Part shown: one piece after another, positions 1 through 64,000 of the stretch
Position numbering within the stretch: the first letter of the stretch is position 1
How the letters are laid out: every line of letters starts with the position of its first letter
Made by a program: the position numbers and the translations under genes
The notes under the pieces: generated by a model
Seen by the model: only the letters and a program-made list of their open reading frames with translations
Database searches by the model: none
What the model was told of the DNA's origin: nothing
Origin: a virus
IMG/VR virus record: IMGVR_UViG_3300032897_000001
Span: 1 to 64,000 of that record
DNA length: 64,000 nucleotides
Strand: one strand, 5' to 3'

Positions 1-22
1 AGGAAATAATCATTATGCTAAA

Positions 23-721
23 GTGGCTCGGGGTTTCCGAAACCCCGATCCACTTCCTACGCTTGACGACGCAGGCATAGACAAAAATCTAGCCAAACGT
101 GCCCGCAAACTTGAGCGCACTTCAGACGATGAATTCGAGAAAATCGTATCAAAAGGGCGCGAGGAAATTGATCGTGTTGTCGATAAAGCATTGATAAAGG
201 TACGCGGCACCCAAGGCAGCGGCGATAATGAGTGGTACACACCCACTGAATATGTCGAGCGTGCGCGCACCGTGTTGGGTGCTATTGATCTTGATCCTGC
301 CAGCAGTGTACTTGCTCAAGAAATCATAAGAGCACAGGAGTTCTTTTCCATTGACAACGATGGATTGAATCAAGAATGGTGGGGCCGTGTTTGGCTAAAT
401 CCCCCGTATGCCCAGCCCTGGATTGAACGATTCATTGATAAACTTGTCTCGGAATACAATTCCGAGAATATTGACGCTGCAGTATTACTGACACACAATT
501 ACACCGATACGGCATGGTTTCAAACCGTTGCGGCAAATGCAACTGCCTTGTGCTTTACCCGTGGGCGTATTCGCTTTTACAATGGCGATGAACTGGCATC
601 CCCGACACAAGGTCAGGTATTCTCTTACTTTGGCGCTGATATCGAATCCTTTTCACGTGTGTTCTCTGATGTAGGATTCATTGCCATTCCTAGAACAAAG
701 CCACTGGAGATCGGCTTTTAA
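23..721 (+). CDS. Phage DNA N6-adenine methyltransferase (Dam-type)
   Basis: Predicted to transfer a methyl group from S-adenosylmethionine to adenine in DNA. The C-terminal two thirds match the phage N-6-adenine-methyltransferase family: EWYTP near residue 71, IDLDPAS near 88, the catalytic NPPY motif near residue 126, and a late GRIRF segment. The first ~60 residues are charged and probably helical. A GTG at 23 is the first start in the window, but the frame stays open to base 1, so the true start may lie outside. A D12-class methylase at 28583 is a second, unrelated adenine methylase. Confidence 0.85.
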   Translation: MARGFRNPDPLPTLDDAGIDKNLAKRARKLERTSDDEFEKIVSKGREEIDRVVDKALIKVRGTQGSGDNEWYTPTEYVERARTVLGAIDLDPASSVLAQEIIRAQEFFSIDNDGLNQEWWGRVWLNPPYAQPWIERFIDKLVSEYNSENIDAAVLLTHNYTDTAWFQTVAANATALCFTRGRIRFYNGDELASPTQGQVFSYFGADIESFSRVFSDVGFIAIPRTKPLEIGF

Positions 722-741
722 AGCAGAATAGGAGTGTTATT

Positions 742-969
742 ATGGCGGGTGAAAAACAAAGCAGTGGCACGAAGTGTCTTTCATGCAACCGCCAACTGAC
801 GTGGTTGGATCAAAAGCAGCAATTCGGACGTGCTATTAATAAGTACGGACTTTCCGTGGAAGAAGCCAAAAAGATCACGCCGCGTTGCGGCAAATGCCTG
901 ACAGAGCTTTACGGCACATCCCGTGCTGCCGTACATGCACGTAAATTGAAGTCATGGGGAGCGCGATAA
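742..969 (+). CDS. Small zinc-ribbon protein
   Basis: A 75-residue protein with two CxxC pairs (CLSC near residue 14, CGKC near 50), which suggests one bound zinc. The middle carries GLSVEEAKKITPRCGKC. It starts 20 nt after the methyltransferase stop and is preceded by AGGAG, so it is probably co-transcribed with it. Function unknown; such ribbons often bind nucleic acid or a protein partner. Confidence 0.7.
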   Translation: MAGEKQSSGTKCLSCNRQLTWLDQKQQFGRAINKYGLSVEEAKKITPRCGKCLTELYGTSRAAVHARKLKSWGAR

Positions 970-1160
970 GTGACACACAAACCCGCTTGTGTGTCTCTAT
1001 AAGGCGCCCTATGCCACACAAACCCGGCGCCCTACCCGAAGATAGCCCAGCCCGATCAACCGCACTGTAGAGCGTCGGCACAGCCGTTTTGAGGCTGTGC
1101 CAATGCTCGGGCAACCCCGAGCAAGTGCCAATGCTCGGGCAACCCCGAGCAAGTCCCCGC
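970..1160 (+). ncRNA. Hairpin-rich intergenic segment, candidate structured RNA
   Basis: No gene is visible here. Several inverted repeats follow one another: ACACACAA/TTGTGTGT (about 973-993), GGCGCC twice flanking 1004-1031, GGCACAGCC/GGCTGTGCC (1077-1101), then a 28-bp direct repeat present twice (about 1097-1151), each copy holding the hairpin CTCGGG-CAAC-CCCGAG. None is followed by a T-run, so these are not ordinary intrinsic terminators. The segment ends at the promoter before the 1259 gene. It could be a small RNA or a 3' end-protecting structure. Confidence 0.4.
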
Positions 1161-1168
1161 CCCACATC

Positions 1169-1240
1169 TTTTTCCAAATTTTTTCAAAAAATCTGTTGAC
1201 GCTTCCCCGGGAAAATGCGACACATGGCTCAACGAAACGC
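1169..1240 (+). promoter_or_regulatory. Promoter module with palindromic operator (P1)
   Basis: An AT-rich arm ending TTTTTTCAAAAAA lies directly upstream of a -35 TTGACG at 1196-1201. It is followed by TTCCCCGGGAA, a palindrome inside the -35/-10 spacer. The same arrangement recurs seven times between 33.4 and 40.2 kb. The -10 here is weak (around GACACA). It drives the 1259 gene. Confidence 0.6.
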
Positions 1241-1258
1241 CAACACCTGGAGGCTCCC

Positions 1259-1843
1259 ATGTTCCTTTGCACCAATTTCCCCGCCGTCCTTTCGCTCTTC
1301 AATGCCAACGCTCCGCGCGATGTCGTGGAAGTCATGAAGGAGCGCCATCCCAAGGCCACTTTTGATGGCGAGCGCTTCCACGCTCCCTGTGACGGCTATG
1401 TCTGCCCGATCACTGGCAACGTGTTCCGTGCGGGTGAGTTCCTGCCCGAACCCGCTTCGGAAGGCGGACAGAAGACCCACTTCACCGAATTCCTTGTGCA
1501 GGAAACCGGCAAGGTTCAGTCCCTCTCGGGCACACGTGCCCAGATTGAAGCTGTCCGGGAGGAACTTCGTGCACAGACCCGCGCGGTTGAAGCCGCACAG
1601 TCCAAGCATATCGGCACCGTGGGCGCCAAGATGGAGTTGAACCTGAAAATAAATAAAATCCTGGTGTTCGACGGCCGCTATGGTTGCACCTACATGCACT
1701 TGATGTCCCAGGGCACCAATGCCGTGTTCTACAAAGGCGCGAAGTGCCTGGGGAAGGAAGGCGACTCCATCACCATCAAAGCCAAGATCAAGGAGCACAC
1801 CGATTACGAAGGCGTGCCGCAGACGGTGATTGCCTTTCGGTAA
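1259..1843 (+). CDS. Phage protein with C-terminal OB-like domain
   Basis: A 194-residue protein. The ATG at 1259 follows CTGGAGGCTCCC, a good ribosome-binding site. Residues ~90-125 look coiled-coil (Ala, Glu and Gln rich). The C-terminal ~65 residues contain DGRYGCTYMH, an EGDSITIKAKIKEH stretch and GVPQTVIAFR. This pattern resembles a small beta domain found at the end of several phage DNA-metabolism proteins, probably an OB-fold. The function is unknown. It is the first gene after promoter P1. Confidence 0.65.
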   Translation: MFLCTNFPAVLSLFNANAPRDVVEVMKERHPKATFDGERFHAPCDGYVCPITGNVFRAGEFLPEPASEGGQKTHFTEFLVQETGKVQSLSGTRAQIEAVREELRAQTRAVEAAQSKHIGTVGAKMELNLKINKILVFDGRYGCTYMHLMSQGTNAVFYKGAKCLGKEGDSITIKAKIKEHTDYEGVPQTVIAFR

Positions 1844-2069
1844 GGCAAGGCGCCACACAAGATGGCCCGGAACGGCACATAAGGTGCCGTTCCGCAAGGC
1901 TGAAGAAATACCCCGGCCTGCCGGGTTAAAAGCAGGAGGCACTTGTCGGGCCTGCCCGCCCGAATTGGACTGTGTGGGGTAATCAGGCCGCTGCCAGCTA
2001 TCATCCCACTTGGGAAACTTATGCCTACAACTCAACGTGCGGCGCACATATCCTGAAAGGAAAACAACA
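1844..2069 (+). other. Intergenic region with hairpin and solitary repeat
   Basis: This region holds a 10-bp hairpin GGAACGGCAC/GTGCCGTTCC (1868-1892), then AAGGCTGAAGAAATA leading into one copy of the 37-bp repeat (1902-1938). The same AAGGCTGAAGAAATA lead-in precedes the first repeat of the array at 4919, so the two loci appear built alike. About 130 nt of unassigned sequence follow before the 2070 gene. Confidence 0.45.
1902..1938 (+). repeat. Solitary copy of the 37-bp CRISPR-like repeat
   Basis: Full-length match to the array repeat, with core palindrome CCCGGCCTGCCGGG and tail TTAAAAGCAGGAG. No second copy lies within guide distance. The sequence that would act as guide starts GCACTTGTCGGGCCTGCCCG. 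Confidence 0.85.
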
Positions 2070-2369
2070 ATGATCTACTCTGACTGGAAGATCGGGGACA
2101 CAGCGCTTGTGGCTGATTACACCTTGGCAGATGCCACTGTGGCGGTGTCTAGAACACGTCCTGTGAAGGTGGTGGCATGGACAGGCAATGACACAGACGG
2201 GCGCAACCATTGTTGTGTCGTCGAACATACAGACGGGCGCCGCGAAGCTGTGCACTTCGTCCGGCTGTCTCGGATTGAGGAAGGGTTGAGAACGGCTATC
2301 GAAGGCTTGATGTCGCAATATGGCTGGTCGGCAGTTGCGGCGGAAGTCGGCAGATATGCACCAAAGTAA
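2070..2369 (+). CDS. Conserved small phage protein, tandem copy 1
   Basis: A 99-residue protein, ATG at 2070 after GAAAGGAAAACAACA. It begins MIYSDWKIGDTALVADY and ends near SQYGWSAVAAEVGRYAPK. It is closely similar along its length to the next gene (2429), so the pair is a tandem duplication. The WKIGDTAL start and beta-rich first half suggest a small barrel domain. No known function recognised. Confidence 0.7.
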   Translation: MIYSDWKIGDTALVADYTLADATVAVSRTRPVKVVAWTGNDTDGRNHCCVVEHTDGRREAVHFVRLSRIEEGLRTAIEGLMSQYGWSAVAAEVGRYAPK

Positions 2370-2428
2370 TCTGGAAGGCGCACATTTCGAGGCGCCGCGA
2401 CACTTGGTATCCGAATAGGAGACGAATA

Positions 2429-2770
2429 ATGATTCGCCATGAATGGAAGATCGGGGACACAGCACTTGTGGTCGATTACGTGAGCACAAACGAGCCTTTC
2501 ACCGCGGTTAGAACGCACCCTGTGAAGATAGTGGGGTGGCGGCCAGAAGACGCCACAGACGGGCGTAATCAAGTCTGTGCCGTCGAATTCCCGAACGGTG
2601 TCCGGGGATATGTGCACGTTGCCCGGTTGTCCCGTGTCGAGGAAGAACTGAAAACGACTATCAACGACTTGGTGTCACAATACGGTTGGTCGGCGGTTGC
2701 TTCGGAAGTCAGCAGGCATGCGCCATATGGGGAGGTTGCCTGGGCGCTGGATGCGCGGCGCAAAACGTAG
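2429..2770 (+). CDS. Conserved small phage protein, tandem copy 2
   Basis: A 113-residue paralogue of the preceding gene. It shares WKIGDTALVVDY, DGRNQVCAVE, ARLSRVEEEL and SQYGWSAVASEVSRHAP, and adds a short C-terminal extension. An AGGAG lies upstream of the ATG at 2429. Divergence from its twin is clear at the protein level, so the duplication is not recent. Function unknown. Confidence 0.7.
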   Translation: MIRHEWKIGDTALVVDYVSTNEPFTAVRTHPVKIVGWRPEDATDGRNQVCAVEFPNGVRGYVHVARLSRVEEELKTTINDLVSQYGWSAVASEVSRHAPYGEVAWALDARRKT

Positions 2771-2875
2771 GTTTGGTGGTGCGGGGAGCGGGAGGGCTTG
2801 ACAGGGCACATTTACCCATGCTTTAAGCCACACACTCTGCAAAAAGAACTTGCTAGTGGTATATAGTTCTGTGGA

Positions 2876-3060
2876 GAGTAGATATCCCGGCCTGCCGGGT
2901 CAAAAGCAGGAGGATACAGAGGGATATGTATATTTTCCGACGTATCCCGAAGGAATATCCCGGCCTGCCGGGTTAAAAGCAGGAGTTGGACAGAGTCGAT
3001 TTCCCTACTGCGGTAATGCGGTTGAAGAAATACCCCGGCCTGCCGGGTTAAAAGCGGGAG
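2876..3060 (+). CRISPR. CRISPR-like array A (three repeats, two spacers)
   Basis: Three copies of the 37-bp repeat at 2876-2912, 2949-2985 and 3024-3060, separated by unrelated spacers of 36 and 38 nt. The first two copies carry a few changes (ATATCCC for ATACCCC; GTCAAAAG in the first). The third ends AGCGGGAG. All keep the CCCGGCCTGCCGGG hairpin. The last repeat ends 3 nt before the GTG start of the TnpB/Cas12-like gene, and its GCGGGAG probably doubles as that gene's ribosome-binding site. Confidence 0.65.
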
Positions 3061-3063
3061 CTA

Positions 3064-4521
3064 GTGGTGTACACAGAATCAGAAGATTCTAACATAGATA
3101 GTGTGCTCAATTCGAGGGAAGCTAACACAGATCAGCCGCGCATTGATCGCCGTTATTCGTGGAAGTTGCACCCCACAGCACAGCAAGATGCGCGCTTACA
3201 CGAACAGGCCCGCATGTGCACCGAATTGTGGAACGCACTACTCGAAATTGATTTTATATTACAGAATGTCCGGGCATGGGTTTTTGATAAGGACGCCTTG
3301 GGGCCATTGGTATTCGATTTAGCGGGGAACCTGCGGGTTGTGTCCTTGGCAGATATTTTGCTGCGCAGGCAATACGGCTTGCGCACACGTGCAGAGCATC
3401 TGGTTACTGCGATCGGTGCCGCTGGTGCAATTCAGTATCAGCCGGGACAAGATATCCGCACACGGTTGCCTAGCGCGTATGATCGCGGGTACTGGATCAC
3501 GCAGTTACGCGACTTGCAGCCCGAATGGCTGGCATTGTCAACATGGACACCTAGACAGGTTAGCGAAAATCTCGCCAAGGCATGGAAACACTGTTTTACG
3601 CCCCGCGCTAAGCGCATTCCCGGAAGAAAGTACGGCGCACCGCGGTTCAAATCGCTGGCGAATGCCTTTGCCATACCCCATCGGTTTGCCAGTGGCTGCC
3701 GGTTGGAACATGCCGGTATGCACGAACGCAGTTGGTGGCTTTATCTAGACGGTGTTTCCGATCAGAAGCTGTGGCGCCGTGGGCGCGGACGCGGCGACGT
3801 GTGGGCACGCGGAAAGCTGCCATCACCAGCGCTTAAGTGGACGGACGCGGATGTGCGTCATGTTGATGGACACTGGGAAATATCCGCTGCTGTTGTCATG
3901 GAACAGCGCCGCACTTTGATCGGGCGCGGTATTCCGATCACGGTTGAGTTCTGTGTCATTGGTGGTCTTGCACTGGTCAATAACGAGCAAGTGGAACTTG
4001 TCGAATTGATAAAGGCACAGGAACTGGACGTTAAACATGCAAATATGCAGCGTGAATTTGATCGGAATTGGCCACGCAACAAGCGCTGGACCGATGATGA
4101 ATGGAATAACCGTTGTGAGGATAAGGCCGAAATCGGCAGGCTTGCGTCACACATCGCCCGAGTGCGCCGCAACGCACTCCATGTGTGGACTAAGCAACTG
4201 GTAGAACGCGCAAGTGTGTTGACTATTATTAAACCGGCTTCTATCAAGGATTTTACACAGACGGCCCGCGGAAATGTGAAAAACTGGGGTGCGGCCGTTG
4301 AGATAGTGTCGGAAATTAACCGCGACACGCTATCACATGCGCCGGCTATGGCTGTGCAGATGCTGGAATACAAGGCGGAAGAACTTGGCATTCCGTGTCA
4401 AGTCATTGAAGATGATACACCAGAAATTTCCATTAGTAAGGCATTTGTTGCCAGTCGTAAGGTATCCCGACGCAGCGCGCGCGAGACAAAGAAAGGCGTG
4501 AGTGAAAATGAGAAAGATTAA
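3064..4521 (+). CDS. Nuclease-dead TnpB/Cas12-like RNA-guided protein
   Basis: A 485-residue protein with TnpB/Cas12 (type V) layout: N-terminal RYSWKLHPTAQQ (res 30-41), PRFKSLAN (193-200), a beta segment WEISAAVVME (271-280), then a RuvC-like half with an arginine-rich bridge helix (res 355-381) and the LEYKAEELG motif (434-442). The catalytic residues appear lost: the RuvC-I aspartate position holds Phe296 (VEFCVIGG), the RuvC-II glutamate position holds Lys390 (TIIKPAS), and the zinc finger with the third acidic residue is missing after residue 455. It should bind guide RNA and DNA without cutting. GTG at 3064 or 3067. Arrays A and B flank it. The family assignment is from motifs only. 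Confidence 0.72.
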   Translation: MVYTESEDSNIDSVLNSREANTDQPRIDRRYSWKLHPTAQQDARLHEQARMCTELWNALLEIDFILQNVRAWVFDKDALGPLVFDLAGNLRVVSLADILLRRQYGLRTRAEHLVTAIGAAGAIQYQPGQDIRTRLPSAYDRGYWITQLRDLQPEWLALSTWTPRQVSENLAKAWKHCFTPRAKRIPGRKYGAPRFKSLANAFAIPHRFASGCRLEHAGMHERSWWLYLDGVSDQKLWRRGRGRGDVWARGKLPSPALKWTDADVRHVDGHWEISAAVVMEQRRTLIGRGIPITVEFCVIGGLALVNNEQVELVELIKAQELDVKHANMQREFDRNWPRNKRWTDDEWNNRCEDKAEIGRLASHIARVRRNALHVWTKQLVERASVLTIIKPASIKDFTQTARGNVKNWGAAVEIVSEINRDTLSHAPAMAVQMLEYKAEELGIPCQVIEDDTPEISISKAFVASRKVSRRSARETKKGVSENEKD

Positions 4522-4744
4522 TCCCGCGATCAAGACTGAAATCGACATTCTTGCTGAATCCGTGGACATGGCCAGAACAGCCTCTAAGAGAGTTCTTGAT
4601 GGCTGTGCGCCGAATGCCTGCAATGTGGCTGTGCGTGCATCACGCTCACTTCAAGGTGCTGCAATGGGGATGATCCGTGCACGGCTTGTAGGTAACAAGA
4701 TTGCCTATCTGGAGTCGAATCTGGACGACACCGGAGAAAAATGA
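4508..4744 (+). CDS. Small helical protein coupled to the TnpB/Cas12-like gene
   Basis: A 78-residue protein whose start (ATG 4508, or GTG 4502) lies inside the end of the TnpB/Cas12-like gene, which points to translational coupling. The sequence is mostly helical (ETEID-like start, ASKRVLDGC, two cysteines in CAPNAC, RASRSLQGAAMGMIRARL). No family recognised. Its position between the effector and array B makes it a candidate partner of the RNA-guided complex. Confidence 0.6.
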   Translation: MRKINPAIKTEIDILAESVDMARTASKRVLDGCAPNACNVAVRASRSLQGAAMGMIRARLVGNKIAYLESNLDDTGEK

Positions 4745-4918
4745 TTGACGCTGCGAGCGCTGTAATGCTAACAAAAAGCCGGCCAGCGCTAGCATGTTGA
4801 AATAACAGCGGATTTCGGCGAAATCCGCTGGCGCTGCCTAGCAAGGCGAGTGCCATGACATGGAGCACTCGCAAACGGGCGAAATAGCGCAATAAATTGC
4901 GGGTGTTGGCATAAGGCT
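4745..4918 (+). ncRNA. Structured leader of array B, candidate guide-RNA scaffold
   Basis: No gene here. It contains AGCGGATTTC-GGC-GAAATCCGCT (4807-4829, 10 bp), GCGAGTGC/GCACTCGC (4846-4872, 8 bp) and an imperfect pairing of two AGCGCT/ATGCT segments between 4755 and 4795. It ends with AAGGCTGAAGAAATA, the lead-in also found at 1897. It may be the 5' part of the array transcript, a scaffold or tracr-like RNA. I see no clear anti-repeat. Confidence 0.4.
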
Positions 4919-5252
4919 GAAGAAATACCCCGGCCTGCCGGGTTAAAAGCAGGAGGGCAAGTGATGCGCCCACGTCTAGCCATGGATCGCGCCGAAGAAA
5001 TACCCCGGCCTGCCGGGTTAAAAGCAGGAGGCCCGACGCGAGGCAAAGCAACGCCGGCAATTGGAGAAGAAATACCCCGGCCTGCCGGGTTAAAAGCAGG
5101 AGTAGGGCGGGCGAACGACATCATAGGCAGTGTAGGACAGCTTGAAGAAATACCCCGGCCTGCCGGGTTAAAAGCAGGAGATCGCGGGCGGACAACTCGT
5201 CATCCGGCTGGTTGTGAAGAAATACCCCGGCCTGCCGGGTTAAAAGCAGGAG
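4919..5252 (+). CRISPR. CRISPR-like array B (five repeats, four spacers)
   Basis: Five essentially identical 37-bp repeats start at 4919, 4994, 5066, 5144 and 5216. Each has the hairpin core CCCGGCCTGCCGGG and tail TTAAAAGCAGGAG. The spacers are unrelated: 38, 35, 41 and 35 nt. A repeat of 37 nt with spacers of 35-41 nt is normal CRISPR geometry for type V. Oddly, every period (75, 72, 78, 72) is a multiple of 3, so one frame runs through the array encoding EEIPRPAGLKAG at each repeat. This leaves a small chance that it is a coding repeat. No cas1, cas2 or other adaptation gene is nearby. Confidence 0.7.
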
Positions 5253-5281
5253 CAACAACGAAGAACTAACGGAGAAATACT

Positions 5282-5539
5282 ATGGACGCACTAGACTTAG
5301 CCGGGTTGTTGATGCTGATTGGCGCCCTGTTTATCGGGTTTTGCTGGGGAAAGACGGGGAACAGCGGCGGTTTTGTCGCCGGCTGCCTGATCTTTTTCGG
5401 CGGTTGGGTTATATTTTGCCTAGGATGGCTGGCAACATATGTGGGCGGGACGGCGCTGATTATTGCGCCCGCACCCGTGTTTGTCATTGCGTTTTTCGCC
5501 ACGCTGAACAAGAAACACAACCCATATCGTGAGGACTAA
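5282..5539 (+). CDS. Small membrane protein
   Basis: An 85-residue protein with three hydrophobic segments (about residues 6-22, 30-50 and 54-74) and a charged C-terminus NKKHNPYRED. ATG 5282 follows AACGGAGAAATACT. It is the first gene after array B. Likely an inner-membrane protein of unknown function; it starts a run of short co-directional genes. Confidence 0.7.
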   Translation: MDALDLAGLLMLIGALFIGFCWGKTGNSGGFVAGCLIFFGGWVIFCLGWLATYVGGTALIIAPAPVFVIAFFATLNKKHNPYRED

Positions 5540-5549
5540 GGAGGTTGAC

Positions 5550-5738
5550 ATGTGTGGGGTACGGGTAAGTGATGTTCGCCCGGGAACGAAGCTGATTGGC
5601 GATGGCTTGTGCTGCACAACTGCGAACGTTCCCATGGAAGTGCGCAAAGAAGGCGGGCGCCTTTATGTGCTTTGTGAAGACGGACGGCATTGGCTGGTGC
5701 CACAGGATGGCCGTTACGTCGGGTTTCGGTTGGCTTGA
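5550..5738 (+). CDS. Small hypothetical protein
   Basis: A 62-residue protein starting MCGVRVSDVRPGTKLIGDG. ATG 5550 has a strong site, TAAGGAGGTTGAC, just upstream. Predicted beta-rich (YVLCEDGRHWLVPQDGRYVGF). No family recognised. Confidence 0.65.
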   Translation: MCGVRVSDVRPGTKLIGDGLCCTTANVPMEVRKEGGRLYVLCEDGRHWLVPQDGRYVGFRLA

Positions 5739-5763
5739 TAACTTGATAAGGAGTGGCCACAAC

Positions 5764-5967
5764 ATGAGTTGGAAACTGATCGGACGCTTTACCCACATCA
5801 AGCATGATGGTGATTACTTGATGTCCGTCGTACCAGACGACGATAAATGGGAGTGGCGCTTGCTTCACAGCAAGAATGTCCTTGCAAGCGAGAGCGGATA
5901 CGACACCAAGGAAGACGCACAGGATGCTGTGATGAAACAGCTTACCAAATACAGGGAACTCGAATGA
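5764..5967 (+). CDS. Small hypothetical protein
   Basis: A 67-residue protein, ATG 5764 after AAGGAGTGGCCACAAC. It reads as a short beta sheet with a helical end (TKEDAQDAVMKQLTKYRELE). The stop overlaps the next start. Function unknown. Confidence 0.65.
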   Translation: MSWKLIGRFTHIKHDGDYLMSVVPDDDKWEWRLLHSKNVLASESGYDTKEDAQDAVMKQLTKYRELE

Positions 5968-6365
5968 TGTCCTTTCGTATGATAGCACTTGTGGCCATTC
6001 TGGCCCTTCCTACCTGCAGCGCACGCGCTGCAGACTGCCAGAATAAGGACTACTCCCCTTATTCCGAAGATCACGCCTGTGTTAATAAGTATTACGAGGT
6101 TATGGAGATTGCCCATAACCTTGGCCGTGTCCTCTATTATGAGGAAAAGTGCGGTCTGCAATATGAACCAACGGCTGTTGCCCGTTACATCCGGGAACAC
6201 ACACCGAATGATCGCTTTGATTTTTCCGGGTGGGTGAACACCGCAGCCAGTTATGAAAGGACCATGGAGAAGACTTTTGATAAAGGTTCTGTGAGTCCGA
6301 ATACTCTGCTTGCTGTATGCACAAGCATACAGATGGCTGCAAAGCATTATGGGTTTGTGAAATGA
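5964..6365 (+). CDS. Secreted hypothetical protein
   Basis: 133 residues with a Sec signal peptide (MMSFRMIALVAILALPTCS, cleavage likely after ARA near residue 22) and four cysteines in the mature part, consistent with a periplasmic or secreted protein. It overlaps the previous stop by ATGATG. Function not recognised. Confidence 0.65.
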   Translation: MMSFRMIALVAILALPTCSARAADCQNKDYSPYSEDHACVNKYYEVMEIAHNLGRVLYYEEKCGLQYEPTAVARYIREHTPNDRFDFSGWVNTAASYERTMEKTFDKGSVSPNTLLAVCTSIQMAAKHYGFVK

Positions 6366-6559
6366 ACAAAGAAGGCGCCACACGTCGTGTGAAAACAACT
6401 TGGGAATTGATGTTCGAAGGCTTGGCGTGCCCGCATTGTGGGCTTATCAGGATGCACAAGCACTATTACCCTGGTCCGATTGACACCGCCCTGCAGCACG
6501 ATGAAAACGGCAACTATTGGACATGGAGTCCCCGGGACAATGAACAAGAACCCATCTGA
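6362..6559 (+). CDS. Small protein with CPHC motif
   Basis: 65 residues, ATG 6362 overlapping the previous stop. It carries one CPHC pair (near residue 23) followed by HKH, possibly a metal site. Function unknown. Confidence 0.6.
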   Translation: MNKEGATRRVKTTWELMFEGLACPHCGLIRMHKHYYPGPIDTALQHDENGNYWTWSPRDNEQEPI

Positions 6560-6995
6560 GCAAGCCGTGTTATCCGTTGCCGAAGGAATACACGGCACGT
6601 GGTACTATCATCTATGGGTTCAGCCAAAGAATTCTTCCGGTGGAAAAGCGTTGTGTGGTGCCCAGGTGATGGTCACAAGCATTCCCATGTCGGCATGGGG
6701 AACACGGACGCATCTCAATGAGCGTTGGTGCAGTCTGTGTAAGAAGCTGACAGAGCCGCGGGTTGATCCGCAGGCTGTGGCAGCATTTGCAAATACTGAT
6801 GTGCCACTACCCACCAATCTGCCTGAACGCCTGGAAGAAGCCGCAACACGTCTAGACACAGACGATGACTTGCCTTTCGGATTCGTGCAGGTTTTTCGAG
6901 AGGCAGCGGCACGTATCAGAGAACTTGAGAAGCAGTGCAACCGGCTGGAATTACTTGTGCCCAGCCCGCAGGGGGAGGATACGGGTTTTGTGTGA
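6540..6995 (+). CDS. Hypothetical protein with cysteine pairs
   Basis: 151 residues, ATG 6540 overlapping the previous gene's end. The N-terminal half has CSLCKKL and a separate Cys (CGAQ). The C-terminal half (FREAAARIRELEKQCNRLELL) is a predicted coiled coil. No family recognised. Confidence 0.6.
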   Translation: MNKNPSEQAVLSVAEGIHGTWYYHLWVQPKNSSGGKALCGAQVMVTSIPMSAWGTRTHLNERWCSLCKKLTEPRVDPQAVAAFANTDVPLPTNLPERLEEAATRLDTDDDLPFGFVQVFREAAARIRELEKQCNRLELLVPSPQGEDTGFV

Positions 6996-7317
6996 GAAAA
7001 CGAGCCGTGCTCTTGAGCAGGCGATTCGTAAATGGGAAGCAATTGTTGCGGGTTCAGGCCGCGATCTAGGACCTGAAAATTGTGCTCTATGCCAGTTATT
7101 CTATTATAAAAACTGTGTTGGCTGTCCTGTTTATCAAAGCACGGGTCTGCGTTATTGTGCAGGTTCGCCATATGAAGAGTGGTCCTATTATGGGTATAGG
7201 TCCGCCACAGATGGCGGCGATATTGTCCCCTATGAACTTGCCAAGAAAGAGTTGGAGTTTTTGAAATCTCTTAGAAATCCTGTAACTGACTTTAGTAAGG
7301 GAGTCCCCCATACATAG
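6988..7317 (+). CDS. Cysteine-rich small protein, tandem copy 1 (TTG start)
   Basis: 109 residues. The start is chosen as TTG 6988: GGGGGAGG lies 8-10 nt upstream, and the product MCEKTSRALEQAIRKWEAIV then lines up with its paralogue at 7350. Cysteines in CALCQLFYYKNCVGCPV could bind zinc or an Fe-S cluster. The C-terminal KELEFLKSLR is shared with the paralogue. Function unknown. Confidence 0.65.
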   Translation: MCEKTSRALEQAIRKWEAIVAGSGRDLGPENCALCQLFYYKNCVGCPVYQSTGLRYCAGSPYEEWSYYGYRSATDGGDIVPYELAKKELEFLKSLRNPVTDFSKGVPHT

Positions 7318-7349
7318 GGTAATAAACCATCGGAAGGGATAAGAACGTC

Positions 7350-7667
7350 ATGGATGAGCAAACGAAACAGGCTCTTGAAGGATCAATCGACAAGTGGGAA
7401 GCCATCGTTGCTGGCACCGGTGTTGACCGGGGTCGTCATAACTGTCCGTTGTGTAGGCTATTTTACATCCTTGGATGTAAAGGCTGCCCGGTTTACCTGA
7501 AAACCGGCGCACAGAATTGCAGGAAAACGCCTTACGAAAGATGGAAAATTCACGGTTACCGGCTTTATGGCTGTAGCACGATTGAAGGGACAAAAATTAT
7601 GGAGATGGCGCGGGATGAACTGGAGTTTTTGAAATCGCTGCGGGAACCGTCTGCCAACGTTTCGTAG
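7350..7667 (+). CDS. Cysteine-rich small protein, tandem copy 2
   Basis: 105-residue paralogue of the preceding gene. Shared blocks are KWEAIVAG, CPLCRLFYILGCKGCPVY and ARDELEFLKSLR. Four conserved cysteines suggest a metal-binding knuckle. ATG 7350, preceded by GGAAGGGATAAGAACGTC. Function unknown. Confidence 0.65.
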   Translation: MDEQTKQALEGSIDKWEAIVAGTGVDRGRHNCPLCRLFYILGCKGCPVYLKTGAQNCRKTPYERWKIHGYRLYGCSTIEGTKIMEMARDELEFLKSLREPSANVS

Positions 7668-7676
7668 GAGGTTCTC

Positions 7677-7850
7677 TTGGACGACAAGCCGTGCCCATTT
7701 TGTGGAAACAAAGAACTCATTGTTTTTCACAAGGATATGAATGCAGCACCGGATTTACGCGTCCAAATTTGGTGCATGAAATGCTACGCAATGGGACCGT
7801 CAGCCAAGCACGAAGTAGAAGCCCTGGAAAAATGGAATAAGCGACCATGA
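7677..7850 (+). CDS. Lar-like zinc-ribbon (restriction alleviation family)
   Basis: 57 residues, TTG start at 7677 directly after TAGGAGGTTCTC. The sequence DDKPCPFCGNKE, then WCMKCYAMGP and EALEKWNKRP, matches the short Lar/restriction-alleviation zinc-ribbon pattern (CPFCG, WxxC, W-N at the end). Lar proteins modulate type I restriction-modification, but many phage members are uncharacterised. The stop overlaps the next ATG (ATGA). Confidence 0.65.
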   Translation: MDDKPCPFCGNKELIVFHKDMNAAPDLRVQIWCMKCYAMGPSAKHEVEALEKWNKRP

Positions 7851-8221
7851 ATACACTCCTGAGCAGGCTTGAAGCCTTGACGGCACCAAGCCGGGAAATC
7901 GACGCAGAACTTTTCGCGCTGTCTGGCACAGTAAACGAGGATCATTGCCGCGAATGGTGCACCATGGATGGCCGCAAGGACTTGGTGCGGAAACGGTATC
8001 TTTTGGCATGGGCGCCGCGATACACAGAGTCCGTTGACGCGGCGCGGACGATGATTCCCAAGGATTTCTTTATTAAGCTTGATTTGTGTGGCCGATCCGA
8101 TAAGCAAACAGGACTTATGCGATACACATATGAAGTAGAATTCCGCGATAGGGACGTTTGCGGGATAGTGGTAGCAGCTAATCCCGCTATCGCGCTCCTT
8201 ATTGCCATAACCCGGATATAG
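7847..8221 (+). CDS. Conserved phage protein (YTxSxDAA/LxPD-type domain)
   Basis: 124 residues. It contains RYTESVDAARTMIPKDFF and a C-terminal VVAANPAIALLIAI, a layout shared with the gene at 12118 (YTSSIDTALKLVPDGCNW then AALALCIAAMF). The family is common in alphaproteobacterial phages and has no known role. ATG overlaps the previous stop. Confidence 0.65.
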   Translation: MNTLLSRLEALTAPSREIDAELFALSGTVNEDHCREWCTMDGRKDLVRKRYLLAWAPRYTESVDAARTMIPKDFFIKLDLCGRSDKQTGLMRYTYEVEFRDRDVCGIVVAANPAIALLIAITRI

Positions 8222-8233
8222 TGCTGTAAACAA

Positions 8234-8270
8234 GTTTGAATAACCCGGCCTGTCGGGTCAAAAGCAGGAG
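8234..8270 (+). repeat. Solitary diverged copy of the 37-bp repeat
   Basis: Core CCCGGCCTGTCGGG (one stem base changed, G-U pairing kept) and tail TCAAAAGCAGGAG. The sequence downstream begins ATAAGCCGCAATTGGGAAAA. It stands alone between the 8221 stop and the 8406 gene. The 135 nt after it hold no convincing start codon, although one frame reads like a short peptide. Confidence 0.8.
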
Positions 8271-8405
8271 ATAAGCCGCAATTGGGAAAACGCCCTGCGG
8301 GAGTATGGCGTATGGTCGGAACCTCCCGAGGGAGAGAAACCAGTCAAACATCACGGATTATATTAATCTGTGAATAAGCGTGAAACACAAACGGAGTTTG
8401 TAGTT

Positions 8406-8579
8406 ATGATCAGAACAGTTTGCGTTATTGTATTTGGTTTGATGGCTTGTTCCTGTGAAGTGAGCCACGGCCCCTATTGTGAAGATCTTGGAGGAAGATT
8501 TAATGGAAAAACCTGTATTTGTGAAGAAGATGGCGGTCATTGGGTAAATGACATTTGTGAGCATCGCTCTGATCACTAA
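8406..8579 (+). CDS. Small secreted, lipoprotein-like protein
   Basis: 57 residues with a hydrophobic start MIRTVCVIVFGLMACSC. LMAC is an acceptable lipobox with Cys15 as lipidation site. The mature part is short and rich in Cys and Gly. ATG 8406 has only a weak upstream site. Function unknown; a surface lipoprotein could act in superinfection exclusion (inference). Confidence 0.55.
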   Translation: MIRTVCVIVFGLMACSCEVSHGPYCEDLGGRFNGKTCICEEDGGHWVNDICEHRSDH

Positions 8580-8597
8580 GATAGTGGGAGAAAGAAC

Positions 8598-8750
8598 ATG
8601 ACGGAACCTGAGTTATGGGTTGTGGAAGTCCTTAAGGGGAAAGAATGGGTTCCAGACAGTGTCTGGAGTACCCCACGAGAGGCAGACATACAAAAAGCCT
8701 TGATTGAAGCGAACGGGCACACTGTCCGTGTAACAAGAGGAAGGGATTAA
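8598..8750 (+). CDS. Small hypothetical protein, copy 1
   Basis: 50 residues, ATG 8598 after GGGAGAAAGAAC. It begins MTEPELWVVEVLKGKEWVPD. It resembles the next gene (VYVVEVLLDTGKW), so the two look like a diverged tandem duplication. Predicted small beta-alpha fold. Confidence 0.6.
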   Translation: MTEPELWVVEVLKGKEWVPDSVWSTPREADIQKALIEANGHTVRVTRGRD

Positions 8751-8751
8751 T

Positions 8752-8907
8752 ATGGCGAACGAAGTATATGTTGTTGAAGTCCTGTTAGACACAGGAAAAT
8801 GGGTGATAGCGTCGGATAAGCCGCATTATGCCAATAAGGCGGATGCTGATGCACATAAGGAACGTTTACAAGAGGACAAGTATGTTTCCCGTGTAAGACG
8901 GCTGTAA
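8752..8907 (+). CDS. Small hypothetical protein, copy 2
   Basis: 51 residues, ATG 8752 one base after the previous stop, with AGAGGAAGGG as ribosome site inside the upstream gene. It shares the VVEVL...KWV opening and V-R-V-x-R ending with its neighbour. Function unknown. Confidence 0.6.
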   Translation: MANEVYVVEVLLDTGKWVIASDKPHYANKADADAHKERLQEDKYVSRVRRL

Positions 8908-8950
8908 TTAACAGTAACGAGACCACTTGCCATGAAACGGGTGGTCTCCA

Positions 8951-9050
8951 GTACGCCGCTGTTGACGTGCCGCAAGGGTAGCGGACCATTCTGTGACCAC
9001 GCACAGAGCGGAAGTCGCGGGTTCGAATCCCGTCGTTGACAGCGGCGTGC
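8951..9050 (+). ncRNA. tRNA-like RNA with 17-bp acceptor-like stem
   Basis: This folds as a tRNA-like cloverleaf of 100 nt. The D arm is CCGC-AAGGGTA-GCGG (8970-8984) and the T arm has a perfect TTCGAAT loop (GCGGG/CCCGT). The acceptor-like helix runs 17 bp (8951-8967 with 9034-9050) instead of 7. The anticodon-position arm is a 10-bp helix (8986-9011, one A-C mismatch) with a six-base loop ACCACG, so no usable anticodon. There is no CCA. It is not a normal tRNA. A hairpin GAGACCAC/GTGGTCTC (8919-8948) lies just upstream and a terminator just downstream. Bacterial Y RNAs also carry tRNA-like modules. Confidence 0.6.
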
Positions 9051-9060
9051 GCCTTTGGGG

Positions 9061-9087
9061 GATAACCCGTAGGGTTATCTTTTATTA
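9061..9087 (+). terminator. Intrinsic terminator
   Basis: Perfect 8-bp hairpin GATAACCC-GTA-GGGTTATC followed by TTTTATT. It lies 10 nt after the tRNA-like RNA and probably forms its 3' end. Confidence 0.75.
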
Positions 9088-9111
9088 TGCCCGATGGGAG
9101 GATGACCAGAC

Positions 9112-9327
9112 ATGAGTTCCGAAGTTGGTCGTGACACGACTTATGTGTTTGTTCGACGCACGGAACACGAAGCATTGCTGGCCGCGGCAAGAACGTGGAT
9201 AGATGAAAACTGGGATATCGTGCGAAGCGCGGACAAGTCCGAAATTCAATGCCAGTGCAGTTTCTGTCAAACGCGGCACGCGATCTATATGGCACTGCGT
9301 GCCGCCGGCATAGAGCACAAACCATGA
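9112..9327 (+). CDS. Small hypothetical protein with CxCxxC
   Basis: 71 residues, ATG 9112 after GGGAGGATGACCAGAC. It contains CQCSFCQTRH near the C-terminus, a possible metal site. It is the first gene after the terminator at 9061. Function unknown. Confidence 0.6.
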   Translation: MSSEVGRDTTYVFVRRTEHEALLAAARTWIDENWDIVRSADKSEIQCQCSFCQTRHAIYMALRAAGIEHKP

Positions 9328-9557
9328 CATCCGATGACATACATCTTATCAAGAGCGATCTTTTGACGGACTACTATGAAGACTGGTCAAAGGTCCGCTC
9401 TCCAAGCCGCGCGCGTCGGCGTATGCGGTATGGTCACAAACAAAACGTGATTCTGCGAAGAAAGATGGTGGATTATCAAATCGGGCGATCGTTGATGCTG
9501 TATTCGGATGTGTGGATGAGGTTGAAAAATGATAACAGTTACGGATTCAAAGATTGA
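9324..9557 (+). CDS. Small basic hypothetical protein
   Basis: 77 residues, ATG 9324 overlapping the previous stop. It has a basic middle (SPSRARRRMRYGHKQ). Possibly a nucleic-acid binder, but no family is recognised. Confidence 0.55.
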   Translation: MTSDDIHLIKSDLLTDYYEDWSKVRSPSRARRRMRYGHKQNVILRRKMVDYQIGRSLMLYSDVWMRLKNDNSYGFKD

Positions 9558-9744
9558 ACTTGTGGCACGGGCGTTGCGCAGGAAGCGCGCGGAACTTATT
9601 GCCCGACCATTGGAGCGCATATATCCTGATCTTGCTAGGACCGCCTTAGAAGTGATCCTGGAGGATTCCACGAAAGGATCAGTCATGTTTGAACTCAATG
9701 CACAAGTGCTTCCAGAGACTCCAACCATACTATCACCACCATAA
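9529..9744 (+). CDS. Hypothetical protein, possibly the 5' part of an interrupted gene
   Basis: 71 residues, ATG 9529. It ends at TAA 9742-9744 after PETPTILSPP. The same frame stays open beyond the stop without any start codon (9745-9939) and merges into the next protein. That suggests one longer gene split by a nonsense codon, or read-through. Function unknown. Confidence 0.5.
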   Translation: MITVTDSKIELVARALRRKRAELIARPLERIYPDLARTALEVILEDSTKGSVMFELNAQVLPETPTILSPP

Positions 9745-9939
9745 CCTCCTGTTGCCTACAATCAGGAACAGGCATACCGATTTTTCGAAAAAGATCACCA
9801 AGTAGTTCTTTGTGTAACCGTTCCATCTGCGCTCTACACCACCAACTGCGCAGAAGCTCACGCGTTTTTCGAGGAATGCGAGCGAAAGGAAGATGAGGTA
9901 ACAACGATACAGGATGTTATCGAAGATATCGGGTTTGAT

Positions 9940-10239
9940 ATGCACGATTCGGAAGCAATCCTGAATGCCTTGGTACCGGCGCCCGAGGCAGTGCGGCGGG
10001 AACTCGCAGGGTTGTTGCTGCCGGAGGAACCCGCACAACAGTCTTTCACTGAAGAAACAATCAGGCGTGCCGCACTTGCTTTCGCGATTGCAGATGGGTG
10101 TGGGATGTCCTTTAACGGCGAATCTGTGTTGTGTTGCGATCCACGCACGGAACAGCCGAATGCTCCGGATCGTTGCTCATGTCTGGTTGGAACGCGCGCC
10201 GCTCTTGAAACCACTCGCAAAAAGGATGTGAAATCATGA
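9940..10239 (+). CDS. Hypothetical protein, likely the 3' part of an interrupted gene
   Basis: 99 residues from ATG 9940, which has no ribosome-binding site. In-frame coding potential extends upstream to 9745 (including AEAHAFFEECERKEDEV). The C-terminal half (AFAIADGCGMSFNGESVLCC) is cysteine-rich. See the preceding entry. Function unknown. Confidence 0.45.
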   Translation: MHDSEAILNALVPAPEAVRRELAGLLLPEEPAQQSFTEETIRRAALAFAIADGCGMSFNGESVLCCDPRTEQPNAPDRCSCLVGTRAALETTRKKDVKS

Positions 10240-10421
10240 TAGTGTTCTACATGCTACAGGTAATCGTGTGCCACGACTACCAAGACCCGGATTCGTGTGT
10301 TTGGCGCGATCAACCGCCTGCTTACCGCAGGGAAAGTGATTGTTGGCAAGCGGCACGCGCCTGGAAGAATCAGCACGGCACTGCGGCGACGTGCACACCA
10401 GATGTACACAGGAATCCGTGA
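10236..10421 (+). CDS. Small cysteine-containing protein
   Basis: 61 residues with ATGA overlap to the previous stop. A hydrophobic start MIVFYMLQVIVC suggests a short signal or anchor. Four cysteines are spaced along the rest. Function unknown. Confidence 0.5.
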   Translation: MIVFYMLQVIVCHDYQDPDSCVWRDQPPAYRRESDCWQAARAWKNQHGTAATCTPDVHRNP

Positions 10422-10603
10422 TGACTGAAAAAACACTGTGCATCACAATGGAATGGCGAGCGGATGACACTTTCACCCCAATCAAGAGTGTCCGATTTTT
10501 TATTCCGGAAGGCACGCTAAGGGAAGCAAAGGATGTGTCTTACCTGATTTCACAGTATGCTATCGAGATGTTTAAGGATCTTAGGATGTATGCAGCGGAT
10601 TAA
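10421..10603 (+). CDS. Small hypothetical protein
   Basis: 60 residues, ATG 10421 directly at the previous stop. It has a beta-rich first half and a helical end (LISQYAIEMFKDLRMYAAD). Unknown. Confidence 0.55.
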   Translation: MTEKTLCITMEWRADDTFTPIKSVRFFIPEGTLREAKDVSYLISQYAIEMFKDLRMYAAD

Positions 10604-10620
10604 CTGGAGGAAGATCAAAT

Positions 10621-10767
10621 ATGGCAGACAATAGTAAACCGTCGTTGTGGGTATGCTCTCATTGCGGTTTCAGCATTCGGAGCGAGACAAAGCCAAGCAA
10701 ACTTACTTGTAACTCAAATCCTGCAGGAAAATCCGCAGGACACGATTACCAAGTGAAATCAGCATAA
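10621..10767 (+). CDS. Very small zinc-ribbon-like protein
   Basis: 48 residues, ATG 10621 after CTGGAGGAAGATCAAAT. It has CSHCGFSI then a single Cys in KLTCNSN, and GHDY near the end. A one-knuckle metal site is possible. Confidence 0.6.
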   Translation: MADNSKPSLWVCSHCGFSIRSETKPSKLTCNSNPAGKSAGHDYQVKSA

Positions 10768-10783
10768 CAATGTGGGTTAGTAA

Positions 10784-10822
10784 CCGACATTATGTCGGTT
10801 ATTAACGATCTAACCGACATAG
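10784..10822 (+). promoter_or_regulatory. Palindrome plus half-site, candidate operator
   Basis: AACCGACATTATGTCGGTT (10786-10804) is an almost perfect palindrome. A further TAACCGACAT half-site follows at 10811-10820. They sit 12-48 nt before the ATG of the 10834 gene, between it and the preceding stop. They could be a repressor site or an RNA hairpin. Confidence 0.45.
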
Positions 10823-10833
10823 AGGGGGAAACG

Positions 10834-11061
10834 ATGGCAGATGAACCAACTAAGCCAACATGTATCGGATGCGAGCATGTTCGCGTGCACGACTGGCATT
10901 ACTTCTATTGTCGTGATATTGGCAACAAGTCGCTTCCCGAAGACTGGACATGGTGGTTTTCTGGTGCCACGGTGCGGGTGTGGAGTTATCCAAAACCACA
11001 TAAATACTGCAAGTTATCCAATGTTATGCAGAACACAGAGGAATCAGGTTTAGTACAATGA
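10834..11061 (+). CDS. Small hypothetical protein with Cys/His/Trp
   Basis: 75 residues, ATG 10834 after AGAGGGGGAAACG. CIGCEHVRVHDWHYFYC near the N-terminus looks like a metal site (two Cys, His, Cys). Function unknown. The AACCGACAT palindrome lies directly upstream. Confidence 0.6.
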   Translation: MADEPTKPTCIGCEHVRVHDWHYFYCRDIGNKSLPEDWTWWFSGATVRVWSYPKPHKYCKLSNVMQNTEESGLVQ

Positions 11062-11216
11062 CGGTGCGGTGGCGTCTCGAAAACAAGCTGACCGGCCTGA
11101 CGTATGTCCGGGAAATCAAGGTTCTCCCGGGTTCGTCTGAAGAGGAAATCGCCCGTGCGGTAAAAGAAGACATGTGGAACGTGTTTTCTCTGTCATGGAA
11201 AGAAAAGCATGACTGA
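11058..11216 (+). CDS. Small hypothetical protein
   Basis: 52 residues, ATGA overlap with the previous stop. It has a short beta start (MTVRWRLENKLTGLTYVREI) and a helix. Unknown. Confidence 0.5.
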   Translation: MTVRWRLENKLTGLTYVREIKVLPGSSEEEIARAVKEDMWNVFSLSWKEKHD

Positions 11217-11388
11217 TTGGATAAAACGCAGACGGGAATGCACCAAGTGCTTTGGCGGATACTGCGAAGGCGGGTTTCCAGGCTATCGGTGGGTAGTAGT
11301 ATGCGAGTGCCAACCGCGGACTATGCCGGAGTTGATTGAGGCAGCGGCACAGGAACGCGCGGCGAACGTTGCTGTCAAGCAGTCTTGA
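11209..11388 (+). CDS. Small Cys-rich (zinc-binding) protein
   Basis: 59 residues, overlapping the previous gene by 8 nt. CTKCFGGYC and CECQP provide five cysteines in a ribbon-like arrangement. Its stop codon lies within the first bases of the repeat copy at 11383. Confidence 0.55.
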   Translation: MTDWIKRRRECTKCFGGYCEGGFPGYRWVVVCECQPRTMPELIEAAAQERAANVAVKQS

Positions 11389-11419
11389 ATACCCCGGCCT
11401 GCCGGGTTAAAAGCAGGAG
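11383..11419 (+). repeat. Solitary copy of the 37-bp repeat upstream of gcrA
   Basis: Core and tail (CCCGGCCTGCCGGG, TTAAAAGCAGGAG) match the array repeat exactly. The would-be guide starts AAAAAGTAGACCATGACAGA and so covers the region just before the GcrA homologue. The terminal AGGAG is also a plausible ribosome site. Confidence 0.85.
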
Positions 11420-11431
11420 AAAAAGTAGACC

Positions 11432-12100
11432 ATGACAGAGCAACAACAGCGTTTGGATTTTTGGGCACAGTGCACACCGCTTCTTAGGAAGCTGGCCGCG
11501 GAAGGCGTCACCGCGCCCAAAATCGCCATGCGTTTGTTTGAAGAGACAGGAACCCCGATTTCCTCGCGATCGGTACGGGAGAAGGCACAGCGTCTCGGAA
11601 TCAAACTCGTCTCAACGATTTCGGAATCCCCGTGGGATGGCAAGACTGAACAGCTTAAGGAAATGTGGGAACAGGGCGTAAGTGCATCACAGATCGGTGC
11701 TAAGCTTGGCTTGTCCCGTAGTGCAATTATTGCCAAGGTGCATAGGCTGGGTTTGCCACGGCGCATGTGGGTGACGCCAGCGATTAAACCACAACTCGCG
11801 CCACAGCGGCCATTGTCGAATGTCAAGCCTGCAACTAAGGCATTGCCGAAACCTGCGGCAAAGCCTGTGTCGCAGGTTAAGTCTGATGATACGGACTTTC
11901 CCGTAGAAAGTGGACATGGGGAATCCGACACTACAGAGACGCGTACATCAAAAAACTGCTCTATCATGGAGTTGGACAGCCAGCACTGTCGCTGGCCTAT
12001 CGGGAAGCCCGGGACACCGGATTTTTGCTATTGTGGAGAAACACCGGTACGCGGCAATGTGTATTGTGCTAAGCACCATCGCATGGCGTACAATCTGTAA
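11432..12100 (+). CDS. gcrA: GcrA-family cell-cycle regulator homologue
   Basis: 222 residues. GcrA is a sigma70-associated transcription factor of Alphaproteobacteria that favours GANTC-methylated promoters. The central DNA-binding segment LKEMWEQGVSASQIGAKLGL plus SRSAIIAKVHRLGLPRR (about res 72-109) matches GcrA. The C-terminus CRWPIGKPGTPDFCYCG...YCAKHHRMAY is the family's diagnostic end. An N-terminal ~60-residue region reads like a second, diverged HTH repeat. ATG 11432. A 37-bp repeat lies 13 nt upstream. It probably redirects host cell-cycle transcription (inference). Confidence 0.88.
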   Translation: MTEQQQRLDFWAQCTPLLRKLAAEGVTAPKIAMRLFEETGTPISSRSVREKAQRLGIKLVSTISESPWDGKTEQLKEMWEQGVSASQIGAKLGLSRSAIIAKVHRLGLPRRMWVTPAIKPQLAPQRPLSNVKPATKALPKPAAKPVSQVKSDDTDFPVESGHGESDTTETRTSKNCSIMELDSQHCRWPIGKPGTPDFCYCGETPVRGNVYCAKHHRMAYNL

Positions 12101-12117
12101 ACGTGCGGGGGACTGTG

Positions 12118-12660
12118 ATGACGTTTGATGAACTGACGGAAAAGCTAAGCTTGGCGTCGGCAGGAGATTCCGAACTTGATCGTGAGATTGCGCGCATCGC
12201 GACGGAGCATCCACGACATCTCGTCAATTACTACACCAGTTCTATCGACACAGCATTGAAACTGGTGCCGGATGGTTGCAACTGGTCAATTCGTTACTAC
12301 AAGGACAAGCGAAGTTATGGCGCATGTGTCGGCGATGATTCGTTGTTCCATGGCAAGACGGCTGCACTGGCTCTGTGTATCGCGGCGATGTTTGCGTGGT
12401 ATCGCGCACAGAAGCAAAGAGAACTCACATCAATGACTGTTGATCAGGCTATCGCCCTTGTAGAAATGGCCGCGGCGGGTCGAACGAAATATGAGGGCGC
12501 GCCAAGCCGTGCGGATGAAGTTCTGGTTGCAGAGGTAAAGCGGCTCAGAAAGTGCGTTACCAGTATGGAAGATCTACTACACGACGCCCGGGAAAACCTT
12601 GACGATCGCGGCGAATGTTCTCAACGGATTGAGCAGTATCTAAACCAACATCGCGGCTGA
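12118..12660 (+). CDS. Conserved phage protein (paralogue domain of 7847)
   Basis: 180 residues; ATG 12118 is preferred over upstream GTG because GGGGGA precedes it. YTSSIDTALKLVPDGCNW and AALALCIAAMFAW define the same domain as in the 7847 product. The C-terminal ~70 residues are a separate predicted coiled coil (VLVAEVKRLRKCVTSMEDLL). Function unknown. Confidence 0.65.
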   Translation: MTFDELTEKLSLASAGDSELDREIARIATEHPRHLVNYYTSSIDTALKLVPDGCNWSIRYYKDKRSYGACVGDDSLFHGKTAALALCIAAMFAWYRAQKQRELTSMTVDQAIALVEMAAAGRTKYEGAPSRADEVLVAEVKRLRKCVTSMEDLLHDARENLDDRGECSQRIEQYLNQHRG

Positions 12661-12688
12661 GCATTCCCCCCGTCTCAGCGGCGACTAC

Positions 12689-12724
12689 GCCTCTCCGCAG
12701 CCCGGAATCCTCCTGCGGAGAGGC
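12689..12724 (+). promoter_or_regulatory. Strong 12-bp RNA hairpin
   Basis: GCCTCTCCGCAG and CTGCGGAGAGGC pair perfectly around a 12-nt loop. There is no T-run, so it is not a classical terminator. It lies between the 12660 stop and the 12762 gene. Confidence 0.5.
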
Positions 12725-12728
12725 GGCC

Positions 12729-12749
12729 CCTGTTCACGTGGAACACAGG
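12729..12749. promoter_or_regulatory. Near-palindrome resembling a parS site
   Basis: CCTGTTCACGTGGAACACAGG is one base short of a full palindrome around CACGTG and resembles the parS pattern TGTTNCACGTGNAACA. A better match lies at 15931. Low confidence on its own. Confidence 0.3.
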
Positions 12750-12761
12750 AAGCGCCCCAGC

Positions 12762-13049
12762 ATGTCCTCACGCGCATTCGATCTATCCCGCGGTTTACGG
12801 CTAATGGTGTCTACATTACCGCCAGAAATGGCGCGGCGCACGCTGGCGTGGAAGTCTGCGGAAACTCTTGAAAATCAGCAAAAAATCATTTATGAACTGA
12901 TTAGGGCAGTTGACAAGCTACACGCTCCGGACAGTCTAAAGGAAATCATCGGCAGTTACGGCGACGCGTTATCCGATGATGAAGTGTTCCGCAGGTTGGT
13001 GGCATGGAGTGAAGAGGATCGGGAATGCTCACAGGAATCGACTACATAA
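12762..13049 (+). CDS. Hypothetical helical protein
   Basis: 95 residues from ATG 12762 (GTG 12738 is possible). Mostly helical and charged, with ENQQKIIYELIRAVDKLH. It overlaps the next gene by 25 nt. No family recognised. Confidence 0.5.
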   Translation: MSSRAFDLSRGLRLMVSTLPPEMARRTLAWKSAETLENQQKIIYELIRAVDKLHAPDSLKEIIGSYGDALSDDEVFRRLVAWSEEDRECSQESTT

Positions 13050-13297
13050 TCTTAGACACACTCAAGGAATCCCGCGCATGGCGCACAGGTAAGGTGTCCA
13101 ATAAGGTGACTTTATACACCGGACATAAGACTGCCCGTGAGAGGACCGCGTTTTTCCGTGGGCAATTGCTACGATTGAAGGGTATGGGACTTGTCGAATA
13201 TTTAGACACAGGTCCGGTTATACAATGGATTCGGACTTCCGCGGGGACACAAGAGTTAGAGAAGGCATACCGAAATGGGTGGCCCGATAGAGAATAG
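13025..13297 (+). CDS. Winged-helix-like small protein
   Basis: 90 residues; ATG 13025 lies inside the end of the previous gene. The pattern (helices then GLVEYLDTGPVIQWIRTSAG) resembles a winged-helix domain with a beta wing. Possibly DNA-binding; not assigned. Confidence 0.55.
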   Translation: MLTGIDYIILDTLKESRAWRTGKVSNKVTLYTGHKTARERTAFFRGQLLRLKGMGLVEYLDTGPVIQWIRTSAGTQELEKAYRNGWPDRE

Positions 13298-13300
13298 GAA

Positions 13301-13567
13301 ATGACAAAACCTAATCCCCTGATCGCACAAGCGGCCGAAGACTGGTTGGACAACGATCATAAATGCTTTGTCTGTGGATCTACTGTTTCGGTCTATGCCT
13401 GCCACCCTTTAGAGACATCCGGGGACATTATCAAATACCGTCCGGAGGCTGTTGAAGAAGATTGGTGGGTGGCATGTGACAATGCCGACTGTGCCCATGC
13501 CTATGGGCAGGGCACAACCCAATGGGGTGTTTCTTGGGTAAGACGTTTTGACAAGACATTGTCTTGA
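13301..13567 (+). CDS. Zinc-binding hypothetical protein
   Basis: 88 residues. CFVCGS and CDNADCAHAYG supply four cysteines; it is Trp-rich near the C-terminus. It starts 4 nt after the previous stop. Function unknown. Confidence 0.55.
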   Translation: MTKPNPLIAQAAEDWLDNDHKCFVCGSTVSVYACHPLETSGDIIKYRPEAVEEDWWVACDNADCAHAYGQGTTQWGVSWVRRFDKTLS

Positions 13568-13592
13568 TATCCTGTCAATGGAGTCACAGCAC

Positions 13593-13964
13593 ATGTCAGA
13601 TATTAGTCACACGAGGATTTTTATCCGATGTCTGATGGAACGAAAAGGCACCCAGTGGCAGGCATTTTCTCTTGAATTTGGACTAGCTGCACAAGGCGAT
13701 TCCTATAACGAAGTATACCAAAAGTTGGAATTGATGGCCGCATGGTATGTTCACGATTCTTTGTTTGACCAGGATAAAGAGCATGCATATAAACTTATGC
13801 GACGCAGGGCGCGTTGGCAAATCTTTGCCCGCTATTACATAGCACGAATGTTTCATAATAGACTTGACACGATCACACGAATCATGTCTTTGTGCGCACC
13901 ATGTCTAACGAGACTCCCCTTCGGCTCTTACGACTGCGCAGCGGAATCTAATAGATTCCGCTAA
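13593..13964 (+). CDS. Conserved phage protein, HicB-like fold suspected
   Basis: 123 residues. ATG 13593 is preferred over 13578 because GGAGTCACAGCAC places a ribosome site correctly. RIFIRCLMERKGTQWQAFSLEFGLAAQG is a beta strand-turn-strand pattern like HicB/DUF1902 proteins. Residues after about 85 look non-conserved. No toxin partner is visible beside it. Confidence 0.55.
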   Translation: MSDISHTRIFIRCLMERKGTQWQAFSLEFGLAAQGDSYNEVYQKLELMAAWYVHDSLFDQDKEHAYKLMRRRARWQIFARYYIARMFHNRLDTITRIMSLCAPCLTRLPFGSYDCAAESNRFR

Positions 13965-13971
13965 TAATTAC

Positions 13972-14048
13972 GCGCGCGTAGACCAACGGTAGAGTCCGGT
14001 TCCTCAAAAGAACTCCAAGTATCGGTTCGAATCCGATCGCGCGCACCA
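13972..14048 (+). tRNA. tRNA with CAA anticodon (Leu by code), CCA encoded
   Basis: Acceptor GCGCGCG/CGCGCGC, T arm ATCGG-TTCGAAT-CCGAT, anticodon stem GGTTC/GAACT with loop CTCAAAA, giving anticodon CAA at 14005-14007. The D stem is short (GAC/GTC). The CCA end is encoded (14046-14048). The variable loop is only about 6 nt, whereas bacterial tRNA-Leu normally has a long variable arm. Confidence 0.8.
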
Positions 14049-14080
14049 CGTGTTAACAACTTCGGTTGTTTTTAACACGT
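14048..14080 (+). promoter_or_regulatory. UUCG-capped hairpin between the tRNAs
   Basis: ACGTGTTAA-CAAC-TTCG-GTTG-(TTT)-TTAACACGT forms a long stem with a UUCG tetraloop and a 3-nt bulge. ACGTGTTAA recurs once more at 14088. It is likely a processing or stability element between the two tRNAs. Confidence 0.5.
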
Positions 14081-14099
14081 CTCGCCGACGTGTTAATGC

Positions 14100-14173
14100 G
14101 GCTCCCTAGTCCAATTGGCAGAGACGACGGTTTTAGAAACCGTGCGTTCCGGGTTCGAATCCCGGGGGAGCCA
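14100..14173 (+). tRNA. tRNA with TAG anticodon (Leu by code)
   Basis: Acceptor GGCTCCC/GGGAGCC, T arm CCGGG-TTCGAAT-CCCGG, anticodon stem ACGGT/ACCGT with loop TTTAGAA, giving anticodon TAG at 14134-14136. The variable loop is 5 nt (class I body), unlike usual tRNA-Leu. There is no encoded CCA tail after the discriminator base. Confidence 0.8.
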
Positions 14174-14198
14174 TTTAATAGCATGTTCCACACATACA

Positions 14199-16574
14199 TT
14201 AGAACGGCGGCAACTCGTCTGAGACCGTATCCCGTACTTCGGGCTGTGTCGCCCGCGCCATTACCATGGCTGCGTCAAGCCTCTCCCGTACCGACAAATC
14301 CGTGCGCCCATAGATCATTTGCCGCTTGGTGGCACCTGCGGCATTGATAGGAAGTCTCCACAGTCCTTGTTTAGAGTCCGGATTATTAACGGGTACATAG
14401 CCGGCATTCTCCATGCGATGCGGGATGACGCGTGCGCTCTTGCGATCGGACAGCCATCGGGCAAAATCCGAGTCTGCTGCTTCGGCAAGCACCATTGCCA
14501 ATGTGAGCACAGGAGGCTTTCCTAGCCTCTCCAAAACGTCTTCAAGTTCTGCGTCATCATTGGATCTGCCAGCATTCACCGCAGCCCAGAACGCCTCTGT
14601 CTTAGGAGGCGGAGCCTTTGGATCGAATCCGGACAGGTCCAGCGCCAAAAGATACGCCATCACGTCAGCGGCGCCACCTTGTTCATAATATTGGTACAGT
14701 TCATTGAAGTAGGAGACACTGAGCGTTCCCGCCGTCATTTCGGACCACGTCATATAATGGCGCCTGTCATCGGCAGGCATGTAGAGTGCATCCCGATGGT
14801 TCGTGGTCATGATCACGCCAACGGCGTTGACAATGCTGTATTCCCGTGTGTTCTTTTCATCAATGCGGAGCACATCCGGAGGCGCGGCAAGTAGGATCTT
14901 GGTGTGGTCGTAGAATTGATATCTGTCCACATCTCCCATGTCCCGTGCCTCGGAGACACGGAGGATGACGGATTTGAGGAACCCGTTGAACCTGCCCAAC
15001 AATGAAACAGGTGTTGTTTCCTGGAAATTCCACGGTCCTATAGCAATTTTGACCGGTTCCAAAATGGAATCCTTACCGATTCCCGGCTCGCCTCCAAGCA
15101 CAAGAGCATGGTTTAGCTTCTGTCCTGGACGCTGCACACGGTGGGCAAGCCATAGAACAATTCTCTCGGCATAATCCGGATAGATGTTTCGGACATGCTG
15201 GAGCCACTTTTCCGCACCTGCGGCATTTCCTGGGGTAAGTGTCGGCGGACGGTAGAAGTTGAAGCAATTCACGCCTTCCCGATCAATCCAACCGCCCTCG
15301 GATGTCAACCTGTCCCGGATGATCATTGGCAGTCCGGGCGCCCATGTTGTCTGTTCCACGGGACGGTTTTTATCCAGCCATGATGACGCTTTTTTCCCAA
15401 GCCGCGCGTCTACGCTGGTTTTGGGCCACATTTCCCGCGTTGGTATAAAAATAAATGTGTGCGTCGGCATGTGTGCATAAAAATCATTCAATGTCAGCTT
15501 TGCCCGGCTTTTGGGCGGTTCTTCATCATTATTGGGCGTAACCGTGCCATTTGGCAGACGATCCGGGCGGACAGCATTGGACAACGCTGTACGTGTCGGT
15601 TCGTCACCACGAACACGACGCATGTCGTTGAAATCAGTATCTTTTTCATTGCGGATTACACCTGAAAAGTCAGGAACAGCCACCAGCCCTTCAAGTGCAA
15701 TGGCTGCTTTGGTTGCTGCCTCCATGCCCGGGTTCATAGGTTTTCCATTGACAACGGTTTTCCAGTCGTCATCAGCGGCAAAAATCAACTCAGAGTCTGG
15801 CCACAGGTTCCGGGCATATTCGCCCGCTTCCATGACTTTGTTTGACGCGAACGCGACGATTACGGCACAGCCTGTGAGTTCTGCGATGGTCGCCGCTGTG
15901 GCAAATCCTTCGGCAACGTAAACACGCGGCGTTTCACGTGAAACGTCTGCTTGCTCGGCAGGGATGACATAAAGGCTTCCTCGGACCCTACTGCCTTTCG
16001 CATAAAGCTTGCTGCCACTTGTCGAGATGGTTTGCAGAGACCAAATCAACCCGTCATCCCCATATAACGGGATAAGCAGCGTATCGCCCTCTTGCCTTAT
16101 GTCATAGGTGCCAATGCTCTTTTTTACGAGATAGGCATGTTCCGCGTTAGCGGGCTTGGCAGCCTCGAAACGTTGGCGGCACGCCATGGCCACACGTTCC
16201 CAGGCAGCTTGTTGGCGCGCCTTGGCTTCTTCCTGTTCCCGGCGATTAGCCGCGATGGCGCGGTCAATTTGCTCTTGTTCTTCCTGGGTAAGAGGGCGGT
16301 CTGTTTTTTGATAATAAGAGGATTCCCAACCCAGCGAATCCGTATAATTTATGATTGTCCACCGCGGCCAGCCGTCTGTGTCATACACATATTGCGCGTC
16401 ACCGCGCCCGGAACGGCCTTTGTTGGCAGCGTTGGCACGGGGCCAGGAACCGTCTGAGGCGCGGCCAATGACGACGTTGCTCCGGGCAAGACTGATTTGG
16501 CGTTTTTCAAGATCCTGTCTAAATTGTCTTTCTGCTTCAGCTAAATCATTACGTGTAAGCGGACCCTGAAGCAT
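14199..16574 (-). CDS. Primase-helicase (Toprim plus SF3/VirE-like ATPase)
   Basis: A 791-residue replication protein predicted to prime and unwind DNA. The N-terminal half holds a Toprim domain: VYVAEGFATAAT with the conserved Glu (about res 219-230) and AADDDW near 270. The C-terminal half has Walker A GGEPGIGKDS (about res 494), followed by MTTNHRDAL, typical of DUF5906/VirE-type helicases. The C-terminus SDELPPF resembles an SSB-type acidic tip. It is the only large gene on the reverse strand in this half. It contains a parS-like palindrome at 15931. Confidence 0.85.
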   Translation of the reverse strand: MLQGPLTRNDLAEAERQFRQDLEKRQISLARSNVVIGRASDGSWPRANAANKGRSGRGDAQYVYDTDGWPRWTIINYTDSLGWESSYYQKTDRPLTQEEQEQIDRAIAANRREQEEAKARQQAAWERVAMACRQRFEAAKPANAEHAYLVKKSIGTYDIRQEGDTLLIPLYGDDGLIWSLQTISTSGSKLYAKGSRVRGSLYVIPAEQADVSRETPRVYVAEGFATAATIAELTGCAVIVAFASNKVMEAGEYARNLWPDSELIFAADDDWKTVVNGKPMNPGMEAATKAAIALEGLVAVPDFSGVIRNEKDTDFNDMRRVRGDEPTRTALSNAVRPDRLPNGTVTPNNDEEPPKSRAKLTLNDFYAHMPTHTFIFIPTREMWPKTSVDARLGKKASSWLDKNRPVEQTTWAPGLPMIIRDRLTSEGGWIDREGVNCFNFYRPPTLTPGNAAGAEKWLQHVRNIYPDYAERIVLWLAHRVQRPGQKLNHALVLGGEPGIGKDSILEPVKIAIGPWNFQETTPVSLLGRFNGFLKSVILRVSEARDMGDVDRYQFYDHTKILLAAPPDVLRIDEKNTREYSIVNAVGVIMTTNHRDALYMPADDRRHYMTWSEMTAGTLSVSYFNELYQYYEQGGAADVMAYLLALDLSGFDPKAPPPKTEAFWAAVNAGRSNDDAELEDVLERLGKPPVLTLAMVLAEAADSDFARWLSDRKSARVIPHRMENAGYVPVNNPDSKQGLWRLPINAAGATKRQMIYGRTDLSVRERLDAAMVMARATQPEVRDTVSDELPPF
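15931..15944. promoter_or_regulatory. Perfect parS-core palindrome
   Basis: GTTTCACGTGAAAC matches the 14-bp core of the widely conserved ParB/Noc binding site (TGTTTCACGTGAAACA) exactly; the flanking bases are C and G instead of T and A. It lies inside the primase-helicase gene. A 14-bp exact match is unlikely by chance in 64 kb. Confidence 0.5.
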
Positions 16575-16737
16575 ATGCAGTCTCGTTTATTTTTTTAGGA
16601 TTGCGGAGGGGGCGAGACGTGATAGAACTGCGTTCCCGGCAGGTGTGTCGGGATTTAGGCGGGGTTTGGCCGGGCAAGCCTGGGTCGATTGAGGTGTGGC
16701 CGGTTAAAAACTTTAAAAACAAGTGCCCCGGCAGGGT
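16575..16737. other. Intergenic region upstream of primase
   Basis: No gene seen. It should contain the reverse-strand promoter of the primase gene or of an upstream operon, but I see no strong -35/-10 pair. Confidence 0.3.
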
Positions 16738-16992
16738 CTAATCTGCCGGGGCAATCTTGGTGTGAATCCGCCGCACTTCATCATAGCGCCGCGATGCACG
16801 CGCACGTAGAATGTGGCGCTGAAATAAATTTCTCAGCGGCGTTTTCGGAATACCGACATCATTGGCGAAACGATCCAACTGATGCGCGCCCGCGGCATTG
16901 GCGAGTTCTGCCAGTTCTGCCTCCAGTGCGTGATATTGTGGCATCAGTTCTCGGGCGGCACGCACCGCCTTGTCATATGCCGTGTCATCCAT
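16738..16992 (-). CDS. Small helical hypothetical protein
   Basis: 84 residues from ATG 16992 (GGGGATATACC upstream). It is helical throughout, with a basic stretch RHILRARASRRYDEVRR. It is in the same direction as the primase gene, ~160 nt away. Possible DNA-binding; not assigned. Confidence 0.55.
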   Translation of the reverse strand: MDDTAYDKAVRAARELMPQYHALEAELAELANAAGAHQLDRFANDVGIPKTPLRNLFQRHILRARASRRYDEVRRIHTKIAPAD

Positions 16993-17067
16993 GGTATATC
17001 CCCTTACATAGACCCGCCGCAACACCGCGGCTCATGGCTAGTGTATAGCCTATGTGCGCGAGGGTGG

Positions 17068-17135
17068 CGAGAGGGATTTTTGAATTTTTTTTCAAAAAAG
17101 CATTTACATAGCGACGCGACGCATGCTAGACGTGT
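17068..17135 (+). promoter_or_regulatory. Promoter with AT-rich inverted repeat (P2)
   Basis: TTTTTGAATTTTTTTTCAAAAAAG (a dyad) precedes -35 TTTACA (17103-17108) and a -10 region around GCTAGAC at 16-17 nt spacing. The dyad is the same element seen in the 33-40 kb promoters, but the TTCC...GGAA operator is absent. It probably drives the forward replication operon from 17162. Confidence 0.55.
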
Positions 17136-17161
17136 TTTCAGAACAACGGGGAGACAAATAG

Positions 17162-17368
17162 ATGAACCGGGATTGGCAGCTTTGCAAGCGGTACGAAGTC
17201 CACAAGTTCCAGGATGGTGTCTTGGTTCCGCTCTTTGATCATGAGACCGGACAGCCTTTGCGCTATCATGGGGAGTCGTTGGCACGGTGGGTTGCGGACA
17301 ACGAACCGTGTGTTTGCACGGTCGTGGAAGTGCTGTGGCCGGTGAAGCTTGCCAATTATCCCAACTAG
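17162..17368 (+). CDS. Small hypothetical protein
   Basis: 68 residues, ATG 17162 after GGGGAGACAAATAG. First gene behind promoter P2. Beta-rich (RYEVHKFQDGVLVPLFDHETG). Unknown. Confidence 0.6.
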   Translation: MNRDWQLCKRYEVHKFQDGVLVPLFDHETGQPLRYHGESLARWVADNEPCVCTVVEVLWPVKLANYPN

Positions 17369-17383
17369 AGGAAGACAACAACA

Positions 17384-17803
17384 ATGTCTGACATCCTTGA
17401 ACATCCGTTCAAACCCGGTGTCCGCGTCGTCATAAAGCGGCACACGGGTTATCGGGATAGTCCCATTTACTACAGAGAATCCACGGTGGACAAGGTCCGC
17501 AAGGATGGTCGGTTCACTGTCAACGGTTTAGACGGGCAGTGGACGCCCTCCACAATGCACCGCCCGCGATGGACAGCATATCGCCGCGGTGATCAAAACA
17601 CGGTCTACCTTCGTGATAAAGCGATGGAACAGGAGTTGTTGGCCGCGCGTGCGACGCGTATCCGGGAAACCAAGTTCTATGACGCCTTGAAAGCGTTAAA
17701 CGAAGTGCGGCGGAATAGAATCACGGATCAACTCGCTGCTGCCTTGGAAAATGCAGTCCTCGCGATCACGGTTTCCGACTCTGAAACGGAAGGTGAAATA
17801 TGA
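17384..17803 (+). CDS. Conserved hypothetical protein
   Basis: 139 residues. It begins with a KOW/SH3-like run (FKPGVRVVIKRHTGYRDSPIYYRESTV read as beta strands) and ends in a helical region. ATG 17384. Overlaps the next start. Function unknown. Confidence 0.6.
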   Translation: MSDILEHPFKPGVRVVIKRHTGYRDSPIYYRESTVDKVRKDGRFTVNGLDGQWTPSTMHRPRWTAYRRGDQNTVYLRDKAMEQELLAARATRIRETKFYDALKALNEVRRNRITDQLAAALENAVLAITVSDSETEGEI

Positions 17804-18162
17804 TTGACACGGACATCATGAAAACGTTGCGGCTTGCCGAAGACGCCTTGAACGAAGCGCTGGATGTGGAAGGAAATCCGCTGTTTCTTCCGGATTGGGA
17901 TAAGATCCGGCGTGCGATCAAGTCGGTGCGGAGCACGGTTGTCAGTATGAAGGTTGCTTCGCAACAGAGTACTGTAGCAACTGCTGACGCCACAATTCAG
18001 CGCGTAGCGCTGGCAATGATTAACGCTGTGCGGAAGCAACACGGATTTGACACCATATTATGGACGGACCCGAGGCTGTCGCCAGAAGATACGATGAATT
18101 ATCTTATGCTCGCGCGCACTGCGCTGGAAGTTGTGGCACAACAAGGGAGATTCATCCGATGA
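17800..18162 (+). CDS. Helical hypothetical protein
   Basis: 120 residues, ATG 17800 overlapping the previous stop. Nearly all helical. No family recognised. Confidence 0.55.
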   Translation: MIDTDIMKTLRLAEDALNEALDVEGNPLFLPDWDKIRRAIKSVRSTVVSMKVASQQSTVATADATIQRVALAMINAVRKQHGFDTILWTDPRLSPEDTMNYLMLARTALEVVAQQGRFIR

Positions 18163-18401
18163 ATGAAACTATAATCAAGCACACGTTGAAGATACTGGCC
18201 GCGTTATTCGGGCTGTTCCTATTGATCATTGCCCGAACTTTCTCGGGCGCCTTTACGGGGTGGGTAGTCGGGCTGGCATTCAGTGGTGCCATTCTGGGTA
18301 TCCTTGATCAAATCGGCCTGCATTCTGTGTCCATGTGGCAGTTTGGCGCCCTTCTGGGCTTTGTAAGTGGCTTTTTTAGCCGACTTGAGGACAGGAAATG
18401 A
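18159..18401 (+). CDS. Small membrane protein
   Basis: 80 residues, ATGA overlap. Two or three hydrophobic helices (res 9-26, 29-48 and about 58-72) and a short basic tail. Inner-membrane protein of unknown role. Confidence 0.6.
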   Translation: MNETIIKHTLKILAALFGLFLLIIARTFSGAFTGWVVGLAFSGAILGILDQIGLHSVSMWQFGALLGFVSGFFSRLEDRK

Positions 18402-18721
18402 ATCAACAGGAAATCGAAGCACGGTTGATTTCTAACAGCCTCGCTGCGTGGGAATCACATAGTAAGGAAGTCAAGACGTTCCCGGGGGAAATGCGGGAGA
18501 CATATGCAGCCGTTGGGGCGTTGCTCCGGTGGATACAATCACAGGGCATGTCTCCAGCACAAGTCTGCGAGGTTTCAACCATAGTGAACAGCCTGCTTGC
18601 TCAGCAGGCATGCCAAAGTTTTCCGGCTTATGAGAGAATCTGGAAAGCTGTCATAAAGGCACAAGACAGTGCATTCGAAGTGCTTGGCAAGGCGCGTTGG
18701 GGAGAGCAAGACAATGATTAA
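18398..18721 (+). CDS. Helical hypothetical protein
   Basis: 107 residues, ATGA overlap with the previous gene and overlapping the next start. Helical, rich in Gln and Ala. Unknown. Confidence 0.55.
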   Translation: MNQQEIEARLISNSLAAWESHSKEVKTFPGEMRETYAAVGALLRWIQSQGMSPAQVCEVSTIVNSLLAQQACQSFPAYERIWKAVIKAQDSAFEVLGKARWGEQDND

Positions 18722-19178
18722 GTTGCGTTTCGTCACAGGCAACGACTTCGTATCGTCAGTTATCCGGGCTGCCGAACGTGATGGTTGGTGCAGTCACGTG
18801 GAAGCCGTTCTTGCAGACGGTTCCTTGTTGGGAGCGCACTTCAACGGCGGTGTTGCGATCCGTCCCGCAGGTTACGACAAGGACACGTTGAAACGGGAAC
18901 TTTTTGTGGAGTTGCCCGGTTCACAGTTTCATGTAGGGATGTTCTACGAATTTCTGCACGAACAAGTCGGTAAGCCATATGACACGACGGGTGTTGTTGG
19001 CTTGGCAGTTGGCAGAGACTGGCGGGAACAGGATAGCTGGTTCTGTTCCGAATTGATTGCCGCGGCATTAGAAGAGTGCAGCTATGTTCACAGGCTCTCG
19101 TCTGTGAGCAACCACATATCACCGCGTGATCTGTTGCTGGTGTTATCCGGTATTGCACCGATACTGGACGCGATGTAG
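18714..19178 (+). CDS. Permuted NlpC/P60 (YiiX-like) papain-fold protein
   Basis: 154 residues. CSHVEAVLADGSLLGA (Cys-Ser-His near res 23) and DSWFCSELIAAALE (Cys near res 108) match the permuted NlpC/P60 family, in which His and Cys form the active site. Such enzymes act on lipids or peptide bonds in the cell envelope. ATG 18714 overlaps the preceding gene. It could aid lysis or host-envelope modification (inference). Confidence 0.7.
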   Translation: MIKLRFVTGNDFVSSVIRAAERDGWCSHVEAVLADGSLLGAHFNGGVAIRPAGYDKDTLKRELFVELPGSQFHVGMFYEFLHEQVGKPYDTTGVVGLAVGRDWREQDSWFCSELIAAALEECSYVHRLSSVSNHISPRDLLLVLSGIAPILDAM

Positions 19179-19193
19179 GGGAGAGGTAGCGCC

Positions 19194-19400
19194 ATGAATG
19201 TCGAATTGAGCAAAGAAGAAATTGTGGCCTTGGCTGAATGGCACCGCAAGCGTGCAAGAGACATGGCAGAGGATGAGTTTTACGAATCGGCAGTAGCCTA
19301 CAAATCACGGTGTGATCAATTACTGGAACTGAATCGCATTGAAGAGGAAAAGGTAAAGGCGGAGCAGGTGGCTACATCTGGCAAGCGGGGAGCACGATGA
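19194..19400 (+). CDS. Small coiled-coil protein
   Basis: 68 residues, ATG 19194 after GGGGAGAGGTAGCGCC. Charged helical sequence (EEIVALAEWHRKRARDMAEDE). Overlaps the next start by 4 nt. Confidence 0.55.
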   Translation: MNVELSKEEIVALAEWHRKRARDMAEDEFYESAVAYKSRCDQLLELNRIEEEKVKAEQVATSGKRGAR

Positions 19401-20020
19401 AGAACGACACATCTGCACAGGACGCAGCAACTTTCCTTGTGTCTCTAGAGATGCGCGTTGCTGATCCTGCACCAAACAATGACGCAACACGGCGGGTCCG
19501 CGATCTGGTGGCATTGGCCCTTGAATATGACAGAGAAAAAGCCGCGTTAGAGGACAGGCTAGAACACATCAATGCAGCCAGGATCAATATCCGACACAAG
19601 GAGTTGCCGCTGGCCATGGACACAGCGGGGTTGCTTGATACGACTTTCCCCGCGGAAAAGGGCGTTCCCGAAGCGCGAGTTTGCTTGAAGCCTTATTTCA
19701 AGGCGAATATTGCGGCGGACTGGGATGAGAGCAGGCGCCGCGCCGCGTTTGATCACTTAGCCGAATTGGGCGCCCAGGACTTGATCAAGACCGAAGTCAC
19801 GGTTTATTTTCCGCGAGAACAGCGAAAAGCAGCCGTTGACTTTGCCGCTGAAATCCGCGATCGGTATGGCGACATTCGCGTGCAGATCTCAGAAAATGTC
19901 CCGTGGATGACGTTGACGAGTTGGCTGAAGGAGCGCGTAAAGAAAAACGTGGTGACAGCGAAGACGCTGGAATTAATTGGAGGTATTATTGGACGGATAG
20001 TTGATATCAGGATTAGGTAA
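19397..20020 (+). CDS. Conserved phage protein
   Basis: 207 residues. N-terminal coiled coil (about res 35-58), then AMDTAGLLDTTFPAEKGVPE and LKPYFKANIAADWDE, a pattern I have seen in uncharacterised phage proteins beside replication genes. The end (ERVKKNVVTAKTLELIGG) is helical. It is followed by the first G-rich tract. Confidence 0.55.
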   Translation: MKNDTSAQDAATFLVSLEMRVADPAPNNDATRRVRDLVALALEYDREKAALEDRLEHINAARINIRHKELPLAMDTAGLLDTTFPAEKGVPEARVCLKPYFKANIAADWDESRRRAAFDHLAELGAQDLIKTEVTVYFPREQRKAAVDFAAEIRDRYGDIRVQISENVPWMTLTSWLKERVKKNVVTAKTLELIGGIIGRIVDIRIR

Positions 20021-20140
20021 GGCAGGCGTGGTCGGGCGTGGCGTGGATGGGCATGGTGCGGCTGGGTGAGGCAGGCGGGGTATGGCTCGTTTCGGTGCGG
20101 CTAGGCGCGGTGGGACCGGGCACGGTTAGGCAGGCCGCTA
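20021..20140 (+). repeat. G-rich degenerate pentamer tract 1
   Basis: Non-coding, with GG recurring about every five bases on the forward strand (GGCAGGCGTGGTCGGGCGTG-like). It sits between the 20020 stop and the 20169 gene. Related tracts at 21003, 21905 and 30614. Confidence 0.55.
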
Positions 20141-20168
20141 ATTTTCAACTTTAACCTGGAGAAGACAA

Positions 20169-20987
20169 ATGGCAAAAAAAGCAGAACTAACAACCGTGAT
20201 CTTTGATGAAATCAAGACGCGGCGGGTTATTGCCCACATCGTGGGCACAAGTCCACTAATCATGCACCGATTCGCGTTCAAGGCATGGCAGGAACTGCTT
20301 TGTCCGTCGCCGCGGAAGAACGCCGCGGAGCGTGCACAGACGCTTAAGCACAACCCACTGGAGGAATATCGCGGCTGTTTTTACAGGAATCGCAATCCCA
20401 ACGCACCAGCACTATTTCATTTGCCAAATGGAATGCCACATCAGAGCATTGCGGCTGCGGCGCTTGATATTCCGGGAACAACGCGCGCGGCCATGGAAAG
20501 GTGGACGCAAGTCGTTGACATTAATATTGATCTTTATGGCGTTCCACAATTGTTCATGGCAATGGTCAGGAACAGCGACATGAACAGAACACCGGACGTT
20601 CGCACGCGCCCAATTTTCCCGCGATGGGCATGCAAGCTGGAAATTGAGTACAAGCAGAACCCGCTGACAGATCAGAACGTCCTCAATTTGATTGCTGCGG
20701 CGGGTCTGATCGTTGGTTTTGGCGATTGGAGACCGCAAAAAGGTGGTCCTTATGGAAAATACCGCCTTGCTGAAGCACGCGATACTGAGTTCTTGGATAT
20801 CGTCAAGCGAGAGGCACGCGCACCGCAACAAGCAGCATACGATCAGCCGGCATACTATGACGATGACACGGCGGATTTGATGCTGTGGTTCACAGAGGAA
20901 ATGGCACGTCGTCGGCAGGATGACCCGGAAAGCCCGGGCAACTCGTTTGACGATGGTATCGAAATCGCTCCGGGCGGTTTGCAGTAA
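20169..20987 (+). CDS. Conserved phage protein, RAMP/Cas7-like pattern suspected
   Basis: 272 residues. VIAHIVGTSPLIMHRF at the N-terminus and AAGLIVGFGDWRPQKGGPYG near residue 180 resemble RAMP-type sequences (glycine-rich loop after a central ferredoxin fold), but this is a weak pattern match. The C-terminus is acidic (DDGIEIAPGG). ATG 20169 after CTGGAGAAGACAA. It lies between two G-rich tracts. Function unknown; a nucleic-acid binding role is plausible. Confidence 0.55.
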   Translation: MAKKAELTTVIFDEIKTRRVIAHIVGTSPLIMHRFAFKAWQELLCPSPRKNAAERAQTLKHNPLEEYRGCFYRNRNPNAPALFHLPNGMPHQSIAAAALDIPGTTRAAMERWTQVVDINIDLYGVPQLFMAMVRNSDMNRTPDVRTRPIFPRWACKLEIEYKQNPLTDQNVLNLIAAAGLIVGFGDWRPQKGGPYGKYRLAEARDTEFLDIVKREARAPQQAAYDQPAYYDDDTADLMLWFTEEMARRRQDDPESPGNSFDDGIEIAPGGLQ

Positions 20988-21002
20988 CACCATTTACGAA
21001 AA

Positions 21003-21370
21003 TGCTTCCCATGGTGCTTGTGTTTTGCGTTCGCCGTGGGAAGTCAGGCAAGGTTAGGCAGGCGGGGTCCGGTTGGGTCCGATATGGCTGGGTAATGTGG
21101 GGCACGGCATGGTGGGGCAGGCAGGGCTGGGTGAGCATTGGCAAGGCTGGGTCCGACATGGCAAGGCAGGCATGGTGCGGCAGGTTTCGGCAGGGCATGA
21201 TAAGTCTTGGCAAGGCAGGCGGGTTCTGGTGGGGTGGTTCACGGCGGGTTTCGGCTAGACGTGGCAGGCGGGGCATGCTCGGGTAGGGTAGGGCAAGATG
21301 CGGCATGACATGGCAAGGCAGGCTTGGTGCGGCTAGATCGGGCATGATCTGGCAAGGCGTGTAACGGCAA
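21003..21370 (+). repeat. G-rich degenerate pentamer tract 2 (long)
   Basis: About 370 nt without a credible gene. GG dinucleotides recur roughly every five bases (for example GGCAAGGCAGGCATGGTGCG), with strong G over C bias. Open frames across it encode only Trp/Gly/Arg-rich low-complexity peptide. It separates the 20987 and 21386 genes. Confidence 0.6.
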
Positions 21371-21385
21371 AATCGGGGAAAACAA

Positions 21386-21904
21386 ATGGCAGTGAGTCAA
21401 GAGGATCTACAGAAAGCAATTGATGAAATCGCCGAAAAAGGAGGGCTGTCCAGTAAAGCTGTAACAACACGCATGGTCGTGGATGCGGCAAGGAACGAAA
21501 ATCACATTCTACACGATGAGTTTGATTGGAACGACGCTTCGGCAGCCGACAAACACAGGCTGGCCGTTGCAGCCAGCCTGATCCGAAAATATCAGTATGT
21601 TGGTTTTGACGTGAAACGAGAGCCTATCGTTGCGCGGGGTTATGTCTACAGTCCGCCATCCCGGGCATATGTGCCGCTCTCGCGCACGATACAGGATGCA
21701 AAACGTTCTCACGCGCTCTTGCTAAGCGAAATTTCCGCCATCACTGGCCGGGTTCGAAGTGCACAGAGGATCGCGGATGTTCTATTCATGCGGCAAGAAC
21801 TTGATCGGGCGTTGCACAACGTGATTGATGAGTTGCTGTTTGAAATTCCGGCGCCCGGTGCGGTGCGGAAAGTGGTGGGTGTTGAAGAGGGGGATGAGGA
21901 ATAG
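21386..21904 (+). CDS. Conserved phage protein
   Basis: 172 residues, ATG 21386. Contains HDEFDWNDASAADKHRLAVAASLIRKY, typical of a phage family that usually sits beside the 20169-type gene; function unknown. The C-terminus is acidic. Followed immediately by G-rich tract 3. Confidence 0.55.
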   Translation: MAVSQEDLQKAIDEIAEKGGLSSKAVTTRMVVDAARNENHILHDEFDWNDASAADKHRLAVAASLIRKYQYVGFDVKREPIVARGYVYSPPSRAYVPLSRTIQDAKRSHALLLSEISAITGRVRSAQRIADVLFMRQELDRALHNVIDELLFEIPAPGAVRKVVGVEEGDEE

Positions 21905-22060
21905 GCATGGCAGGTGTGGCATGGCCGGGCGTGTTATGGTCCGGTGTGATATGGCAGGCATGGCAAGGCGGGACAGGATAAGGCGGGGTATGGCAGGCAT
22001 GGCCTGATTGGGCATGGTGAGGTGGGGCGGGATGGGGTATGGCAGGCGGGGTTTTACACA
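21905..22060 (+). repeat. G-rich degenerate pentamer tract 3
   Basis: Same composition as tracts 1 and 2 (GGCATGGCAAGGCGGGACAG-like). It runs from the 21904 stop almost to the ribosome site of the 22096 gene. Confidence 0.55.
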
Positions 22061-22095
22061 GTAAAACTGTATTTCACAATTGTCTGGAGACAATC

Positions 22096-22308
22096 ATGGA
22101 AGAAGTTTGGACTCAAATCGGTGACGGCCCATTGAAAAAGGTGGGAGCACTTCGGCAAAACATGCGGAAACCGTTTTCCGTATGGTTGGCACATCACGGT
22201 GTGCGCATTGAAAGTGTTGAAAAAATCTTCTGGTCTGAGTCAATCAAGGCGTATATCGTCAAGATTGACCATCCCCCACAGCACAGCGTGTCCCCAGGGA
22301 GACATTGA
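22096..22308 (+). CDS. Small hypothetical protein
   Basis: 70 residues, ATG 22096 after CTGGAGACAATC. Short alpha-beta sequence (FSVWLAHHGVRIESVEKIFW). Unknown. Confidence 0.55.
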   Translation: MEEVWTQIGDGPLKKVGALRQNMRKPFSVWLAHHGVRIESVEKIFWSESIKAYIVKIDHPPQHSVSPGRH

Positions 22309-22310
22309 AA

Positions 22311-22562
22311 ATGGCTATCTCACAAAAAGCGTTCATGATCGCCCTGGGTGTTGCCGCGGCAACTGCAGGCTATATTGCAGGCACGGCACAGAGCGATATA
22401 GTCAGCGGATTCCGCCATAGCCGGTCTCGCGGGGATATCAGCGATGATGCGCGTGAAATGCCTGTTGCACCGCGGCAACCTTCTCGCAGTGTGAAATGCA
22501 CAGGCAGTATGTTTAATCAACATCCCAATTGTGGCCCCATGCGTCCGGGACCGTGGGATTAA
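22311..22562 (+). CDS. Small membrane-anchored protein
   Basis: 83 residues. N-terminal hydrophobic helix (FMIALGVAAATAGYIAG, about res 8-24), then a soluble polar tail with two Cys. ATG 22311 after GGGAGACATTGAAA. Unknown. Confidence 0.55.
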   Translation: MAISQKAFMIALGVAAATAGYIAGTAQSDIVSGFRHSRSRGDISDDAREMPVAPRQPSRSVKCTGSMFNQHPNCGPMRPGPWD

Positions 22563-22565
22563 CAG

Positions 22566-22937
22566 ATGATCCGGTGTAACGGGCAACTGTTTATTAATCG
22601 TAAAACAGGTGTTGTCCGGAGCGGGGAATCTGTGGTCTGCTTTAAGCCGGCAGGTATCAGATTCAAAGTGTTCTGTCATTTGGTAATGGGACCACACATT
22701 ACAGCAGAACAGTTGTTCTGTAAGATCTACTCTGACAGAGAAGACGGCGGACCGTTAGCAGGACACAGCATAATCAATGTACACATCTCACAATTGAGAC
22801 CCGTCTTTGCTAAACTGAACTTGACACTAGGCCATTTATACGGTCCGCCGTGTAAATGGTGGTTGGAAATCAAACAAGCGGGAGAAACGAAATGGCAAGA
22901 ACACCTAGACAGCGAAAACTGGGAGACAGTGACGTGA
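22566..22937 (+). CDS. Winged-helix regulator (OmpR/PhoB-type DNA-binding domain)
   Basis: 123 residues. The order of strands and helices (FKVFCHLVMGPHITAEQLFC, then GHSIINVHISQLRPVFAKLN and a C-terminal WWLEI strand) fits the OmpR/PhoB effector domain without a receiver domain. Probably a DNA-binding regulator. It overlaps the next gene by 46 nt in another frame. Confidence 0.6.
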   Translation: MIRCNGQLFINRKTGVVRSGESVVCFKPAGIRFKVFCHLVMGPHITAEQLFCKIYSDREDGGPLAGHSIINVHISQLRPVFAKLNLTLGHLYGPPCKWWLEIKQAGETKWQEHLDSENWETVT

Positions 22938-24109
22938 TCATCACCGAAACCGCTACTGATGCTTTTGTTGATACCATCACGGAACATGAGACTGCGGAGA
23001 TATCTGCGGGAACACAGGTGATGGTCGCGCCGGAAACCGCGCCCTTGGCTATTGTGGATGACAATACCGCGGCGAATGCCGTTGATTTTTTCGACGACTT
23101 GGAGCAGATTTCCGAAGGCCGCGGTGTGTCCCGTGCCGCGGAAGACATCATCATCCCCAGTCTGTATGTGCTGCAGGGACTGTCTCCACAGGTGGACCCG
23201 CAGAATCCTGCCTATATCGAAGGTGCCCGGCCCGGAGATATCTGGTTGAAGAATTTTCGCACACCTGTAGTGCGCGGCAATGTCGGGTTCCTCTTCCAGC
23301 TTTGTGGGTTCTACACGGACTGGTTTGAGTGGATTCCGCGCACGCGTGGCGGTGGCTTTGTCGCCGTGCATCCGTCTGTTGTTCCTGTGAGGAACAACCA
23401 GGGGCGTGTTGTTGCACTGCGCACGCCTGATGGCACCATGGCAAAGGAAATGCCTGATCCGCGTGATCCAACCGGAAAGAAGAAGTTTTGGCAAACACCG
23501 GGTGATAATGAGTTGTCGGAGATGAGACATCACATCGGTTTCATTATGGACAAGAACGGTACGTTCTTTCCCTATGCAATGAACCTGACTTCCACTGGGC
23601 ACACTGCCTCGAAACAGCTTATGGCCACCTTGGGCGTGCAGTTTCTGCCCAATGGGCGCCCGCTGGATAGCTACGCGAAGCTGTACAAGTTCACGACGTT
23701 CCAGCGGGAACGCAATGGGAAAAAGTGGTATTCGTTCCAGCATGCGGATGCGACTTTGGCGGACATCGTTCCCGGCACCTATTATATTGACGATACCGGG
23801 CGGGTGATCGAAACACGTAACGGTGAACTCGTGAAGATTGCCGCCGATAAGTCGTGGGTACAGCGTGACAGCACGGTGCCCGAATATCACACGCGGTTGC
23901 GGACAGGGCTCTATGTGGACGCAGTAGGCATTACCCGGGGTAAGATGCTATTTGACGCCATCAATGGTGGGCGCCGTGTTGAAGTTGATGCTGAGGGCGT
24001 ATCCGGCGCCAATGAAGAGCAGTTGGCGGAGAATGTTCGTCAATCCAACAACAATGCGCCGGGTTACGAAGATGGTGATCCGGGGTACGACATGGATGTG
24101 CCGTTTTAA
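22892..24109 (+). CDS. Probable phage single-strand DNA-binding protein with acidic tip
   Basis: 405 residues from ATG 22892. The low-complexity acidic N-terminus is followed by a conserved middle (PSLYVLQGLSPQVDP, LWLKNFRTP-like region, then YAMNLTSTGHTASKQLMATL). The C-terminus ends GYDMDVPF, the same kind of acidic plus PF tip that bacterial SSBs use to recruit partners, and which the SSB at 30176 also has (DDEVPF). The role as an abundant ssDNA-binding or recombination protein is an inference from the tail and the location in the replication block. Confidence 0.6.
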   Translation: MARTPRQRKLGDSDVIITETATDAFVDTITEHETAEISAGTQVMVAPETAPLAIVDDNTAANAVDFFDDLEQISEGRGVSRAAEDIIIPSLYVLQGLSPQVDPQNPAYIEGARPGDIWLKNFRTPVVRGNVGFLFQLCGFYTDWFEWIPRTRGGGFVAVHPSVVPVRNNQGRVVALRTPDGTMAKEMPDPRDPTGKKKFWQTPGDNELSEMRHHIGFIMDKNGTFFPYAMNLTSTGHTASKQLMATLGVQFLPNGRPLDSYAKLYKFTTFQRERNGKKWYSFQHADATLADIVPGTYYIDDTGRVIETRNGELVKIAADKSWVQRDSTVPEYHTRLRTGLYVDAVGITRGKMLFDAINGGRRVEVDAEGVSGANEEQLAENVRQSNNNAPGYEDGDPGYDMDVPF

Positions 24110-24420
24110 CGCTGATCCTTAACACACGGCGTGCCGTGTGTTGTTCCCGCGGCAGGCGGAAAGCAGACGCCGCAGCAAGCAAGTGAGCCGGAATACGTGG
24201 GATAAAGGCTCTTGAGGTACGGAACCAGGACCACATTCGCGAAAGTCGCTCAAGTACCCTGCTCAACCGTGGTTGGGAAATCGCGGTTGAGTCCGTAGCT
24301 GGCTATTCCAAGCCGGGTTAGCGTCCGGCCCGCGGGAACCCTTTGCCATGTTTTTCAACAAAAACAGTAAAAGCATGGCAAAACCTTACACATCAACAGT
24401 TTAGCAACTGAAAGAACAAC
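24110..24420 (+). ncRNA. Structured intergenic region, candidate non-coding RNA
   Basis: About 310 nt without a gene. Stems visible: AACACACGG/CCGTGTGTT (24121-24142), GAGCC/GGCTC with a 17-nt loop (24184-24210), GGTAC/GTACC around 24216-24258, and CTCAACCG/CGGTTGAG (24263-24291). The GC content and stable stems differ from the G-rich tracts. No terminator T-run. It could be a regulatory RNA or origin-associated structure. Confidence 0.4.
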
Positions 24421-24424
24421 CCAC

Positions 24425-24694
24425 ATGGATGTCTTGACAGGCACCTTCTCCAATGAATCCGGAAAATGGAATTTCGACGATGATGAGGAACGCAGACGTG
24501 CCATAGAGGCGGAGGCAACAGAAAGACGTCGCATGGTCACAGCCAAACCCGAAGCAGATATCAGTCTGGCGCGCATCGCGGCGGATAAGGAAGTGCGAAT
24601 GACAGCGCTGCCTGTGGGTATAATCATACATCTTATCTGGGCACTCGCAGTAACGACAATTGGTGTCGCAGTTGCCTGTAATTGGCACAATTAA
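24425..24694 (+). CDS. Membrane-anchored hypothetical protein
   Basis: 89 residues. Charged, coiled-coil-like N-terminal half (DEERRRAIEAEATERRRM) and a C-terminal transmembrane helix (about res 63-84, IIIHLIWALAVTTIGVAVAC). Unknown. Confidence 0.55.
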   Translation: MDVLTGTFSNESGKWNFDDDEERRRAIEAEATERRRMVTAKPEADISLARIAADKEVRMTALPVGIIIHLIWALAVTTIGVAVACNWHN

Positions 24695-24707
24695 GGAGCA
24701 CGCTACC

Positions 24708-25166
24708 GTGGCACAGGACTGTGTAATTTGGGACTTGGACGGCACCCTGTTTGATACCACGCACCGTCAGCATCTTCTTCCGGACTGGAATGCGTTCTTC
24801 GTTGCATGCGTGGATGATCCGCCTATTGCACATGTGGTGCGCATTTTCGATCTGCTACATAAGGGGTATGACGAATCGGAGAGACTGTTGCCTGTCTTCG
24901 TTTCAGGACGATCAGAACAAGTCCGCGCACAAACAGAAGCATCCATTATCAAACATATTTACGAGCCTGCAGACAACCACACACTGCTTTTCATGCGTGC
25001 CCAAGGCGACCACAGGCCGGACAACCAAGTCAAGTCTGACATTCTTGACCAAATCCTGCACAGGGGTTTGAATCCTATTGTAGCATTTGATGACCGCGAT
25101 CAAGTCGTGAACATGTGGCGTTCCCGGGGAATACCATGTTTCCAGGTGGCAGAAGGAAAATTCTAA
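24708..25166 (+). CDS. HAD-family phosphatase, polynucleotide 3'-phosphatase-like
   Basis: 152 residues. GTG 24708 is chosen over upstream options because of AAGGAGCACGCTACC. Motif I is DLDGTLFD (res 8-15), a Ser in VFVSGRSE (motif II) and the late acidic pair DDRDQV (motif IV). The arrangement resembles the phosphatase half of T4 polynucleotide kinase. No kinase P-loop is present. Possible role in repairing 3' ends of cleaved RNA or DNA. Confidence 0.75.
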   Translation: MAQDCVIWDLDGTLFDTTHRQHLLPDWNAFFVACVDDPPIAHVVRIFDLLHKGYDESERLLPVFVSGRSEQVRAQTEASIIKHIYEPADNHTLLFMRAQGDHRPDNQVKSDILDQILHRGLNPIVAFDDRDQVVNMWRSRGIPCFQVAEGKF

Positions 25167-25429
25167 TGGCAATAAACAGAATTGAAAAACCTTCTCTCGA
25201 AACGATAGCTGAACGCGTGGCGATTCGAGTCCTGGGGGATCTTAGATCCAAGCGTGTCAAGACTGCTGACGCCAATGTGATCAAACATGCAGTTGAAGCG
25301 GACAGAGACTGTCCGACCGATGGTGCTGCACGCGGCTTGCTGATAGCAATGGTGAATACAAATATTGTCCGCAAGGCAGTAGACAATTATAAACGGCAAG
25401 ACAGTGCACAAGACAGTGCAAAGGAGTAA
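25166..25429 (+). CDS. Small helical protein
   Basis: 87 residues, TAATG overlap with the previous gene. Helical, charged. Unknown. Confidence 0.5.
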   Translation: MAINRIEKPSLETIAERVAIRVLGDLRSKRVKTADANVIKHAVEADRDCPTDGAARGLLIAMVNTNIVRKAVDNYKRQDSAQDSAKE

Positions 25430-25434
25430 CACGT

Positions 25435-25620
25435 TTGAGCTTAGAGCAGCGTATCAAGGACGTGCTTTCACCCACTAAATGGTGGGTGACCGGCACGATA
25501 GCGGCTTCTGTGGATTGTTCCATATTGGAAGCACATCATGCTTTGATTGCCCTGGAGCACAAACAAGTTGCAGTAGGGCAGCGCACCGATACAGGGCACA
25601 TGGAATGGAAGTTACGATGA
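25435..25620 (+). CDS. Small winged-helix-like protein (TTG start)
   Basis: 61 residues, TTG 25435 after AAGGAGTAACACGT. VTGTIAASVDCSILEAHHALIALEHKQVAV has the spacing of a compact winged helix. Possibly DNA-binding. Confidence 0.55.
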   Translation: MSLEQRIKDVLSPTKWWVTGTIAASVDCSILEAHHALIALEHKQVAVGQRTDTGHMEWKLR

Positions 25621-26222
25621 GTGACGGTGCTGTACACTGCATGTTGGATCTGGAAACGTGGGGCCAGCACACGGGATGTGCTATCCGCTCCATAGGTGCG
25701 GTTATTTTTGATCTTGAAGAGGATGGTGTTCCGGACAAGCCCGAAAACCGATTCTATGCCAATATCCGTGATCGGTCCTGTTGGCATGCCGGGCTGCATG
25801 TGAACAGAGATACCGCAGCATGGTGGGGCTGCCAATCGAAAGAGGCACAAGACGTTTTCGCGCAAAATCCCCAGGAACTCGGGGATGTTGTTCGCGCGTT
25901 CAATTCGTGGTTCCACGATAACCGTGTTAAGTATGTCTGGGCACAGGGTGCCAACTTCGATCCGCCCCTGTGGGAAGCCGCATCCCGTGCAATAGGCTCG
26001 GAACCTCCCTGGAAGTTTTACTTGGTGCGCGACACACGCACTGTGTATTATTTGGCTGATTTGGACCCTAGATCAATTACCCGGGCAGGTGTTTTTCATA
26101 ACGCGCTTGATGACGCTGTGCATCAAGTCCATTGCGTTCAGGCTGCTTATCGCATAATCAAGACGCGATCAGGTGACGCACAGGATGCTTTGATCAGTCA
26201 AGGACAAAAAACAAATGAGTGA
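25617..26222 (+). CDS. DEDDh 3'-5' exonuclease
   Basis: 201 residues. MLDLETWG (exo I: Asp and Glu), then SIGAVIFDL, and HNALDDAVHQ (exo III HxAxxD) identify a DnaQ-like fold, closest in pattern to small exoribonuclease or ExoX-like enzymes. It would degrade or proofread nucleic acid with two metal ions. ATG 25617 overlaps the previous gene. Confidence 0.8.
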   Translation: MSDGAVHCMLDLETWGQHTGCAIRSIGAVIFDLEEDGVPDKPENRFYANIRDRSCWHAGLHVNRDTAAWWGCQSKEAQDVFAQNPQELGDVVRAFNSWFHDNRVKYVWAQGANFDPPLWEAASRAIGSEPPWKFYLVRDTRTVYYLADLDPRSITRAGVFHNALDDAVHQVHCVQAAYRIIKTRSGDAQDALISQGQKTNE

Positions 26223-27243
26223 AACAGAACTTCAAGAGTTGCTGGAAGAACACAACGAACTAGCACGGATCGCCGCAGAACTCGGATGCGATCACCATGA
26301 GCGCACGCACGCGTTTGAGCACCGTGAAGCCGCAATCGCGGAACTGAATGTCCTTGACAAGTCTCTTTATGAGGCGGTTTCCAAGATCTTGGACACATCT
26401 CCGCATATCAACGAGACAGAAGGACTTTCCGCGCCTCAGCTTTTGACGCTTTACGAAAATCTGCGTGCAGAAGCCGTTAACTTGGGCATTGATTGCCCGG
26501 TCATTGATACGCTTGTGGATCGGGATGACGGACTTTGGCACTGCCAACTTACCCGCGCACGTATTATTCATAAGCTTGTCGCAACAGAGATTGCGGCGAC
26601 TGCCGAATTCAATGCAAATGGTCCCGTGGCACAGACTATGGATGATAATCTGTGGCCGCCTCCATTTGAAGAATCTGCTGTTACCCCTGTAACCTATGAA
26701 TCCGGGCAGGAATCGCCACAGCGTGTGTGGGATGATGACGGATCTGTATCCGTTGTGCACACTCCTGATGAGGAAGAAAAACTTACCGAGGAACAGGAAG
26801 AAGAACTTCTAAAGGGTGTGGAACACGTCGCTACAAGTGCACCGCCAAAGAAGCCGGGCAAGCCACGTGGCAGGCCACGCAAGAACCCCGTAGAAGCAGT
26901 GCAAGCTACTACAGACAATGTTCCCCGGAAACGTGGCAGGCCGCTTGGTTCACGCAACAAAAAGGCTGCGGACAGCACAGAGAACCCACGTAAACTGTTG
27001 GGACAACAGGAACCGGTTAAGGTATCCAAGCGGCTTGGCAGGCCGCGTAAGAGCAACGGCACAGAAACCAAGACTCAGCGGGCTGTTGCTTTGATGAAGC
27101 GTGAAGGTGGTGCAACATATGCCGAAATCCTGGCAGAAACCGGGTGGACGGCTGTTTCTATCCCAGGGCTTGCTCGTAAGCAGGGAGTACAATTGCGTAT
27201 GGTAAAGGATCTGGGTTCTGTAACCGTTTACTATGCGTCCTGA
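26215..27243 (+). CDS. AT-hook protein with C-terminal DUF3489-like domain
   Basis: 342 residues. The helical N-terminal domain (to about 130) is followed by an acidic linker and three AT-hook-like motifs (RGRPRKN near 218, RKRGRPLGS near 239, LGRPRKSNG near 273), which bind AT-rich minor grooves. The C-terminal ~60 residues (RAVALMKREGGATYAEILAE then TGWTAVSIPGLARKQG) look like the DUF3489 helix-turn-helix. Likely a nucleoid-type or regulatory DNA binder. ATG 26215 overlaps the preceding gene. Confidence 0.7.
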   Translation: MSETELQELLEEHNELARIAAELGCDHHERTHAFEHREAAIAELNVLDKSLYEAVSKILDTSPHINETEGLSAPQLLTLYENLRAEAVNLGIDCPVIDTLVDRDDGLWHCQLTRARIIHKLVATEIAATAEFNANGPVAQTMDDNLWPPPFEESAVTPVTYESGQESPQRVWDDDGSVSVVHTPDEEEKLTEEQEEELLKGVEHVATSAPPKKPGKPRGRPRKNPVEAVQATTDNVPRKRGRPLGSRNKKAADSTENPRKLLGQQEPVKVSKRLGRPRKSNGTETKTQRAVALMKREGGATYAEILAETGWTAVSIPGLARKQGVQLRMVKDLGSVTVYYAS

Positions 27244-27454
27244 TCCGACATATATTGTAGCGGCGCGCCACTGCCCTTCTGGGGAAGTTCACGAGTGGCG
27301 CACCGTTAACGAGCATGCTGCAAATTTGCTTTGCGGCATGCTCAAACGCAAGGAAAAACACGGCTATCCTTCGGACTACGTTGACATATCGTTGCGGCGG
27401 GAGAGTATAGAATGCGATTCATGGCACAGCGGGGAGACATCCTTACCGCCCTGA
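27233..27454 (+). CDS. Small hypothetical protein
   Basis: 73 residues; both ends overlap neighbours in other frames (11 nt and 43 nt). RRPD-like start, histidine-rich first half. Translated only if the overlaps are real; moderate support. Confidence 0.45.
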   Translation: MRPDPTYIVAARHCPSGEVHEWRTVNEHAANLLCGMLKRKEKHGYPSDYVDISLRRESIECDSWHSGETSLPP

Positions 27455-28569
27455 CACGTGTGGCCCGGGCAGTAGACGCCCGGGCAGACAAGGGGATGTT
27501 GCCTATCATGGGGAATGTCCTGATAACTCCCGATGAAGCGCGATCCTCAATAACGTTCACGGGAACGAATCTAAATGTAGAGGTTCGAGTTGAATCGGCC
27601 ATACAGGGGCTTCAACAGCCGGTCGAGATAGCGGCACCAGCGCACATCCTTTATGAGATTGTCCGCAGATTGCCGGATGGTGCGCGTATCGGCGCCGAAA
27701 CAGACGGCAACAAATTGGTCTTGCGTGCAGGACGCGCAAAGTTCTCCATGCAAATCCTGAATTGGCAGGATTTTCCGTTCTTGGGCAGCAAGGTTTCCGC
27801 GGAAAACTCCGCGCGGTTTGCTGTGAAAAGCGGAGAGTTTTGTAAGTTGTTGCGCACCGCGACATTTGCCGCGACGGACGATTCCCGCACCTTTCTCACA
27901 GGTGTCTATGTGCATGTCCCACGGGGACACATAGACGTGTTGCGGGCTGTGTCCACAGATGGACATCGTTTCATTCAGCAGGATGTTGGCATATACGATC
28001 CAGCATCAACGCACAGTTATAGTCCGGTATCCATACCGGGCTTTATCGTCCCCCGCAGAACAGCGGAGGAAGTGGCGGGACTTGCAAAAGATTTTGAAGG
28101 CATAGTGACGGTAGAAGTAACCCGCACATTGGTACGGTTCATGATCGGTGACACACGTATAACATCAAGGCTGGTTGACGGCACATTCCCTGAATATACG
28201 CGGATTATCCCACTGGGAAATGACAGGGTTATTGATGTAGATCGGTTGGCACTACGTGCAGCGCTGTCACGTGTTACAGCCGTGGCCGCAGAAGATGGTC
28301 AAGGCATTAAGACAGAAATAACAAATGACTTGCTGCGGCTGTCCGTGACATCGCAAACCGGCTGTAGTGCAACTGAAGAAATACCGGTTGAATATGACGA
28401 TGAATCCGTCATCCTTGGAATCAATTCACGATATCTTGGAGAGGTTTTGGACAATATCGGTGGGGAATTGGTGACACTGCGTCTGGAGGGTCCGCGGTCT
28501 CCGATTCTGGTTTCCAACAAAGACGACGCATCCACGTTGGCCGTGGTAATGCCAATGCAGCTTTCCTAA
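27412..28569 (+). CDS. dnaN: DNA polymerase III beta sliding clamp
   Basis: 385 residues, full length for a bacterial beta clamp (about 370). Internal features fit three repeated clamp domains: LPIMGNVLI near res 31, TDGHRFIQQ near 182, LVDGTFPEYTRIIP near 257, and the family's C-terminus AVVMPMQL. It dimerises around DNA and tethers polymerase. A phage-encoded bacterial-type clamp is uncommon. A 36598 protein with a C-terminal QLELF motif is a candidate binder. ATG 27412. Confidence 0.9.
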   Translation: MRFMAQRGDILTALTRVARAVDARADKGMLPIMGNVLITPDEARSSITFTGTNLNVEVRVESAIQGLQQPVEIAAPAHILYEIVRRLPDGARIGAETDGNKLVLRAGRAKFSMQILNWQDFPFLGSKVSAENSARFAVKSGEFCKLLRTATFAATDDSRTFLTGVYVHVPRGHIDVLRAVSTDGHRFIQQDVGIYDPASTHSYSPVSIPGFIVPRRTAEEVAGLAKDFEGIVTVEVTRTLVRFMIGDTRITSRLVDGTFPEYTRIIPLGNDRVIDVDRLALRAALSRVTAVAAEDGQGIKTEITNDLLRLSVTSQTGCSATEEIPVEYDDESVILGINSRYLGEVLDNIGGELVTLRLEGPRSPILVSNKDDASTLAVVMPMQLS

Positions 28570-28582
28570 AGAGACGGGGACA

Positions 28583-29500
28583 ATGATCTATATGGGTTCG
28601 AAGGCGAGATATGCCGAAGAAATCATTGCTATTGCAACAGCGCACAGGAAGCCAAACCAGCCTTGGGTGGAACCATTTGTCGGCGGCGGCAACATAATAT
28701 GCCGTGTTCCCGCGCAACAGGGTCCACGTATTGGCGGGGATGTCAATTGGCGTATGATCGAACTATTAGACGCGATCGGTAATCAAGGCTGGGTGCCTCC
28801 CGAGAATGTGACGGAAGAACAGTACAAACATATCAAGGAAAATCCTGATTCGTATCCCCCGGAACTGGTGGCGTTCGTCGCGACGGCGGTTTCATTCGGT
28901 GCAAAATGGTTCGCAGGATACGCGCGCGGATCTGTAGATTATGCCGCCAATGGCGCTAAACAGGCTCTCCGAGAGGCGCCGCTTTTGCACGGTGCGAAGT
29001 TCGTTTATGCCCGATACGATGAACTTAGTATCCCACGGGATTCCATCATATACTGTGATCCTCCCTACACAGGAACTACAGGCTATGGCGGAGCCAAGAC
29101 GGATATCGATATAGGAGATGATCTAGCACTTAACACGTGGAACCGTGCCGCCTTTTGGCGGTGGGCAGATAAGATGGTGGCTGCGGGACACGACGTGTTC
29201 GTGTCGGAATACACGGGACCGCCTGCCAGCATCTATAAACCGTCTGCGGAACTTAAGCGCTTGCGTGCCGAAGCGGGCGAACGATATCGTATTGTGCAGA
29301 ATGACAAGTCGTCGCCCGAAGCATTACACACGGCATTCTCTGCTTTGCAGGCAATAGACGAGAGGATCAGTAAAGAAGCCGAAAAAGCAGCCGCACGGTG
29401 GGAAGTGCTGTGGCAGAAAGAAGTTGTCGGCGATTTTGATGCGCGCGGCGACAATAAACGAGAGATTGAGAAGCTTTTTCATAGGAGGGCGGGAACGTGA
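28583..29500 (+). CDS. D12-class DNA adenine methylase
   Basis: 305 residues. N-terminal YMGSKARYAEEII and EPFVGGGNI (SAM-binding), catalytic YCDPPYTGTTGY near res 155. D12 enzymes methylate N6 of adenine, typically in GATC. The helical C-terminus (res 240-300) is longer than in Dam. Starts 14 nt after the clamp gene. Confidence 0.85.
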   Translation: MIYMGSKARYAEEIIAIATAHRKPNQPWVEPFVGGGNIICRVPAQQGPRIGGDVNWRMIELLDAIGNQGWVPPENVTEEQYKHIKENPDSYPPELVAFVATAVSFGAKWFAGYARGSVDYAANGAKQALREAPLLHGAKFVYARYDELSIPRDSIIYCDPPYTGTTGYGGAKTDIDIGDDLALNTWNRAAFWRWADKMVAAGHDVFVSEYTGPPASIYKPSAELKRLRAEAGERYRIVQNDKSSPEALHTAFSALQAIDERISKEAEKAAARWEVLWQKEVVGDFDARGDNKREIEKLFHRRAGT

Positions 29501-30087
29501 CATCTGCAATTGAGTTGCTGCCACCCGGAATACTTTCTACATGGAAGGCCGTTGTTGGCAGGAAGTGTGGGGAATGTTCGCTTTGCTGTAAGATCCTGCC
29601 TGTTCAAGATGCCAATCTTGATAAGGCACACGGCGTGCGCTGTAAGCACCAACGGCGCGGTGGGTGTAAGGTATATGCCTTCCGTCCGCAGAAATGCGCA
29701 CAATGGTCTTGCGGGTGGTTGTTGGGCATTGGCGTAGACGGGCTATCCCGCCCGGATCGCGCGGGATACATCATAGACCCTGTGGCGGATTACACGACTG
29801 TTTCCTGGTCAGGTCGCGCACCTTTTGATCTGCCGGCTGTGGTCGTATGGACAGAGGACCGTGAATCGTGGATGCACGATGAAGAGCTTAAAAAGTTCTT
29901 TGTTCGTTGGGCAGAACAGGGATTCAGTGCAATTGTCCGCTATTCTCCGACACTTGCGGTGTGCGTTTTTCCTCCCCCACTTACAGACGGTGGGTGGATT
30001 ATTACAGACCCTGTGGAAACGAAAGTACCGCTAGAAGACGCGGCACGCAAATTTGCGCGGGTTGCTGCAGCTATGGGAAAGAAATAA
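29497..30087 (+). CDS. YkgJ-family cysteine-cluster protein
   Basis: 196 residues. CGECSLCCKILPV near res 25 and a later Cys group GGCKVYAFRPQKCAQWSC match the YkgJ/UPF0153 zinc-or-iron cluster family. Members are of unclear function, some linked to metal chelation. Overlaps the methylase stop. Confidence 0.75.
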   Translation: MTSAIELLPPGILSTWKAVVGRKCGECSLCCKILPVQDANLDKAHGVRCKHQRRGGCKVYAFRPQKCAQWSCGWLLGIGVDGLSRPDRAGYIIDPVADYTTVSWSGRAPFDLPAVVVWTEDRESWMHDEELKKFFVRWAEQGFSAIVRYSPTLAVCVFPPPLTDGGWIITDPVETKVPLEDAARKFARVAAAMGKK

Positions 30088-30095
30088 CAAGATGG

Positions 30096-30150
30096 TTTTG
30101 ACAAATTTTTAAAATTTAATACTGGACAGATTACGGCACACCCACTACAA
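30096..30150 (+). promoter_or_regulatory. Candidate promoter for SSB gene
   Basis: TTGACA (30098-30103) followed by an AT-only stretch AATTTTTAAAATTTAATAC. The -35 is consensus, but no -10 sits at 16-18 nt, so the call is weak. Confidence 0.35.
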
Positions 30151-30175
30151 AAACAACTCTTCTGGAGAACAACAC

Positions 30176-30613
30176 ATGAGCAGCGTCAACAAGGTGATTT
30201 TGGTTGGGAATCTCGGGCGTGATCCTGAGATGCGGCGCACGATGAATGGCGGAGTGATCGCTAATCTTAGCATCGCGACATCCGAGTCGTGGAAAAGTAA
30301 GGCTACTGGTGCAAAGCAGGAACGCACAGAATGGCACCGTGTCGTTTGTTTCAATGAGGGTCTTTGCAAGGTTATTGAGAAGTATCTACACAAAGGATCA
30401 AAAGTATATATTGAAGGGAAACTTCAAACCCGAAAGTGGACAGATCAACAGGGCGTCGAACGCTATACGACGGAAGTCGTGTTGCCGCAATTCGGCGCAA
30501 CACTCGTCATGCTCAGTGGTAACAATAACGCCGATTCTGAGGATACCGCACAAGACGAGCAAACAGCCAGCCCAGCCCGTTACTACAGCATGGATGATGA
30601 AGTGCCGTTCTAA
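30176..30613 (+). CDS. ssb: Single-stranded DNA-binding protein
   Basis: 145 residues with the classic SSB OB-fold: [19 protein letters not shown] at the N-terminus, [20 protein letters not shown], and the acidic tail ending MDDEVPF for partner recruitment. ATG 30176 after CTGGAGAACAACAC. Protects ssDNA during phage replication. Confidence 0.93.
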
Positions 30614-30668
30614 TTCCCGAATCAGGCAAGGCATGTTGTGGTGTGGTGAGATAAATCGGGGTAAGGCA
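30614..30668 (+). repeat. Short G-rich tract before DNA polymerase
   Basis: Same GG-every-five-bases composition as the tracts at 20-22 kb (GGCAAGGCATGTTGTGGTGT), between the SSB stop and polymerase start. Confidence 0.45.
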
Positions 30669-30670
30669 GG

Positions 30671-32644
30671 ATGGCAAGCCGCGAACAACGGTATGAGTCT
30701 CGCGGCCAGATGGGACTGGGATTTTCAATAGAGGAAATAACAAGGGTTCCGCAATCCAACTGGGTTGCGCCCGATCCGTCTACATGGCCTGACAGGCTTG
30801 TAGGAGACATCGGGATTGACACAGAAACCCACGACTTAGGCTTGAATGCCAAACAAGGCGCGGGCTGGGCGTGGCGTGGCGGCGGGGAAGTTGTTGGCTA
30901 TTCCATCACTGCCGACAACTTCTCTGCTTATTTGCCCGTGGGACACGAAGGCGGCGGCAACTTGGATCGGAACCAAGTCCGCCGCTATCTTAACCATGTA
31001 CTTGCTGACACAAAGCAACGCAAGATTTTTGCCAATGCCGGATATGACATACCATGGGCTGAAAACGATGGCGTAAAAATCGCTGGCCCTGTCATAGACA
31101 TTCAAATGACAGAAGCGCTGCTTGATGAATACCGGCGCTCTTATTCCCTGGAAAATATTGCCCAGGACCGTTTAGGCCGCGGTAAGAATGAAGCGATGTT
31201 GGCGGATGCTGCGAAGGCTTTTGGATACGATCCAAAAGGCGAATTGTGGCGCCTGCATGCCAAATTTGTCGGTCCTTATGCGATCGAAGATTCTTCACTC
31301 CCCCGAGACATTTGGAATGTGCACAAACCTCTGATTGAAAAAGAGGGTCTTACTCGTATCTGCGATCTGGAACATGCATTGCTGCCGATGTACGCTGACA
31401 TGCGGCGCCGCGGTGTACGTGTTGACTTGGATCGGGTTGACCAATTGAAAACACGGTTCCGGGAAGATGTGCAGCACGAAATTGCGCAGATCAAGGATTC
31501 TACGGGCATAGATGTCGCTCTGTGGGAACCACAGAGCGTCGCACGTGTTTTGGATTATGTGGGTATCAAATACGATGTCACGGCTAAGACTCGGCAACCC
31601 TCCATAAAGAATGAACTGCTCAAAGCAACAGATCACTGGATCGCGAAAGCACTGCTCCGTGCCCGTGAAAAAGATAAACTTATCGGCACGTTTCTAGACG
31701 GGCAGTTACTTGGTAAGTGCCATGATGGCCGCGTGCACGGGTCCATTAATCCGCTGAAATCCGATGACGGGGGAACAGTTACCGGCAGAATTTCAATGTC
31801 GGACCCTAACCTGATGTTCATTCCTGCGCGCACTGCGGAAGGAAAACTAATCCGCGCGTGTCTTATCCCCGAGGAAGGTGAGGAATGGATATCGGTCGAT
31901 TACAGTCAACAGGAAGTACGGCTTCTGGTACACTTCGCTATTGTAGCATCCCGATACGTAAAATTCCCTCGGGAACTGCGGGAACGGTTGGCAACCGCTG
32001 TGGAGGCACAGCGCCGTTATCTAGAAGACCCGAACCTGAATTATCACAAATTTGTCGCGGAAATCACCGCGCTGGCCTATTCTATGGCCAAAGGCTTGAA
32101 TTTCGCGATCATCTATGGCCGCGGCATTGAAGAGACATCGCGCGCACTCGGCATAAGCTATGATGAAGCCAAGCGGCTGTTTAGCCAACACCGGGAAAAA
32201 ATGCCGTTTGCCCGGGCTATGGCTGACGCAGCACAGCGTATCGTCCGGGAACGTGGCTATATTACCACACTCTTAGGAAGACGGCAGAGATTCCCGTTTT
32301 GGGAGCCAGACGATTGGAATAAGCGCACCGATCGGTTGCTTCATGAACAAGAGGCACGTATGATGTGGCCGAATCAAAAGCTGGTGCGGGCCAGAATCCA
32401 TAAAGCATTGAATTCGGTTGTACAGCCATCGGCTGCGGACCAAATGAAGAAGGCAATGCTTGATATCTGGAATGCCGGCTATGGTGGGAGTGTCTTAATC
32501 CAGGTACACGATGAATTGAACCTATCCACGGGCAGTCGTAAGATTGCCAACAATGTCGCGGAAATCATGCGATCCACAGTGGAACTGGAAGTCCCTGTGT
32601 TAACAGACATCGCATATGGAAAGAACTGGGGTGAAGCAACATGA
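30671..32644 (+). CDS. polA: Family-A DNA polymerase
   Basis: 657 residues. The N-terminal half has a 3'-5' exonuclease domain starting GIDTETHD (res 49-56). The polymerase half has motif A SVDYSQQEVRLLVHF (res ~412), O-helix KGLNFAIIYGRG and motif C IQVHDEL (res ~615). Without the 5' nuclease domain of bacterial Pol I, this is a phage replicase. The 3' end overlaps the next gene (ATGA). Confidence 0.93.
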   Translation: MASREQRYESRGQMGLGFSIEEITRVPQSNWVAPDPSTWPDRLVGDIGIDTETHDLGLNAKQGAGWAWRGGGEVVGYSITADNFSAYLPVGHEGGGNLDRNQVRRYLNHVLADTKQRKIFANAGYDIPWAENDGVKIAGPVIDIQMTEALLDEYRRSYSLENIAQDRLGRGKNEAMLADAAKAFGYDPKGELWRLHAKFVGPYAIEDSSLPRDIWNVHKPLIEKEGLTRICDLEHALLPMYADMRRRGVRVDLDRVDQLKTRFREDVQHEIAQIKDSTGIDVALWEPQSVARVLDYVGIKYDVTAKTRQPSIKNELLKATDHWIAKALLRAREKDKLIGTFLDGQLLGKCHDGRVHGSINPLKSDDGGTVTGRISMSDPNLMFIPARTAEGKLIRACLIPEEGEEWISVDYSQQEVRLLVHFAIVASRYVKFPRELRERLATAVEAQRRYLEDPNLNYHKFVAEITALAYSMAKGLNFAIIYGRGIEETSRALGISYDEAKRLFSQHREKMPFARAMADAAQRIVRERGYITTLLGRRQRFPFWEPDDWNKRTDRLLHEQEARMMWPNQKLVRARIHKALNSVVQPSAADQMKKAMLDIWNAGYGGSVLIQVHDELNLSTGSRKIANNVAEIMRSTVELEVPVLTDIAYGKNWGEAT

Positions 32645-32754
32645 GCAACAACAACAACAATAATAATAATGGCACGCTATCTACACTGATAACCGTGCTG
32701 TTCATCATCAGTGTGATCATGCTGATCATGTCCATACTTGGGACGAATCATTAA
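32641..32754 (+). CDS. Tiny membrane peptide with poly-Asn start
   Basis: 37 residues: MS followed by eight Asn, then one hydrophobic helix (LITVLFIISVIMLIMSI). ATG overlaps the polymerase stop. Its codon repetition (AAC/AAT) is striking. Unknown. Confidence 0.5.
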   Translation: MSNNNNNNNNGTLSTLITVLFIISVIMLIMSILGTNH

Positions 32755-32756
32755 GT

Positions 32757-32996
32757 ATGTTTATGAAACGCGCATCAAGGCGACGTATTAAAGCCCGTGT
32801 ACGTTTGTATGGATGGGTGTCAAAGCCTGTGCTTTGGGAATACGACTTACCGCTGCCGAAAGGGTGGGTGCGCGATCCGCGGGGACTGGAAATCTGGTGG
32901 AGCCCCGATAAACTGCCGGATTTTCTTGAAAAAATGCAGCGATTCATCGCTGCTGAGCGAACGCTGTGGGAGGAAATCTCCCACAGCAACCTTTGA
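32757..32996 (+). CDS. Small basic hypothetical protein
   Basis: 79 residues, ATG 32757. Arg/Lys-rich start (MKRASRRRIKARVRLYGW) suggests nucleic-acid contact. Unknown. Confidence 0.5.
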   Translation: MFMKRASRRRIKARVRLYGWVSKPVLWEYDLPLPKGWVRDPRGLEIWWSPDKLPDFLEKMQRFIAAERTLWEEISHSNL

Positions 32997-33014
32997 TTGA
33001 ATAACGATATTTTA

Positions 33015-33335
33015 CTATACTGAACCGCGTTTCCGGGCAGCCGCACGGAACTTGCGCGCGTCTCGGGAACTGTACCAGCCAAACACGCCACAGCTATCTC
33101 TGTAAGCACAGTGGTCCTTTATGGCTGCATCTTCCACAGCGGTTATTGCCGCCCGAGTGCGATCAAGCGCGGCGAATGCCAAATCCATGCACGAGAGTTT
33201 GCGCAACTCATTTGGTGTAATGCGATCGTGGTACACATTGTGTGCTTGTGCCGCAGTCCAAATGCCTTCGTAGCACTCCTGGTGCTCTTTGCGCGCGCGA
33301 TTCATCAACTGCATGTGTTCTGTGAGTGTGGGCAT
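33015..33335 (-). CDS. Helical hypothetical protein (reverse strand)
   Basis: 106 residues, ATG 33335 preceded by AGAAAGGAGGCAGAT. Helical throughout. It is isolated on the reverse strand and divergent to the 33.4-kb promoter cluster, so it may be its regulator, though no HTH is seen. Confidence 0.6.
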   Translation of the reverse strand: MPTLTEHMQLMNRARKEHQECYEGIWTAAQAHNVYHDRITPNELRKLSCMDLAFAALDRTRAAITAVEDAAIKDHCAYRDSCGVFGWYSSRDARKFRAAARKRGSV

Positions 33336-33397
33336 ATCTGCCTCCTTTCTCCGTCTTGTGTGTAGCGCGATATTCGAAATGCCTCCAGTGGATTTTT

Positions 33398-33450
33398 TGG
33401 ATTTTTTTCAAAAAACTTGTTGACGTTTCCTGGGGAACGATTATTATCTG
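33398..33450 (+). promoter_or_regulatory. Promoter module P3
   Basis: AT-rich element TTTTTTTCAAAAAACT, -35 TTGACG (33420-33425), 16-nt spacer holding TTCCTGGGGAA, and -10 TATTAT (33442-33447). The initial transcript begins near a small CTGTCT/AGACAG hairpin. Confidence 0.8.
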
Positions 33451-33467
33451 TCTTGTCAGACAGAGAC

Positions 33468-33557
33468 GAAAGGCGGTGACACGGGCAGGTCCAATGGTAA
33501 TCGGCAGAACTCAGTCCCCTAACGTATGAACGGGAAAGGACTGGTGGGAGGCGAAAA
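33468..33557 (+). ncRNA. Conserved 90-nt leader RNA element, copy 1
   Basis: Starts GAAAGGCGGTGACACGGGCA and contains CAGTCC...GGACTG enclosing CCTAACGTATGAACGGG. It is almost identical in four places (33468, 34827, 37714, 40224), always exactly 90 nt and always ending at a hammerhead ribozyme. In the copy at 37714 the stem changes to AGACTC/GAGTCT on both sides, so it is a conserved helix. Family unknown. Confidence 0.65.
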
Positions 33558-33613
33558 GGTCGAAACGGCGGAGATTCCGCCGTCGTGCCGTGAGGCGGCA
33601 CCTGATGATGGCC
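33558..33613 (+). ncRNA. Hammerhead ribozyme (type II), copy 1
   Basis: Core order GAAAC - stem III (CGGCGGA/TCCGCCG) - GTC - stem I (GTGCCG/CGGCAC) - CTGATGA. Stem II is open, formed by GGTC and GGCC at the ends, with one unpaired T after CTGATGA. Cleavage expected after C33584, leaving stem I plus SD on the downstream mRNA. Confidence 0.8.
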
Positions 33614-33630
33614 AAACAGGGAGAACAACT

Positions 33631-34089
33631 ATGTCGGTTTGTCAAATTTGTGGTAGAGCGGTCAAATCCAAAAATGGCGTGATCGCACACCACGGCTTCA
33701 AACGTCCCGGGCAGGGCTGGCAGACTGCTTCGTGTTACGGAGCGAAATATCGCCCCTACGAAGTAGCGAAAGACGCTTTAGAGAACTACTTGCCTGAAGT
33801 CAAAAAGTGGATGAAAATCAAACAGGAGTCGTTGAATTCTCTCCTGGACTGTCCGCCCGATAAGCTTGACGCAGTCATCAAGCTTGATGCTTCGGGCAAA
33901 ATGAAGAGTGTCGTTTATACCAAACCCGACAATTTCGATAAGAATGACAACCAGCACTACGTGCAACCGCACTCATATGCGGGGGAGTACCGAAGCAAGG
34001 TACGGCACCTGCGGATTCAGATTGCGGAGATGGTTCAAGACATCGGATATCTGACGCAGCGGATAGCCGATTGGAAAGGAGAGGCGTAA
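33631..34089 (+). CDS. Zinc-finger and coiled-coil hypothetical protein
   Basis: 152 residues, ATG 33631 after GGGAGAACAACT. CQICGRAV plus ...GVIAHHGF gives a C2H2-like finger at the N-terminus; residues 110-145 look coiled-coil. First gene behind promoter P3, leader 1 and ribozyme 1. Function unknown. Confidence 0.65.
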   Translation: MSVCQICGRAVKSKNGVIAHHGFKRPGQGWQTASCYGAKYRPYEVAKDALENYLPEVKKWMKIKQESLNSLLDCPPDKLDAVIKLDASGKMKSVVYTKPDNFDKNDNQHYVQPHSYAGEYRSKVRHLRIQIAEMVQDIGYLTQRIADWKGEA

Positions 34090-34119
34090 GCCTCTCCCAT
34101 GCTTTGCTCGGGGTGATTT

Positions 34120-34185
34120 GAAAGTTTTTTGAAAAATCTTCAAAAAACAGGTTGACGTTTCCTGGGGAATGATTATTATCAATCT
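34120..34185 (+). promoter_or_regulatory. Promoter module P4
   Basis: Perfect AT-rich dyad GTTTTTTGAA/TTCAAAAAAC, -35 TTGACG (34152-34157), spacer with TTCCTGGGGAA, -10 TATTAT (34174-34179). No leader element or ribozyme follows. Confidence 0.8.
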
Positions 34186-34231
34186 TGTCAGACGGGCCGG
34201 ACGGGCCAGCCCAAAAAGGGGAGTAACGATT

Positions 34232-34450
34232 ATGGCGGAACAGACAATGACTTGGCGGATCGTGCGGCGCGCATATTCCCAATACCATCTTGTTGAAGAG
34301 GGAATCGCGTCATGGCAGGATGCACAGATCCGGTCAATGGATTTGCAGTACAAGAATAAAGACGGGGAGTATCTCGTGATCCGGGCGGATGCACCTAATC
34401 ACGATTACAGTGGCCCCAATTACGGCCAGTCCCCCTTTGATTACCTCTAG
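34232..34450 (+). CDS. Small hypothetical protein
   Basis: 72 residues, ATG 34232 after AAGGGGAGTAACGATT. Beta start (TMTWRIVRRAYSQYHLVEEG), C-terminus rich in Tyr, Asn and Gly. Driven by P4. Unknown. Confidence 0.6.
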   Translation: MAEQTMTWRIVRRAYSQYHLVEEGIASWQDAQIRSMDLQYKNKDGEYLVIRADAPNHDYSGPNYGQSPFDYL

Positions 34451-34467
34451 GAAAAGGAAGAACCTCT

Positions 34468-34737
34468 ATGAAACTTTCGGCAGAACAACTCGCGATTCTT
34501 CGTGCTCTTGATGGCGGACCCGAGGAAACTGGCATTATCGCCATTTTCGCCAATGTGTCGGGGTACAGTGTGGGAGCACGGAACCGAAAGGCACGGAACC
34601 TGCTTTTGGAACTGAAATACCACGGTTTCGTCGAGTACGCGGATAGTGAGAAGCCGTGGATCTGGCAGCGTACCGAAGCAGGAACCGCGGCTATTGCGGG
34701 AAGCCCGACACAGCGCCAACCCCGCAGAAAGGCGTAA
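34468..34737 (+). CDS. Winged-helix protein (possible regulator)
   Basis: 89 residues. LSAEQLAILRALDGGPEETG, ARNLLLELKYHGFVEYADSE and WIWQRTEAG form a compact wHTH with wing. Second gene of the P4 unit; a candidate regulator of the repeated promoters (inference). Confidence 0.6.
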   Translation: MKLSAEQLAILRALDGGPEETGIIAIFANVSGYSVGARNRKARNLLLELKYHGFVEYADSEKPWIWQRTEAGTAAIAGSPTQRQPRRKA

Positions 34738-34749
34738 ATGGGCGCCAAA

Positions 34750-34812
34750 AGTTTTTTGAAGTTTTTTCAAAAAATTTGTTGACGTTTCCTGGGGAATGTT
34801 TATTATCAGTCT
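34750..34812 (+). promoter_or_regulatory. Promoter module P5
   Basis: AT-rich dyad, -35 TTGACG (34779-34784), spacer with TTCCTGGGGAA, -10 TATTAT (34801-34806). Confidence 0.8.
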
Positions 34813-34826
34813 TGTCAGACAGAGAC

Positions 34827-34916
34827 GAAAGGCGGTGACACGGGCAGGTCCAATGGTAATCGGCAGAACTCAGTCCCCTAACGTATGAACGGGAAAGGAC
34901 TGGTGGGAGGCGAAAA
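34827..34916 (+). ncRNA. Conserved 90-nt leader RNA element, copy 2
   Basis: Identical to copy 1 in almost every position, ending at ribozyme 2. Confidence 0.65.
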
Positions 34917-34972
34917 GGTCGAAACGGCGGAGACTCCGCCGTCGTGTCGTAAGGCGGCACCTGATGATGACC
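34917..34972 (+). ncRNA. Hammerhead ribozyme (type II), copy 2
   Basis: GGTC-GAAAC, stem III CGGCGGA/TCCGCCG, GTC, stem I GTGTCG/CGGCAC (one G-U), CTGATGA, then GACC, which pairs perfectly with GGTC. The GACC here versus GGCC elsewhere is a compensatory change supporting stem II. Confidence 0.82.
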
Positions 34973-34988
34973 AAAGGAGAAAGACACC

Positions 34989-35204
34989 ATGCCACGTATG
35001 AGAATCACAATCGAAGTCGAGACCGCTTCATTCAAGAACATGGGAGAGCGGAACAGATTCAACAAAAAGGTGTTGGAAGTGGCCCAGGCCGCTTTCCCCA
35101 CCATCGGGAAACAAGAACTCGTTTTTGTCTCGACTGAAGACATGTCCGGGCATGCCATCTGCCTGGGTGAAGACGGTATGCCAACCAACGCCGTTCGTTA
35201 TTGA
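34989..35204 (+). CDS. Small hypothetical protein
   Basis: 71 residues, ATG 34989 after AAGGAGAAAGACACC. Ferredoxin-like alternation of strands and helices (MRITIEVETASF, FNKKVLEVAQAAF, LVFVSTEDM). Unknown. Confidence 0.6.
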   Translation: MPRMRITIEVETASFKNMGERNRFNKKVLEVAQAAFPTIGKQELVFVSTEDMSGHAICLGEDGMPTNAVRY

Positions 35205-35219
35205 AAGGAGCAATGATCC

Positions 35220-36107
35220 ATGAAAATCACTCTCAACACCGCTGCTTTTTGGGCAGCGTGCGCGATGTCGGCATTTGCAGGCATTGTCGCAACGTCCGGG
35301 CTTGCCAGCTTCATTCCCGGTGTCAACGTCCTGGGCGTTAATGCCGTGTGGGTGATGGGTATCTTATTCGAGGTTGGCATGCTGGTTGCGTTTGCCTATC
35401 TTCACAAGCATTGGCAGACGATCAGCCCCAGTCTCAAATACGGACTTGCCGTGCTGGCAAGCATTGTTATTGTGCTTGACATCATCGGGGTAGCCGGCCA
35501 ATTTAGCCAAGGCTACCAAGCACGGCGGCACGCCGCTGATGCGGCAAACATGGTGGCAGTGACCAATGCAGCGGCGCACATTGCGCAAGCCGAAGACGCT
35601 GTTGCAGAGCTTGACAGACAGCTTGCTGCGGTAAGCGAGGAAATCAACAAAATTTCCGATGCACAGATCCGCGCCAAGGACGATAGAGACCGTGTCAAAG
35701 CAGCACGGGCACTCAAAATTGAGGCAGAGTCCCGGAAGACTGCTTTGCTCCAGAAACGGGCGGAAGCGTCTAGCGTTCTGCTTGCGGCACGGACCGAAAA
35801 GGGTGCGGCTGATGCATCTGCGGTTACCGGATCGGGAGAGTTTGCCGCGATCCAGTTTGCGGCACAGTCACTCGGATGGAGCGAAGATGCTGTTGCCCGT
35901 GTGATAATCTGGATCTTGTCCGGGCTGGCGTGCTTGTTTGCACCATGCTTGATTGCAGTGTCAGGACACGAAACTACTCCCATCAAAGTCAAGGCGCCCG
36001 AAAAGGTGCTGACTGCCCGGCAGATTGCGGCGCGTAAGGGCGCGGAAACCCGGAAGCGCAACAAGGCTCTCAATGCCAAAAAGAATGTTGTGGCGTTGAA
36101 GGCGTAA
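35220..36107 (+). CDS. Membrane protein with internal coiled coil
   Basis: 295 residues. Three hydrophobic segments at the N-terminus (about 10-30, 42-60 and 75-97), a long coiled coil (about res 110-200), then a fourth membrane segment (about 228-250) and a basic tail. The coiled coil would be external or periplasmic. Stop is immediately followed by ribozyme 5. Unknown function. Confidence 0.65.
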   Translation: MKITLNTAAFWAACAMSAFAGIVATSGLASFIPGVNVLGVNAVWVMGILFEVGMLVAFAYLHKHWQTISPSLKYGLAVLASIVIVLDIIGVAGQFSQGYQARRHAADAANMVAVTNAAAHIAQAEDAVAELDRQLAAVSEEINKISDAQIRAKDDRDRVKAARALKIEAESRKTALLQKRAEASSVLLAARTEKGAADASAVTGSGEFAAIQFAAQSLGWSEDAVARVIIWILSGLACLFAPCLIAVSGHETTPIKVKAPEKVLTARQIAARKGAETRKRNKALNAKKNVVALKA

Positions 36108-36166
36108 GGCCGAAACACAGGACAGGTGCCCTGTGTCGCACCGTAAGGCGGTGCCTGATGATGGCC
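36108..36166 (+). ncRNA. Hammerhead ribozyme (type II), copy 5 (intercistronic)
   Basis: Begins at the base after the upstream stop codon. GGCC-GAAAC, stem III CACAGG/CCTGTG, TC, stem I GCACCG/CGGTGC, CTGATGATGGCC. GGCC pairs with GGCC. The stem III sequence is unrelated to copy 1, so the structure, not the sequence, is conserved. Confidence 0.82.
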
Positions 36167-36181
36167 AAAGGAGAGCACAAC

Positions 36182-36481
36182 ATGTGTGGTGACAAGAAAA
36201 CACAGATCGCGGGAATCATTGATTTCTGCAGAGAAAATGACCTGACATATATGAGGTACAACGGAAGGGGGATGTTCAGTCGGGAATGCTTTGCGGTTAG
36301 CATCCCGGACATAGGCACGCTGTGGGACTTGGCAGCATTCCTTGGTGACCCTGCGTTGCCCACACCTAGCACAGACCAGCTTGGCAGAGGCTACGTGGCC
36401 TATTGGCCCGATCATTTCCCTATGACTGGCCCTCTCGGGACCTATGTTGACTTACAGCTTCGCGGGGAAGGCGTGGATTGA
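36182..36481 (+). CDS. Hypothetical protein
   Basis: 99 residues, ATG 36182 after AAGGAGAGCACAAC. Short helix then beta (TYMRYNGRGMFSRECFAVSI). Unknown. It follows ribozyme 5. Confidence 0.55.
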   Translation: MCGDKKTQIAGIIDFCRENDLTYMRYNGRGMFSRECFAVSIPDIGTLWDLAAFLGDPALPTPSTDQLGRGYVAYWPDHFPMTGPLGTYVDLQLRGEGVD

Positions 36482-36496
36482 TCCTGGCGCCGAAGA

Positions 36497-36552
36497 TTTT
36501 TTGAAAAATCTTCAAAAGCCTGTTGACGTTTCCTGGGGAAAGGCGCACAGTG
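36497..36552 (+). promoter_or_regulatory. Promoter module P6
   Basis: Dyad TTTTTTGAAAAATCTTCAAAA, -35 TTGACG (36523-36528), TTCCTGGGGAA in the spacer. The -10 is poor (GCACAG), so it may need an activator. Confidence 0.6.
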
Positions 36553-36597
36553 ACTTTGTTGGCACCGGGGTGGCGCCTGGAAAGAGGAGGAACTGTC

Positions 36598-36867
36598 ATG
36601 GTGATGCGTGCACTGCGCTGGAAGCGCAAGTTTCGTGCAGTAAAGCTTTCCAAACCCACCAAGACCCTGTTTTACGGCGTGTTCTGCCGTGGCAACCTTG
36701 TTGTCAAGTGCCGCAACGAAGCTAGCGCGATCGACTTTATCGAACGCCAGACCGCAGAGGATCGCGAATGGCGCCGCAGGCAGGTTCTTGAATATCTCGC
36801 AGAACGTGCTCAGCGGGCTGTTGTGGTTGACACTGAGCAGGCGCCCGACCAGTTGGAACTGTTCTAA
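36598..36867 (+). CDS. Small protein with C-terminal beta-clamp binding motif
   Basis: 89 residues, ATG 36598. It is basic at the start (MRALRWKRKFRAVKLSK) and ends APDQLELF, the canonical QLxLF sliding-clamp binding pentapeptide at the extreme C-terminus. With a phage beta clamp at 27412, it likely docks onto that clamp or the host's. Ribozyme 6 follows. Confidence 0.6.
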   Translation: MVMRALRWKRKFRAVKLSKPTKTLFYGVFCRGNLVVKCRNEASAIDFIERQTAEDREWRRRQVLEYLAERAQRAVVVDTEQAPDQLELF

Positions 36868-36869
36868 AA

Positions 36870-36924
36870 GGCCGAAACACGGGATATCCCGTGTCGCACC
36901 GTAAGGCGGTGCCTGATGATGGCC
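36870..36924 (+). ncRNA. Hammerhead ribozyme (type II), copy 6
   Basis: GGCC-GAAAC, stem III CACGGG-ATAT-CCCGTG, TC, stem I GCACCG/CGGTGC, CTGATGATGGCC. Confidence 0.82.
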
Positions 36925-36943
36925 AGAAAGAGGAGACAAACAA

Positions 36944-37165
36944 ATGCGTGTATATTTTAACCCCGATGTGGTCGCGGCATATGGCGATATGGCCGATACC
37001 CCTGAATTCAAAGTCGGTTTTATGGATTTCTATTTAGGAGTTCTCAACAATTCTGTGCCGGATCTTTTGCGGGATGAAAAATCCGCAATCGCTTGGCGTT
37101 CTGGGTGGCATGCCGCACAAGCGTGCGCCGAAAGTTTTTTGAAAAATATTCAAAAAGACTGTTGA
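36944..37165 (+). CDS. Hypothetical protein overlapping the next promoter
   Basis: 73 residues, ATG 36944. Its last residues are encoded within the AT-rich dyad and -35 of promoter P7 (ESFLKNIQKDC). Unknown function. Confidence 0.55.
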   Translation: MRVYFNPDVVAAYGDMADTPEFKVGFMDFYLGVLNNSVPDLLRDEKSAIAWRSGWHAAQACAESFLKNIQKDC

Positions 37166-37195
37166 CGTTTCCTGGGGAATGCTTATTATCAATCT
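37133..37195 (+). promoter_or_regulatory. Promoter module P7
   Basis: Dyad GTTTTTTGAAAAATATTCAA, -35 TTGACG (37162-37167), TTCCTGGGGAA, -10 TATTAT (37184-37189). No leader or ribozyme. Confidence 0.8.
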
Positions 37196-37246
37196 TGTCA
37201 GACGGGCCGGACAGACCGAGCCAGACCAGAAAGAGGGGAGACGGTT

Positions 37247-37603
37247 ATGGGTTCCTATGAAATCATCCGCCACGAAATCAAGAATGTGAAGGCAGCGAAA
37301 GCGGCGTTCGCCCGGCTGGAAGCCGCATACAAAATGGTTGATGCGGAATACGTCAACGATGAGTCTTGGCAGGAGTTCCACGGCGTTGAGTACAAATTCG
37401 GCGGTTTGGCGTGGTGGAAGGCCCGTGTGCTGGCAATGACCATCAGGATTGAGTGGCAGGCTAGTACCCGCGTGTTCATCTCTCCCCCTTCCGAGGAAAG
37501 CCGCAACAAGGACTCTTTTGAAGGTGGTCACCACGAAGTATACACCGATCGCAAGGCATTGGCTGCAGCGCAAATCAAGGTGGCCGCGTTGCTCCGCGGC
37601 TAA
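37247..37603 (+). CDS. Hypothetical protein
   Basis: 118 residues, ATG 37247. Helical with a central Trp-rich section (KFGGLAWWKARVLAM). Unknown; sole gene of the P7 unit. Confidence 0.55.
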   Translation: MGSYEIIRHEIKNVKAAKAAFARLEAAYKMVDAEYVNDESWQEFHGVEYKFGGLAWWKARVLAMTIRIEWQASTRVFISPPSEESRNKDSFEGGHHEVYTDRKALAAAQIKVAALLRG

Positions 37604-37635
37604 CCCCACGGCGCCCATGGACTTTGTGGGCGCCA

Positions 37636-37700
37636 AAAGTTTTTTGAAGTTTTTTCAAAAAACTTATTGACCTTTCCTGGGGAATGCCCTAGAGTAGCTT
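37636..37700 (+). promoter_or_regulatory. Promoter module P8
   Basis: Dyad, -35 TTGACC (37667-37672), TTCCTGGGGAA, -10 TAGAGT at 17-nt spacing. Confidence 0.7.
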
Positions 37701-37713
37701 TGTTGGTTGGAAC

Positions 37714-37803
37714 GAAAGGCGGTGACACGGGCAGGTCCAATGGTAATCGGCAGAACTAGACTCCCTAACGTATGAACGGGAAAGAGTCTGTGAGAGGCGA
37801 AAA
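37714..37803 (+). ncRNA. Conserved 90-nt leader RNA element, copy 3
   Basis: Like copies 1 and 2, but the inner helix is AGACTC/GAGTCT instead of CAGTCC/GGACTG: both sides changed together. Confidence 0.68.
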
Positions 37804-37859
37804 GGTCGAAACGGCAGAGACTCTGCCGTCGTGTCGTAAGGCGGCACCTGATGATGACC
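37804..37859 (+). ncRNA. Hammerhead ribozyme (type II), copy 3
   Basis: GGTC-GAAAC, stem III CGGCAGA/TCTGCCG (covaries against copy 1), GTC, stem I GTGTCG/CGGCAC, CTGATGA, GACC pairs with GGTC. Confidence 0.82.
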
Positions 37860-37875
37860 AAAGGGAGTACCGATC

Positions 37876-38172
37876 ATGAAAAACGAAGCATTTGAAGCCG
37901 CTCTTGCAGCATTCTTGGTTGCCGCACAAGCTTTGTGCGATGCCAGCGGCTCTTACAGCTATACCAAACTGTCTATGCAATACGGGCGCCGTTATGTCCG
38001 TATCGTCGCAGAACGCTCCGGACAACAGTCCGTATGGGGATTTGTGGACACCACAAACGGGAATGTGCTTAAGGCAGCCAGCTGGAAAGCACCCGCTACC
38101 AAATATGCACGCGGCTGCATTTATGACGAAAATCGGGGTTGTGGCCGGGCAAGGTGGATGGGTGTTGCTTAA
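37876..38172 (+). CDS. Hypothetical protein
   Basis: 98 residues, ATG 37876. Helical start (NEAFEAALAAFLVAAQALCD) then beta strands (RRYVRIVAERSGQQSVWGFV). Unknown. Confidence 0.6.
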   Translation: MKNEAFEAALAAFLVAAQALCDASGSYSYTKLSMQYGRRYVRIVAERSGQQSVWGFVDTTNGNVLKAASWKAPATKYARGCIYDENRGCGRARWMGVA

Positions 38173-38176
38173 AGCA

Positions 38177-38232
38177 GGCCGAAACGGCGGAGATTCCGCC
38201 GTCGCACCGTAAGGCGGTGCCTGATGATGGCC
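38177..38232 (+). ncRNA. Hammerhead ribozyme (type II), copy 7
   Basis: GGCC-GAAAC, stem III CGGCGGA/TCCGCCG, GTC, stem I GCACCG/CGGTGC, CTGATGATGGCC. Confidence 0.82.
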
Positions 38233-38247
38233 AAAAGGAGAAAGACA

Positions 38248-38436
38248 ATGGCAGAATTTATCGTGTCAAAATACAAAATCGGCGACATCGTAACTTTGAA
38301 AAGCGGCGAGGTGTTGCGCATTACCGCGATCCGCGATCGCGCCCACTACACCAAGGCCGCATATAGTGCGGTGGAAGTCCGTAAGGGTAAGCGTCCTGGT
38401 AAAGAACGTCTCTTCATTGAGGCGGACGCGTCATGA
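38248..38436 (+). CDS. Small SH3-like protein
   Basis: 62 residues, ATG 38248. KYKIGDIVTLKSGEVLRITAI has the opening of a small beta barrel. It lies in front of the AAA+ gene. Unknown. Confidence 0.6.
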   Translation: MAEFIVSKYKIGDIVTLKSGEVLRITAIRDRAHYTKAAYSAVEVRKGKRPGKERLFIEADAS

Positions 38437-38473
38437 CGCGGCATAACGAAATTCAAAACGCTGGGGAACAAAA

Positions 38474-40105
38474 ATGACACAGACCAAAAGCCAGATTGTT
38501 GCGGCGGATGTCGCCGCTTTGTTGCGGGCGCGGAACCCGCTGATTTGGATCGTTACCCGGGAAGAATCTCGGGTTGAAACCAACATTGTGCAGGCCGCGG
38601 CTGCAGCGGGATATGGTGCCTGCACATGGGATGTCGCACAAGGCGCACGCACTATCGACGGGGCACGGGTGCCGGGTAGTGATGGCACTGAGGATGTCAG
38701 CGCCATGTTCGCGATGATAAAGGCACAATCCGAAAATGTGCAGCGTGCACAACGGTGCGTGTGGATCATGCGAGACTTGGCGCCATGGCTGCAAGGGCCA
38801 ATCGGCATGGTCACGTTGCGACAGCTTCGGAACCTTGCCCGGGCACTGCCCGGGACCGGGCGGAGCACGTCACAGGCAATCGTCGTGTTGACGACTTCCC
38901 CAAATGTCCCGGACGAATTGGAGGGACACGCGGTAGTGATCGAATGGCCCTTGCCCGATCGCGAGGAAATTGCGGCAATCCTTGACGCTGCAATCACGGC
39001 ACTGCCCGAAAACGATGAGAAAGGCGTGCCCGTTCGCGGTCCCGCAACACCAATCAATGGGGTTCGCGAGGCAGCAATTGATGCGGCGGTGGGGCTTTCC
39101 GGAGAGGAAGCCGCGGCGTGTTTTGCAAAATCCTTGGTACAGATCCGGAAGATCGACCCGCCGCTGATTACCAAGGAAAAGCGCCGCGTCATCTCCAAGG
39201 CAGGTGTTTTGGAGTGGTTCGAACCGCTTTCTGGCGGGTTGGGCGCTGTGGGTGGTCTCGACAATCTAAAAGATTGGCTGATTGCCCGGCGCGCCGCTTA
39301 TTCGCCACGTGCGCGGGCTTATGGTCTGCCAGCGCCAAAAGGTGCACTCCTTGTTGGTGTCCCCGGGTGTGGTAAGTCGCTCACAGCAAAGGCTGTTGCA
39401 ACAGCCTGGGGCGTGCCCTTACTTCGGATGGACCTGGGCGCATTGAAGAGTAAATATGTGGGCGAATCCGAAGGGAACCTTCGGAAAGCGTTCCAGATCA
39501 TTGAAGCCATGGGGCGGTGCGTCGTGTGGCTGGATGAAATTGAAAAAGCCTTGGCAGGCGCAACGCAAGGCGCTGCAGATGGTGGCGTGTCATCGGATGC
39601 TTTGGGCGCCATTCTAGGGTGGATGCAAGATCGTAGCGGACAGGCGTTTGTCGTAGCTACTGCAAACGACATCTCTGCGCTGCCTCCGGAATTGCTCCGT
39701 AAGGGGCGATTTGATGAAGTGTGGTTCGTTGATTTGCCGAACCCTGATGAACGGGCAAGCATCCTGTCCGCCGCATTACGGGCACACGGTCGGGACACCA
39801 AAACGCTTGTGTCCAAAGAACAGGATTCCGCTGCTGTAGTTGCAGCAACGGAAGGCTTTTCCGGAGCCGAAATTGCGGCACTGGTTCCGGACGCCATGTA
39901 TACGGCATTCGGAGATGGGGAACGGGAAATTACCGTGGATGATCTGTGGTTTGCTGCAAGGCAGACTGTGCCGTCAACCCGGACATCAGCAGAGAAGATT
40001 GAGAAATTACGGGAATGGTCCCGCAGTGGTCGCGCAAGGCTTGCCACACGGACAGTTTCCAAGGCGGAGACTACACAAGGAACCGGGCGCAAACTCGACA
40101 TCTGA
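38474..40105 (+). CDS. AAA+ ATPase, Ycf46-like
   Basis: 543 residues. The N-terminal domain (NPLIWIVTREESRVE) resembles the degenerate first AAA domain of Ycf46. The C-terminal AAA domain has Walker A GVPGCGKS (about res 298), Walker B CVVWLDEIEK (about 352) and an arginine-finger region LLRKGRFDE (about 413). It is a remodelling ATPase; the substrate is unknown, and such genes recur next to the 40631-type gene in phages. Confidence 0.8.
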   Translation: MTQTKSQIVAADVAALLRARNPLIWIVTREESRVETNIVQAAAAAGYGACTWDVAQGARTIDGARVPGSDGTEDVSAMFAMIKAQSENVQRAQRCVWIMRDLAPWLQGPIGMVTLRQLRNLARALPGTGRSTSQAIVVLTTSPNVPDELEGHAVVIEWPLPDREEIAAILDAAITALPENDEKGVPVRGPATPINGVREAAIDAAVGLSGEEAAACFAKSLVQIRKIDPPLITKEKRRVISKAGVLEWFEPLSGGLGAVGGLDNLKDWLIARRAAYSPRARAYGLPAPKGALLVGVPGCGKSLTAKAVATAWGVPLLRMDLGALKSKYVGESEGNLRKAFQIIEAMGRCVVWLDEIEKALAGATQGAADGGVSSDALGAILGWMQDRSGQAFVVATANDISALPPELLRKGRFDEVWFVDLPNPDERASILSAALRAHGRDTKTLVSKEQDSAAVVAATEGFSGAEIAALVPDAMYTAFGDGEREITVDDLWFAARQTVPSTRTSAEKIEKLREWSRSGRARLATRTVSKAETTQGTGRKLDI

Positions 40106-40146
40106 TGCTGGTTAGCGAAGCTGTGGCGGGTGCTGACAGCTTCGCT

Positions 40147-40210
40147 AAGTTTTTTGAAAAATATTCAAAAAACTTGTTGACGTTTCCCGAGGGAACCCTT
40201 AGGATAGCTT
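40147..40210 (+). promoter_or_regulatory. Promoter module P9
   Basis: Dyad GTTTTTTGAA/TTCAAAAAAC, -35 TTGACG (40177-40182), operator TTCCCGAGGGAA (perfect palindrome), -10 TAGGAT (40200-40205). Confidence 0.75.
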
Positions 40211-40223
40211 TATTAGTTGGAAC

Positions 40224-40313
40224 GAAAGGCGGTGACACGGGCAGGCCCAATGGTAATCGGCAGAACTCAGTCCCCTAACGTAGGAACGGGAAAGGACTGG
40301 TGAGAGGCGAAAA
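40224..40313 (+). ncRNA. Conserved 90-nt leader RNA element, copy 4
   Basis: Two differences from copy 1 in the loop region; otherwise the same, ending at ribozyme 4. Confidence 0.65.
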
Positions 40314-40368
40314 GGTCGAAACGGCGGGTTCCCGCCGTCGTGTCGTGAGGCGGCACCTGATGATGACC
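40314..40368 (+). ncRNA. Hammerhead ribozyme (type II), copy 4
   Basis: GGTC-GAAAC, stem III CGGCGGG/CCCGCCG, GTC, stem I GTGTCG/CGGCAC, CTGATGA, GACC. Confidence 0.82.
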
Positions 40369-40385
40369 AAAGAGGAGCAAACACA

Positions 40386-40556
40386 ATGAATACCAAAATG
40401 AAGAAGTTCAGTGCCGTTGCCTTCAAGGGCGAAGATCGGTTCATGTTTTCGTTCGATTGGCCCAACTGGTATCGTATCGAAGAAGAGGCGCGGCGCGTGC
40501 TGGATGAGAAGGGTTTCCCGGATTGGGAGTTCCGTAGCATCGATATTCGCGCATAA
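40386..40556 (+). CDS. Small hypothetical protein
   Basis: 56 residues, ATG 40386. Starts MNTKMKKFSAVAFKGEDRFM; Trp-containing middle. First gene after ribozyme 4, and immediately followed by ribozyme 8. Unknown. Confidence 0.6.
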   Translation: MNTKMKKFSAVAFKGEDRFMFSFDWPNWYRIEEEARRVLDEKGFPDWEFRSIDIRA

Positions 40557-40557
40557 A

Positions 40558-40613
40558 GGCCGAAACGGCGGATATTCCGCCGTCGTGCCGTGAGGCGGCA
40601 CCTGATGATGGCC
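40558..40613 (+). ncRNA. Hammerhead ribozyme (type II), copy 8
   Basis: GGCC-GAAAC, stem III CGGCGGA/TCCGCCG, GTC, stem I GTGCCG/CGGCAC, CTGATGATGGCC. It starts 2 nt after the upstream stop. Confidence 0.82.
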
Positions 40614-40630
40614 GAAAGGAAAGAAAACAC

Positions 40631-41488
40631 ATGGCGATCCAAGCTTCAACGCTACGTCCGGGACTTTTGGTTTCCCTGCGGACCAGCATCCAGGGCAATG
40701 TCAAATATGACAAAATTGACCTGGAAGAAGACCACGTAACAGAAGACGGACAAAGGAAGGCACGTTGGGAGACGGTGCGAACCATTGAAGATCCGGAAGA
40801 ACATGAACGCGCCCACAAGGCGCGGGACCGGGTAAAGCTGTTGGTCCGCAGTGCGTGCGTGTTCTCGGAATTCGGACTGCTTTGCCCGGATGGAAAGACA
40901 GGCGTCCTTGATGAACAAATCAAGGAAGCCCGGCGCGTGGCAGACGAGTTCAACGCCACATCCACTATAAGCAAGGTGCGGGTCTATGTGCTTGTTGGGC
41001 GTATCGCGCCCGATGATGCTGAGGCAGTGAAGGCGATTTCCAGTGAAATTCGGGAATTGCTCTCCACAATGGAGACTGGGATTTCAAACCTTGATGTGAA
41101 GTCCGTGCGTGCGGCTGCAGATCGTGCCAAAAATCTTGGTACAATGCTTTCCCCGGACGCTCAGGAACGCGTTCTAGAAGCTGTGGAAGCGGCGCGGGCA
41201 GTTGCCCGTAAAATTGTGAAGGCTGGGGAACAGGCCGCACAGGAGATAGACAGGACAACGATTGCGCGGATTGCCGCCGCACGAACGATGTTCCTGGATA
41301 TCGACACTGTGCCGACCGAAATCGGCACAGCAGAATCGGTTGGGCGTGCTGTTGATCTGGCTCCCGAGGTTCCCGAGGAAGTGCCGACACAGGATCAAGT
41401 GAAACACGAATCCTCTGTGCTGGATTTGGAACCCGTTGCGGATATCGGTGCAACGGTTGCGCCGCAAACCCGTAACGTCGAATTTTGA
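40631..41488 (+). CDS. Conserved phage protein
   Basis: 285 residues, ATG 40631. The N-terminal half has beta character (RPGLLVSLRTSIQGNVKYD); the rest is a long helical, probably oligomeric region. It typically neighbours the Ycf46-like ATPase in phages, so the two may cooperate. Function unknown. Confidence 0.65.
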   Translation: MAIQASTLRPGLLVSLRTSIQGNVKYDKIDLEEDHVTEDGQRKARWETVRTIEDPEEHERAHKARDRVKLLVRSACVFSEFGLLCPDGKTGVLDEQIKEARRVADEFNATSTISKVRVYVLVGRIAPDDAEAVKAISSEIRELLSTMETGISNLDVKSVRAAADRAKNLGTMLSPDAQERVLEAVEAARAVARKIVKAGEQAAQEIDRTTIARIAAARTMFLDIDTVPTEIGTAESVGRAVDLAPEVPEEVPTQDQVKHESSVLDLEPVADIGATVAPQTRNVEF

Positions 41489-41501
41489 GAGGAGAACAAC
41501 A

Positions 41502-41846
41502 ATGCCTTGTGAAACCAAACTTGCGCCCGGGCAGACGATTTCCGGGAGAATCGCCGAAATCAAGGCGGCAGTTGAAAAGCTTTCGGCACTGTTAGCTGCC
41601 GACAAAGTCAAGGTGATAATTGGTCCGCAAGGATCGATTGCCTTTCAAGGCTGGGTTGAACCAGACCGCAATGGCGTATCGGACCTGTGCGCATATCGGC
41701 GCATTATGGCGAACGGATCTGTTCTGGCTCGACAAAAGATTGCTCGGGCAGAACAGCTTGCAGGGCGAACGGTTAATCGGCAGGCAGTCGCCCAGGGATG
41801 TCACAGTCATGACGGCGGTCACACGTGGCACGATCACAAGGGATAA
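41502..41846 (+). CDS. Hypothetical protein with His-rich tail
   Basis: 114 residues, ATG 41502 after GAGAGGAGAACAAC. The C-terminus is histidine-rich (HSHDGGHTWHDHKG), suggesting metal binding. Unknown. Confidence 0.55.
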   Translation: MPCETKLAPGQTISGRIAEIKAAVEKLSALLAADKVKVIIGPQGSIAFQGWVEPDRNGVSDLCAYRRIMANGSVLARQKIARAEQLAGRTVNRQAVAQGCHSHDGGHTWHDHKG

Positions 41847-42046
41847 AACTAGACCCGCAGTTACACGCCATTCTTGATGAATGGCGTGTGGCATTCGAAA
41901 TCGTCAACAAACGGTGTCACGCACAGATAAAAATAGACGGACGAGTCGTCCTTACAATACCTCGCAACGGGAAAATTCATCCCGTTGCGACACCAAACGC
42001 AAAAGCCGCATTGCGGCGGTTTCTCAGAAACAGGGAAGTGAAATGA
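41825..42046 (+). CDS. Small basic hypothetical protein (GTG start)
   Basis: 73 residues, GTG 41825 inside the end of the previous gene. IKIDGRVVLTIPRNGK resembles the double-stranded-RNA-binding HicA pattern. No HicB partner beside it. Weak. Confidence 0.45.
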   Translation: MARSQGIKLDPQLHAILDEWRVAFEIVNKRCHAQIKIDGRVVLTIPRNGKIHPVATPNAKAALRRFLRNREVK

Positions 42047-42558
42047 GCGATACGGGAATTTATCGACTCGGTGCCCGTCCAGCATTGCTTGGAGAGGTGC
42101 GAAATGCGTGGCTTGGCGCCATGTACGTTTGGAATGATGTAGCGATACGCCATCTCGGATTGCACGGATTCGGAATGGACCCTGCACAGCACAAGCGCAT
42201 ATGGAATGCGCACCACCATGTGAAAATGCCCGGGCATGAAATAATTGTGCTTTTAAGCACGATGGATTATGCTATCGCCCGGGCGAAAGATCGCAGGCAG
42301 GTGGTGGCGGCACTTGCCCGTTACGGGCAACAGCACCCGCGATCGAATCTAGGAACCCAGGCAAGGATTATCCGGGAAGCCTCCTTGGAAGATGGAGACT
42401 TCATTGCTTGGCTGGGGACATCTGCGGGTAATTATTGGTTTCTCTCCCGATCCGAAAATGAAGATCCGCCGCGGTTTTACGATCCGCGCCAAGAAACCAA
42501 GCACTTTGACATTGTCGCCGAAGCGCTAGCTTACAGCAAGGAGGAGTCAGCAACATGA
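42043..42558 (+). CDS. Hypothetical protein
   Basis: 171 residues from ATG 42043. Helical N-terminus with HHHVKMPGHEII. Unknown. It overlaps the next gene. Confidence 0.55.
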   Translation: MSDTGIYRLGARPALLGEVRNAWLGAMYVWNDVAIRHLGLHGFGMDPAQHKRIWNAHHHVKMPGHEIIVLLSTMDYAIARAKDRRQVVAALARYGQQHPRSNLGTQARIIREASLEDGDFIAWLGTSAGNYWFLSRSENEDPPRFYDPRQETKHFDIVAEALAYSKEESAT

Positions 42559-42938
42559 CTGTCTATATCTCGAATGCGTTTAGTCTCAACATGCTTGACG
42601 GTGTTAAGCAGACACAGAGCAGCAAGCCTTTTGTTGCTTTTCTCAACCAAATGAGAACGAAAATAACAACGGATGGTTCTGAGATAAGTGTCCCCTGGCT
42701 TCCTGATGCAGAAGGGGAAATCGTGTCCATTGTCGGACATGAACAGAGTGCGGCGATTTTCTCCGCTATCCTTGGTAAAGAAGTGAAATTCAACCGTCAG
42801 ACTATTGTGCTCTCCCCCGGAGATACCCTCATTGTTGGGCAGTACACGGGTCCGCGACTTCCCAAGGGTGCCACAACACTGCCCGAAGGCGCCTCCATTG
42901 TGTGGTGGCGCGTATGTGAATTATCCGTTAACGATTGA
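42555..42938 (+). CDS. AcrIII-1-like ring nuclease (DUF1874 family)
   Basis: 127 residues. MTVYISNAFSLNML, SIVGHEQSAAIFSAILGKEV and GDTLIVGQYTGPRLPKG are the family's key blocks. DUF1874 proteins include AcrIII-1 enzymes that degrade cyclic tetra-adenylate and so switch off type III CRISPR signalling; His62 in GHE matches the catalytic His. It would protect this phage from host type III CRISPR. Activity is inferred from sequence. Confidence 0.8.
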   Translation: MTVYISNAFSLNMLDGVKQTQSSKPFVAFLNQMRTKITTDGSEISVPWLPDAEGEIVSIVGHEQSAAIFSAILGKEVKFNRQTIVLSPGDTLIVGQYTGPRLPKGATTLPEGASIVWWRVCELSVND

Positions 42939-43091
42939 CAGCGGTGTTGACAACAGCCCGGATATGGTCCCTGATTAGGGCACGTCTGAAAAGACATGGC
43001 GCGATTCCTGCCGATTTACTGCCTGTGCAGTTGAAAGGTCCGATCGCGCCATGGAGAAGCGGGGCGGCGGGGAAACCAGTGGAGAATGGTT

Positions 43092-43298
43092 ATGCCCAAC
43101 AAATCCCGAGAATGGACCAGCGGCCCGTGCAATGGCGTCGTGTACATCGCCACAAAGCCGCAGAGATTCCGGTTCCGTCTTATTTGGGGTTACCGAATAA
43201 TCGGTAACCCCGACCCCTACACGGTCTATGCTGTTGAATGGCAGCATGTCCCCGACGCTGTGCGCCACGACGCACAGCGGCACTTTAGAATTGAATAG
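43092..43298 (+). CDS. Small hypothetical protein
   Basis: 68 residues, ATG 43092 (43086 also possible). RFRLIWGYRIIGNPDPYTVYAV read as strands. The preceding 150 nt (42939-43091) hold no confident gene; an overlapping frame there is possible. Confidence 0.5.
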   Translation: MPNKSREWTSGPCNGVVYIATKPQRFRFRLIWGYRIIGNPDPYTVYAVEWQHVPDAVRHDAQRHFRIE

Positions 43299-43305
43299 GT
43301 GAACA

Positions 43306-43452
43306 GTGAGCAAAGAGCGGGAGTTATACCGCAGGGAGGCAGAAATGCTTTCCGCGGCCATCAAAGAAGCGGCGGACGCCCAACAAGCCCGAGAGGAGGC
43401 GCGCCGAGTTGAATTGGAGGCCGCCCGCCGCGCGGGCGCCGAACGGGAGTAA
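43306..43452 (+). CDS. Small coiled-coil peptide
   Basis: 48 residues, GTG 43306 after AATAGGTGAACA. A continuous Ala/Glu/Arg helix. Unknown. Confidence 0.5.
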   Translation: MSKERELYRREAEMLSAAIKEAADAQQAREEARRVELEAARRAGAERE

Positions 43453-43457
43453 AAGCA

Positions 43458-43775
43458 ATGAGCAAAGACGATGATCTTTGGGAGGATTGGGCACAGATGT
43501 CTGATGCTGCCATTCAACGGGAGATGGACGAACTAGACAGGCAATTGGAGGCAGCACAAGCTGTCATTGACAAACTGCCTATATTAAATCAAGTCGCGCA
43601 CTACCGCACGAACATTCTGCGGGATATTCTCAATAATCGGCGCCGCGCACATAGTAACGAATCTGCACTGAAAATGTTCAACGAACATTGGCGTAAATCT
43701 ATCCGCCGCAACCAGATTCGCCTGCTCAAGTTACGGATTTGGCGGACAACTGGTGTTTATCCCGGTCAAGCTTGA
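43458..43775 (+). CDS. Helical hypothetical protein
   Basis: 105 residues, ATG 43458. Coiled-coil first half (EMDELDRQLEAAQAVIDKL). Convergent with the nuclease gene, overlapping its end by 10 nt. Unknown. Confidence 0.55.
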   Translation: MSKDDDLWEDWAQMSDAAIQREMDELDRQLEAAQAVIDKLPILNQVAHYRTNILRDILNNRRRAHSNESALKMFNEHWRKSIRRNQIRLLKLRIWRTTGVYPGQA

Positions 43776-44182
43776 CGGGGATATTCCCGTGTAAGAATTT
43801 CGCGAACGGCAACCCAGTCCCATTTGGCTTTGCCGCCCTGCCACATCCCCAGCGGTTCCGCGCCCACGAGTCCGTGATCGCGGACCGCGATTACATCAGC
43901 ACCGCGGAACAGATAGAGTTCATCGCGTTTGGTTTGCCGGACAGCGATGAAACAACGCCCGCCAAGGCGCCAATAGCGGGACAACCACGCAATCTGCAGG
44001 GTCCGGAACTTTACGGCGTTTGCCGCGGTCTTTTTACTTTCGATCCAACCTGCAATTCCGCACGGGAACAGGTAGTGTGCATCCGGCACGCCTCCTTCCG
44101 TAAGTCCCGTTTCGACGGATACCCACATGGCAGTGGGAAGTTTCTGCCGAAAAGTAATACGCAAGGCACCGTCACGGGACAT
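43766..44182 (-). CDS. PD-(D/E)XK nuclease
   Basis: 138 residues. GGVPDAHYLF (the Asp) and WIESKK (the ExK) followed by QIAWLSRYWRLGGRCFIAV match small PD-(D/E)XK phage enzymes of the resolvase/VRR-NUC type. It would cut branched or damaged DNA. Reverse strand, divergent from the helicase gene by about 30 nt. Confidence 0.75.
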   Translation of the reverse strand: MSRDGALRITFRQKLPTAMWVSVETGLTEGGVPDAHYLFPCGIAGWIESKKTAANAVKFRTLQIAWLSRYWRLGGRCFIAVRQTKRDELYLFRGADVIAVRDHGLVGAEPLGMWQGGKAKWDWVAVREILTREYPRQA

Positions 44183-44213
44183 ATGAGAACCTCTACAAAC
44201 ACAAGGAACCTTT

Positions 44214-45881
44214 ATGCCGGACTACGTTTCCCGCCGCAAGCCGCGCGCGCATCAAGTGGATGCACTGAAAGCGATTGACGGACAACGTGCTTTTGCTGTG
44301 CTTATGGGCATGCGTTGCGGAAAGAGCAAGGTGATTACCGATGATTTCGGCAAAATGGTCACAGAGCGTCGCGCGCTTGATCTTCTCATAATCGCTCCGG
44401 CAGGCGCATACTTGCCCTGGCAAGGTGCACTGCAAGATGATCTTCCGGAAAGCATCTTCCGGGCGCTCCGAATGCACGTGTGGGTATCGTCTAAAGCACG
44501 GTCTAAAGGCGCACAGAGTGCCCGAGAGGCGTTCATGCTGTACCGTGGCCCGCGGGCACTTATCATCAACACAGAAGCCTTGTCGAGCGTCCTGACGGCA
44601 CGGCAATTCGTTGATGATTTTGTTTGTCAACGGCGGGAGCAGTGCGTTGCGGTGATTGATGAAAGCGTTACGATAAAAAATCCTGAATCAAATGCCGGAA
44701 AATTCGTTGCCGCACGTCTTGGTACAGTGGCGGGATGGCGTCGCATCATGTCAGGACTCGTCTCTCCACGCTCTCCCACAGATTTGTGGAACCAGTTCAA
44801 ATTTCTTGATCCGAGTATCCTGGGCTTTGAAGACTTCGTGGCGTTTCGGGCGCGTTACGAAAAAGTCAAATACGTGTGTATGGCGCCCAGTAGCCTTCTA
44901 CGGGAAAAATTGCGCGCGTTAGTGGGCGATTTGCAGACGCTGCCGGGCGCCCAAATGGCACTGGTGGCCCGGCGTATCAATCCAGATATCAACCCACAAG
45001 GCATGGGGAGAGCACAGCTTAGGAACTGGATTGACGCTCAAGTTGAAGGCATGCCGCGGGATTCTATGATTGACGCCATTCAACGGTTCGGCGGATATGT
45101 GCAGAGCGTCGCGGTAGTGGAAGGCTTTCAAAATCTCGGGGAACTGCGGGATAAGATCGCACCCTACTCTTTCCGGGTCCGTCTTGAAGATTGCTTCGAT
45201 ATGCCCCCCGTGGATTACTCGTTTCGCGATGTCGAGATGACACAGGAACAGGCGCGGATTTATCGCGAGATGAAACAGAATGCTACAGCGATCCTGGAAA
45301 GTCTTGATCACGTAACGGCGACACACGTCGTAACGCAGATGCTCCGATTACACCAAGTGCTGTGCGGCCATGCTGTGGATGAAGAAGGTACGATCCACGA
45401 CGTACCGGAAAAACGTACTGCGGAACTGTGCAGCATGTTGGAAGATTATGATGCAAAAGCAATCATTTGGGTAAGCTATGATCGCAGCATGCAGAAAGTC
45501 GTAGCAGCACTAGAAAAACGATATGGTGCAGGCAGTGTGGCGAGGTTCTGGGGCGGCAATGTCAAGACTCGCGAGGCAGAGGAAGTACTATTCAAGACTG
45601 ATCCGCAGTGCCGATTCATGGTGGCAACACCAGACGCGGGCGGGATGGGGCGGGATTGGAGCGTTGCCGATTGGGTGATATACTTTTCCACAAAGAACAA
45701 TCTGCACCATCGCTATCAATCCGAGGACCGGGCAAAGGCTGTTGGTAAAATGCGCCCGATCGCATACACGGATATGCGCGTACCCGGAACAGTGGAGGAT
45801 AAGAACCTGCAGTGTCTCCGGAATAAAATAGACATGGCAACAGTGATCGCTGGTGACGATTGGAGAAAGTGGCTGATATGA
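44214..45881 (+). CDS. SNF2-like superfamily 2 helicase
   Basis: 555 residues. Motif I MGMRCGKSK (res ~35), DESVTIKNPES as motif II, and motif VI QSEDRAKAVGK with SNF2 hallmarks. It remodels or translocates on dsDNA. The preceding nuclease may be its partner. ATG 44214. Confidence 0.85.
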   Translation: MPDYVSRRKPRAHQVDALKAIDGQRAFAVLMGMRCGKSKVITDDFGKMVTERRALDLLIIAPAGAYLPWQGALQDDLPESIFRALRMHVWVSSKARSKGAQSAREAFMLYRGPRALIINTEALSSVLTARQFVDDFVCQRREQCVAVIDESVTIKNPESNAGKFVAARLGTVAGWRRIMSGLVSPRSPTDLWNQFKFLDPSILGFEDFVAFRARYEKVKYVCMAPSSLLREKLRALVGDLQTLPGAQMALVARRINPDINPQGMGRAQLRNWIDAQVEGMPRDSMIDAIQRFGGYVQSVAVVEGFQNLGELRDKIAPYSFRVRLEDCFDMPPVDYSFRDVEMTQEQARIYREMKQNATAILESLDHVTATHVVTQMLRLHQVLCGHAVDEEGTIHDVPEKRTAELCSMLEDYDAKAIIWVSYDRSMQKVVAALEKRYGAGSVARFWGGNVKTREAEEVLFKTDPQCRFMVATPDAGGMGRDWSVADWVIYFSTKNNLHHRYQSEDRAKAVGKMRPIAYTDMRVPGTVEDKNLQCLRNKIDMATVIAGDDWRKWLI

Positions 45882-46165
45882 GTGTGGACGATATTTTACC
45901 TATGTCGCTGGAACTCTCCGTGCGACTTCGTGTCATGGAGTACGAAGCCCGCGGCGGGCCGGTTGCCCAAGATTGGGAGCGTACCAAGCCTTTCTCCCAA
46001 GTCTTGGTCGAGAAGGGCGATGTGCTGCAATTCGGCGGCAAACGAAGCAAGTCCGGAGAAATCGCGGCGCTCTTCAATCAATTGGCAGATGCTGTTGCAG
46101 TCATGGCATTTGCACCAGGAGGCGTGTCTTTGTTTGGGGTAAAATATCAGGGAAAAGCAAGCTGA
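45878..46165 (+). CDS. Small hypothetical protein
   Basis: 95 residues, ATG overlaps the helicase stop. Helical with a hydrophobic C-terminus. Unknown. Confidence 0.5.
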   Translation: MSVDDILPMSLELSVRLRVMEYEARGGPVAQDWERTKPFSQVLVEKGDVLQFGGKRSKSGEIAALFNQLADAVAVMAFAPGGVSLFGVKYQGKAS

Positions 46166-46237
46166 TTTTTTGAAAAAATTTCGCTTTACAACGGAAACTG
46201 AGCCGATATGGTGACACCCGCATATGGAGAATGCGAA

Positions 46238-46399
46238 ATGTCTGAAGATACCGAAAAGCGCAACGAAGAAGCCCGCGAACGTATTCGTCTGCTAGCGGAA
46301 CAGGAACGCAAGCGGCAAAAGATCACCAATCCCGAGACCGGCATTGACACGGGACCGGTGGAAGTAAACCGCGGCGGATCGCAACACAGCGCGAGCTAG
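46238..46399 (+). CDS. Small charged protein
   Basis: 53 residues; ATG 46238 is chosen because GGAGAATGCGAA precedes it. A single long charged helix then PETGIDTGPVE. Unknown. Confidence 0.5.
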   Translation: MSEDTEKRNEEARERIRLLAEQERKRQKITNPETGIDTGPVEVNRGGSQHSAS

Positions 46400-46409
46400 G
46401 AGAAATAAA

Positions 46410-46610
46410 ATGGCGATTTTTGTTGTGGCGTATGTGGACCCCTACGACAACAAGGTTTTCCTGGAAAAGATAGAAGCATCTGATGAGATGGAAGCACTGC
46501 GCAAACACACCAAGATTCAGGTATGGGATTTTGGTGGTTGCGCCACACCGCAACAGGTGAAGGAACTTCTATCTGGTGGAGACTACATGGTTGAAACAAT
46601 CCAAGTATGA
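46410..46610 (+). CDS. Small hypothetical protein
   Basis: 66 residues, ATG 46410. Alternating strands and helix (IFVVAYVDPYDNKVF, EMEALRKHTKIQ). Unknown. Confidence 0.55.
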   Translation: MAIFVVAYVDPYDNKVFLEKIEASDEMEALRKHTKIQVWDFGGCATPQQVKELLSGGDYMVETIQV

Positions 46611-46779
46611 CTGGTGCCACATGTTTGCATGGATTGTCTTGATTTTGATTTGTGATGCAGGCGCACCTTGTGACTGGGTGCCTGCGTCGGCGCCAATGGC
46701 ACAGAATGCCTGTGAAAAGGAAGTTAAAGAACTTCTGAAACGGCATATCATTGCCAAATGCGAACCAAACCGGAGCTAA
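46591..46779 (+). CDS. Small secreted protein (TTG start)
   Basis: 62 residues, TTG 46591 after GGTGGAGACTACATGG. It has a hydrophobic stretch MFAWIVLILICDAGA that reads as a signal peptide, then two Cys. Alternative start ATG 46621. Unknown. Confidence 0.45.
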   Translation: MKQSKYDWCHMFAWIVLILICDAGAPCDWVPASAPMAQNACEKEVKELLKRHIIAKCEPNRS

Positions 46780-46783
46780 GCAA

Positions 46784-46873
46784 ATGATTGAACTTGCTTT
46801 CGCGTTGTTGTGGTCTGGGTGCGCCTCCGTGTTTATCATGGAGGCGGCACACTTCTATAGGGACTTGATATGA
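46784..46873 (+). CDS. Tiny membrane peptide
   Basis: 29 residues, one hydrophobic helix (IELAFALLWSGCASVFIM). ATG 46784. ATGA overlap with the next gene supports translation. Confidence 0.45.
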   Translation: MIELAFALLWSGCASVFIMEAAHFYRDLI

Positions 46874-47409
46874 AAAAGGATGTGCTGGACGAACTAATGC
46901 CCAACAATCCCAGGACGTTCCTTCTAGCAGAGGAATTGATGGGAAAAAAGTGGGACCATATTGCGTTGTTGCCTAGCAGCAGTGGTTCAGAGTATTGGTT
47001 TAATAGCCCGCTGTATGCGGGCTGGTTTACGCGCGAGGGTCTATTGTATTTGGTGGACTTCGTTGAAAATTACAGATTCCCTGTTCCCATGTTAGCGGAA
47101 GGTAACTACAACCCAGAACCATCTCCGCCACGGATTGATGACAGGTGCTTTCCGATTATTTTTGAGGGTCTTTTCTATAAGACCGAAAACCAGTATCTAA
47201 CAAGCGTTGGATGGCCTGCAGGAACGCGTTGCTGGTTTACATTTGTGGGGTGTGGCTGGCGGTATAGTGTTTCTGCCGAAAATCCGGAACTCATGGTAGC
47301 ACGAACTATCGTGTTTATGCACGCATCTCTCCGGTGGAGAGATGCGCCGCTACACCACAGGCACAATTTCCGGGATACGCTCACAACTTTTGTGCGGGAA
47401 AGGCAATAA
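46870..47409 (+). CDS. Hypothetical protein
   Basis: 179 residues, ATGA overlap. Aromatic, beta-rich C-terminal half (RCWFTFVGCGWRYSV). Unknown. Confidence 0.55.
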   Translation: MKKDVLDELMPNNPRTFLLAEELMGKKWDHIALLPSSSGSEYWFNSPLYAGWFTREGLLYLVDFVENYRFPVPMLAEGNYNPEPSPPRIDDRCFPIIFEGLFYKTENQYLTSVGWPAGTRCWFTFVGCGWRYSVSAENPELMVARTIVFMHASLRWRDAPLHHRHNFRDTLTTFVRERQ

Positions 47410-47412
47410 AGA

Positions 47413-47769
47413 GTGCCTAAAAAGATTTCCTTTTCAGCGGAAGATACCCGTAGAATTCGGGATATCGTGGCGACAAAGTCAATTGCACAGGCTGCGAAGG
47501 AAATGCGCATTTCCGTTCAGGCAATGCGAAGATTCTGCTATAAGCAGGGTTTTTACATATCAAAGGATTCCCCACAGCGGAAATATCAGGTAATCGTCAA
47601 TATACCTACAGCTGCAGCAATATTGGCTGCGGCCAATGTGCGTGATATCGTACCCAACGAATTGGTAACACGCTTATTGGAAACCTTGGCTGAGGATAAG
47701 CTTTTTGATGCTGTCCTAGCTGATAGTGTCTTCGAAAATAAGACAGTGAAAAACACAGTGGCGAGGTAA
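47413..47769 (+). CDS. HTH-containing protein (GTG start)
   Basis: 118 residues, GTG 47413. RRIRDIVATKSIAQAAKEMRISVQAMRRFC is a helix-turn-helix pattern. Likely a regulator. Unknown target. Confidence 0.55.
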   Translation: MPKKISFSAEDTRRIRDIVATKSIAQAAKEMRISVQAMRRFCYKQGFYISKDSPQRKYQVIVNIPTAAAILAAANVRDIVPNELVTRLLETLAEDKLFDAVLADSVFENKTVKNTVAR

Positions 47770-47773
47770 AACC

Positions 47774-48271
47774 ATGGTAAATCGCATTCGGATTGATCTG
47801 CAAAAGTCCCTGGAGGAAAATGGAATGGTTGACTCATATCCTTACGATACGCCACCCTCTCCGCCATCTGCACCCTATGTTGGCGATATCCATGACTTAA
47901 GCAGTATCCAGGAACGTCGGGACTTCGTACAGCAACGTGTATCCACAAACGCGACGCCGCGTGTTCCTGTTGCTCCTGATCCTTTTGTTGAAGATCTTCG
48001 CCGCACAGCCAAGGAACGTATTCAAACATTGCCGCGGACCATTGTTGCTGCCGACAAAGACGCAATGGATATCGGCGCCGTCGCCGAATGGTTCGCCTCA
48101 ATGAGCGTGCGCGGTTCCCGGGGAGTTTTCCGGGAAGTCGTCGAAATGGAAGGCTGGAACAAGGAAGGTTGGCCAACGCCAATGCAACTCGCTGAGTTCA
48201 TGGCGGACTGGGCACACAAGAGGATGCAGCGATCAGTCGTAGAACCTGATGAATCCAGCGAACCCGTATGA
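47774..48271 (+). CDS. Hypothetical protein
   Basis: 165 residues, ATG 47774. Pro-rich N-terminus (YDTPPSPPSAPYV), helical C-terminus. Unknown. Confidence 0.55.
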   Translation: MVNRIRIDLQKSLEENGMVDSYPYDTPPSPPSAPYVGDIHDLSSIQERRDFVQQRVSTNATPRVPVAPDPFVEDLRRTAKERIQTLPRTIVAADKDAMDIGAVAEWFASMSVRGSRGVFREVVEMEGWNKEGWPTPMQLAEFMADWAHKRMQRSVVEPDESSEPV

Positions 48272-48828
48272 GACGCTTGTGTTGCGCCATCGCGTTTAGC
48301 GCGGCTGTCTATAGTCCCGCTTATGCGGACTGGCTCCAAAACCTCATGACAACCCCGGCGCCTGCGTTGAAGCAGGCGCCACACAATGAGTGCCAGTCAG
48401 AAAGCAGCATCCGTGCCGCGGGATCTTACCCCATGTACACAAGGCGCCTTCCGGGCTATGTGGGGCGGCGTTGTTGGTATGCTGCACACAATGAAAAGCC
48501 AACCGTGCATTCGAAACGAAACACGCGGCAAGTGGTGGATCATCCTCGAATAGAAACCACAGGCACGGCTTCACGTGTTCCGGATTCGAGTCCTCAAGAC
48601 ACCGATCGTGAATTTTTGGCCGGACGCAGACAGCTTATCGCGGACTTCCCCGACATGGCCTTTGACCTCGCGATCGAACCCCCCGCGCGAACAACTCCGG
48701 CACAAGGTAGGGCGCTGGCTGACTTGTTGTTTGACGAAATGCTGCAAGTCAACCGAAGTTGGTTTCTCATAACGGTGGAAACCGTGTTGATGACCACACA
48801 CAGTCAACACCGACAACCATTCTGGTAA
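48268..48828 (+). CDS. Secreted hypothetical protein
   Basis: 186 residues with signal peptide MRRLCCAIAFSAAVYSPAYA. Two Cys-containing segments in the mature part. Unknown; a periplasmic role is inferred. Confidence 0.6.
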   Translation: MRRLCCAIAFSAAVYSPAYADWLQNLMTTPAPALKQAPHNECQSESSIRAAGSYPMYTRRLPGYVGRRCWYAAHNEKPTVHSKRNTRQVVDHPRIETTGTASRVPDSSPQDTDREFLAGRRQLIADFPDMAFDLAIEPPARTTPAQGRALADLLFDEMLQVNRSWFLITVETVLMTTHSQHRQPFW

Positions 48829-48840
48829 GGAGACGGGGGT

Positions 48841-49050
48841 ATGTCCACAAAAACCGTGGAACTGGAAGAAGATGTGTTGGAATTCGCGAGACAGCGCTGT
48901 GAAGCAGATATCGAATTAGGAATGCGCACAATCGCCCGAATCTCTGAACGCCGTGGACAGGACGTTCGTGCGGTACAAGACGGGAAAAAGGTAATGGATT
49001 ATGTAATAATGGCTCGCAGGCTTAAGGGAGCCTTGGACAAGGCGCGCTAA
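48841..49050 (+). CDS. Small helical protein
   Basis: 69 residues, ATG 48841 after AAGGAGACGGGGGT. Helical, charged. Last gene of the forward half. Unknown. Confidence 0.55.
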   Translation: MSTKTVELEEDVLEFARQRCEADIELGMRTIARISERRGQDVRAVQDGKKVMDYVIMARRLKGALDKAR

Positions 49051-49071
49051 GCACGGGATGTGTCGAGACAA

Positions 49072-49099
49072 CAAAAAACCCAGCCCTTTCGGGCTGGGT
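49072..49099 (-). terminator. Bidirectional-looking intrinsic terminator
   Basis: ACCCAGCCC-TTTC-GGGCTGGGT hairpin. On the reverse strand it is followed by TTTTTT, so it ends the structural operon. The forward side has no T-run. Confidence 0.8.
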
Positions 49100-49136
49100 C
49101 AAGTTCAGGGAGGAAACGTCAACGAATCAAGCTATA

Positions 49137-49865
49137 TCAAAATTTATAGCTTGCGCCAAGCCTAAAAACGTCTGCTTGGAAGGGTGCCGACAACGAAATT
49201 CCGTATGCAGTATTCGCAACCGTCGCGTTGCCGAGATCTACTCGTAGCCATTCTGCACGCACCAACCAATGATCGCTAAGTGCGCCCTCAATACCGCCAC
49301 CGGCAGCCCAACCGATCTTCGTGGAAGATGCTCCGAACACGCCAATGTTACCCTTGCTGTCCACAAGGGTAACGGACGCGGAAGGATCGCCATAAGCAAC
49401 ACCCGCCGTGCCATAAATCAGCCAGTCTCGCACCAAGAACACACCAAACCGTGCGCGCGTAGTGCCAAACCAGTCATCTTTTGAACTTGCAGTGATGAGT
49501 CCCGAGGCTAGTCCACCGCTGCCACTACCTTGCAAATTAGCAAGATCGATGTCGGTCTCAATGCCGGCATAAAACAAGTTATTCCCGAAACGGGTTCCCA
49601 CACCCGTATGGAAACCGCCAACGAACCCCTGCGGAGATGCAGACAGGGTAGCCGCATCATTGGCGGAGAACGCACTGGTGCCCGTTGTATTGAAGCCATA
49701 GCCAATGTGTCCGCCGACATAGAACCCGGTAAACGGATCTGTAACAGGAAGATACGTCGCAGGCGCCTTTACTGCCACAGCCTTCGGCAAGTCTACTGCC
49801 GCGGCGACTCCCGATGTAATAAGCATTGCCGCAAATGTCGTAATTGCTGCGATACGCTTTTTCAT
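49137..49865 (-). CDS. Omp25-like outer-membrane beta-barrel protein
   Basis: 242 residues. Signal peptide MKKRIAAITTFAAMLITSGVA, then GGHIGYGFN (FxGxxxGYG-type start of Omp25/31 porins) and terminal FRLGASYKF with a C-terminal Phe, typical of barrel insertion. Such porins are typical of alphaproteobacterial hosts. A phage gene of this kind could change surface receptors. ATG 49865, the last gene of the reverse operon. Confidence 0.75.
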   Translation of the reverse strand: MKKRIAAITTFAAMLITSGVAAAVDLPKAVAVKAPATYLPVTDPFTGFYVGGHIGYGFNTTGTSAFSANDAATLSASPQGFVGGFHTGVGTRFGNNLFYAGIETDIDLANLQGSGSGGLASGLITASSKDDWFGTTRARFGVFLVRDWLIYGTAGVAYGDPSASVTLVDSKGNIGVFGASSTKIGWAAGGGIEGALSDHWLVRAEWLRVDLGNATVANTAYGISLSAPFQADVFRLGASYKF

Positions 49866-49967
49866 GACTACATGTCTCCAGACGCAGGTGCGCGCCGACA
49901 TCCGCACACTACTCTAGTTCGTCTCCGGCAGGTGTCATAAATTTACAACACCTGCCGAAGAAAGTAG

Positions 49968-50273
49968 TCACGACGCGGAAGACGTGTTCGCTCCGGAGAG
50001 GACAGGAGAATTTGCCTGTCCCTGCGTTACATGGTTTGCGAGTTCCACGGATGCTGCAACCAAGTTGCCACCATTAGCCTGTGCCAAAACAGCTAGGGCA
50101 TTCAAGAACACCGGCTGCAGGGAATCCAATACCTGCACAACAGACGCTGCTGGTGCGCCGATGGCAGGAACCAACGGGAGCAGCTTTTCAACCCACGGCG
50201 CCGCCGTGTGAAACTCTTGAGCCACTGTTGCTGCATCAGTAACAATGGTGTTGATGGTGCTAGATACGCTCAT
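49968..50273 (-). CDS. Hypothetical protein (possible tail or lysis accessory)
   Basis: 101 residues, Ala/Val rich with hydrophobic stretches (WVEKLLPLVPAIGAPAASVVQVL, read as two part-hydrophobic helices). Located between the endolysin side and the OMP gene. A holin-like role is possible but not shown. Confidence 0.45.
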   Translation of the reverse strand: MSVSSTINTIVTDAATVAQEFHTAAPWVEKLLPLVPAIGAPAASVVQVLDSLQPVFLNALAVLAQANGGNLVAASVELANHVTQGQANSPVLSGANTSSAS

Positions 50274-50316
50274 TTACACGTGCTCCTGTGTATGCCCGTA
50301 ACACGGGCATTTATTA

Positions 50317-50631
50317 TCACGGATTCAAGGCCGCAGTCAGTCCAGTAATGGGCGACGGCGCCGCGGTGGACGGTACAGTAATCGTTGCAGGATTGCTAGA
50401 CGCACTGACGCGCCCGCCCGAATCCTTGGCAAAAGCCGTAAAGATGTGTGCTCCTTCAACAAGCACACCGGTTGTGTATGTGGTGGCGGGTCCCGACACA
50501 GTCGCAATTTGTGATGCTGCAGCGCCATTGACTGCGTCGAAAATATCGACTTCCACGATATCAGTCAAAAGCAGCGCGGACCCGTCCGTGCGCGTCGTCG
50601 GCAGCGTCCAAATCAACGTAACAGTAGCCAT
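50317..50631 (-). CDS. Fibronectin type III-like protein
   Basis: 104 residues. ATG 50631 is preferred over the upstream extension because MATVTLIWTLPTTRTDG is the natural domain start. SxGxxS-type strand pattern and IFTAFAKDSGGRVSASSN fit an FN3 domain. Structural or surface role. Confidence 0.6.
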   Translation of the reverse strand: MATVTLIWTLPTTRTDGSALLLTDIVEVDIFDAVNGAAASQIATVSGPATTYTTGVLVEGAHIFTAFAKDSGGRVSASSNPATITVPSTAAPSPITGLTAALNP

Positions 50632-50751
50632 ACTCTGTGTTCCTAATATCGCCTTAAGGTTACGAATCCTAGAAGGTGGCGAATGGTGCCTTCTGGATAT
50701 TGCTAATAACATTCCCAGGAGATTCGACAAAAACACGGTTTACCGCCTTGG

Positions 50752-51390
50752 CTATACTCCTAAATCTATACGCCACAACTTCAACTGTCTGCGACGTTCT
50801 GCAAGACCGTTGGTGCCACCATTGAGTTTTTTGGTTTCCGTAAGGATGTCATCGGCAAGCGCCGGAGCAAGACAGCCACACGCCACAAAGTCCGCAACAC
50901 CGCACTCAAGTGTGTGTTCCGGATCAATGATCAATTCAGGATTTTCGAGCACGTTGAACCCGGCTGCATGTTCATCAAGTACCTTTTGGAGTAGTTTGAC
51001 GCCATCCCGCCCAGTAACCTGTGTCAGTCCCGCCCCACGAAAATCATAGCCGTCTGTGCTGGGTGGTGGCGCATTGCCCATGCGTCCACCATAGGCAATC
51101 TCTCCTATCATTCGCTCATTGTGTGCCCAACGATGTGCCATAGCTGGGGTAAAGTGGTTGGGGAAGACTTCAAGCAGGCGTGTCGCTGTGTAATTCAGGC
51201 TCTCAATCATTTCGAGACCCTGCCCGCACTCTTCGGATGCCTGGGCCATGAAATGTGCGATCGCTAGTGGCGTGTCCAAACCGTATTTATGAAACACGGC
51301 TGGTGCTGTGGACACGATTCCTTCAAGCAGCCCTGGGATATGCTGATTACCCTGGGGCCAACGCTTCTTCATCAGTTCTATTGTAAGCAC
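50752..51390 (-). CDS. Glycoside hydrolase family 19 endolysin
   Basis: 212 residues. AIAHFMAQASEECGQGLEMIE with the catalytic Glu pair, and FRGAGLTQVTGRDGV, match GH19 phage endolysins that cut peptidoglycan. No signal peptide. It lies at the end of the tail operon, suggesting late expression. Confidence 0.85.
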   Translation of the reverse strand: MLTIELMKKRWPQGNQHIPGLLEGIVSTAPAVFHKYGLDTPLAIAHFMAQASEECGQGLEMIESLNYTATRLLEVFPNHFTPAMAHRWAHNERMIGEIAYGGRMGNAPPPSTDGYDFRGAGLTQVTGRDGVKLLQKVLDEHAAGFNVLENPELIIDPEHTLECGVADFVACGCLAPALADDILTETKKLNGGTNGLAERRRQLKLWRIDLGV

Positions 51391-51402
51391 GCTGATTACT
51401 CA

Positions 51403-52506
51403 TTAATAGTTGGGAGATATGGTGTTACCGGAACCCTGATTTGAGATAGCATATATATTGTTGCTTAGTGTATTCGACACTACAGCAACATTATGTGATG
51501 CCGCCTGCAGATAGATGCCTGATGTGAATCCAAAGACATCATTACCCGTGATGATACCCTTTGCCTGTGTCGCTCCTATGACAATTCCATTTGTCCCGGA
51601 ATTTATACTTGATGTCACACAATTACCCGTGATCGTGAAGTGTCCGCACGATTCAAGAAATACTGCATTAGCACCAGAAGCAGTGACAATAAACAGACTG
51701 TTGGTTATCTGCGTCACCACAACCATTGTGCCTGTAACAATGCCGTTTCCTGCTTGGAATATGCCGAATTGGCTGTTGCTCACACCAAGTTGTGCTAGAA
51801 CGCCGGTTTCGCCGACTGCTGACTTGATACCGGATATATTACCTGTAAAGTTACCCTGATCAACAGTAATGCCTTGTACATATGATCCATACAACAAACC
51901 TGTGTTCAACCAATTAAAGTCGGACTTTGCAACATTTAGCACAACAGCATAAGTACTGGATGACGGCAACCCAACAATGTAAATTCCCTGTCCGGCAGGA
52001 GAGGCTGCACCAAAGAACGCGCACGAATCAACATTGATGTTGCTCACATTTGCGATATTAAGTCCTGTAGTCCAATAGTCCACACCCGCATAAGCATCAT
52101 CACCCCTGAATGTAACACGGACAATGTCCGATGACGCAGTTATGGCGGGACCAGCAACCGACAAAGGCAGATTAAGTGTTAATGCGTTGCCGCCATCGGT
52201 TGTCCCTGTAGTCAGGGACAAGTCCCGAATATGGAAAGAACTCGCAATAGTCTGATAGTTGAATGTCAACCCACCGTGTGCACTAGGCCACGTCAAGATT
52301 GTTGCGTCGGACCCGTCACCAACGATAGACACAGAAAACTGTCCCGTGGGAAATGTCAGCGCTACATTTGACGAAAACTTGTACTTTCCCGCAGGAAAGT
52401 AAATCTGTCCTCCTGTTGCACCAAGTGCCGCGAATGCCAGCATTAATGGCGTAACGTTATCCGTTACGCCATCACCAGCGCCACCATATGATTGTATATT
52501 TAGCAT
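51403..52506 (-). CDS. Right-handed beta-helix tail protein
   Basis: 367 residues. GGAGDGVTDNVTPLMLAFAA and GGQIYFPAGKYKFSSN match the pectate-lyase-3 fold of tailspikes that degrade host polysaccharide. Residues after 100 have the strand rungs of a beta-helix. ATG 52506. Confidence 0.75.
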   Translation of the reverse strand: MLNIQSYGGAGDGVTDNVTPLMLAFAALGATGGQIYFPAGKYKFSSNVALTFPTGQFSVSIVGDGSDATILTWPSAHGGLTFNYQTIASSFHIRDLSLTTGTTDGGNALTLNLPLSVAGPAITASSDIVRVTFRGDDAYAGVDYWTTGLNIANVSNINVDSCAFFGAASPAGQGIYIVGLPSSSTYAVVLNVAKSDFNWLNTGLLYGSYVQGITVDQGNFTGNISGIKSAVGETGVLAQLGVSNSQFGIFQAGNGIVTGTMVVVTQITNSLFIVTASGANAVFLESCGHFTITGNCVTSSINSGTNGIVIGATQAKGIITGNDVFGFTSGIYLQAASHNVAVVSNTLSNNIYAISNQGSGNTISPNY

Positions 52507-52521
52507 GCCAAACTCTCCTGT

Positions 52522-53646
52522 TTAAATAGTTGATGTTAGTACAACTATTCCTTGGGAACCTGCACCGCTTGTTGTGGAACCCGTCGCATTGTTGTTTCCA
52601 GCCCCACCGCCTCCTGCACCATAATTACCGCCCGCGCCCGCAGTAAGTGCGCCAGACCCGCCAGAACCCGCGGAACCGCCACCACCTCCGCCTGAGCCTG
52701 CTGTTCCTCCAGCCGTCGCTGTCCATTCTGTCCCACTTCCCCCGGGATTGCCTGTTTGCGCTACGCCTGCGACACCACCAGACCCAGCATCTCCCGATCC
52801 GCCGTTAGTCTGTCCTACACCTGTGATATTGACACCCGGGTTGCCCGCTCCATTCAGTCCGGCAGCGCCACCACCACCCGTACCCAAAATCGTAACTCCG
52901 CTCAGAGTCCCGGTTCCACCATTCCCACCGGAATATTTAGTTGCACCGACTCCTGAAGTAGATACGCCACCCACACCGCCGATAACTGTTACAGTAAAAC
53001 TTGCCGCACCACCACTGCCACCCACTGCACCCACAGATGCTGCACCCAATGAAGCACCATTGAACCAAGTTGAACCACCTGTGACACCATTCAAACTGTT
53101 ATTTATTGCAGGTACTTGCGCCGCGCCACCCGTTCCAACACCATATGTAACGGAAGTTCCTGGGGTAAGAGCAATGTTTGTTTGCTTGGAATACCCGCCC
53201 CCGCCACCACCTGCAGCAAGTGATGAAGAACTGGGACTATTCCAAGCAGCGCCACCTGATCCTCCACCGCCAATGGTTTCCCCGGAATTATTTGCACTGT
53301 TCCAGCACTGAGGTACTGTATATGAGTTTGTTCCGGTTGTTGTAAGGAATACAACAGTTGTGCCGCGCAGACATCCCGGAAACACAGGCATTGGAGCGAA
53401 TGTGGGAGAGAAAACCTGAGACAATCTCTGCCACATGCTGCGGGGAGGTTCCGCAACAACGTCGTTTTGTTCCTGCCACGAATTCCCGAGGAACTGTTTT
53501 TTGAGAGAACCGACTTGATCACGAGGAACCGTGAATGAATACCCTAGAATTTTCCCCCGTGCGTCATAAACCAACGGCGATTCACATGCCGTTGCCGATG
53601 AAACAAGGATTGCTGCAGAAAATGCAATAATGCCTGTTTTGCTCAT
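52522..53646 (-). CDS. Glycine-rich tail protein with signal peptide
   Basis: 374 residues from ATG 53646 (overlapping the previous stop). Sec signal peptide MSKTGIIAFSAAILVSSATA, then VPQCWNSANNSGETIG, and ~200 residues of GGGG-rich polyglycine, like the receptor-binding tip of T-even adhesins. Glycine runs give an unstructured or polyglycine sandwich. Suggests a receptor-binding appendage. Confidence 0.65.
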   Translation of the reverse strand: MSKTGIIAFSAAILVSSATACESPLVYDARGKILGYSFTVPRDQVGSLKKQFLGNSWQEQNDVVAEPPRSMWQRLSQVFSPTFAPMPVFPGCLRGTTVVFLTTTGTNSYTVPQCWNSANNSGETIGGGGSGGAAWNSPSSSSLAAGGGGGGYSKQTNIALTPGTSVTYGVGTGGAAQVPAINNSLNGVTGGSTWFNGASLGAASVGAVGGSGGAASFTVTVIGGVGGVSTSGVGATKYSGGNGGTGTLSGVTILGTGGGGAAGLNGAGNPGVNITGVGQTNGGSGDAGSGGVAGVAQTGNPGGSGTEWTATAGGTAGSGGGGGGSAGSGGSGALTAGAGGNYGAGGGGAGNNNATGSTTSGAGSQGIVVLTSTI

Positions 53647-54446
53647 TGATGTGCCGCCACACGATAGCCTGCGACACCACCAGCACGCCATATGCTGATA
53701 GTAAACTTATTCGTATTTGTCGTGGTCAGCGGGTCGCCAGTACTTGCACCAACAGTAAACCCGCTAAATGTGATTGTTCCCGCAGCCGCACCGTTGGTAA
53801 CCAGCAATATGCACGAACTATCGTTCGCAGGCGCGGTTATCGTAAATATGCCATTATTAGTAATTGATTGTATTGGCCGTGCTCCACAATCAATTGTCAC
53901 ATTGCCTGTTGTCAAACCAAGTGTCGTGACGATTGCGCCACCCGTAACAACTTGATCTGCTGTAGACAGACTCGCAAGTGTCGCCGTTACCGTGGGAAAC
54001 GTGTACACAACAGTTGTGCTTGGAAACGCGAGTGTTGTCGGTCCGGTTCCTGTGGTTGTCAGTGCACCAGCAGTTGTTAACGGACCACCAAGAGTTAGTG
54101 TGTTTGCATTCCCCAAAGTGACGTTTGTTCCTGCAACCCGCGCAAAAACACCGGCTGACGTCACCCATATATCACCATTATTCGGGGATGCTGGAGCTAC
54201 TCCAGGTCCGATATTAAATCCAGCATTTGTTGCCGTAGACGGCGCGGTGATAATTTCTCCCGTAAAAACACCGCCCGCAGGTCCCACAGGGACAAAACCT
54301 GGATAATCAAGTTTTGCAGCAAAATAGCTGTTCCACTGTGCAGGTGTCGGAACCTGTCCATAGGTGAGTCCTGGGCTAGATTGTGCAAGCACATCTGTGC
54401 TCCACAAGGCCGCGACACCACAAAAAAGCAGGATCTTTGATTTCAT
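53643..54446 (-). CDS. Tail fibre-like protein with signal peptide
   Basis: 267 residues. Signal peptide MKSKILLFCGVAALWSTDVLA, then GQVPTPAQWNSYFAAKLDY (a tail-fibre opening) and Thr/Gly-rich repeats. C-terminal IWRAGGVAGYRV. ATGA overlap with the downstream gene. Probable virion surface or secreted protein. Confidence 0.65.
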   Translation of the reverse strand: MKSKILLFCGVAALWSTDVLAQSSPGLTYGQVPTPAQWNSYFAAKLDYPGFVPVGPAGGVFTGEIITAPSTATNAGFNIGPGVAPASPNNGDIWVTSAGVFARVAGTNVTLGNANTLTLGGPLTTAGALTTTGTGPTTLAFPSTTVVYTFPTVTATLASLSTADQVVTGGAIVTTLGLTTGNVTIDCGARPIQSITNNGIFTITAPANDSSCILLVTNGAAAGTITFSGFTVGASTGDPLTTTNTNKFTISIWRAGGVAGYRVAAHQ

Positions 54447-55369
54447 CAGAAGGGTGCTCCCGAAGCGTGCATTGCTGTATGGATAAGGACAGCCGCGTTT
54501 GCCATGCCGACATCATTCAAGTGGGTGTTGTCACTGACGCGGTTTGTCAAACCAAGCGTATCAAGATTCCCGCCTGCAAACACGGTTGTGTTGTTTACTG
54601 CGGCAATCTGTGCCGCTTGGACAGGCGCACTGATCGCACCATTGAACCACGTTTCAACATTGACGAAAAATCTTCCAGAAAATCCACATTGCTGTGCCTG
54701 CATAACAACACTATTGAGCGATGCAGTATAGGTTGCTTGTGGTGTCGCAAATAGATTGTCTGTCTCTCCCTGTCCCCATAGAATGGCTACAGTCACATTT
54801 GATTGGGGAACCAATCCCCGGGCAGGAAGTCTCGCTAATGCCGCACAGATACGGTTAGACAGGATTCCTGAACCCCATTGTGCGGCAGATGATGCGCCAA
54901 CCGCGATCGGAACCAAGATAACCCGATCGAATGTTCCTGCTGTGAGAAACAAATCCGCAATGCGTCCGCCAATGCTACCTGCACCGTGTCCGGGAACAGA
55001 CGTTCCTGTCCATGTTGATCCGAGAGGTGGGTCCGCCATGGCATACACCGCACCATCATATATGTTCACCTGATCCACCGCATTTGCGTGTGTTGGAACA
55101 TAAGATGTTGGTGCTTCTGCACCCATCAAGGATTGCCCAGCAATAATGAGGACAAGATTGCGTACCCCTGTGTTTACAGAAAGATTGCGAATCACACGGC
55201 CATGTGTGTCGGTATAACCATGATTACATCCCCAAGCGCCGTTGCATATGAAGTACTCTGCAAGAGCCAGTTGACTGGATTGACCAGAAGGATTCAGCAA
55301 ACGTGCTGATTGCGCATAGGCCATATCTGCCATCAGACACACGATGATTAACGCAAGAAACTTTTTCAC
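54446..55369 (-). CDS. SGNH/SASA-type acetylesterase with signal peptide
   Basis: 307 residues, GTG 55369 overlapping the preceding stop (TGATAGTG). Signal peptide KKFLALIIVCLMADMAYA. IIAGQSLMGA (catalytic Ser), ILWGQGETDN and DNTHLNDVGM (Asp/His) match the sialate O-acetylesterase SGNH family. It probably removes O-acetyl groups from host surface glycans. Confidence 0.75.
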   Translation of the reverse strand: MKKFLALIIVCLMADMAYAQSARLLNPSGQSSQLALAEYFICNGAWGCNHGYTDTHGRVIRNLSVNTGVRNLVLIIAGQSLMGAEAPTSYVPTHANAVDQVNIYDGAVYAMADPPLGSTWTGTSVPGHGAGSIGGRIADLFLTAGTFDRVILVPIAVGASSAAQWGSGILSNRICAALARLPARGLVPQSNVTVAILWGQGETDNLFATPQATYTASLNSVVMQAQQCGFSGRFFVNVETWFNGAISAPVQAAQIAAVNNTTVFAGGNLDTLGLTNRVSDNTHLNDVGMANAAVLIHTAMHASGAPF

Positions 55370-55371
55370 TA

Positions 55372-56382
55372 TCACCACCACCATGTTGCCAGAATTCCTT
55401 CTGTGGAAGGCGCTGCCCAATTCGTTTGAAATTGAATAGATGTTGAGGTTGCAAATTGCAGGGCTTGGAGGAAATTAAAACCAATGGGTACGTTGCCACG
55501 GCATATGCCAATGCCTTGGCCGAAAACAGCACCATTATTGAATCCTACGAAACACCGTGGCCAGACGGCATTGGTGTTGTTTAATCCGAATGAAATATAA
55601 GATCCTGTTGCGGCAAGACTGTATACGGCAGAAGATACCGTTACATCAATTGGATCATCGCCCATACCAGTAACAAAAGATATTCTATTGGTGGGAGAAT
55701 TATCCAGCATCTGATATGTGTTGACAGCGGAAACAGTCCAAATTCCCGTGGAATCAAAGACACCAAACGCGCCCGGCGTCCGATTATACATATTCCATAC
55801 AGAAGCTTGTACTGCTCCGCCGCCAAGGGCAATTGTACCGAATTGAAATGACACCTGTCCAGCTATTCCGGATGTGAGGAATGTTCCAAGATATGTGCAC
55901 TGATTAGCCGGGCAGGAAAAAGCAGCCACACTTGTTTGACAAGACAATGTTGCGGCATTAGTCCATATGCCCTTGAACAAGGCTAGTCCGGCACCTGCGG
56001 ACCGACTGCTAATGCCTGCACCGGAATTACCCCAGGCAGGTCCCGTGCACAAAGAGACTGTGGCGCCATTCATGCCCACAAACACGTCATAGAGCGTATT
56101 TGCAGACCAATTTGAACCAAGTGAGAGCACCAATCCGCTAGTATCGGTGTCAGATGATGTAAAAATTTTAAGCATGAACGATGTCGTGCCGTCATAGATC
56201 GGCACAGTGTTTCCCGTGCAAGGCGCATAATAGAGCGTGGTTGCAGCAACGACATCAGCCGTCATTACACATGATCCATTCGACAAAGTAAGTCTTCCTC
56301 CAGGAAGACTCGTTTGCGCACAAGCACTCACGCACATAAGAGACAAAAACGCTATTACAGTTGTAAGCATTGTTTGCAACAT
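55372..56382 (-). CDS. Tail-associated surface protein with signal peptide
   Basis: 336 residues. Hydrophobic leader MLQTMLTTVIAFLSLMCVSA with a Cys that fits a lipobox, then PGGRLTLSNGSCVMTADVVA, a block common in tail-region proteins of alphaproteobacterial phages. Ser/Gly/Thr-rich rest. Function unknown. Confidence 0.6.
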   Translation of the reverse strand: MLQTMLTTVIAFLSLMCVSACAQTSLPGGRLTLSNGSCVMTADVVAATTLYYAPCTGNTVPIYDGTTSFMLKIFTSSDTDTSGLVLSLGSNWSANTLYDVFVGMNGATVSLCTGPAWGNSGAGISSRSAGAGLALFKGIWTNAATLSCQTSVAAFSCPANQCTYLGTFLTSGIAGQVSFQFGTIALGGGAVQASVWNMYNRTPGAFGVFDSTGIWTVSAVNTYQMLDNSPTNRISFVTGMGDDPIDVTVSSAVYSLAATGSYISFGLNNTNAVWPRCFVGFNNGAVFGQGIGICRGNVPIGFNFLQALQFATSTSIQFQTNWAAPSTEGILATWWW

Positions 56383-56394
56383 AGTTGTGTCCTC

Positions 56395-57591
56395 TTACAC
56401 AGTCGTAATAATTCCACCGGTTACAGCCGTTGGAGTGCCGAAGTAACCTCCTGTTAATTCCAGCACAGAATTAAGTGACGCATAAAAATCACCTAAACCT
56501 GTATTACCCGATCCTAGCACACGGCCGCGAAACAAACCATAGCTGCGACCATTAGCAACCAAGCCACCTGACGAATTCCCGATTAGAACTATTGGCGCAC
56601 TAAATTGGAACATGGCCGTACCGCCTCCAATAATTGTCAAACCATAAACAAATTGGCATACAGCCAGTCCATTGGCTTGTGGAGTACCTTGAGCAATCTG
56701 CAAGGATGATGTGCCGCAGAGAAACGCGAGTCCTTGGCCATCTTTTACAAAAGGTCCTGCGGATGTTCCGTCTCCTGTTATCAGGAGAGCATCAATAACA
56801 CCAACCTGGACCACATCCACTTCTATTCCGGCTCCCCCGGTAAAGTGAAGTTCTGTGGTGAACTTGCTTCGTAAATACGCCATACTGGCAGCAACACTGC
56901 CGCTATAGGCAGAACCTGTTGTGTCTATTGGTCCAGTAAGTGCTGCACCAAGAATAGATATAAGATTGTTCTGCGGATGGTTCATATAGACCATGCTGGA
57001 ATAATTAAACACACCTGCCGCATATTGCAGGATAACACGGCCAGTATCAGCAATCGTAAAATTGGTGAGATATGCGAACGCTGCATTAAGATCTATGAAC
57101 TGGGACGCGGTCCCTCCAACCGTATATGTAACTGTTGTTGTAATCAGACCAGGAACCGGCACCCAATTTGCGCTATTGAACGTCGCATCCGGATTGACTG
57201 TGTTGTTATCAACAGTGGATATCCATAGGTGCGCTCCGCCCTGTGGAGAGCCCGCAGTAACACCATTAGTCGCCACCAGCACCGCGCCATAAGGGTAACC
57301 TCCTATGGCAGTTGAGAATGCCGAATCGAATTGCGTCAATCCGCCCGCGCAATTGCTGTATCTCGACCACGCCGTGATCTGGTTAAACAGCCCGTTGAAG
57401 TCCCTTCCCCACGGCGGGATTCCTCCTGCACCCACGGGAATAAACGTCAAGGGTGGGAACCCATCCACCAGGGACGCTGCACCGGCTGTTATACCGATCT
57501 GCGATGCCTGCGGAATTGCATTAGTGTTCGCCGCAACAGCATTATTTGCAAATGGTATAGGGAACTTTGTGGGCAAGGATGCTGCAAGCAT
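56395..57591 (-). CDS. Tail fibre protein
   Basis: 398 residues; ATG 57591 chosen because the upstream gene ends at 57605. ASLPTKFPIPFANNAVA, GAGGIPPWGRDFNGLFNQIT and AIGGYPYGAVLVATNG are typical of alphaproteobacterial phage tail fibres. C-terminal half Gly/Ser-rich with a probable receptor domain. Confidence 0.75.
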   Translation of the reverse strand: MLAASLPTKFPIPFANNAVAANTNAIPQASQIGITAGAASLVDGFPPLTFIPVGAGGIPPWGRDFNGLFNQITAWSRYSNCAGGLTQFDSAFSTAIGGYPYGAVLVATNGVTAGSPQGGAHLWISTVDNNTVNPDATFNSANWVPVPGLITTTVTYTVGGTASQFIDLNAAFAYLTNFTIADTGRVILQYAAGVFNYSSMVYMNHPQNNLISILGAALTGPIDTTGSAYSGSVAASMAYLRSKFTTELHFTGGAGIEVDVVQVGVIDALLITGDGTSAGPFVKDGQGLAFLCGTSSLQIAQGTPQANGLAVCQFVYGLTIIGGGTAMFQFSAPIVLIGNSSGGLVANGRSYGLFRGRVLGSGNTGLGDFYASLNSVLELTGGYFGTPTAVTGGIITTV

Positions 57592-57604
57592 GCCGCTGTC
57601 TCTA

Positions 57605-58384
57605 TTAGTTAGAGTATCCGGGGAACACGACTGTTGCAGTAACTCCCGTTGGTTTCGGAAGTACGCCGGATGTCGTGATGATTGCGTATTCAACACGGGA
57701 CAGAAGGAATCTGAATGTGTATGTCATTGTCATATTCAGTCCATCTGTGACATAACAGTTGCCACGTCCCGGGAATAGACTTCTCAAGATGGCATTAATG
57801 CTTGGAATAGATCCGTTTGAAATATTCGACATTGCCTTTGCAATGATCAATGCACGAAATGATTGATCCGACATCGTGAAACTGAATGTCATTCCTACTG
57901 TGTTAGACGCACCCACACCGGCATAAAAACAGCCTACGCCACCAGGACCAAAATCCTCGACTGTGGCCGGTGTCTGTTCGTTGAATCCAAAGAACTTGGC
58001 AACGATAGTCTGTGTTGCAGATTGAACCTGGATTACCCGCTGAACACCGACGATCCTCCCCCACACATCCAGGCCATAACCCTGCGCTGTGGTTACGTTC
58101 CAGATATTATCGTACAGCATTTCCATATTCAGTGTTTGATCAATATATTGATCGAAATTTCCTATCAAAGACGTGAGAACACGCGAATTAGCGTATTGAC
58201 TGATTATTGTGCTCCAATAAGAGAAGGGGATAACATCCCCGACTTGGCTGGTGCCAACAACAAAAGTCCCGATAGTGGGTTGAAATGGTGATTGCGGTGC
58301 AGGAGGATACGGCGGACCCGATTCGATCTGCGTTGCAAAATCTACGGCGCTGAAGTCTGTTGAATTAAAATCAGGGAATGCCAT
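57605..58384 (-). CDS. Baseplate protein, gpI/DUF2612-like
   Basis: 259 residues. The DUF2612-type sequence WNVTTAQGYGLDVWGRIVGV with later YVTDGLNMTMTYTFRF is found at the base of contractile tails between the J-like and fibre genes. Links fibres to baseplate. Confidence 0.75.
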   Translation of the reverse strand: MAFPDFNSTDFSAVDFATQIESGPPYPPAPQSPFQPTIGTFVVGTSQVGDVIPFSYWSTIISQYANSRVLTSLIGNFDQYIDQTLNMEMLYDNIWNVTTAQGYGLDVWGRIVGVQRVIQVQSATQTIVAKFFGFNEQTPATVEDFGPGGVGCFYAGVGASNTVGMTFSFTMSDQSFRALIIAKAMSNISNGSIPSINAILRSLFPGRGNCYVTDGLNMTMTYTFRFLLSRVEYAIITTSGVLPKPTGVTATVVFPGYSN

Positions 58385-58402
58385 TTATCAGCCTTGAGAA
58401 TA

Positions 58403-58588
58403 TCAGCCTTGAGAACGCGCCTCTATATCGCGAATAATGCGCTCAGCAGCCTCCGCACGGGCTCTTGTTTGTTGAAGTTCTGCCTGCAGTCTATCAACGG
58501 CTGCACCAAGTTTTGCGTTTTCAACAACGATCTGACCAATTACACCAGCGAGCCTTTGTTCAGCATCAAGAATCGGCGGGTTTGTCAT
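58403..58588 (-). CDS. Small coiled-coil protein
   Basis: 61 residues from ATG 58588; QRLAGVIGQIVVENAKLGAA and EAAERIIRDIEARSQ form a coiled coil. Could be a chaperone or minor tail part. Confidence 0.5.
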   Translation of the reverse strand: MTNPPILDAEQRLAGVIGQIVVENAKLGAAVDRLQAELQQTRARAEAAERIIRDIEARSQG

Positions 58589-58611
58589 GATAGTGCGCAA
58601 CCTTTCTTCTA

Positions 58612-59568
58612 TCAGGCAGGCAAGTAATTAACTACTATCAAAGCTGTGCCAACATTAGATAAGGTGCCGCTTTGAGTCAGTGTCAAGAAATAATTAGGAG
58701 AGCCTGCTGGCATAGAACTTTGTCCCGCACCCGTTATATTAATACTATGCACGCCAAGCGTCGTAATCGTTGTGGCAGAAAAATACGTCGTGTCTGTGGC
58801 CACAGTTCCCCCGGATAGCGTGACACCGCCTGTGGCGCCAAATGCTGTTGTTGTGTATGCCGTTACTTCTGTGACAGTCGCACCTGTGGGAATAGATAGT
58901 CCGTATGTTGTAGTTCCTGTAACACCAACGGTTCCATTAACACGCTGCGCTACCTCCGCTGATGCGGCATTGATATATATGCCCGTGGCAACATTAAGCG
59001 TTCCCGCACCTTTATCGCCGCCCGTGGGAGATCCGATCTGTACGCCATTAAGCACAGTTGCACTGATTGCACCTGACGGTGCCAACAATTCGACGGCACC
59101 GCTCCCACCCTGCCCTTGCAACTCCAGATTAACGTTTGCATCGGTGCCGATAGCCTTGACGATAGGGTCAACACCGGTGATCGCCGCAGTTATGCTGATT
59201 TGATTTGCAATGATGGCATTCGGACCGGTGAAAGTCACCAATGGACCGTACACAGACTGATTGATATTTAGACTGGAACCCGTCGTCGTGGGTACAAGTG
59301 CGATACTGCCACTTGTCGAGCCATTGAAGGTGATCGCGCCACCAAGTCCGCCATTGACACCAAGTGATGGTGTTGGTGTCCACACGGTTGTGCTTGCAGT
59401 TGTCGCGCTCAATATGGAACCGACACTGGGTGTCGTGGTTGGCGGGATGCTCTGAAACACCGCAGCATTCATATCATGCAGAACCTGCCGCAAAACAGAA
59501 GCTGTTATGTTTGATCCAGATGGCAACTGTGCATTTATTTCTGCATCGATACTTGCTTGCGTGCTCAT
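58612..59568 (-). CDS. Tail appendage protein
   Basis: 318 residues. Helical N-terminus (STQASIDAEINAQLP), then Thr/Gly/Val-rich repeats. Probably fibre or appendage structure. ATG 59568. Confidence 0.6.
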   Translation of the reverse strand: MSTQASIDAEINAQLPSGSNITASVLRQVLHDMNAAVFQSIPPTTTPSVGSILSATTASTTVWTPTPSLGVNGGLGGAITFNGSTSGSIALVPTTTGSSLNINQSVYGPLVTFTGPNAIIANQISITAAITGVDPIVKAIGTDANVNLELQGQGGSGAVELLAPSGAISATVLNGVQIGSPTGGDKGAGTLNVATGIYINAASAEVAQRVNGTVGVTGTTTYGLSIPTGATVTEVTAYTTTAFGATGGVTLSGGTVATDTTYFSATTITTLGVHSINITGAGQSSMPAGSPNYFLTLTQSGTLSNVGTALIVVNYLPA

Positions 59569-59577
59569 GTTTCCATC

Positions 59578-61635
59578 TTACACGAACGTTACAGCGATGT
59601 TGTTCGCTGAAATGGAAGGGATTTGGTTCAACTGAACCTGCACAAAGGTTTGATTTGCCGTAGCAAATCCGCATAGAACCTGTGTCGCGGCTGTTGTAGT
59701 TGTTGGCACATAAGTAGATGGTGCCGCGGCTTGCTCGAATTGTGCACCAAATATCTGAATGTTTGTCGTGCTGGATGGATCGACACCTGTACTCAATAAC
59801 ACATTGTTAGAAAAACCACATAAAGCCAACAATGATGAAGATGCTGTGTTCAACATGGCGGTGATAGAACACCTGTAAAATCCATTAGTTGCCGCTGTTA
59901 TTACTGCATAGAAATTAGTTACAGGAGCGGTTGACCCCGTCGCTGTAGGTACCGTTGCAATTATTCCCTGAGATACATCAAATGTTGCTTCTACAAAATT
60001 TGAATTCGCACCATCTCCAAGATGAAGTGACAAAAAATTACCATTTCCCGGCTTTGCGTACACACTGAATGTGTAAACGAGTGCGACGGGAGGTTTATTT
60101 ATTGTCTGGTTTATGTTACAATTAATCGTCCCGCCTCTTTGCCACAACCACGCATCCGTTGTTCCATCAGGAGACAGACTGTAGCTGCCCGTAAGAGTAA
60201 CGGTGCCCGACACTGTCCAAGATGTGTTGAATGTATTCGATTGCAAAATTTGATTTGTTGCACCAAGGCTTGTTTGTGCTGTGCTTATCGTATATACACC
60301 AGTTCCGCCTACTGTACCGCTGATTTGGGACACAATAGTTGTTGCGGGAACTATTGTTCCTGATCCATTGGATATGGAAAGCGTCTGTCCAGCAGAAATA
60401 GTTCCCGACACAAGTGATGTCACAGTCATCACTGTGCCGTTACAGTACATATAGGCAGAAGCAGCACCAGGGTTGTTATTAGAACCAATTGTGACACTGA
60501 TAACTTGTCCCTCTGCCCATGTTCCGAGTGCAGATATGGATGGTACAAACCGCGATGCCCAAATTTTGGCACCGATTGCCGCCTGGGGACCGTCCACAAC
60601 ATTAAGTGCATTGGGTGCACCATTCCCCGCATTAATAATGGCCTGTTGTATCAGCGTCGTCGCTGTTGCGGGAACTTGAATGCTGTTGACAATCTGAACA
60701 GAGAACAGAAGAGGCAGGGGATTCGGAATTTGATATGTGACTGAGTATGATGGATACGGCACCATCGCACTGGTGTCTTGCACAGTGACTGTTGTGTTAC
60801 CCGCGGCATAGCCACAGCCGGGCGCCTTCCGAGACCATATAGCCTTGCCAACGGCCGATGGCGTGCCTCCGGCAGCCACGACATACACCGAATTCGCTGC
60901 CAATGTGACACCGTTTTGAGTGACAGGCGCGGCTGTAGCGTTCTCCAGGACGACTGCCTGTGTCACGCCAGGGACACCCAACACGGCTCCTAGTATTGAT
61001 GGCAAAGATCCCAGTGAATTCGCTGCTGTTGAAAGTTCTCTCCGATCTTCAAATGCAGCGGTGCTCTCAACATTTTGTCCCTGTACTCCTGACAATATGG
61101 AAACCGTGTCCCACCCAGGAATTGCCTGATAAATCGACACAGTGGATGGAATGGCGAGCAATCCCGGAATCCGCGCGGCAAATGTTATGGATGTCGATCC
61201 GGTTACCCCGATCGTTCCTGCAGCAAGGCTTTGATATTGATTGTTGCTCTGATCAACAACCAAAGACCCCACCGGAATAACGGTACCGACTGCACCAACA
61301 CATTGGAGTGCCAATGTCGTCGGTGTCGCCGGTATCCGCTCCATAAAATAGATGCGGCCAATTGCGTCTTGAAACCTTCCCTCAGCATAAGCCGGGTCCG
61401 TCTGCGTCGAATAGAATAGAAATGTCGCATTAGCGTTGGCAATGATTGCTGCCATACTTGCCGCAAGTTGTCCCTGCGGTGTCGCGTTTGTCAGAGACCC
61501 TTGTGTTGTGCTGAAATTTAAATTTCCACCGAATGCAGCATTTATGTCAGCCTGCACACCTGTAAGAATAGCAGACTCTGCCGGAACAACAAATCCCGTT
61601 GGGCCAAATGTAGGGACAGGGACATTAGTCGTCAC
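59578..61635 (-). CDS. Baseplate J-like protein with inserted carbohydrate-binding-like domain
   Basis: 685 residues, about twice the usual size. The first ~370 residues match gpJ/gp47 (LTGVQADINAAFGG, YFMERIPATPTTLAL, and PSILGAVLGVPGVTQAVVLEN). Residues ~410-650 are an extra beta-rich stretch with NPGAASAYMYCNG, then YTFSVYAKPGNGNFLSLHLG, resembling a galactose-binding or concanavalin-like domain. The C-terminus returns to a J-like strand. The insert may bind glycans at the cell surface. Confidence 0.75.
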   Translation of the reverse strand: MTTNVPVPTFGPTGFVVPAESAILTGVQADINAAFGGNLNFSTTQGSLTNATPQGQLAASMAAIIANANATFLFYSTQTDPAYAEGRFQDAIGRIYFMERIPATPTTLALQCVGAVGTVIPVGSLVVDQSNNQYQSLAAGTIGVTGSTSITFAARIPGLLAIPSTVSIYQAIPGWDTVSILSGVQGQNVESTAAFEDRRELSTAANSLGSLPSILGAVLGVPGVTQAVVLENATAAPVTQNGVTLAANSVYVVAAGGTPSAVGKAIWSRKAPGCGYAAGNTTVTVQDTSAMVPYPSYSVTYQIPNPLPLLFSVQIVNSIQVPATATTLIQQAIINAGNGAPNALNVVDGPQAAIGAKIWASRFVPSISALGTWAEGQVISVTIGSNNNPGAASAYMYCNGTVMTVTSLVSGTISAGQTLSISNGSGTIVPATTIVSQISGTVGGTGVYTISTAQTSLGATNQILQSNTFNTSWTVSGTVTLTGSYSLSPDGTTDAWLWQRGGTINCNINQTINKPPVALVYTFSVYAKPGNGNFLSLHLGDGANSNFVEATFDVSQGIIATVPTATGSTAPVTNFYAVITAATNGFYRCSITAMLNTASSSLLALCGFSNNVLLSTGVDPSSTTNIQIFGAQFEQAAAPSTYVPTTTTAATQVLCGFATANQTFVQVQLNQIPSISANNIAVTFV

Positions 61636-62030
61636 GGGCTGACTACTCCATAAATAGCCGGGCTTTGCGAAGTTGTCCCGAAAGTCGCCACAGATGTTCC
61701 TTTAGGACCGGTAATTTGAATTTGCCCGCTAACGACGCGATTAGCCGTTATGGCTGCTATATACACATTTACGCTTAAGACATCGGGAACAGTCTGTGCG
61801 GCGGCAACATAGCGTGCTTTAAGATATGCCAACGGCGGCATTTGGCCTAGAATTGCTTGAAAGTAGGGCACACCTTGTGTGGTGTCGTACCACAATTCCC
61901 CCTGGAACAGTCGGCACGCACTAGCCGCATCCTGTGCCAATGAATAGGGTTCCGTCGCCATGGCGATATTGCCGCTGGAATCAACGACAAGATCCCAAGT
62001 GACTGTATCAAGTAAAAGAGTCGCCGCCAT
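61632..62030 (-). CDS. Baseplate wedge protein, gp25/gpW-like
   Basis: 132 residues. TWDLVVD, SLAQDAASACRLFQGELWYD and LGQMPPLAYLKARY match gp25-like baseplate proteins of contractile-tail phages. ATG overlaps the J-like gene start region. Confidence 0.75.
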   Translation of the reverse strand: MAATLLLDTVTWDLVVDSSGNIAMATEPYSLAQDAASACRLFQGELWYDTTQGVPYFQAILGQMPPLAYLKARYVAAAQTVPDVLSVNVYIAAITANRVVSGQIQITGPKGTSVATFGTTSQSPAIYGVVSP

Positions 62031-62041
62031 TTATATAACTG

Positions 62042-62770
62042 TCAACTTCCGGGGTTAGGTGTACCACTAGGACCACTTCCACCGGAATTAGCATGTGTAT
62101 GCGTCTGCAGCCCGATTTGATCGCTACCACCATAACCCGCAATGACAGACCCTGTCACTTGAAGATTACCGCTAACTTTCACTGTATTGTTTGCAGGAGT
62201 GATCGTAATTCCCGAGGATGTCAGTTCAATCTTATTGTTGTTCTTGTCAACTATCGTGATTCCTTTGTCCGTTGCAGTGATGTACTGCTTCGGAGCATTG
62301 TTGAGAACACCGCCGATATAGAGCGAATCCGACATGCTGTTGCGGCGCTGTGAACCCGGCGTAACGGTTTGTGTGCTGCCTTGTTTGACCTGATCTTTGA
62401 ATGTCGAGATGTCCCGGTCTGCACAATGGATGTAACCAATATCATTGACTACAGGATCGCAGATAATGGCGAAATCCCCGCCATATACCCGTGTGTAAGG
62501 TATGTGGTAGATTGTGACGTGATCTTGCTTGACGTTTCCCCCGTCAATCTGTGACACAACTGGCTGCACATCTACAAAGCCTGCACCTGCCACATCTCCG
62601 CGCTTTGCCGTAGTCTTTCCATCTTGAGCATAGACTTTGACCACGCGAACCGGCAGCATGGTCCGCATTTTCGCGACCATACGTTTTGCCTGAAACAGGA
62701 CGCGATTATAATCGCTGTTAGTGTCAGGAGGCAGCATATACCCTGTGCCGCTTGTGGTTCCATTGCTCAT
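62042..62770 (-). CDS. Baseplate spike protein
   Basis: 242 residues. Central region matches the Gp138/gpV spike: DVAGAGFVDVQPVVSQIDGG, GGDFAIICDPVVND. The C-terminus QTHTHANSGGSG has an HxH motif that binds iron at spike tips. ATGA overlap with the plug gene. Confidence 0.75.
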   Translation of the reverse strand: MSNGTTSGTGYMLPPDTNSDYNRVLFQAKRMVAKMRTMLPVRVVKVYAQDGKTTAKRGDVAGAGFVDVQPVVSQIDGGNVKQDHVTIYHIPYTRVYGGDFAIICDPVVNDIGYIHCADRDISTFKDQVKQGSTQTVTPGSQRRNSMSDSLYIGGVLNNAPKQYITATDKGITIVDKNNNKIELTSSGITITPANNTVKVSGNLQVTGSVIAGYGGSDQIGLQTHTHANSGGSGPSGTPNPGS

Positions 62771-63111
62771 GTACTGACACCATAAACAGGGGGACTTTGT
62801 CCGTATGTTGTAGGCAAATCAGCCGGCACAAGATGAAATAGCTGAAAGCGGCTGCCTAGTCCTGTATAAGTAGGATCACTGGTGCCTTGTGTATCATAGA
62901 AAGCAAGATCCCCCGTGAATCCTAGATATATAGAACGGACAATATAGTTTGCATTCAAACACAACACACCTTGTATGATCGGTGAATTATTGACAAATAC
63001 ATCACAAAACAATCCCCAAAAACTTTGATATATGTTTAGTGTACAGTTCTGCCCAGAAAGCACTATGTGCAATGTTTGAGATGGTACAGCGTTAAGAGGT
63101 ACGATAAGCAC
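62767..63111 (-). CDS. Baseplate plug-like protein (GTG start)
   Basis: 114 residues. GTG 63111 is chosen so the product begins MLIVPLNAVPSQTLHIVL, as in plug proteins (VPLxAVPxQT). AFYDTQGTSDPTYTGLGSR is the hallmark C-terminal block. It overlaps the upstream gene by few bases. Confidence 0.7.
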   Translation of the reverse strand: MLIVPLNAVPSQTLHIVLSGQNCTLNIYQSFWGLFCDVFVNNSPIIQGVLCLNANYIVRSIYLGFTGDLAFYDTQGTSDPTYTGLGSRFQLFHLVPADLPTTYGQSPPVYGVST

Positions 63112-63115
63112 AGCT

Positions 63116-63739
63116 TCACCCGAAAGAACTGGTTGACGGGAACACGACACCGGAACTAGAACTCTGTGGTGTGACAAACCCGTTTTGTGCTGAAGACGCA
63201 CTGGCTGGATTTTGAACACTTGTTGCGTTCAAGCCACCTGCAGTCTGTACCAACACTTGCGACACCCACACATCAACCACAACAAGTCCCACACCTTGAT
63301 TAGATATTCGTCTGTAGTCATAGTGCGTGATGTTGCATCCGATGTAAGTGAATTCCGGGGTTGACACGTCGTACTGATTTAGCGTCGCTGCTGCCGCAGC
63401 TACACTCGTTAAGAGATTCGTCCTGGATTGTGGAGACGCTCCCGAGGAAAAGCGTACTTTTGCGAGAAACGGTGTCAACACCTTATCATAGGATTCAAAC
63501 TGTCCCTGTTCCACCGGATAATCAGAAATCGTCCATTCAGCACGGTATTCAAATCCGATCACAGATTCGGCTGTGATCACGGGCGCGCCAGATAAAAAAA
63601 TTCCCCACTGTGGCCCGAATACTGCCGAAAATTGTGATACAAGATCCTGCGTCAGAAGTGCTGGCTGGGTAAAGCCCGCAGCAAAATTGACGTTGGGAAC
63701 GCCTGCAACGTTGGGTACGTTGACAGAAACTGTTGCCAT
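63116..63739 (-). CDS. Baseplate-proximal structural protein
   Basis: 207 residues, ATG 63739. ATVSVNVPNVAGVPNVNFA then SGAPVITAESVIGFEYRAEW, typical of a baseplate hub component in alphaproteobacterial phages. The C-terminus is Ser/Thr/Gln-rich. First gene of the baseplate block seen here. Confidence 0.65.
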   Translation of the reverse strand: MATVSVNVPNVAGVPNVNFAAGFTQPALLTQDLVSQFSAVFGPQWGIFLSGAPVITAESVIGFEYRAEWTISDYPVEQGQFESYDKVLTPFLAKVRFSSGASPQSRTNLLTSVAAAAATLNQYDVSTPEFTYIGCNITHYDYRRISNQGVGLVVVDVWVSQVLVQTAGGLNATSVQNPASASSAQNGFVTPQSSSSGVVFPSTSSFG

Positions 63740-63772
63740 CAGTAGCCACACACCTGGACAGGAGTAACCACC

Positions 63773-64000
63773 ATGTTATCCATTGTATGGATCATATTAT
63801 CCGTTATCGTTGGTCGCATCGCTACAGAACGAGGCCGCGGTTATGCGGAATGGACACTGTTTGCATTGCTCGTGTCCCCCATCATTGCCCTATTGTTTCT
63901 TTCAGTAGCGCCTATTAGAGCCCCTATTCACACACAAGTCATGGAGCCCGCTTTGATGTCACCTAAGCAAGGAACCGGCATTACACAACAAGAATTCGTT
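63773..64000 (+). CDS. Membrane protein, truncated by the window edge
   Basis: 76 residues seen, no stop before base 64000. Two hydrophobic helices (SIVWIILSVIVGRIA; LFALLVSPIIALLFLSVA) and a soluble tail. ATG 63773 after GGACAGGAGTAACCACC. Divergent from the tail operon. Unknown. Confidence 0.65.
   Translation, partial: MLSIVWIILSVIVGRIATERGRGYAEWTLFALLVSPIIALLFLSVAPIRAPIHTQVMEPALMSPKQGTGITQQEFV

Follow-up and report, generated by a model that had tools for sequence, protein, structure and literature searches.

The eight elements packed into one 7-kb stretch of this phage DNA are probably type-II hammerhead ribozymes, which would cleave the RNA that carries them immediately 3' of GUC and thereby split the phage mRNA. 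The window analysed here comprises 64,000 nt and is part of a source record of 100,794 bases. It holds the replication region of a phage, where a DNA polymerase (30671-32644), an AAA ATPase (38474-40105) and also a helicase (44214-45881) are encoded; the opposite strand carries tail and baseplate genes. The interval between polymerase and helicase is a run of small + strand ORFs, mostly unknown, and hosts all eight hammerheads, which are found on the + strand, i.e. the coding strand (Table 1). Using the region as query, a search of plasmid DNA gave no match, and a search of phage DNA gave a sole match, a 184-base ATPase stretch. Phages with a 57-66% identical ATPase show no hammerhead near that gene, hence these relatives manage without hammerheads.Table 1. 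Features of the polymerase-to-helicase interval, in window coordinates
Feature	Position	Strand	Predicted cut	Description	RF02276 (bits)	R1 (bits)
Hammerhead 1	33558-33613	+	33584/33585	ends promoter leader	30.5	71.6
Hammerhead 2	34917-34972	+	34943/34944	ends promoter leader	26.2	71.0
Hammerhead 3	36108-36166	+	36137/36138	directly 3' of stop, ORF 35220-36107		65.2
Hammerhead 4	36870-36924	+	36895/36896	2 nt past stop, ORF 36598-36867		75.0
Hammerhead 5	37804-37859	+	37830/37831	ends promoter leader		70.0
Hammerhead 6	38177-38232	+	38203/38204	4 nt past stop, ORF 37876-38172	32.3	75.7
Hammerhead 7	40314-40368	+	40339/40340	ends promoter leader	22.7	72.2
Hammerhead 8	40558-40613	+	40584/40585	1 nt past stop, ORF 40386-40556	31.7	72.4
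Two ORFs (34989-35204, 35220-36107)	34989-36107	+		between predicted cuts of copies 2 and 3
One ORF	37876-38172	+		between predicted cuts of copies 5 and 6; phrog_5014, unknown function
One ORF	40386-40556	+		between predicted cuts of copies 7 and 8; no PHROG family
Leader copy a	33466-33556	+		conserved hairpin core CCCTAACGTATGAACGGGAAA at 33517-33537
Leader copy b	34825-34915	+		98% identity over 132-nt query
Leader copy c	37712-37802	+		92% identity; hairpin stem AGACTC/GAGTCT in place of CAGTCC/GGACTG
Leader copy d	40222-40312	+		97% identity
Promoter-like TTGACG-16-TATTAT	33420-33447	+		upstream of leader a
Similar promoter-like sites	starts 34152, 34779, 37162, 37667, 40177	+		promoter scan
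-35-like TTGACG	36523	+		sequence

The first-pass annotation had placed eight type-II hammerheads in this region, and all eight positions proved right, each with the full layout and an open, four-pair stem II. The copies share the sequence A-GGYC-GAAAC-(stem III)-GTC-(stem I)-CTGATGA-T-GRCC, and the one extra T that had been claimed after CTGATGA is seen in 8/8. The compensating changes described there are also present: stem II occurs as GGTC/GACC and as GGCC/GGCC, with a G-U pair in copy 1 (GGTC/GGCC), and stem III as CGGCGGA/TCCGCCG, CGGCAGA/TCTGCCG and CACAGG/CCTGTG. Stem I covaries too (GUGYCG/CGGCAC versus GCACCG/CGGUGC), a point not made in that account. The pattern GAAAC-N6..24-GTC-N10..30-CTGATGA has 9 matches in the window against a shuffle mean of 0.06; the ninth, at 11848, is without stem I and is missed by the covariance model, and is therefore taken as a chance match. 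Coding sequence as an explanation was rejected, since an open frame spans only some of the copies.

The minimum-energy structure obtained with RNAfold is the hammerhead three-way junction in all eight copies (z from -2.3 to -4.1), and the fold together with covariation gives three stems, with loops closing stems I and III and stem II open. The type-II core (C3 U4 G5 A6 N7 G8 A9, G12 A13 A14, A15.1-U16.1, H17) is present, with CTGATGA, GAAA, the A-U pair and the C at the cut site found in every copy. The G10.1-C11.1 pair is likewise formed in all eight, yet one U separates A9 from G10.1. In the chrysanthemum chlorotic mottle viroid (+) hammerhead an extra nucleotide also lies between A9 and G10.1. 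An extra nucleotide in an otherwise standard core is described for that ribozyme, as here (De la Pena and Flores 2001, as cited in PMC3705267); the viroid case is an extra A in a non-type-II hammerhead of a plant viroid, whereas ours is an extra U in more than 100 phage copies. Insertions of one or two nucleotides beside CUGAnGA exist in known alignments, as PMC10085705 reports, hence the insertion as such is not new.

Hammerhead_II (RF02276) is the sole Rfam family with a notable score in the region. It lists five of the eight copies, at 22.7-32.3 bits (best E 0.0014), leaving three unlisted, and no copy reaches the gathering cut-off of 37 bits, which is a threshold set by the library and does not define the ribozyme class. 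A dedicated covariance model, R1, built from 37 relatives and seven window copies (hammerhead 3 was left out), gives 65-76 bits for each of the eight and has no further match in the record of 100,794 bases. In a pair count over 44 sequences, rows selected partly by pairing, 704 of 704 cells are paired and 214 are changed on both sides, and pairing falls to 31-41% when the partner columns are slid as a control; because of that selection, the pattern-based stem test described next is the cleaner one. Across the relatives the stems are kept, with extensive compensatory change.

The U pattern, CGAAAC-N-GTC-N-CTGATGA-T-GRCC, fixes no stem I or stem III pair beyond the core. It was found in 114 IMG/VR stretches, with both stems in 91 of 112 distinct matches. 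Replacing the T by A, C or G gave 58 stretches and both stems in only 3 of 47 distinct matches, one of which turned out to be an insert-free copy read in another register. The inserted base of true copies in IMG/VR is thus U in about 106 distinct sequences, A in 2, and C or G in 0. The insert-free pattern occurs in at least 120 stretches, with both stems in 125 of 143 distinct sequences among the matches listed. Cellular genomes hold the U pattern in at least 119 stretches, none of whose 118 distinct sequences has both stems among the matches listed, so that these look like chance; among the matches listed, every true copy lies in a viral contig. U and insert-free copies occur together in at least 17 loci, hence the U should be considered an option and not a lineage marker. 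In 190 genomes from a single bacterial class the model gave no match, but this search had strict filters and no positive control and therefore carries little weight. BLAST of a single hammerhead against named phages returned chance-level matches.

Concerning placement, it had been claimed that the copies sit after a stop codon or leader and before the next ribosome site. This is borne out: hammerheads 3, 4, 6 and 8 lie 0-4 nt past a stop, hammerheads 1, 2, 5 and 7 end promoter leaders instead of following stop codons, and all eight are located 15-19 nt upstream of a start codon with a Shine-Dalgarno sequence. The wording that they are inserted between phage genes fits the first four; the remaining four end leaders. 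The same layout was counted in 107 distinct U-form phage copies outside the window and compared with random positions. The stop codon of a long ORF lies at -6 to 15 nt in 96 of the 107 (90%; random 11.6%), a Shine-Dalgarno start within 40 nt downstream in 74 (69%; random 8.8%), and both in 66 (random 1.2%). Insert-free copies are placed alike, with a stop in 154/182, a Shine-Dalgarno start in 126/182 and both in 108/182 among the matches listed. All copies are on one strand in 76 of 76 multi-copy loci, at a median spacing of 471 nt. The contig behind locus L131 carries 11 hammerhead copies, so that eight is many, not unique.

The 91 bases upstream of hammerheads 1, 2, 5 and 7 are 92-100% identical to those of copy 1, and the promoter scan found 13 promoter-like sites where 4.5 were expected. 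The leader contains a hairpin with an invariant core, CCCUAACGUANGAACGGGAAA, and a variable outer stem. The hairpin recurs in six further IMG/VR contigs, and four of these share one sequence. When six distinct sequences were compared, 93.8% of cells were paired, and each of the five outer pairs showed compensatory change. No Rfam family matched the leader, and our guess is that the hairpin is a promoter-proximal regulatory or antitermination element. One may then ask if the ribozymes, although active, chiefly serve at the promoter copies to release a leader RNA of about 130 nt that acts in trans, cistron splitting being secondary. A hammerhead follows 4/4 leader copies, the leader is nearly identical between them, and its covarying hairpin recurs in unrelated phage contigs, all of which would suit such a role. 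We nevertheless regard it as improbable: half of the window hammerheads are without a leader, and in the other contigs with the leader hairpin no hammerhead was found beside it, hence the general function of the hairpin does not include being released by one.

The eight copies belong to a compact sub-form, with a U-N-A-N-G loop I and an A flanking stem II on either side. Among the U copies, stem I and its loop span 17 nt in 104 of 115, and loop I is U-N-A-N-G (U in 104/104, A in 89/104, G in 97/104), a sequence that the pattern does not fix. An A, again not required by the pattern, stands just before stem II in 111/115 and just after it in 91/115. Insert-free copies have the same loop I among the matches listed. 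Pseudoknot pairing of loop I with the 3' tail was looked for in the eight copies and rejected, the longest Watson-Crick run being only 1-2, and the compact relatives show no more of it than shuffled tails do; long-loop copies, by comparison, show at least 5 loop I-tail pairs in 11/32 versus about 1.4% in shuffles. According to PMC3088659, published type-II hammerheads mostly have this pseudoknot, with at least 4 pairs, it gave a tested example its speed, and many hammerheads are nonetheless without it. Since all copies have the additional U next to the core and are without the pseudoknot, their cleavage could be slow at cellular magnesium.

These two features would also agree with the elements being former hammerheads too slow to matter, kept as mRNA-shielding or protein-binding hairpins or as sequence for cassette recombination, and the near-identical repeats found where genes meet would make cassette exchange easier. 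We give this little credence. The core bases are intact in 8/8 while stems I and III drift with compensation across phages, U copies are common and have a constrained loop I, and repeats kept for recombination would preserve the stem sequence as well. The view that these are ordinary intrinsic terminators, or hairpins that arose by chance where genes end, can practically be dismissed: each element does contain GC-rich hairpins and follows a gene or leader, but the + strand has no T-run after stem III or stem I, no + strand terminator-like site of the scan falls at any element, the elements precede the ribosome site of the next gene, and the full core pattern is expected only 0.06 times.

The reading of the elements as hammerheads that split polycistronic mRNA, already given in the first-pass annotation, fits their structure, core and placement, with cleavage itself a prediction. 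From sequence, predicted structure, covariation and placement we infer self-cleavage, cleavage during infection and an effect on mRNA stability or translation. Transcripts from the repeated promoters would be cut at each hammerhead, four times between cistrons right after a stop and four times at the end of a promoter leader. On the 3' side of each cut, the mRNA would have a 5'-OH end with the stem I hairpin and the ribosome site immediately behind it; on the 5' side, the piece would close with the stem III hairpin and bear a 2',3'-cyclic phosphate. Predicted fragments are 34944-36137 (1,194 nt, two ORFs), 37831-38203 (373 nt, one ORF) and 40340-40584 (245 nt, one ORF). The likely advantage is that genes adjoining on one transcript would end up on separate mRNAs whose ends are uniform and protected by hairpins, which would let each gene differ in mRNA amount and decay; judging from general knowledge of bacterial RNA decay, protected ends and independent decay of the pieces would be the most plausible benefit.

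The transcript-splitting idea is supported but not new, since it has been published for prophage hammerhead clusters. Perreault et al. 2011 describe clustered type-II hammerheads that flank prophage genes and propose the cutting of long transcripts; they report that three bacterial clusters cleaved in vitro and that one did so in E. coli (PMC3088659). Our copies share with those the permutation, the core and the proposed role (PMC3088659; RF02276), and in both cases several copies flank single genes or short blocks of a phage (PMC3088659). Unlike most published type-II examples covered there, the eight show a U-N-A-N-G loop of five bases and are without a pseudoknot (PMC3088659); they further differ in the extra U between A9 and G10.1 and in a sub-gathering Rfam score (PMC3088659; RF02276). 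As far as found, the main texts of open papers hold no description of the compact U-after-A9 sub-form, its strict placement or its coupling to a leader. A wider proposal, tentative and on balance unlikely, is that compact, pseudoknot-free U-after-A9 hammerheads are a distinct phage sub-class serving as standard stop-ribozyme-ribosome-site punctuation, joined here to an undescribed promoter-leader RNA, each cut setting an mRNA 5' end and freeing a leader RNA with a role of its own.

Standard Rfam annotation mostly misses the compact sub-form: of 10 loci known to bear hammerheads that were tested at gathering level, 8 gave no hammerhead, among them L018, L024 and L087. Its abundance in phages is therefore probably underestimated. 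With stop codon, ribozyme and ribosome site so closely arranged in many phage contigs, and eight copies in 7 kb here, the function of phage hammerheads becomes testable.

The promoter leaders that end in hammerheads 1, 2, 5 and 7 contain a hairpin that also occurs at three loci on other phage or viral contigs (L435, L437 and L440), with CCCUAACGUANGAACGGGAAA as its unvarying part and an outer stem that covaries. Rfam holds no family for this hairpin, and a similar stretch lies 5' of it in the window, L435 and L437 (ACGAAAGGCGGTGA, ACGAAAGGAGGTGA, ACGGAAAGCGAGGTGA). It is possibly a promoter-proximal regulatory element. Most promoter-like sites of the region share TTTCCTGGGGAA, with the inverted repeat TTCC/GGAA, between both hexamers, and most have an AT-rich inverted repeat (e.g. 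AGTTTTTTGAA...TTCAAAAAACT) immediately upstream; the arrangement looks like a common operator or activation element.

Locations of the features discussed
Feature	Location	Description
Promoter-like sites	window 33395-33447 and six similar, last reaching 40205	shared sequence features
Leader hairpin	window 33517-33537, 34876-34896, 37763-37783, 40273-40293; also L435, L437, L440	conserved phage RNA hairpin
tRNA-like genes	window 8961-9041, 13972-14048, 14100-14173	three genes
L131	IMGVR_UViG_3300038412_000035, contig 2572-7559	11 hammerheads in series
L230	phage contig	about 9 hammerheads in series

Two of the three tRNA-like genes are tRNA-Leu (anticodons CAA and TAG).

Most hammerheads of the L131 and L230 arrays lack the extra U before stem II. 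Another contig locus, L224, carries several type-II hammerheads of the long-loop form. Their loop I could form pairs with the tail, which includes a Shine-Dalgarno-like CCGGAGG, and the fold could influence ribosome access.

Since no hammerhead lies within up to 10 kb around the ATPase gene in the L301-L315 phages (AAA ATPase 57-66% identical), hammerhead gain and loss is independent of this gene.

Follow-up and report, generated by a model that had tools for sequence, protein, structure and literature searches.

A divergent DUF1874 protein of a contractile-tailed phage is predicted to be an AcrIII-1-type ring nuclease

Type III CRISPR immunity uses cyclic tetra-adenylate (cA4) as its alarm molecule. 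Of the ring nucleases found in phage genomes, AcrIII-1 occurs most often (36 of 28,114; PMC12409355). The AcrIII-1 of phage THSA-485A degrades cA4 and blocks Csx1-mediated immunity almost entirely in E. coli that carries both Csm and Csx1 (PMC7371418). The general-acid role in SIRV1 AcrIII-1 has been ascribed to His47 (PMC12830947, PMC7371418), and the H47A variant is inactive, with cA4 still bound at about 25 nM (PMC7213978). The H495A variant of Csx1-Crn2 likewise does not degrade cA4 (PMC7293037). The DUF1874/AcrIII-1 family is already known; what is new here is a divergent member that carries an unusual substitution at one near-invariant position.

We analysed a stretch of 64,000 nucleotides (the window), which is the first 64 kb of the 100,794-base virus record IMGVR_UViG_3300032897_000001. 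Because genes for tail sheath, baseplate J, portal, terminase, capsid (major head protein), primase and DNA polymerase A are present, the record was assigned to a contractile-tailed phage; it also encodes a sliding clamp, a head protease and a tail fibre. For its terminase, the closest matches, about 53% identical, came from Pseudanabaena phage Pam3 and Rhizobium phages. The gene of interest occupies positions 42555–42938 on the plus strand, exactly as the initial annotation had placed it, and is a complete ORF from ATG to TGA, encoding 127 amino acids plus the stop. A Shine-Dalgarno-like sequence, AAGGAGGAG, was read at 42538–42546 (plus strand), 8 nt upstream of the ATG, and is a good, strong ribosome-binding site for this gene. 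The upstream ORF (42043–42558, plus strand; phrog_19610, function unknown) lies outside the DUF1874 family and overlaps the start codon. Its stop and the start codon share ATGA, an arrangement like that of translationally coupled genes, and the ORF is likely a co-transcribed neighbour. No sigma-70-like promoter was found between positions 41400 and 43400 of the window.

The encoded protein matched PF08960 (STIV_B116-like, DUF1874) with an E value of 8.8e-8 and 32.6 bits, above the gathering score of 26, and phrog_5063 of PHROGs with an E value of 1.4e-12. By tblastn it matched the DUF1874 gene of phage THSA-485A (E 5e-15, 37% identity over 93% of the query), a plasmid of Nitrosomonas stercoris (E 1e-16), and further DUF1874 genes on Thermus and Thermoanaerobacterium plasmids. 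Judged from these scores, the DUF1874 similarity proposed at first sight is real and well above chance. A single-protein search of IMG/VR gave no close relative from which selective constraint might be gauged. A search with a 4-row alignment gathered 54 IMG/VR loci and another 14 from genome contigs; the nearest relative was on an IMG/VR contig (48% by BLASTP). In a tree of 80 rows, comprising the window protein and 79 homologues, the protein fell in a bushy group of sequences from environmental phages, plasmids and metagenome-assembled genomes, separate from the archaeal-virus group, and its exact neighbours in that group were not resolved. It is a divergent yet ordinary new member of the DUF1874 family. 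No neighbour gene was conserved between this locus and other DUF1874 loci, which gave scattered, unrelated matches only.

Two observations concern other members of the set. Very divergent DUF1874 members in IMG/VR, on a branch of 3.07 changes per column, retained the catalytic His. A contig of an uncultured proteobacterium (L077, positions 2200–3921) encodes a 573-aa protein in which an N-terminal DUF1874 ring-nuclease domain is followed by a Csx1/Csm6-like HEPN effector, as judged by PF08960, PF09670 and the Csx1 model of PADLOC. In the Csx1-Crn2 fusion of Marinitoga, described in 2020 as unique, the two domains stand in the opposite order.

An AlphaFold2 model built on 39 sequences had a mean pLDDT of 76.5. 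The core (residues 55–120) was near or above 90, residues 17–27 were below 50, and blocks within residues 11–50 were at about 46–56. All credible PDB matches found by Foldseek belonged to the DUF1874 family, namely AcrIII-1 (6scf), 2j6b, 2x4i, 2j85 and Csx1-Crn2 (8y7f/8y7g), and the best viral model in BFVD was that of THSA-485A (I3VYU1). In VIA-align, structures of the family scored Z 8.1–9.5 versus 2.5 for the next fold. The modelled protein has the AcrIII-1 fold.

The 80-row alignment located the motifs of the family, all on the plus strand. The first conserved motif, NAFSLNM (residues 7–13; 42573–42593), contains N7, F9, S10, L11 and M13, each at least 90% conserved. The sequence G61-H62-E63 (42735–42743) contains His62, which is invariant in 80 of 80 rows and aligns with His47 of SIRV1 AcrIII-1 and H495 of Marinitoga Csx1-Crn2. 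The early proposal that His62 of this GHE motif corresponds to the catalytic His is borne out by the SIRV1 alignment, and His62 is predicted to be the catalytic general acid. Arg81, in the N80-R81 motif (42792–42797), is invariant in the 80 rows, and Arg101, in R101-L-P-K104-G105 (42855–42869), corresponds to SIRV1 R85 and is present in all 79 other rows. Gly61, Asn7, Ser10, Gln96 and Gly105 are nearly invariant.

Two features depart from this pattern. The linker after the first motif and strand 1 (residues 14–54; 42594–42716, plus strand) is longer than in nearly all relatives, replaces the usual short strand-helix stretch and is poorly predicted; its residues 25–29 have almost no counterpart in the 79 homologues. 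The second is Lys104, at the position of SIRV1 E88, which we take to be an active-site residue. In the other 79 rows this position is Glu in 75, Pro in three and Ile in one, and Lys is found only in the window protein; the nearest relative, on the IMG/VR contig, has Glu. The Glu of R-L-P-E-G is therefore a common rather than a defining feature, absent here and from four of the 79 others. The change from Glu to Lys reverses the charge three residues from the invariant Arg101.

The main rival to an AcrIII-1 reading follows from this residue: a DUF1874 protein that binds cA4 and, owing to Lys104, cuts it slowly or never, which would make it a weakened ring nuclease or a sponge for cA4. Lys104 is unique among the 80 rows at a site that is Glu in 75, the inactive SIRV1 H47A protein can still bind cA4, at about 25 nM (PMC7213978), and sponges for cyclic nucleotides have been described in phages (PMC12409355). 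Nevertheless, the protein retains the catalytic His together with the two invariant Arg residues, none of which a pure sponge would need. Position 104 also tolerates change, because four other homologues lack the Glu, including the L077 protein, in which the domain is fused to a Csx1-like effector. In addition, the Lys104 codon, AAG at window position 42864, is one base off GAG and could be an error of metagenome assembly. We consider a sponge or weakened nuclease rather unlikely. That the Glu-to-Lys change and the longer linker together make a sponge-like AcrIII-1 variant, binding cA4 or another cyclic oligonucleotide with altered turnover or specificity, is a doubtful proposition as well.

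The same two deviations from the family, in the linker and at residue 104, might instead have reshaped the protein into a ring nuclease for another signal, for example the cyclic tri-adenylate of CBASS, and broad-specificity phage ring nucleases of a different fold do exist (Crn4; PMC12830947). Crn1–3, including the DUF1874 family, are reported to be cA4-specific (PMC12830947, PMC12409355), and the window protein carries no direct sign of altered specificity; we regard this reading as very improbable.

Taken together, the gene likely encodes an AcrIII-1-type ring nuclease of the DUF1874 family, small and dimeric, that is predicted from sequence and model to cleave cA4. This reading rests on the gene, the family, the fold, the conserved His and Arg residues and the phage context; judged from the scanned neighbours, the gene stands alone, outside any type III locus, and the virus record also encodes capsid, tail, terminase and portal proteins. 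Lys104 and the longer linker of residues 14–54, with its low-confidence model, count against it, and it is placed no higher than likely mainly because of Lys104. Thus, the initial annotation of an AcrIII-1-like protein stands as to family, fold, catalytic His and phage context, and the Lys104 that it overlooked lowers the certainty about full activity. In the mechanism we propose, a host type III CRISPR complex would detect phage RNA and its Cas10 subunit would make cA4. The phage protein, presumably a dimer, would bind cA4 in the groove between its two subunits, where Arg101 and residues near it would hold the substrate and His62 would act as the general acid. The ring would then be cut on two sides, giving linear A2>P or A2-P, and with cA4 removed, cA4-activated effectors such as Csx1 would stay off. 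The AcrIII-1 reading further supposes that the gene is expressed early and that the host has a type III CRISPR system signalling through cA4.

The gene is located among early-type DNA-metabolism genes. Homologues of the phrog_19610 neighbour lie between RecE-like and RecT-like genes in two Vibrio phages, and a superfamily II helicase gene is found further downstream. Such surroundings, with a RecE/RecT-associated family on one side and a helicase on the other, would suit a DUF1874-fold protein with some other phage role, such as DNA binding or gene regulation, and family members of ARV1 and betalipothrixviruses are annotated 'DNA binding protein'. Such a role is very improbable: the invariant set of G-H, N-R and R-L-P-x-G is the ring-nuclease set, which a DNA-binding protein would have no reason to keep, and activity has been established on both sides of the DUF1874 family (SIRV1 and THSA-485A). 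No type III CRISPR genes were recognised among the scanned neighbours.

Some other features of the window were also recorded. A 543-aa AAA ATPase of the FtsH/proteasome-activator/IetA type is encoded at 38474–40105 and is followed by phrog_11021 and phrog_11784 proteins (function unknown). A 40-nt direct repeat, 93% identical (40332–40371 and 40577–40616), borders small ORFs and includes GCCGCC-like and GGCGGC-like stretches. A degenerate, partly intergenic repeat cluster rich in GGCAGG/GGCAAGG lies at 20016–21368; its repeats are spaced by about 39 and 49 nt.

The phage also has a CRISPR-like locus at window positions 2864–5252. Its 37-nt repeats, GAAGAAATACCCCGGCCTGCCGGGTTAAAAGCAGGAG, form arrays of three and five (2876–3060 and 4919–5252) with spacers of 35–41 nt, and single copies occur at 1902–1938, 8234–8270 and 11383–11419. 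Other IMG/VR contigs yielded no copy of the repeat. Between the arrays lies a 485-aa ORF (3064–4521) with matches to Cas12u4/Cas12f and TnpB profiles. On visual inspection it seems to lack the acidic residues expected of RuvC and may be nuclease-dead. None of the six clear spacers matched the genome of the phage itself, with best hits no better than those of shuffled spacers, and the 5' seeds of the spacers targeted it no better than random stretches. Type V machinery does not signal through cA4, and because this locus is type V-like, an AcrIII-1 would leave it untouched. The suggestion that the ring nuclease gene and the CRISPR-like locus act as partners was therefore not upheld; the two can coexist, and nothing ties them functionally.

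To look for a host, 12 kb of the phage was compared with 377 Pseudomonadota genomes for near-exact DNA matches. The matches were codon-level only, mostly within the AAA ATPase gene, so no convincing host emerged from these genomes. Among 13 searched genomes carrying DUF1874 relatives, Cas10 scored above the curated Csm1 or Cmr2 cut-off in three, a proportion that says little since the genomes are mostly metagenome-assembled and some are small. The palm-domain model PF22335 also matched in E. coli and is not specific.

If the AcrIII-1 reading is correct, a phage of about 100 kb with a contractile tail joins the known carriers of AcrIII-1; its terminase is nearest those of Rhizobium phages and cyanophage Pam3, and its DUF1874 branch is known mainly from metagenomes. 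The reading would lend support to the idea that removing cA4 is a counter-defence used widely by phages. A natural Lys at a position that is almost always Glu also offers a ready test of the role of that residue.

Among known systems, the protein was compared with the ring nuclease Csx16, whose PADLOC profile (PDLC01147) matched the G-H region of the window protein weakly (E 1.5e-7). The structure of Csx16 resembles 2J6B (PMC12409355), and the same model also matched the DUF1874 part of the L077 protein. Pfam, PHROG and fold comparison placed the window protein in DUF1874 proper. Crn2 and Csx1-Crn2 of Marinitoga (PDB 8y7f; cA4-bound, 8y7g) have the same fold (Z 8.5–8.8) and the same catalytic His; these are encoded by the host, within a type III locus or as a fusion with Csx1, whereas the window protein is a stand-alone phage product. 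SIRV1 gp29 AcrIII-1 (PDB 2x4i; 6scf is the cA4-degradation structure) shares the fold and the residue pairs His47/His62, Arg85/Arg101, N8/N7 and S11/S10, but it comes from an archaeal rudivirus, is 28% identical and has E88 in place of Lys104. The nearest cultured-phage relative is THSA-485A AcrIII-1 (I3VYU1; Thermoanaerobacterium phage), likewise a stand-alone phage gene with the same fold and the same His and Arg motifs. It differs in belonging to a phage of a Firmicute, in its length (102 versus 127 amino acids), in its shorter linker, and in having RLPEG where the window protein has RLPKG.
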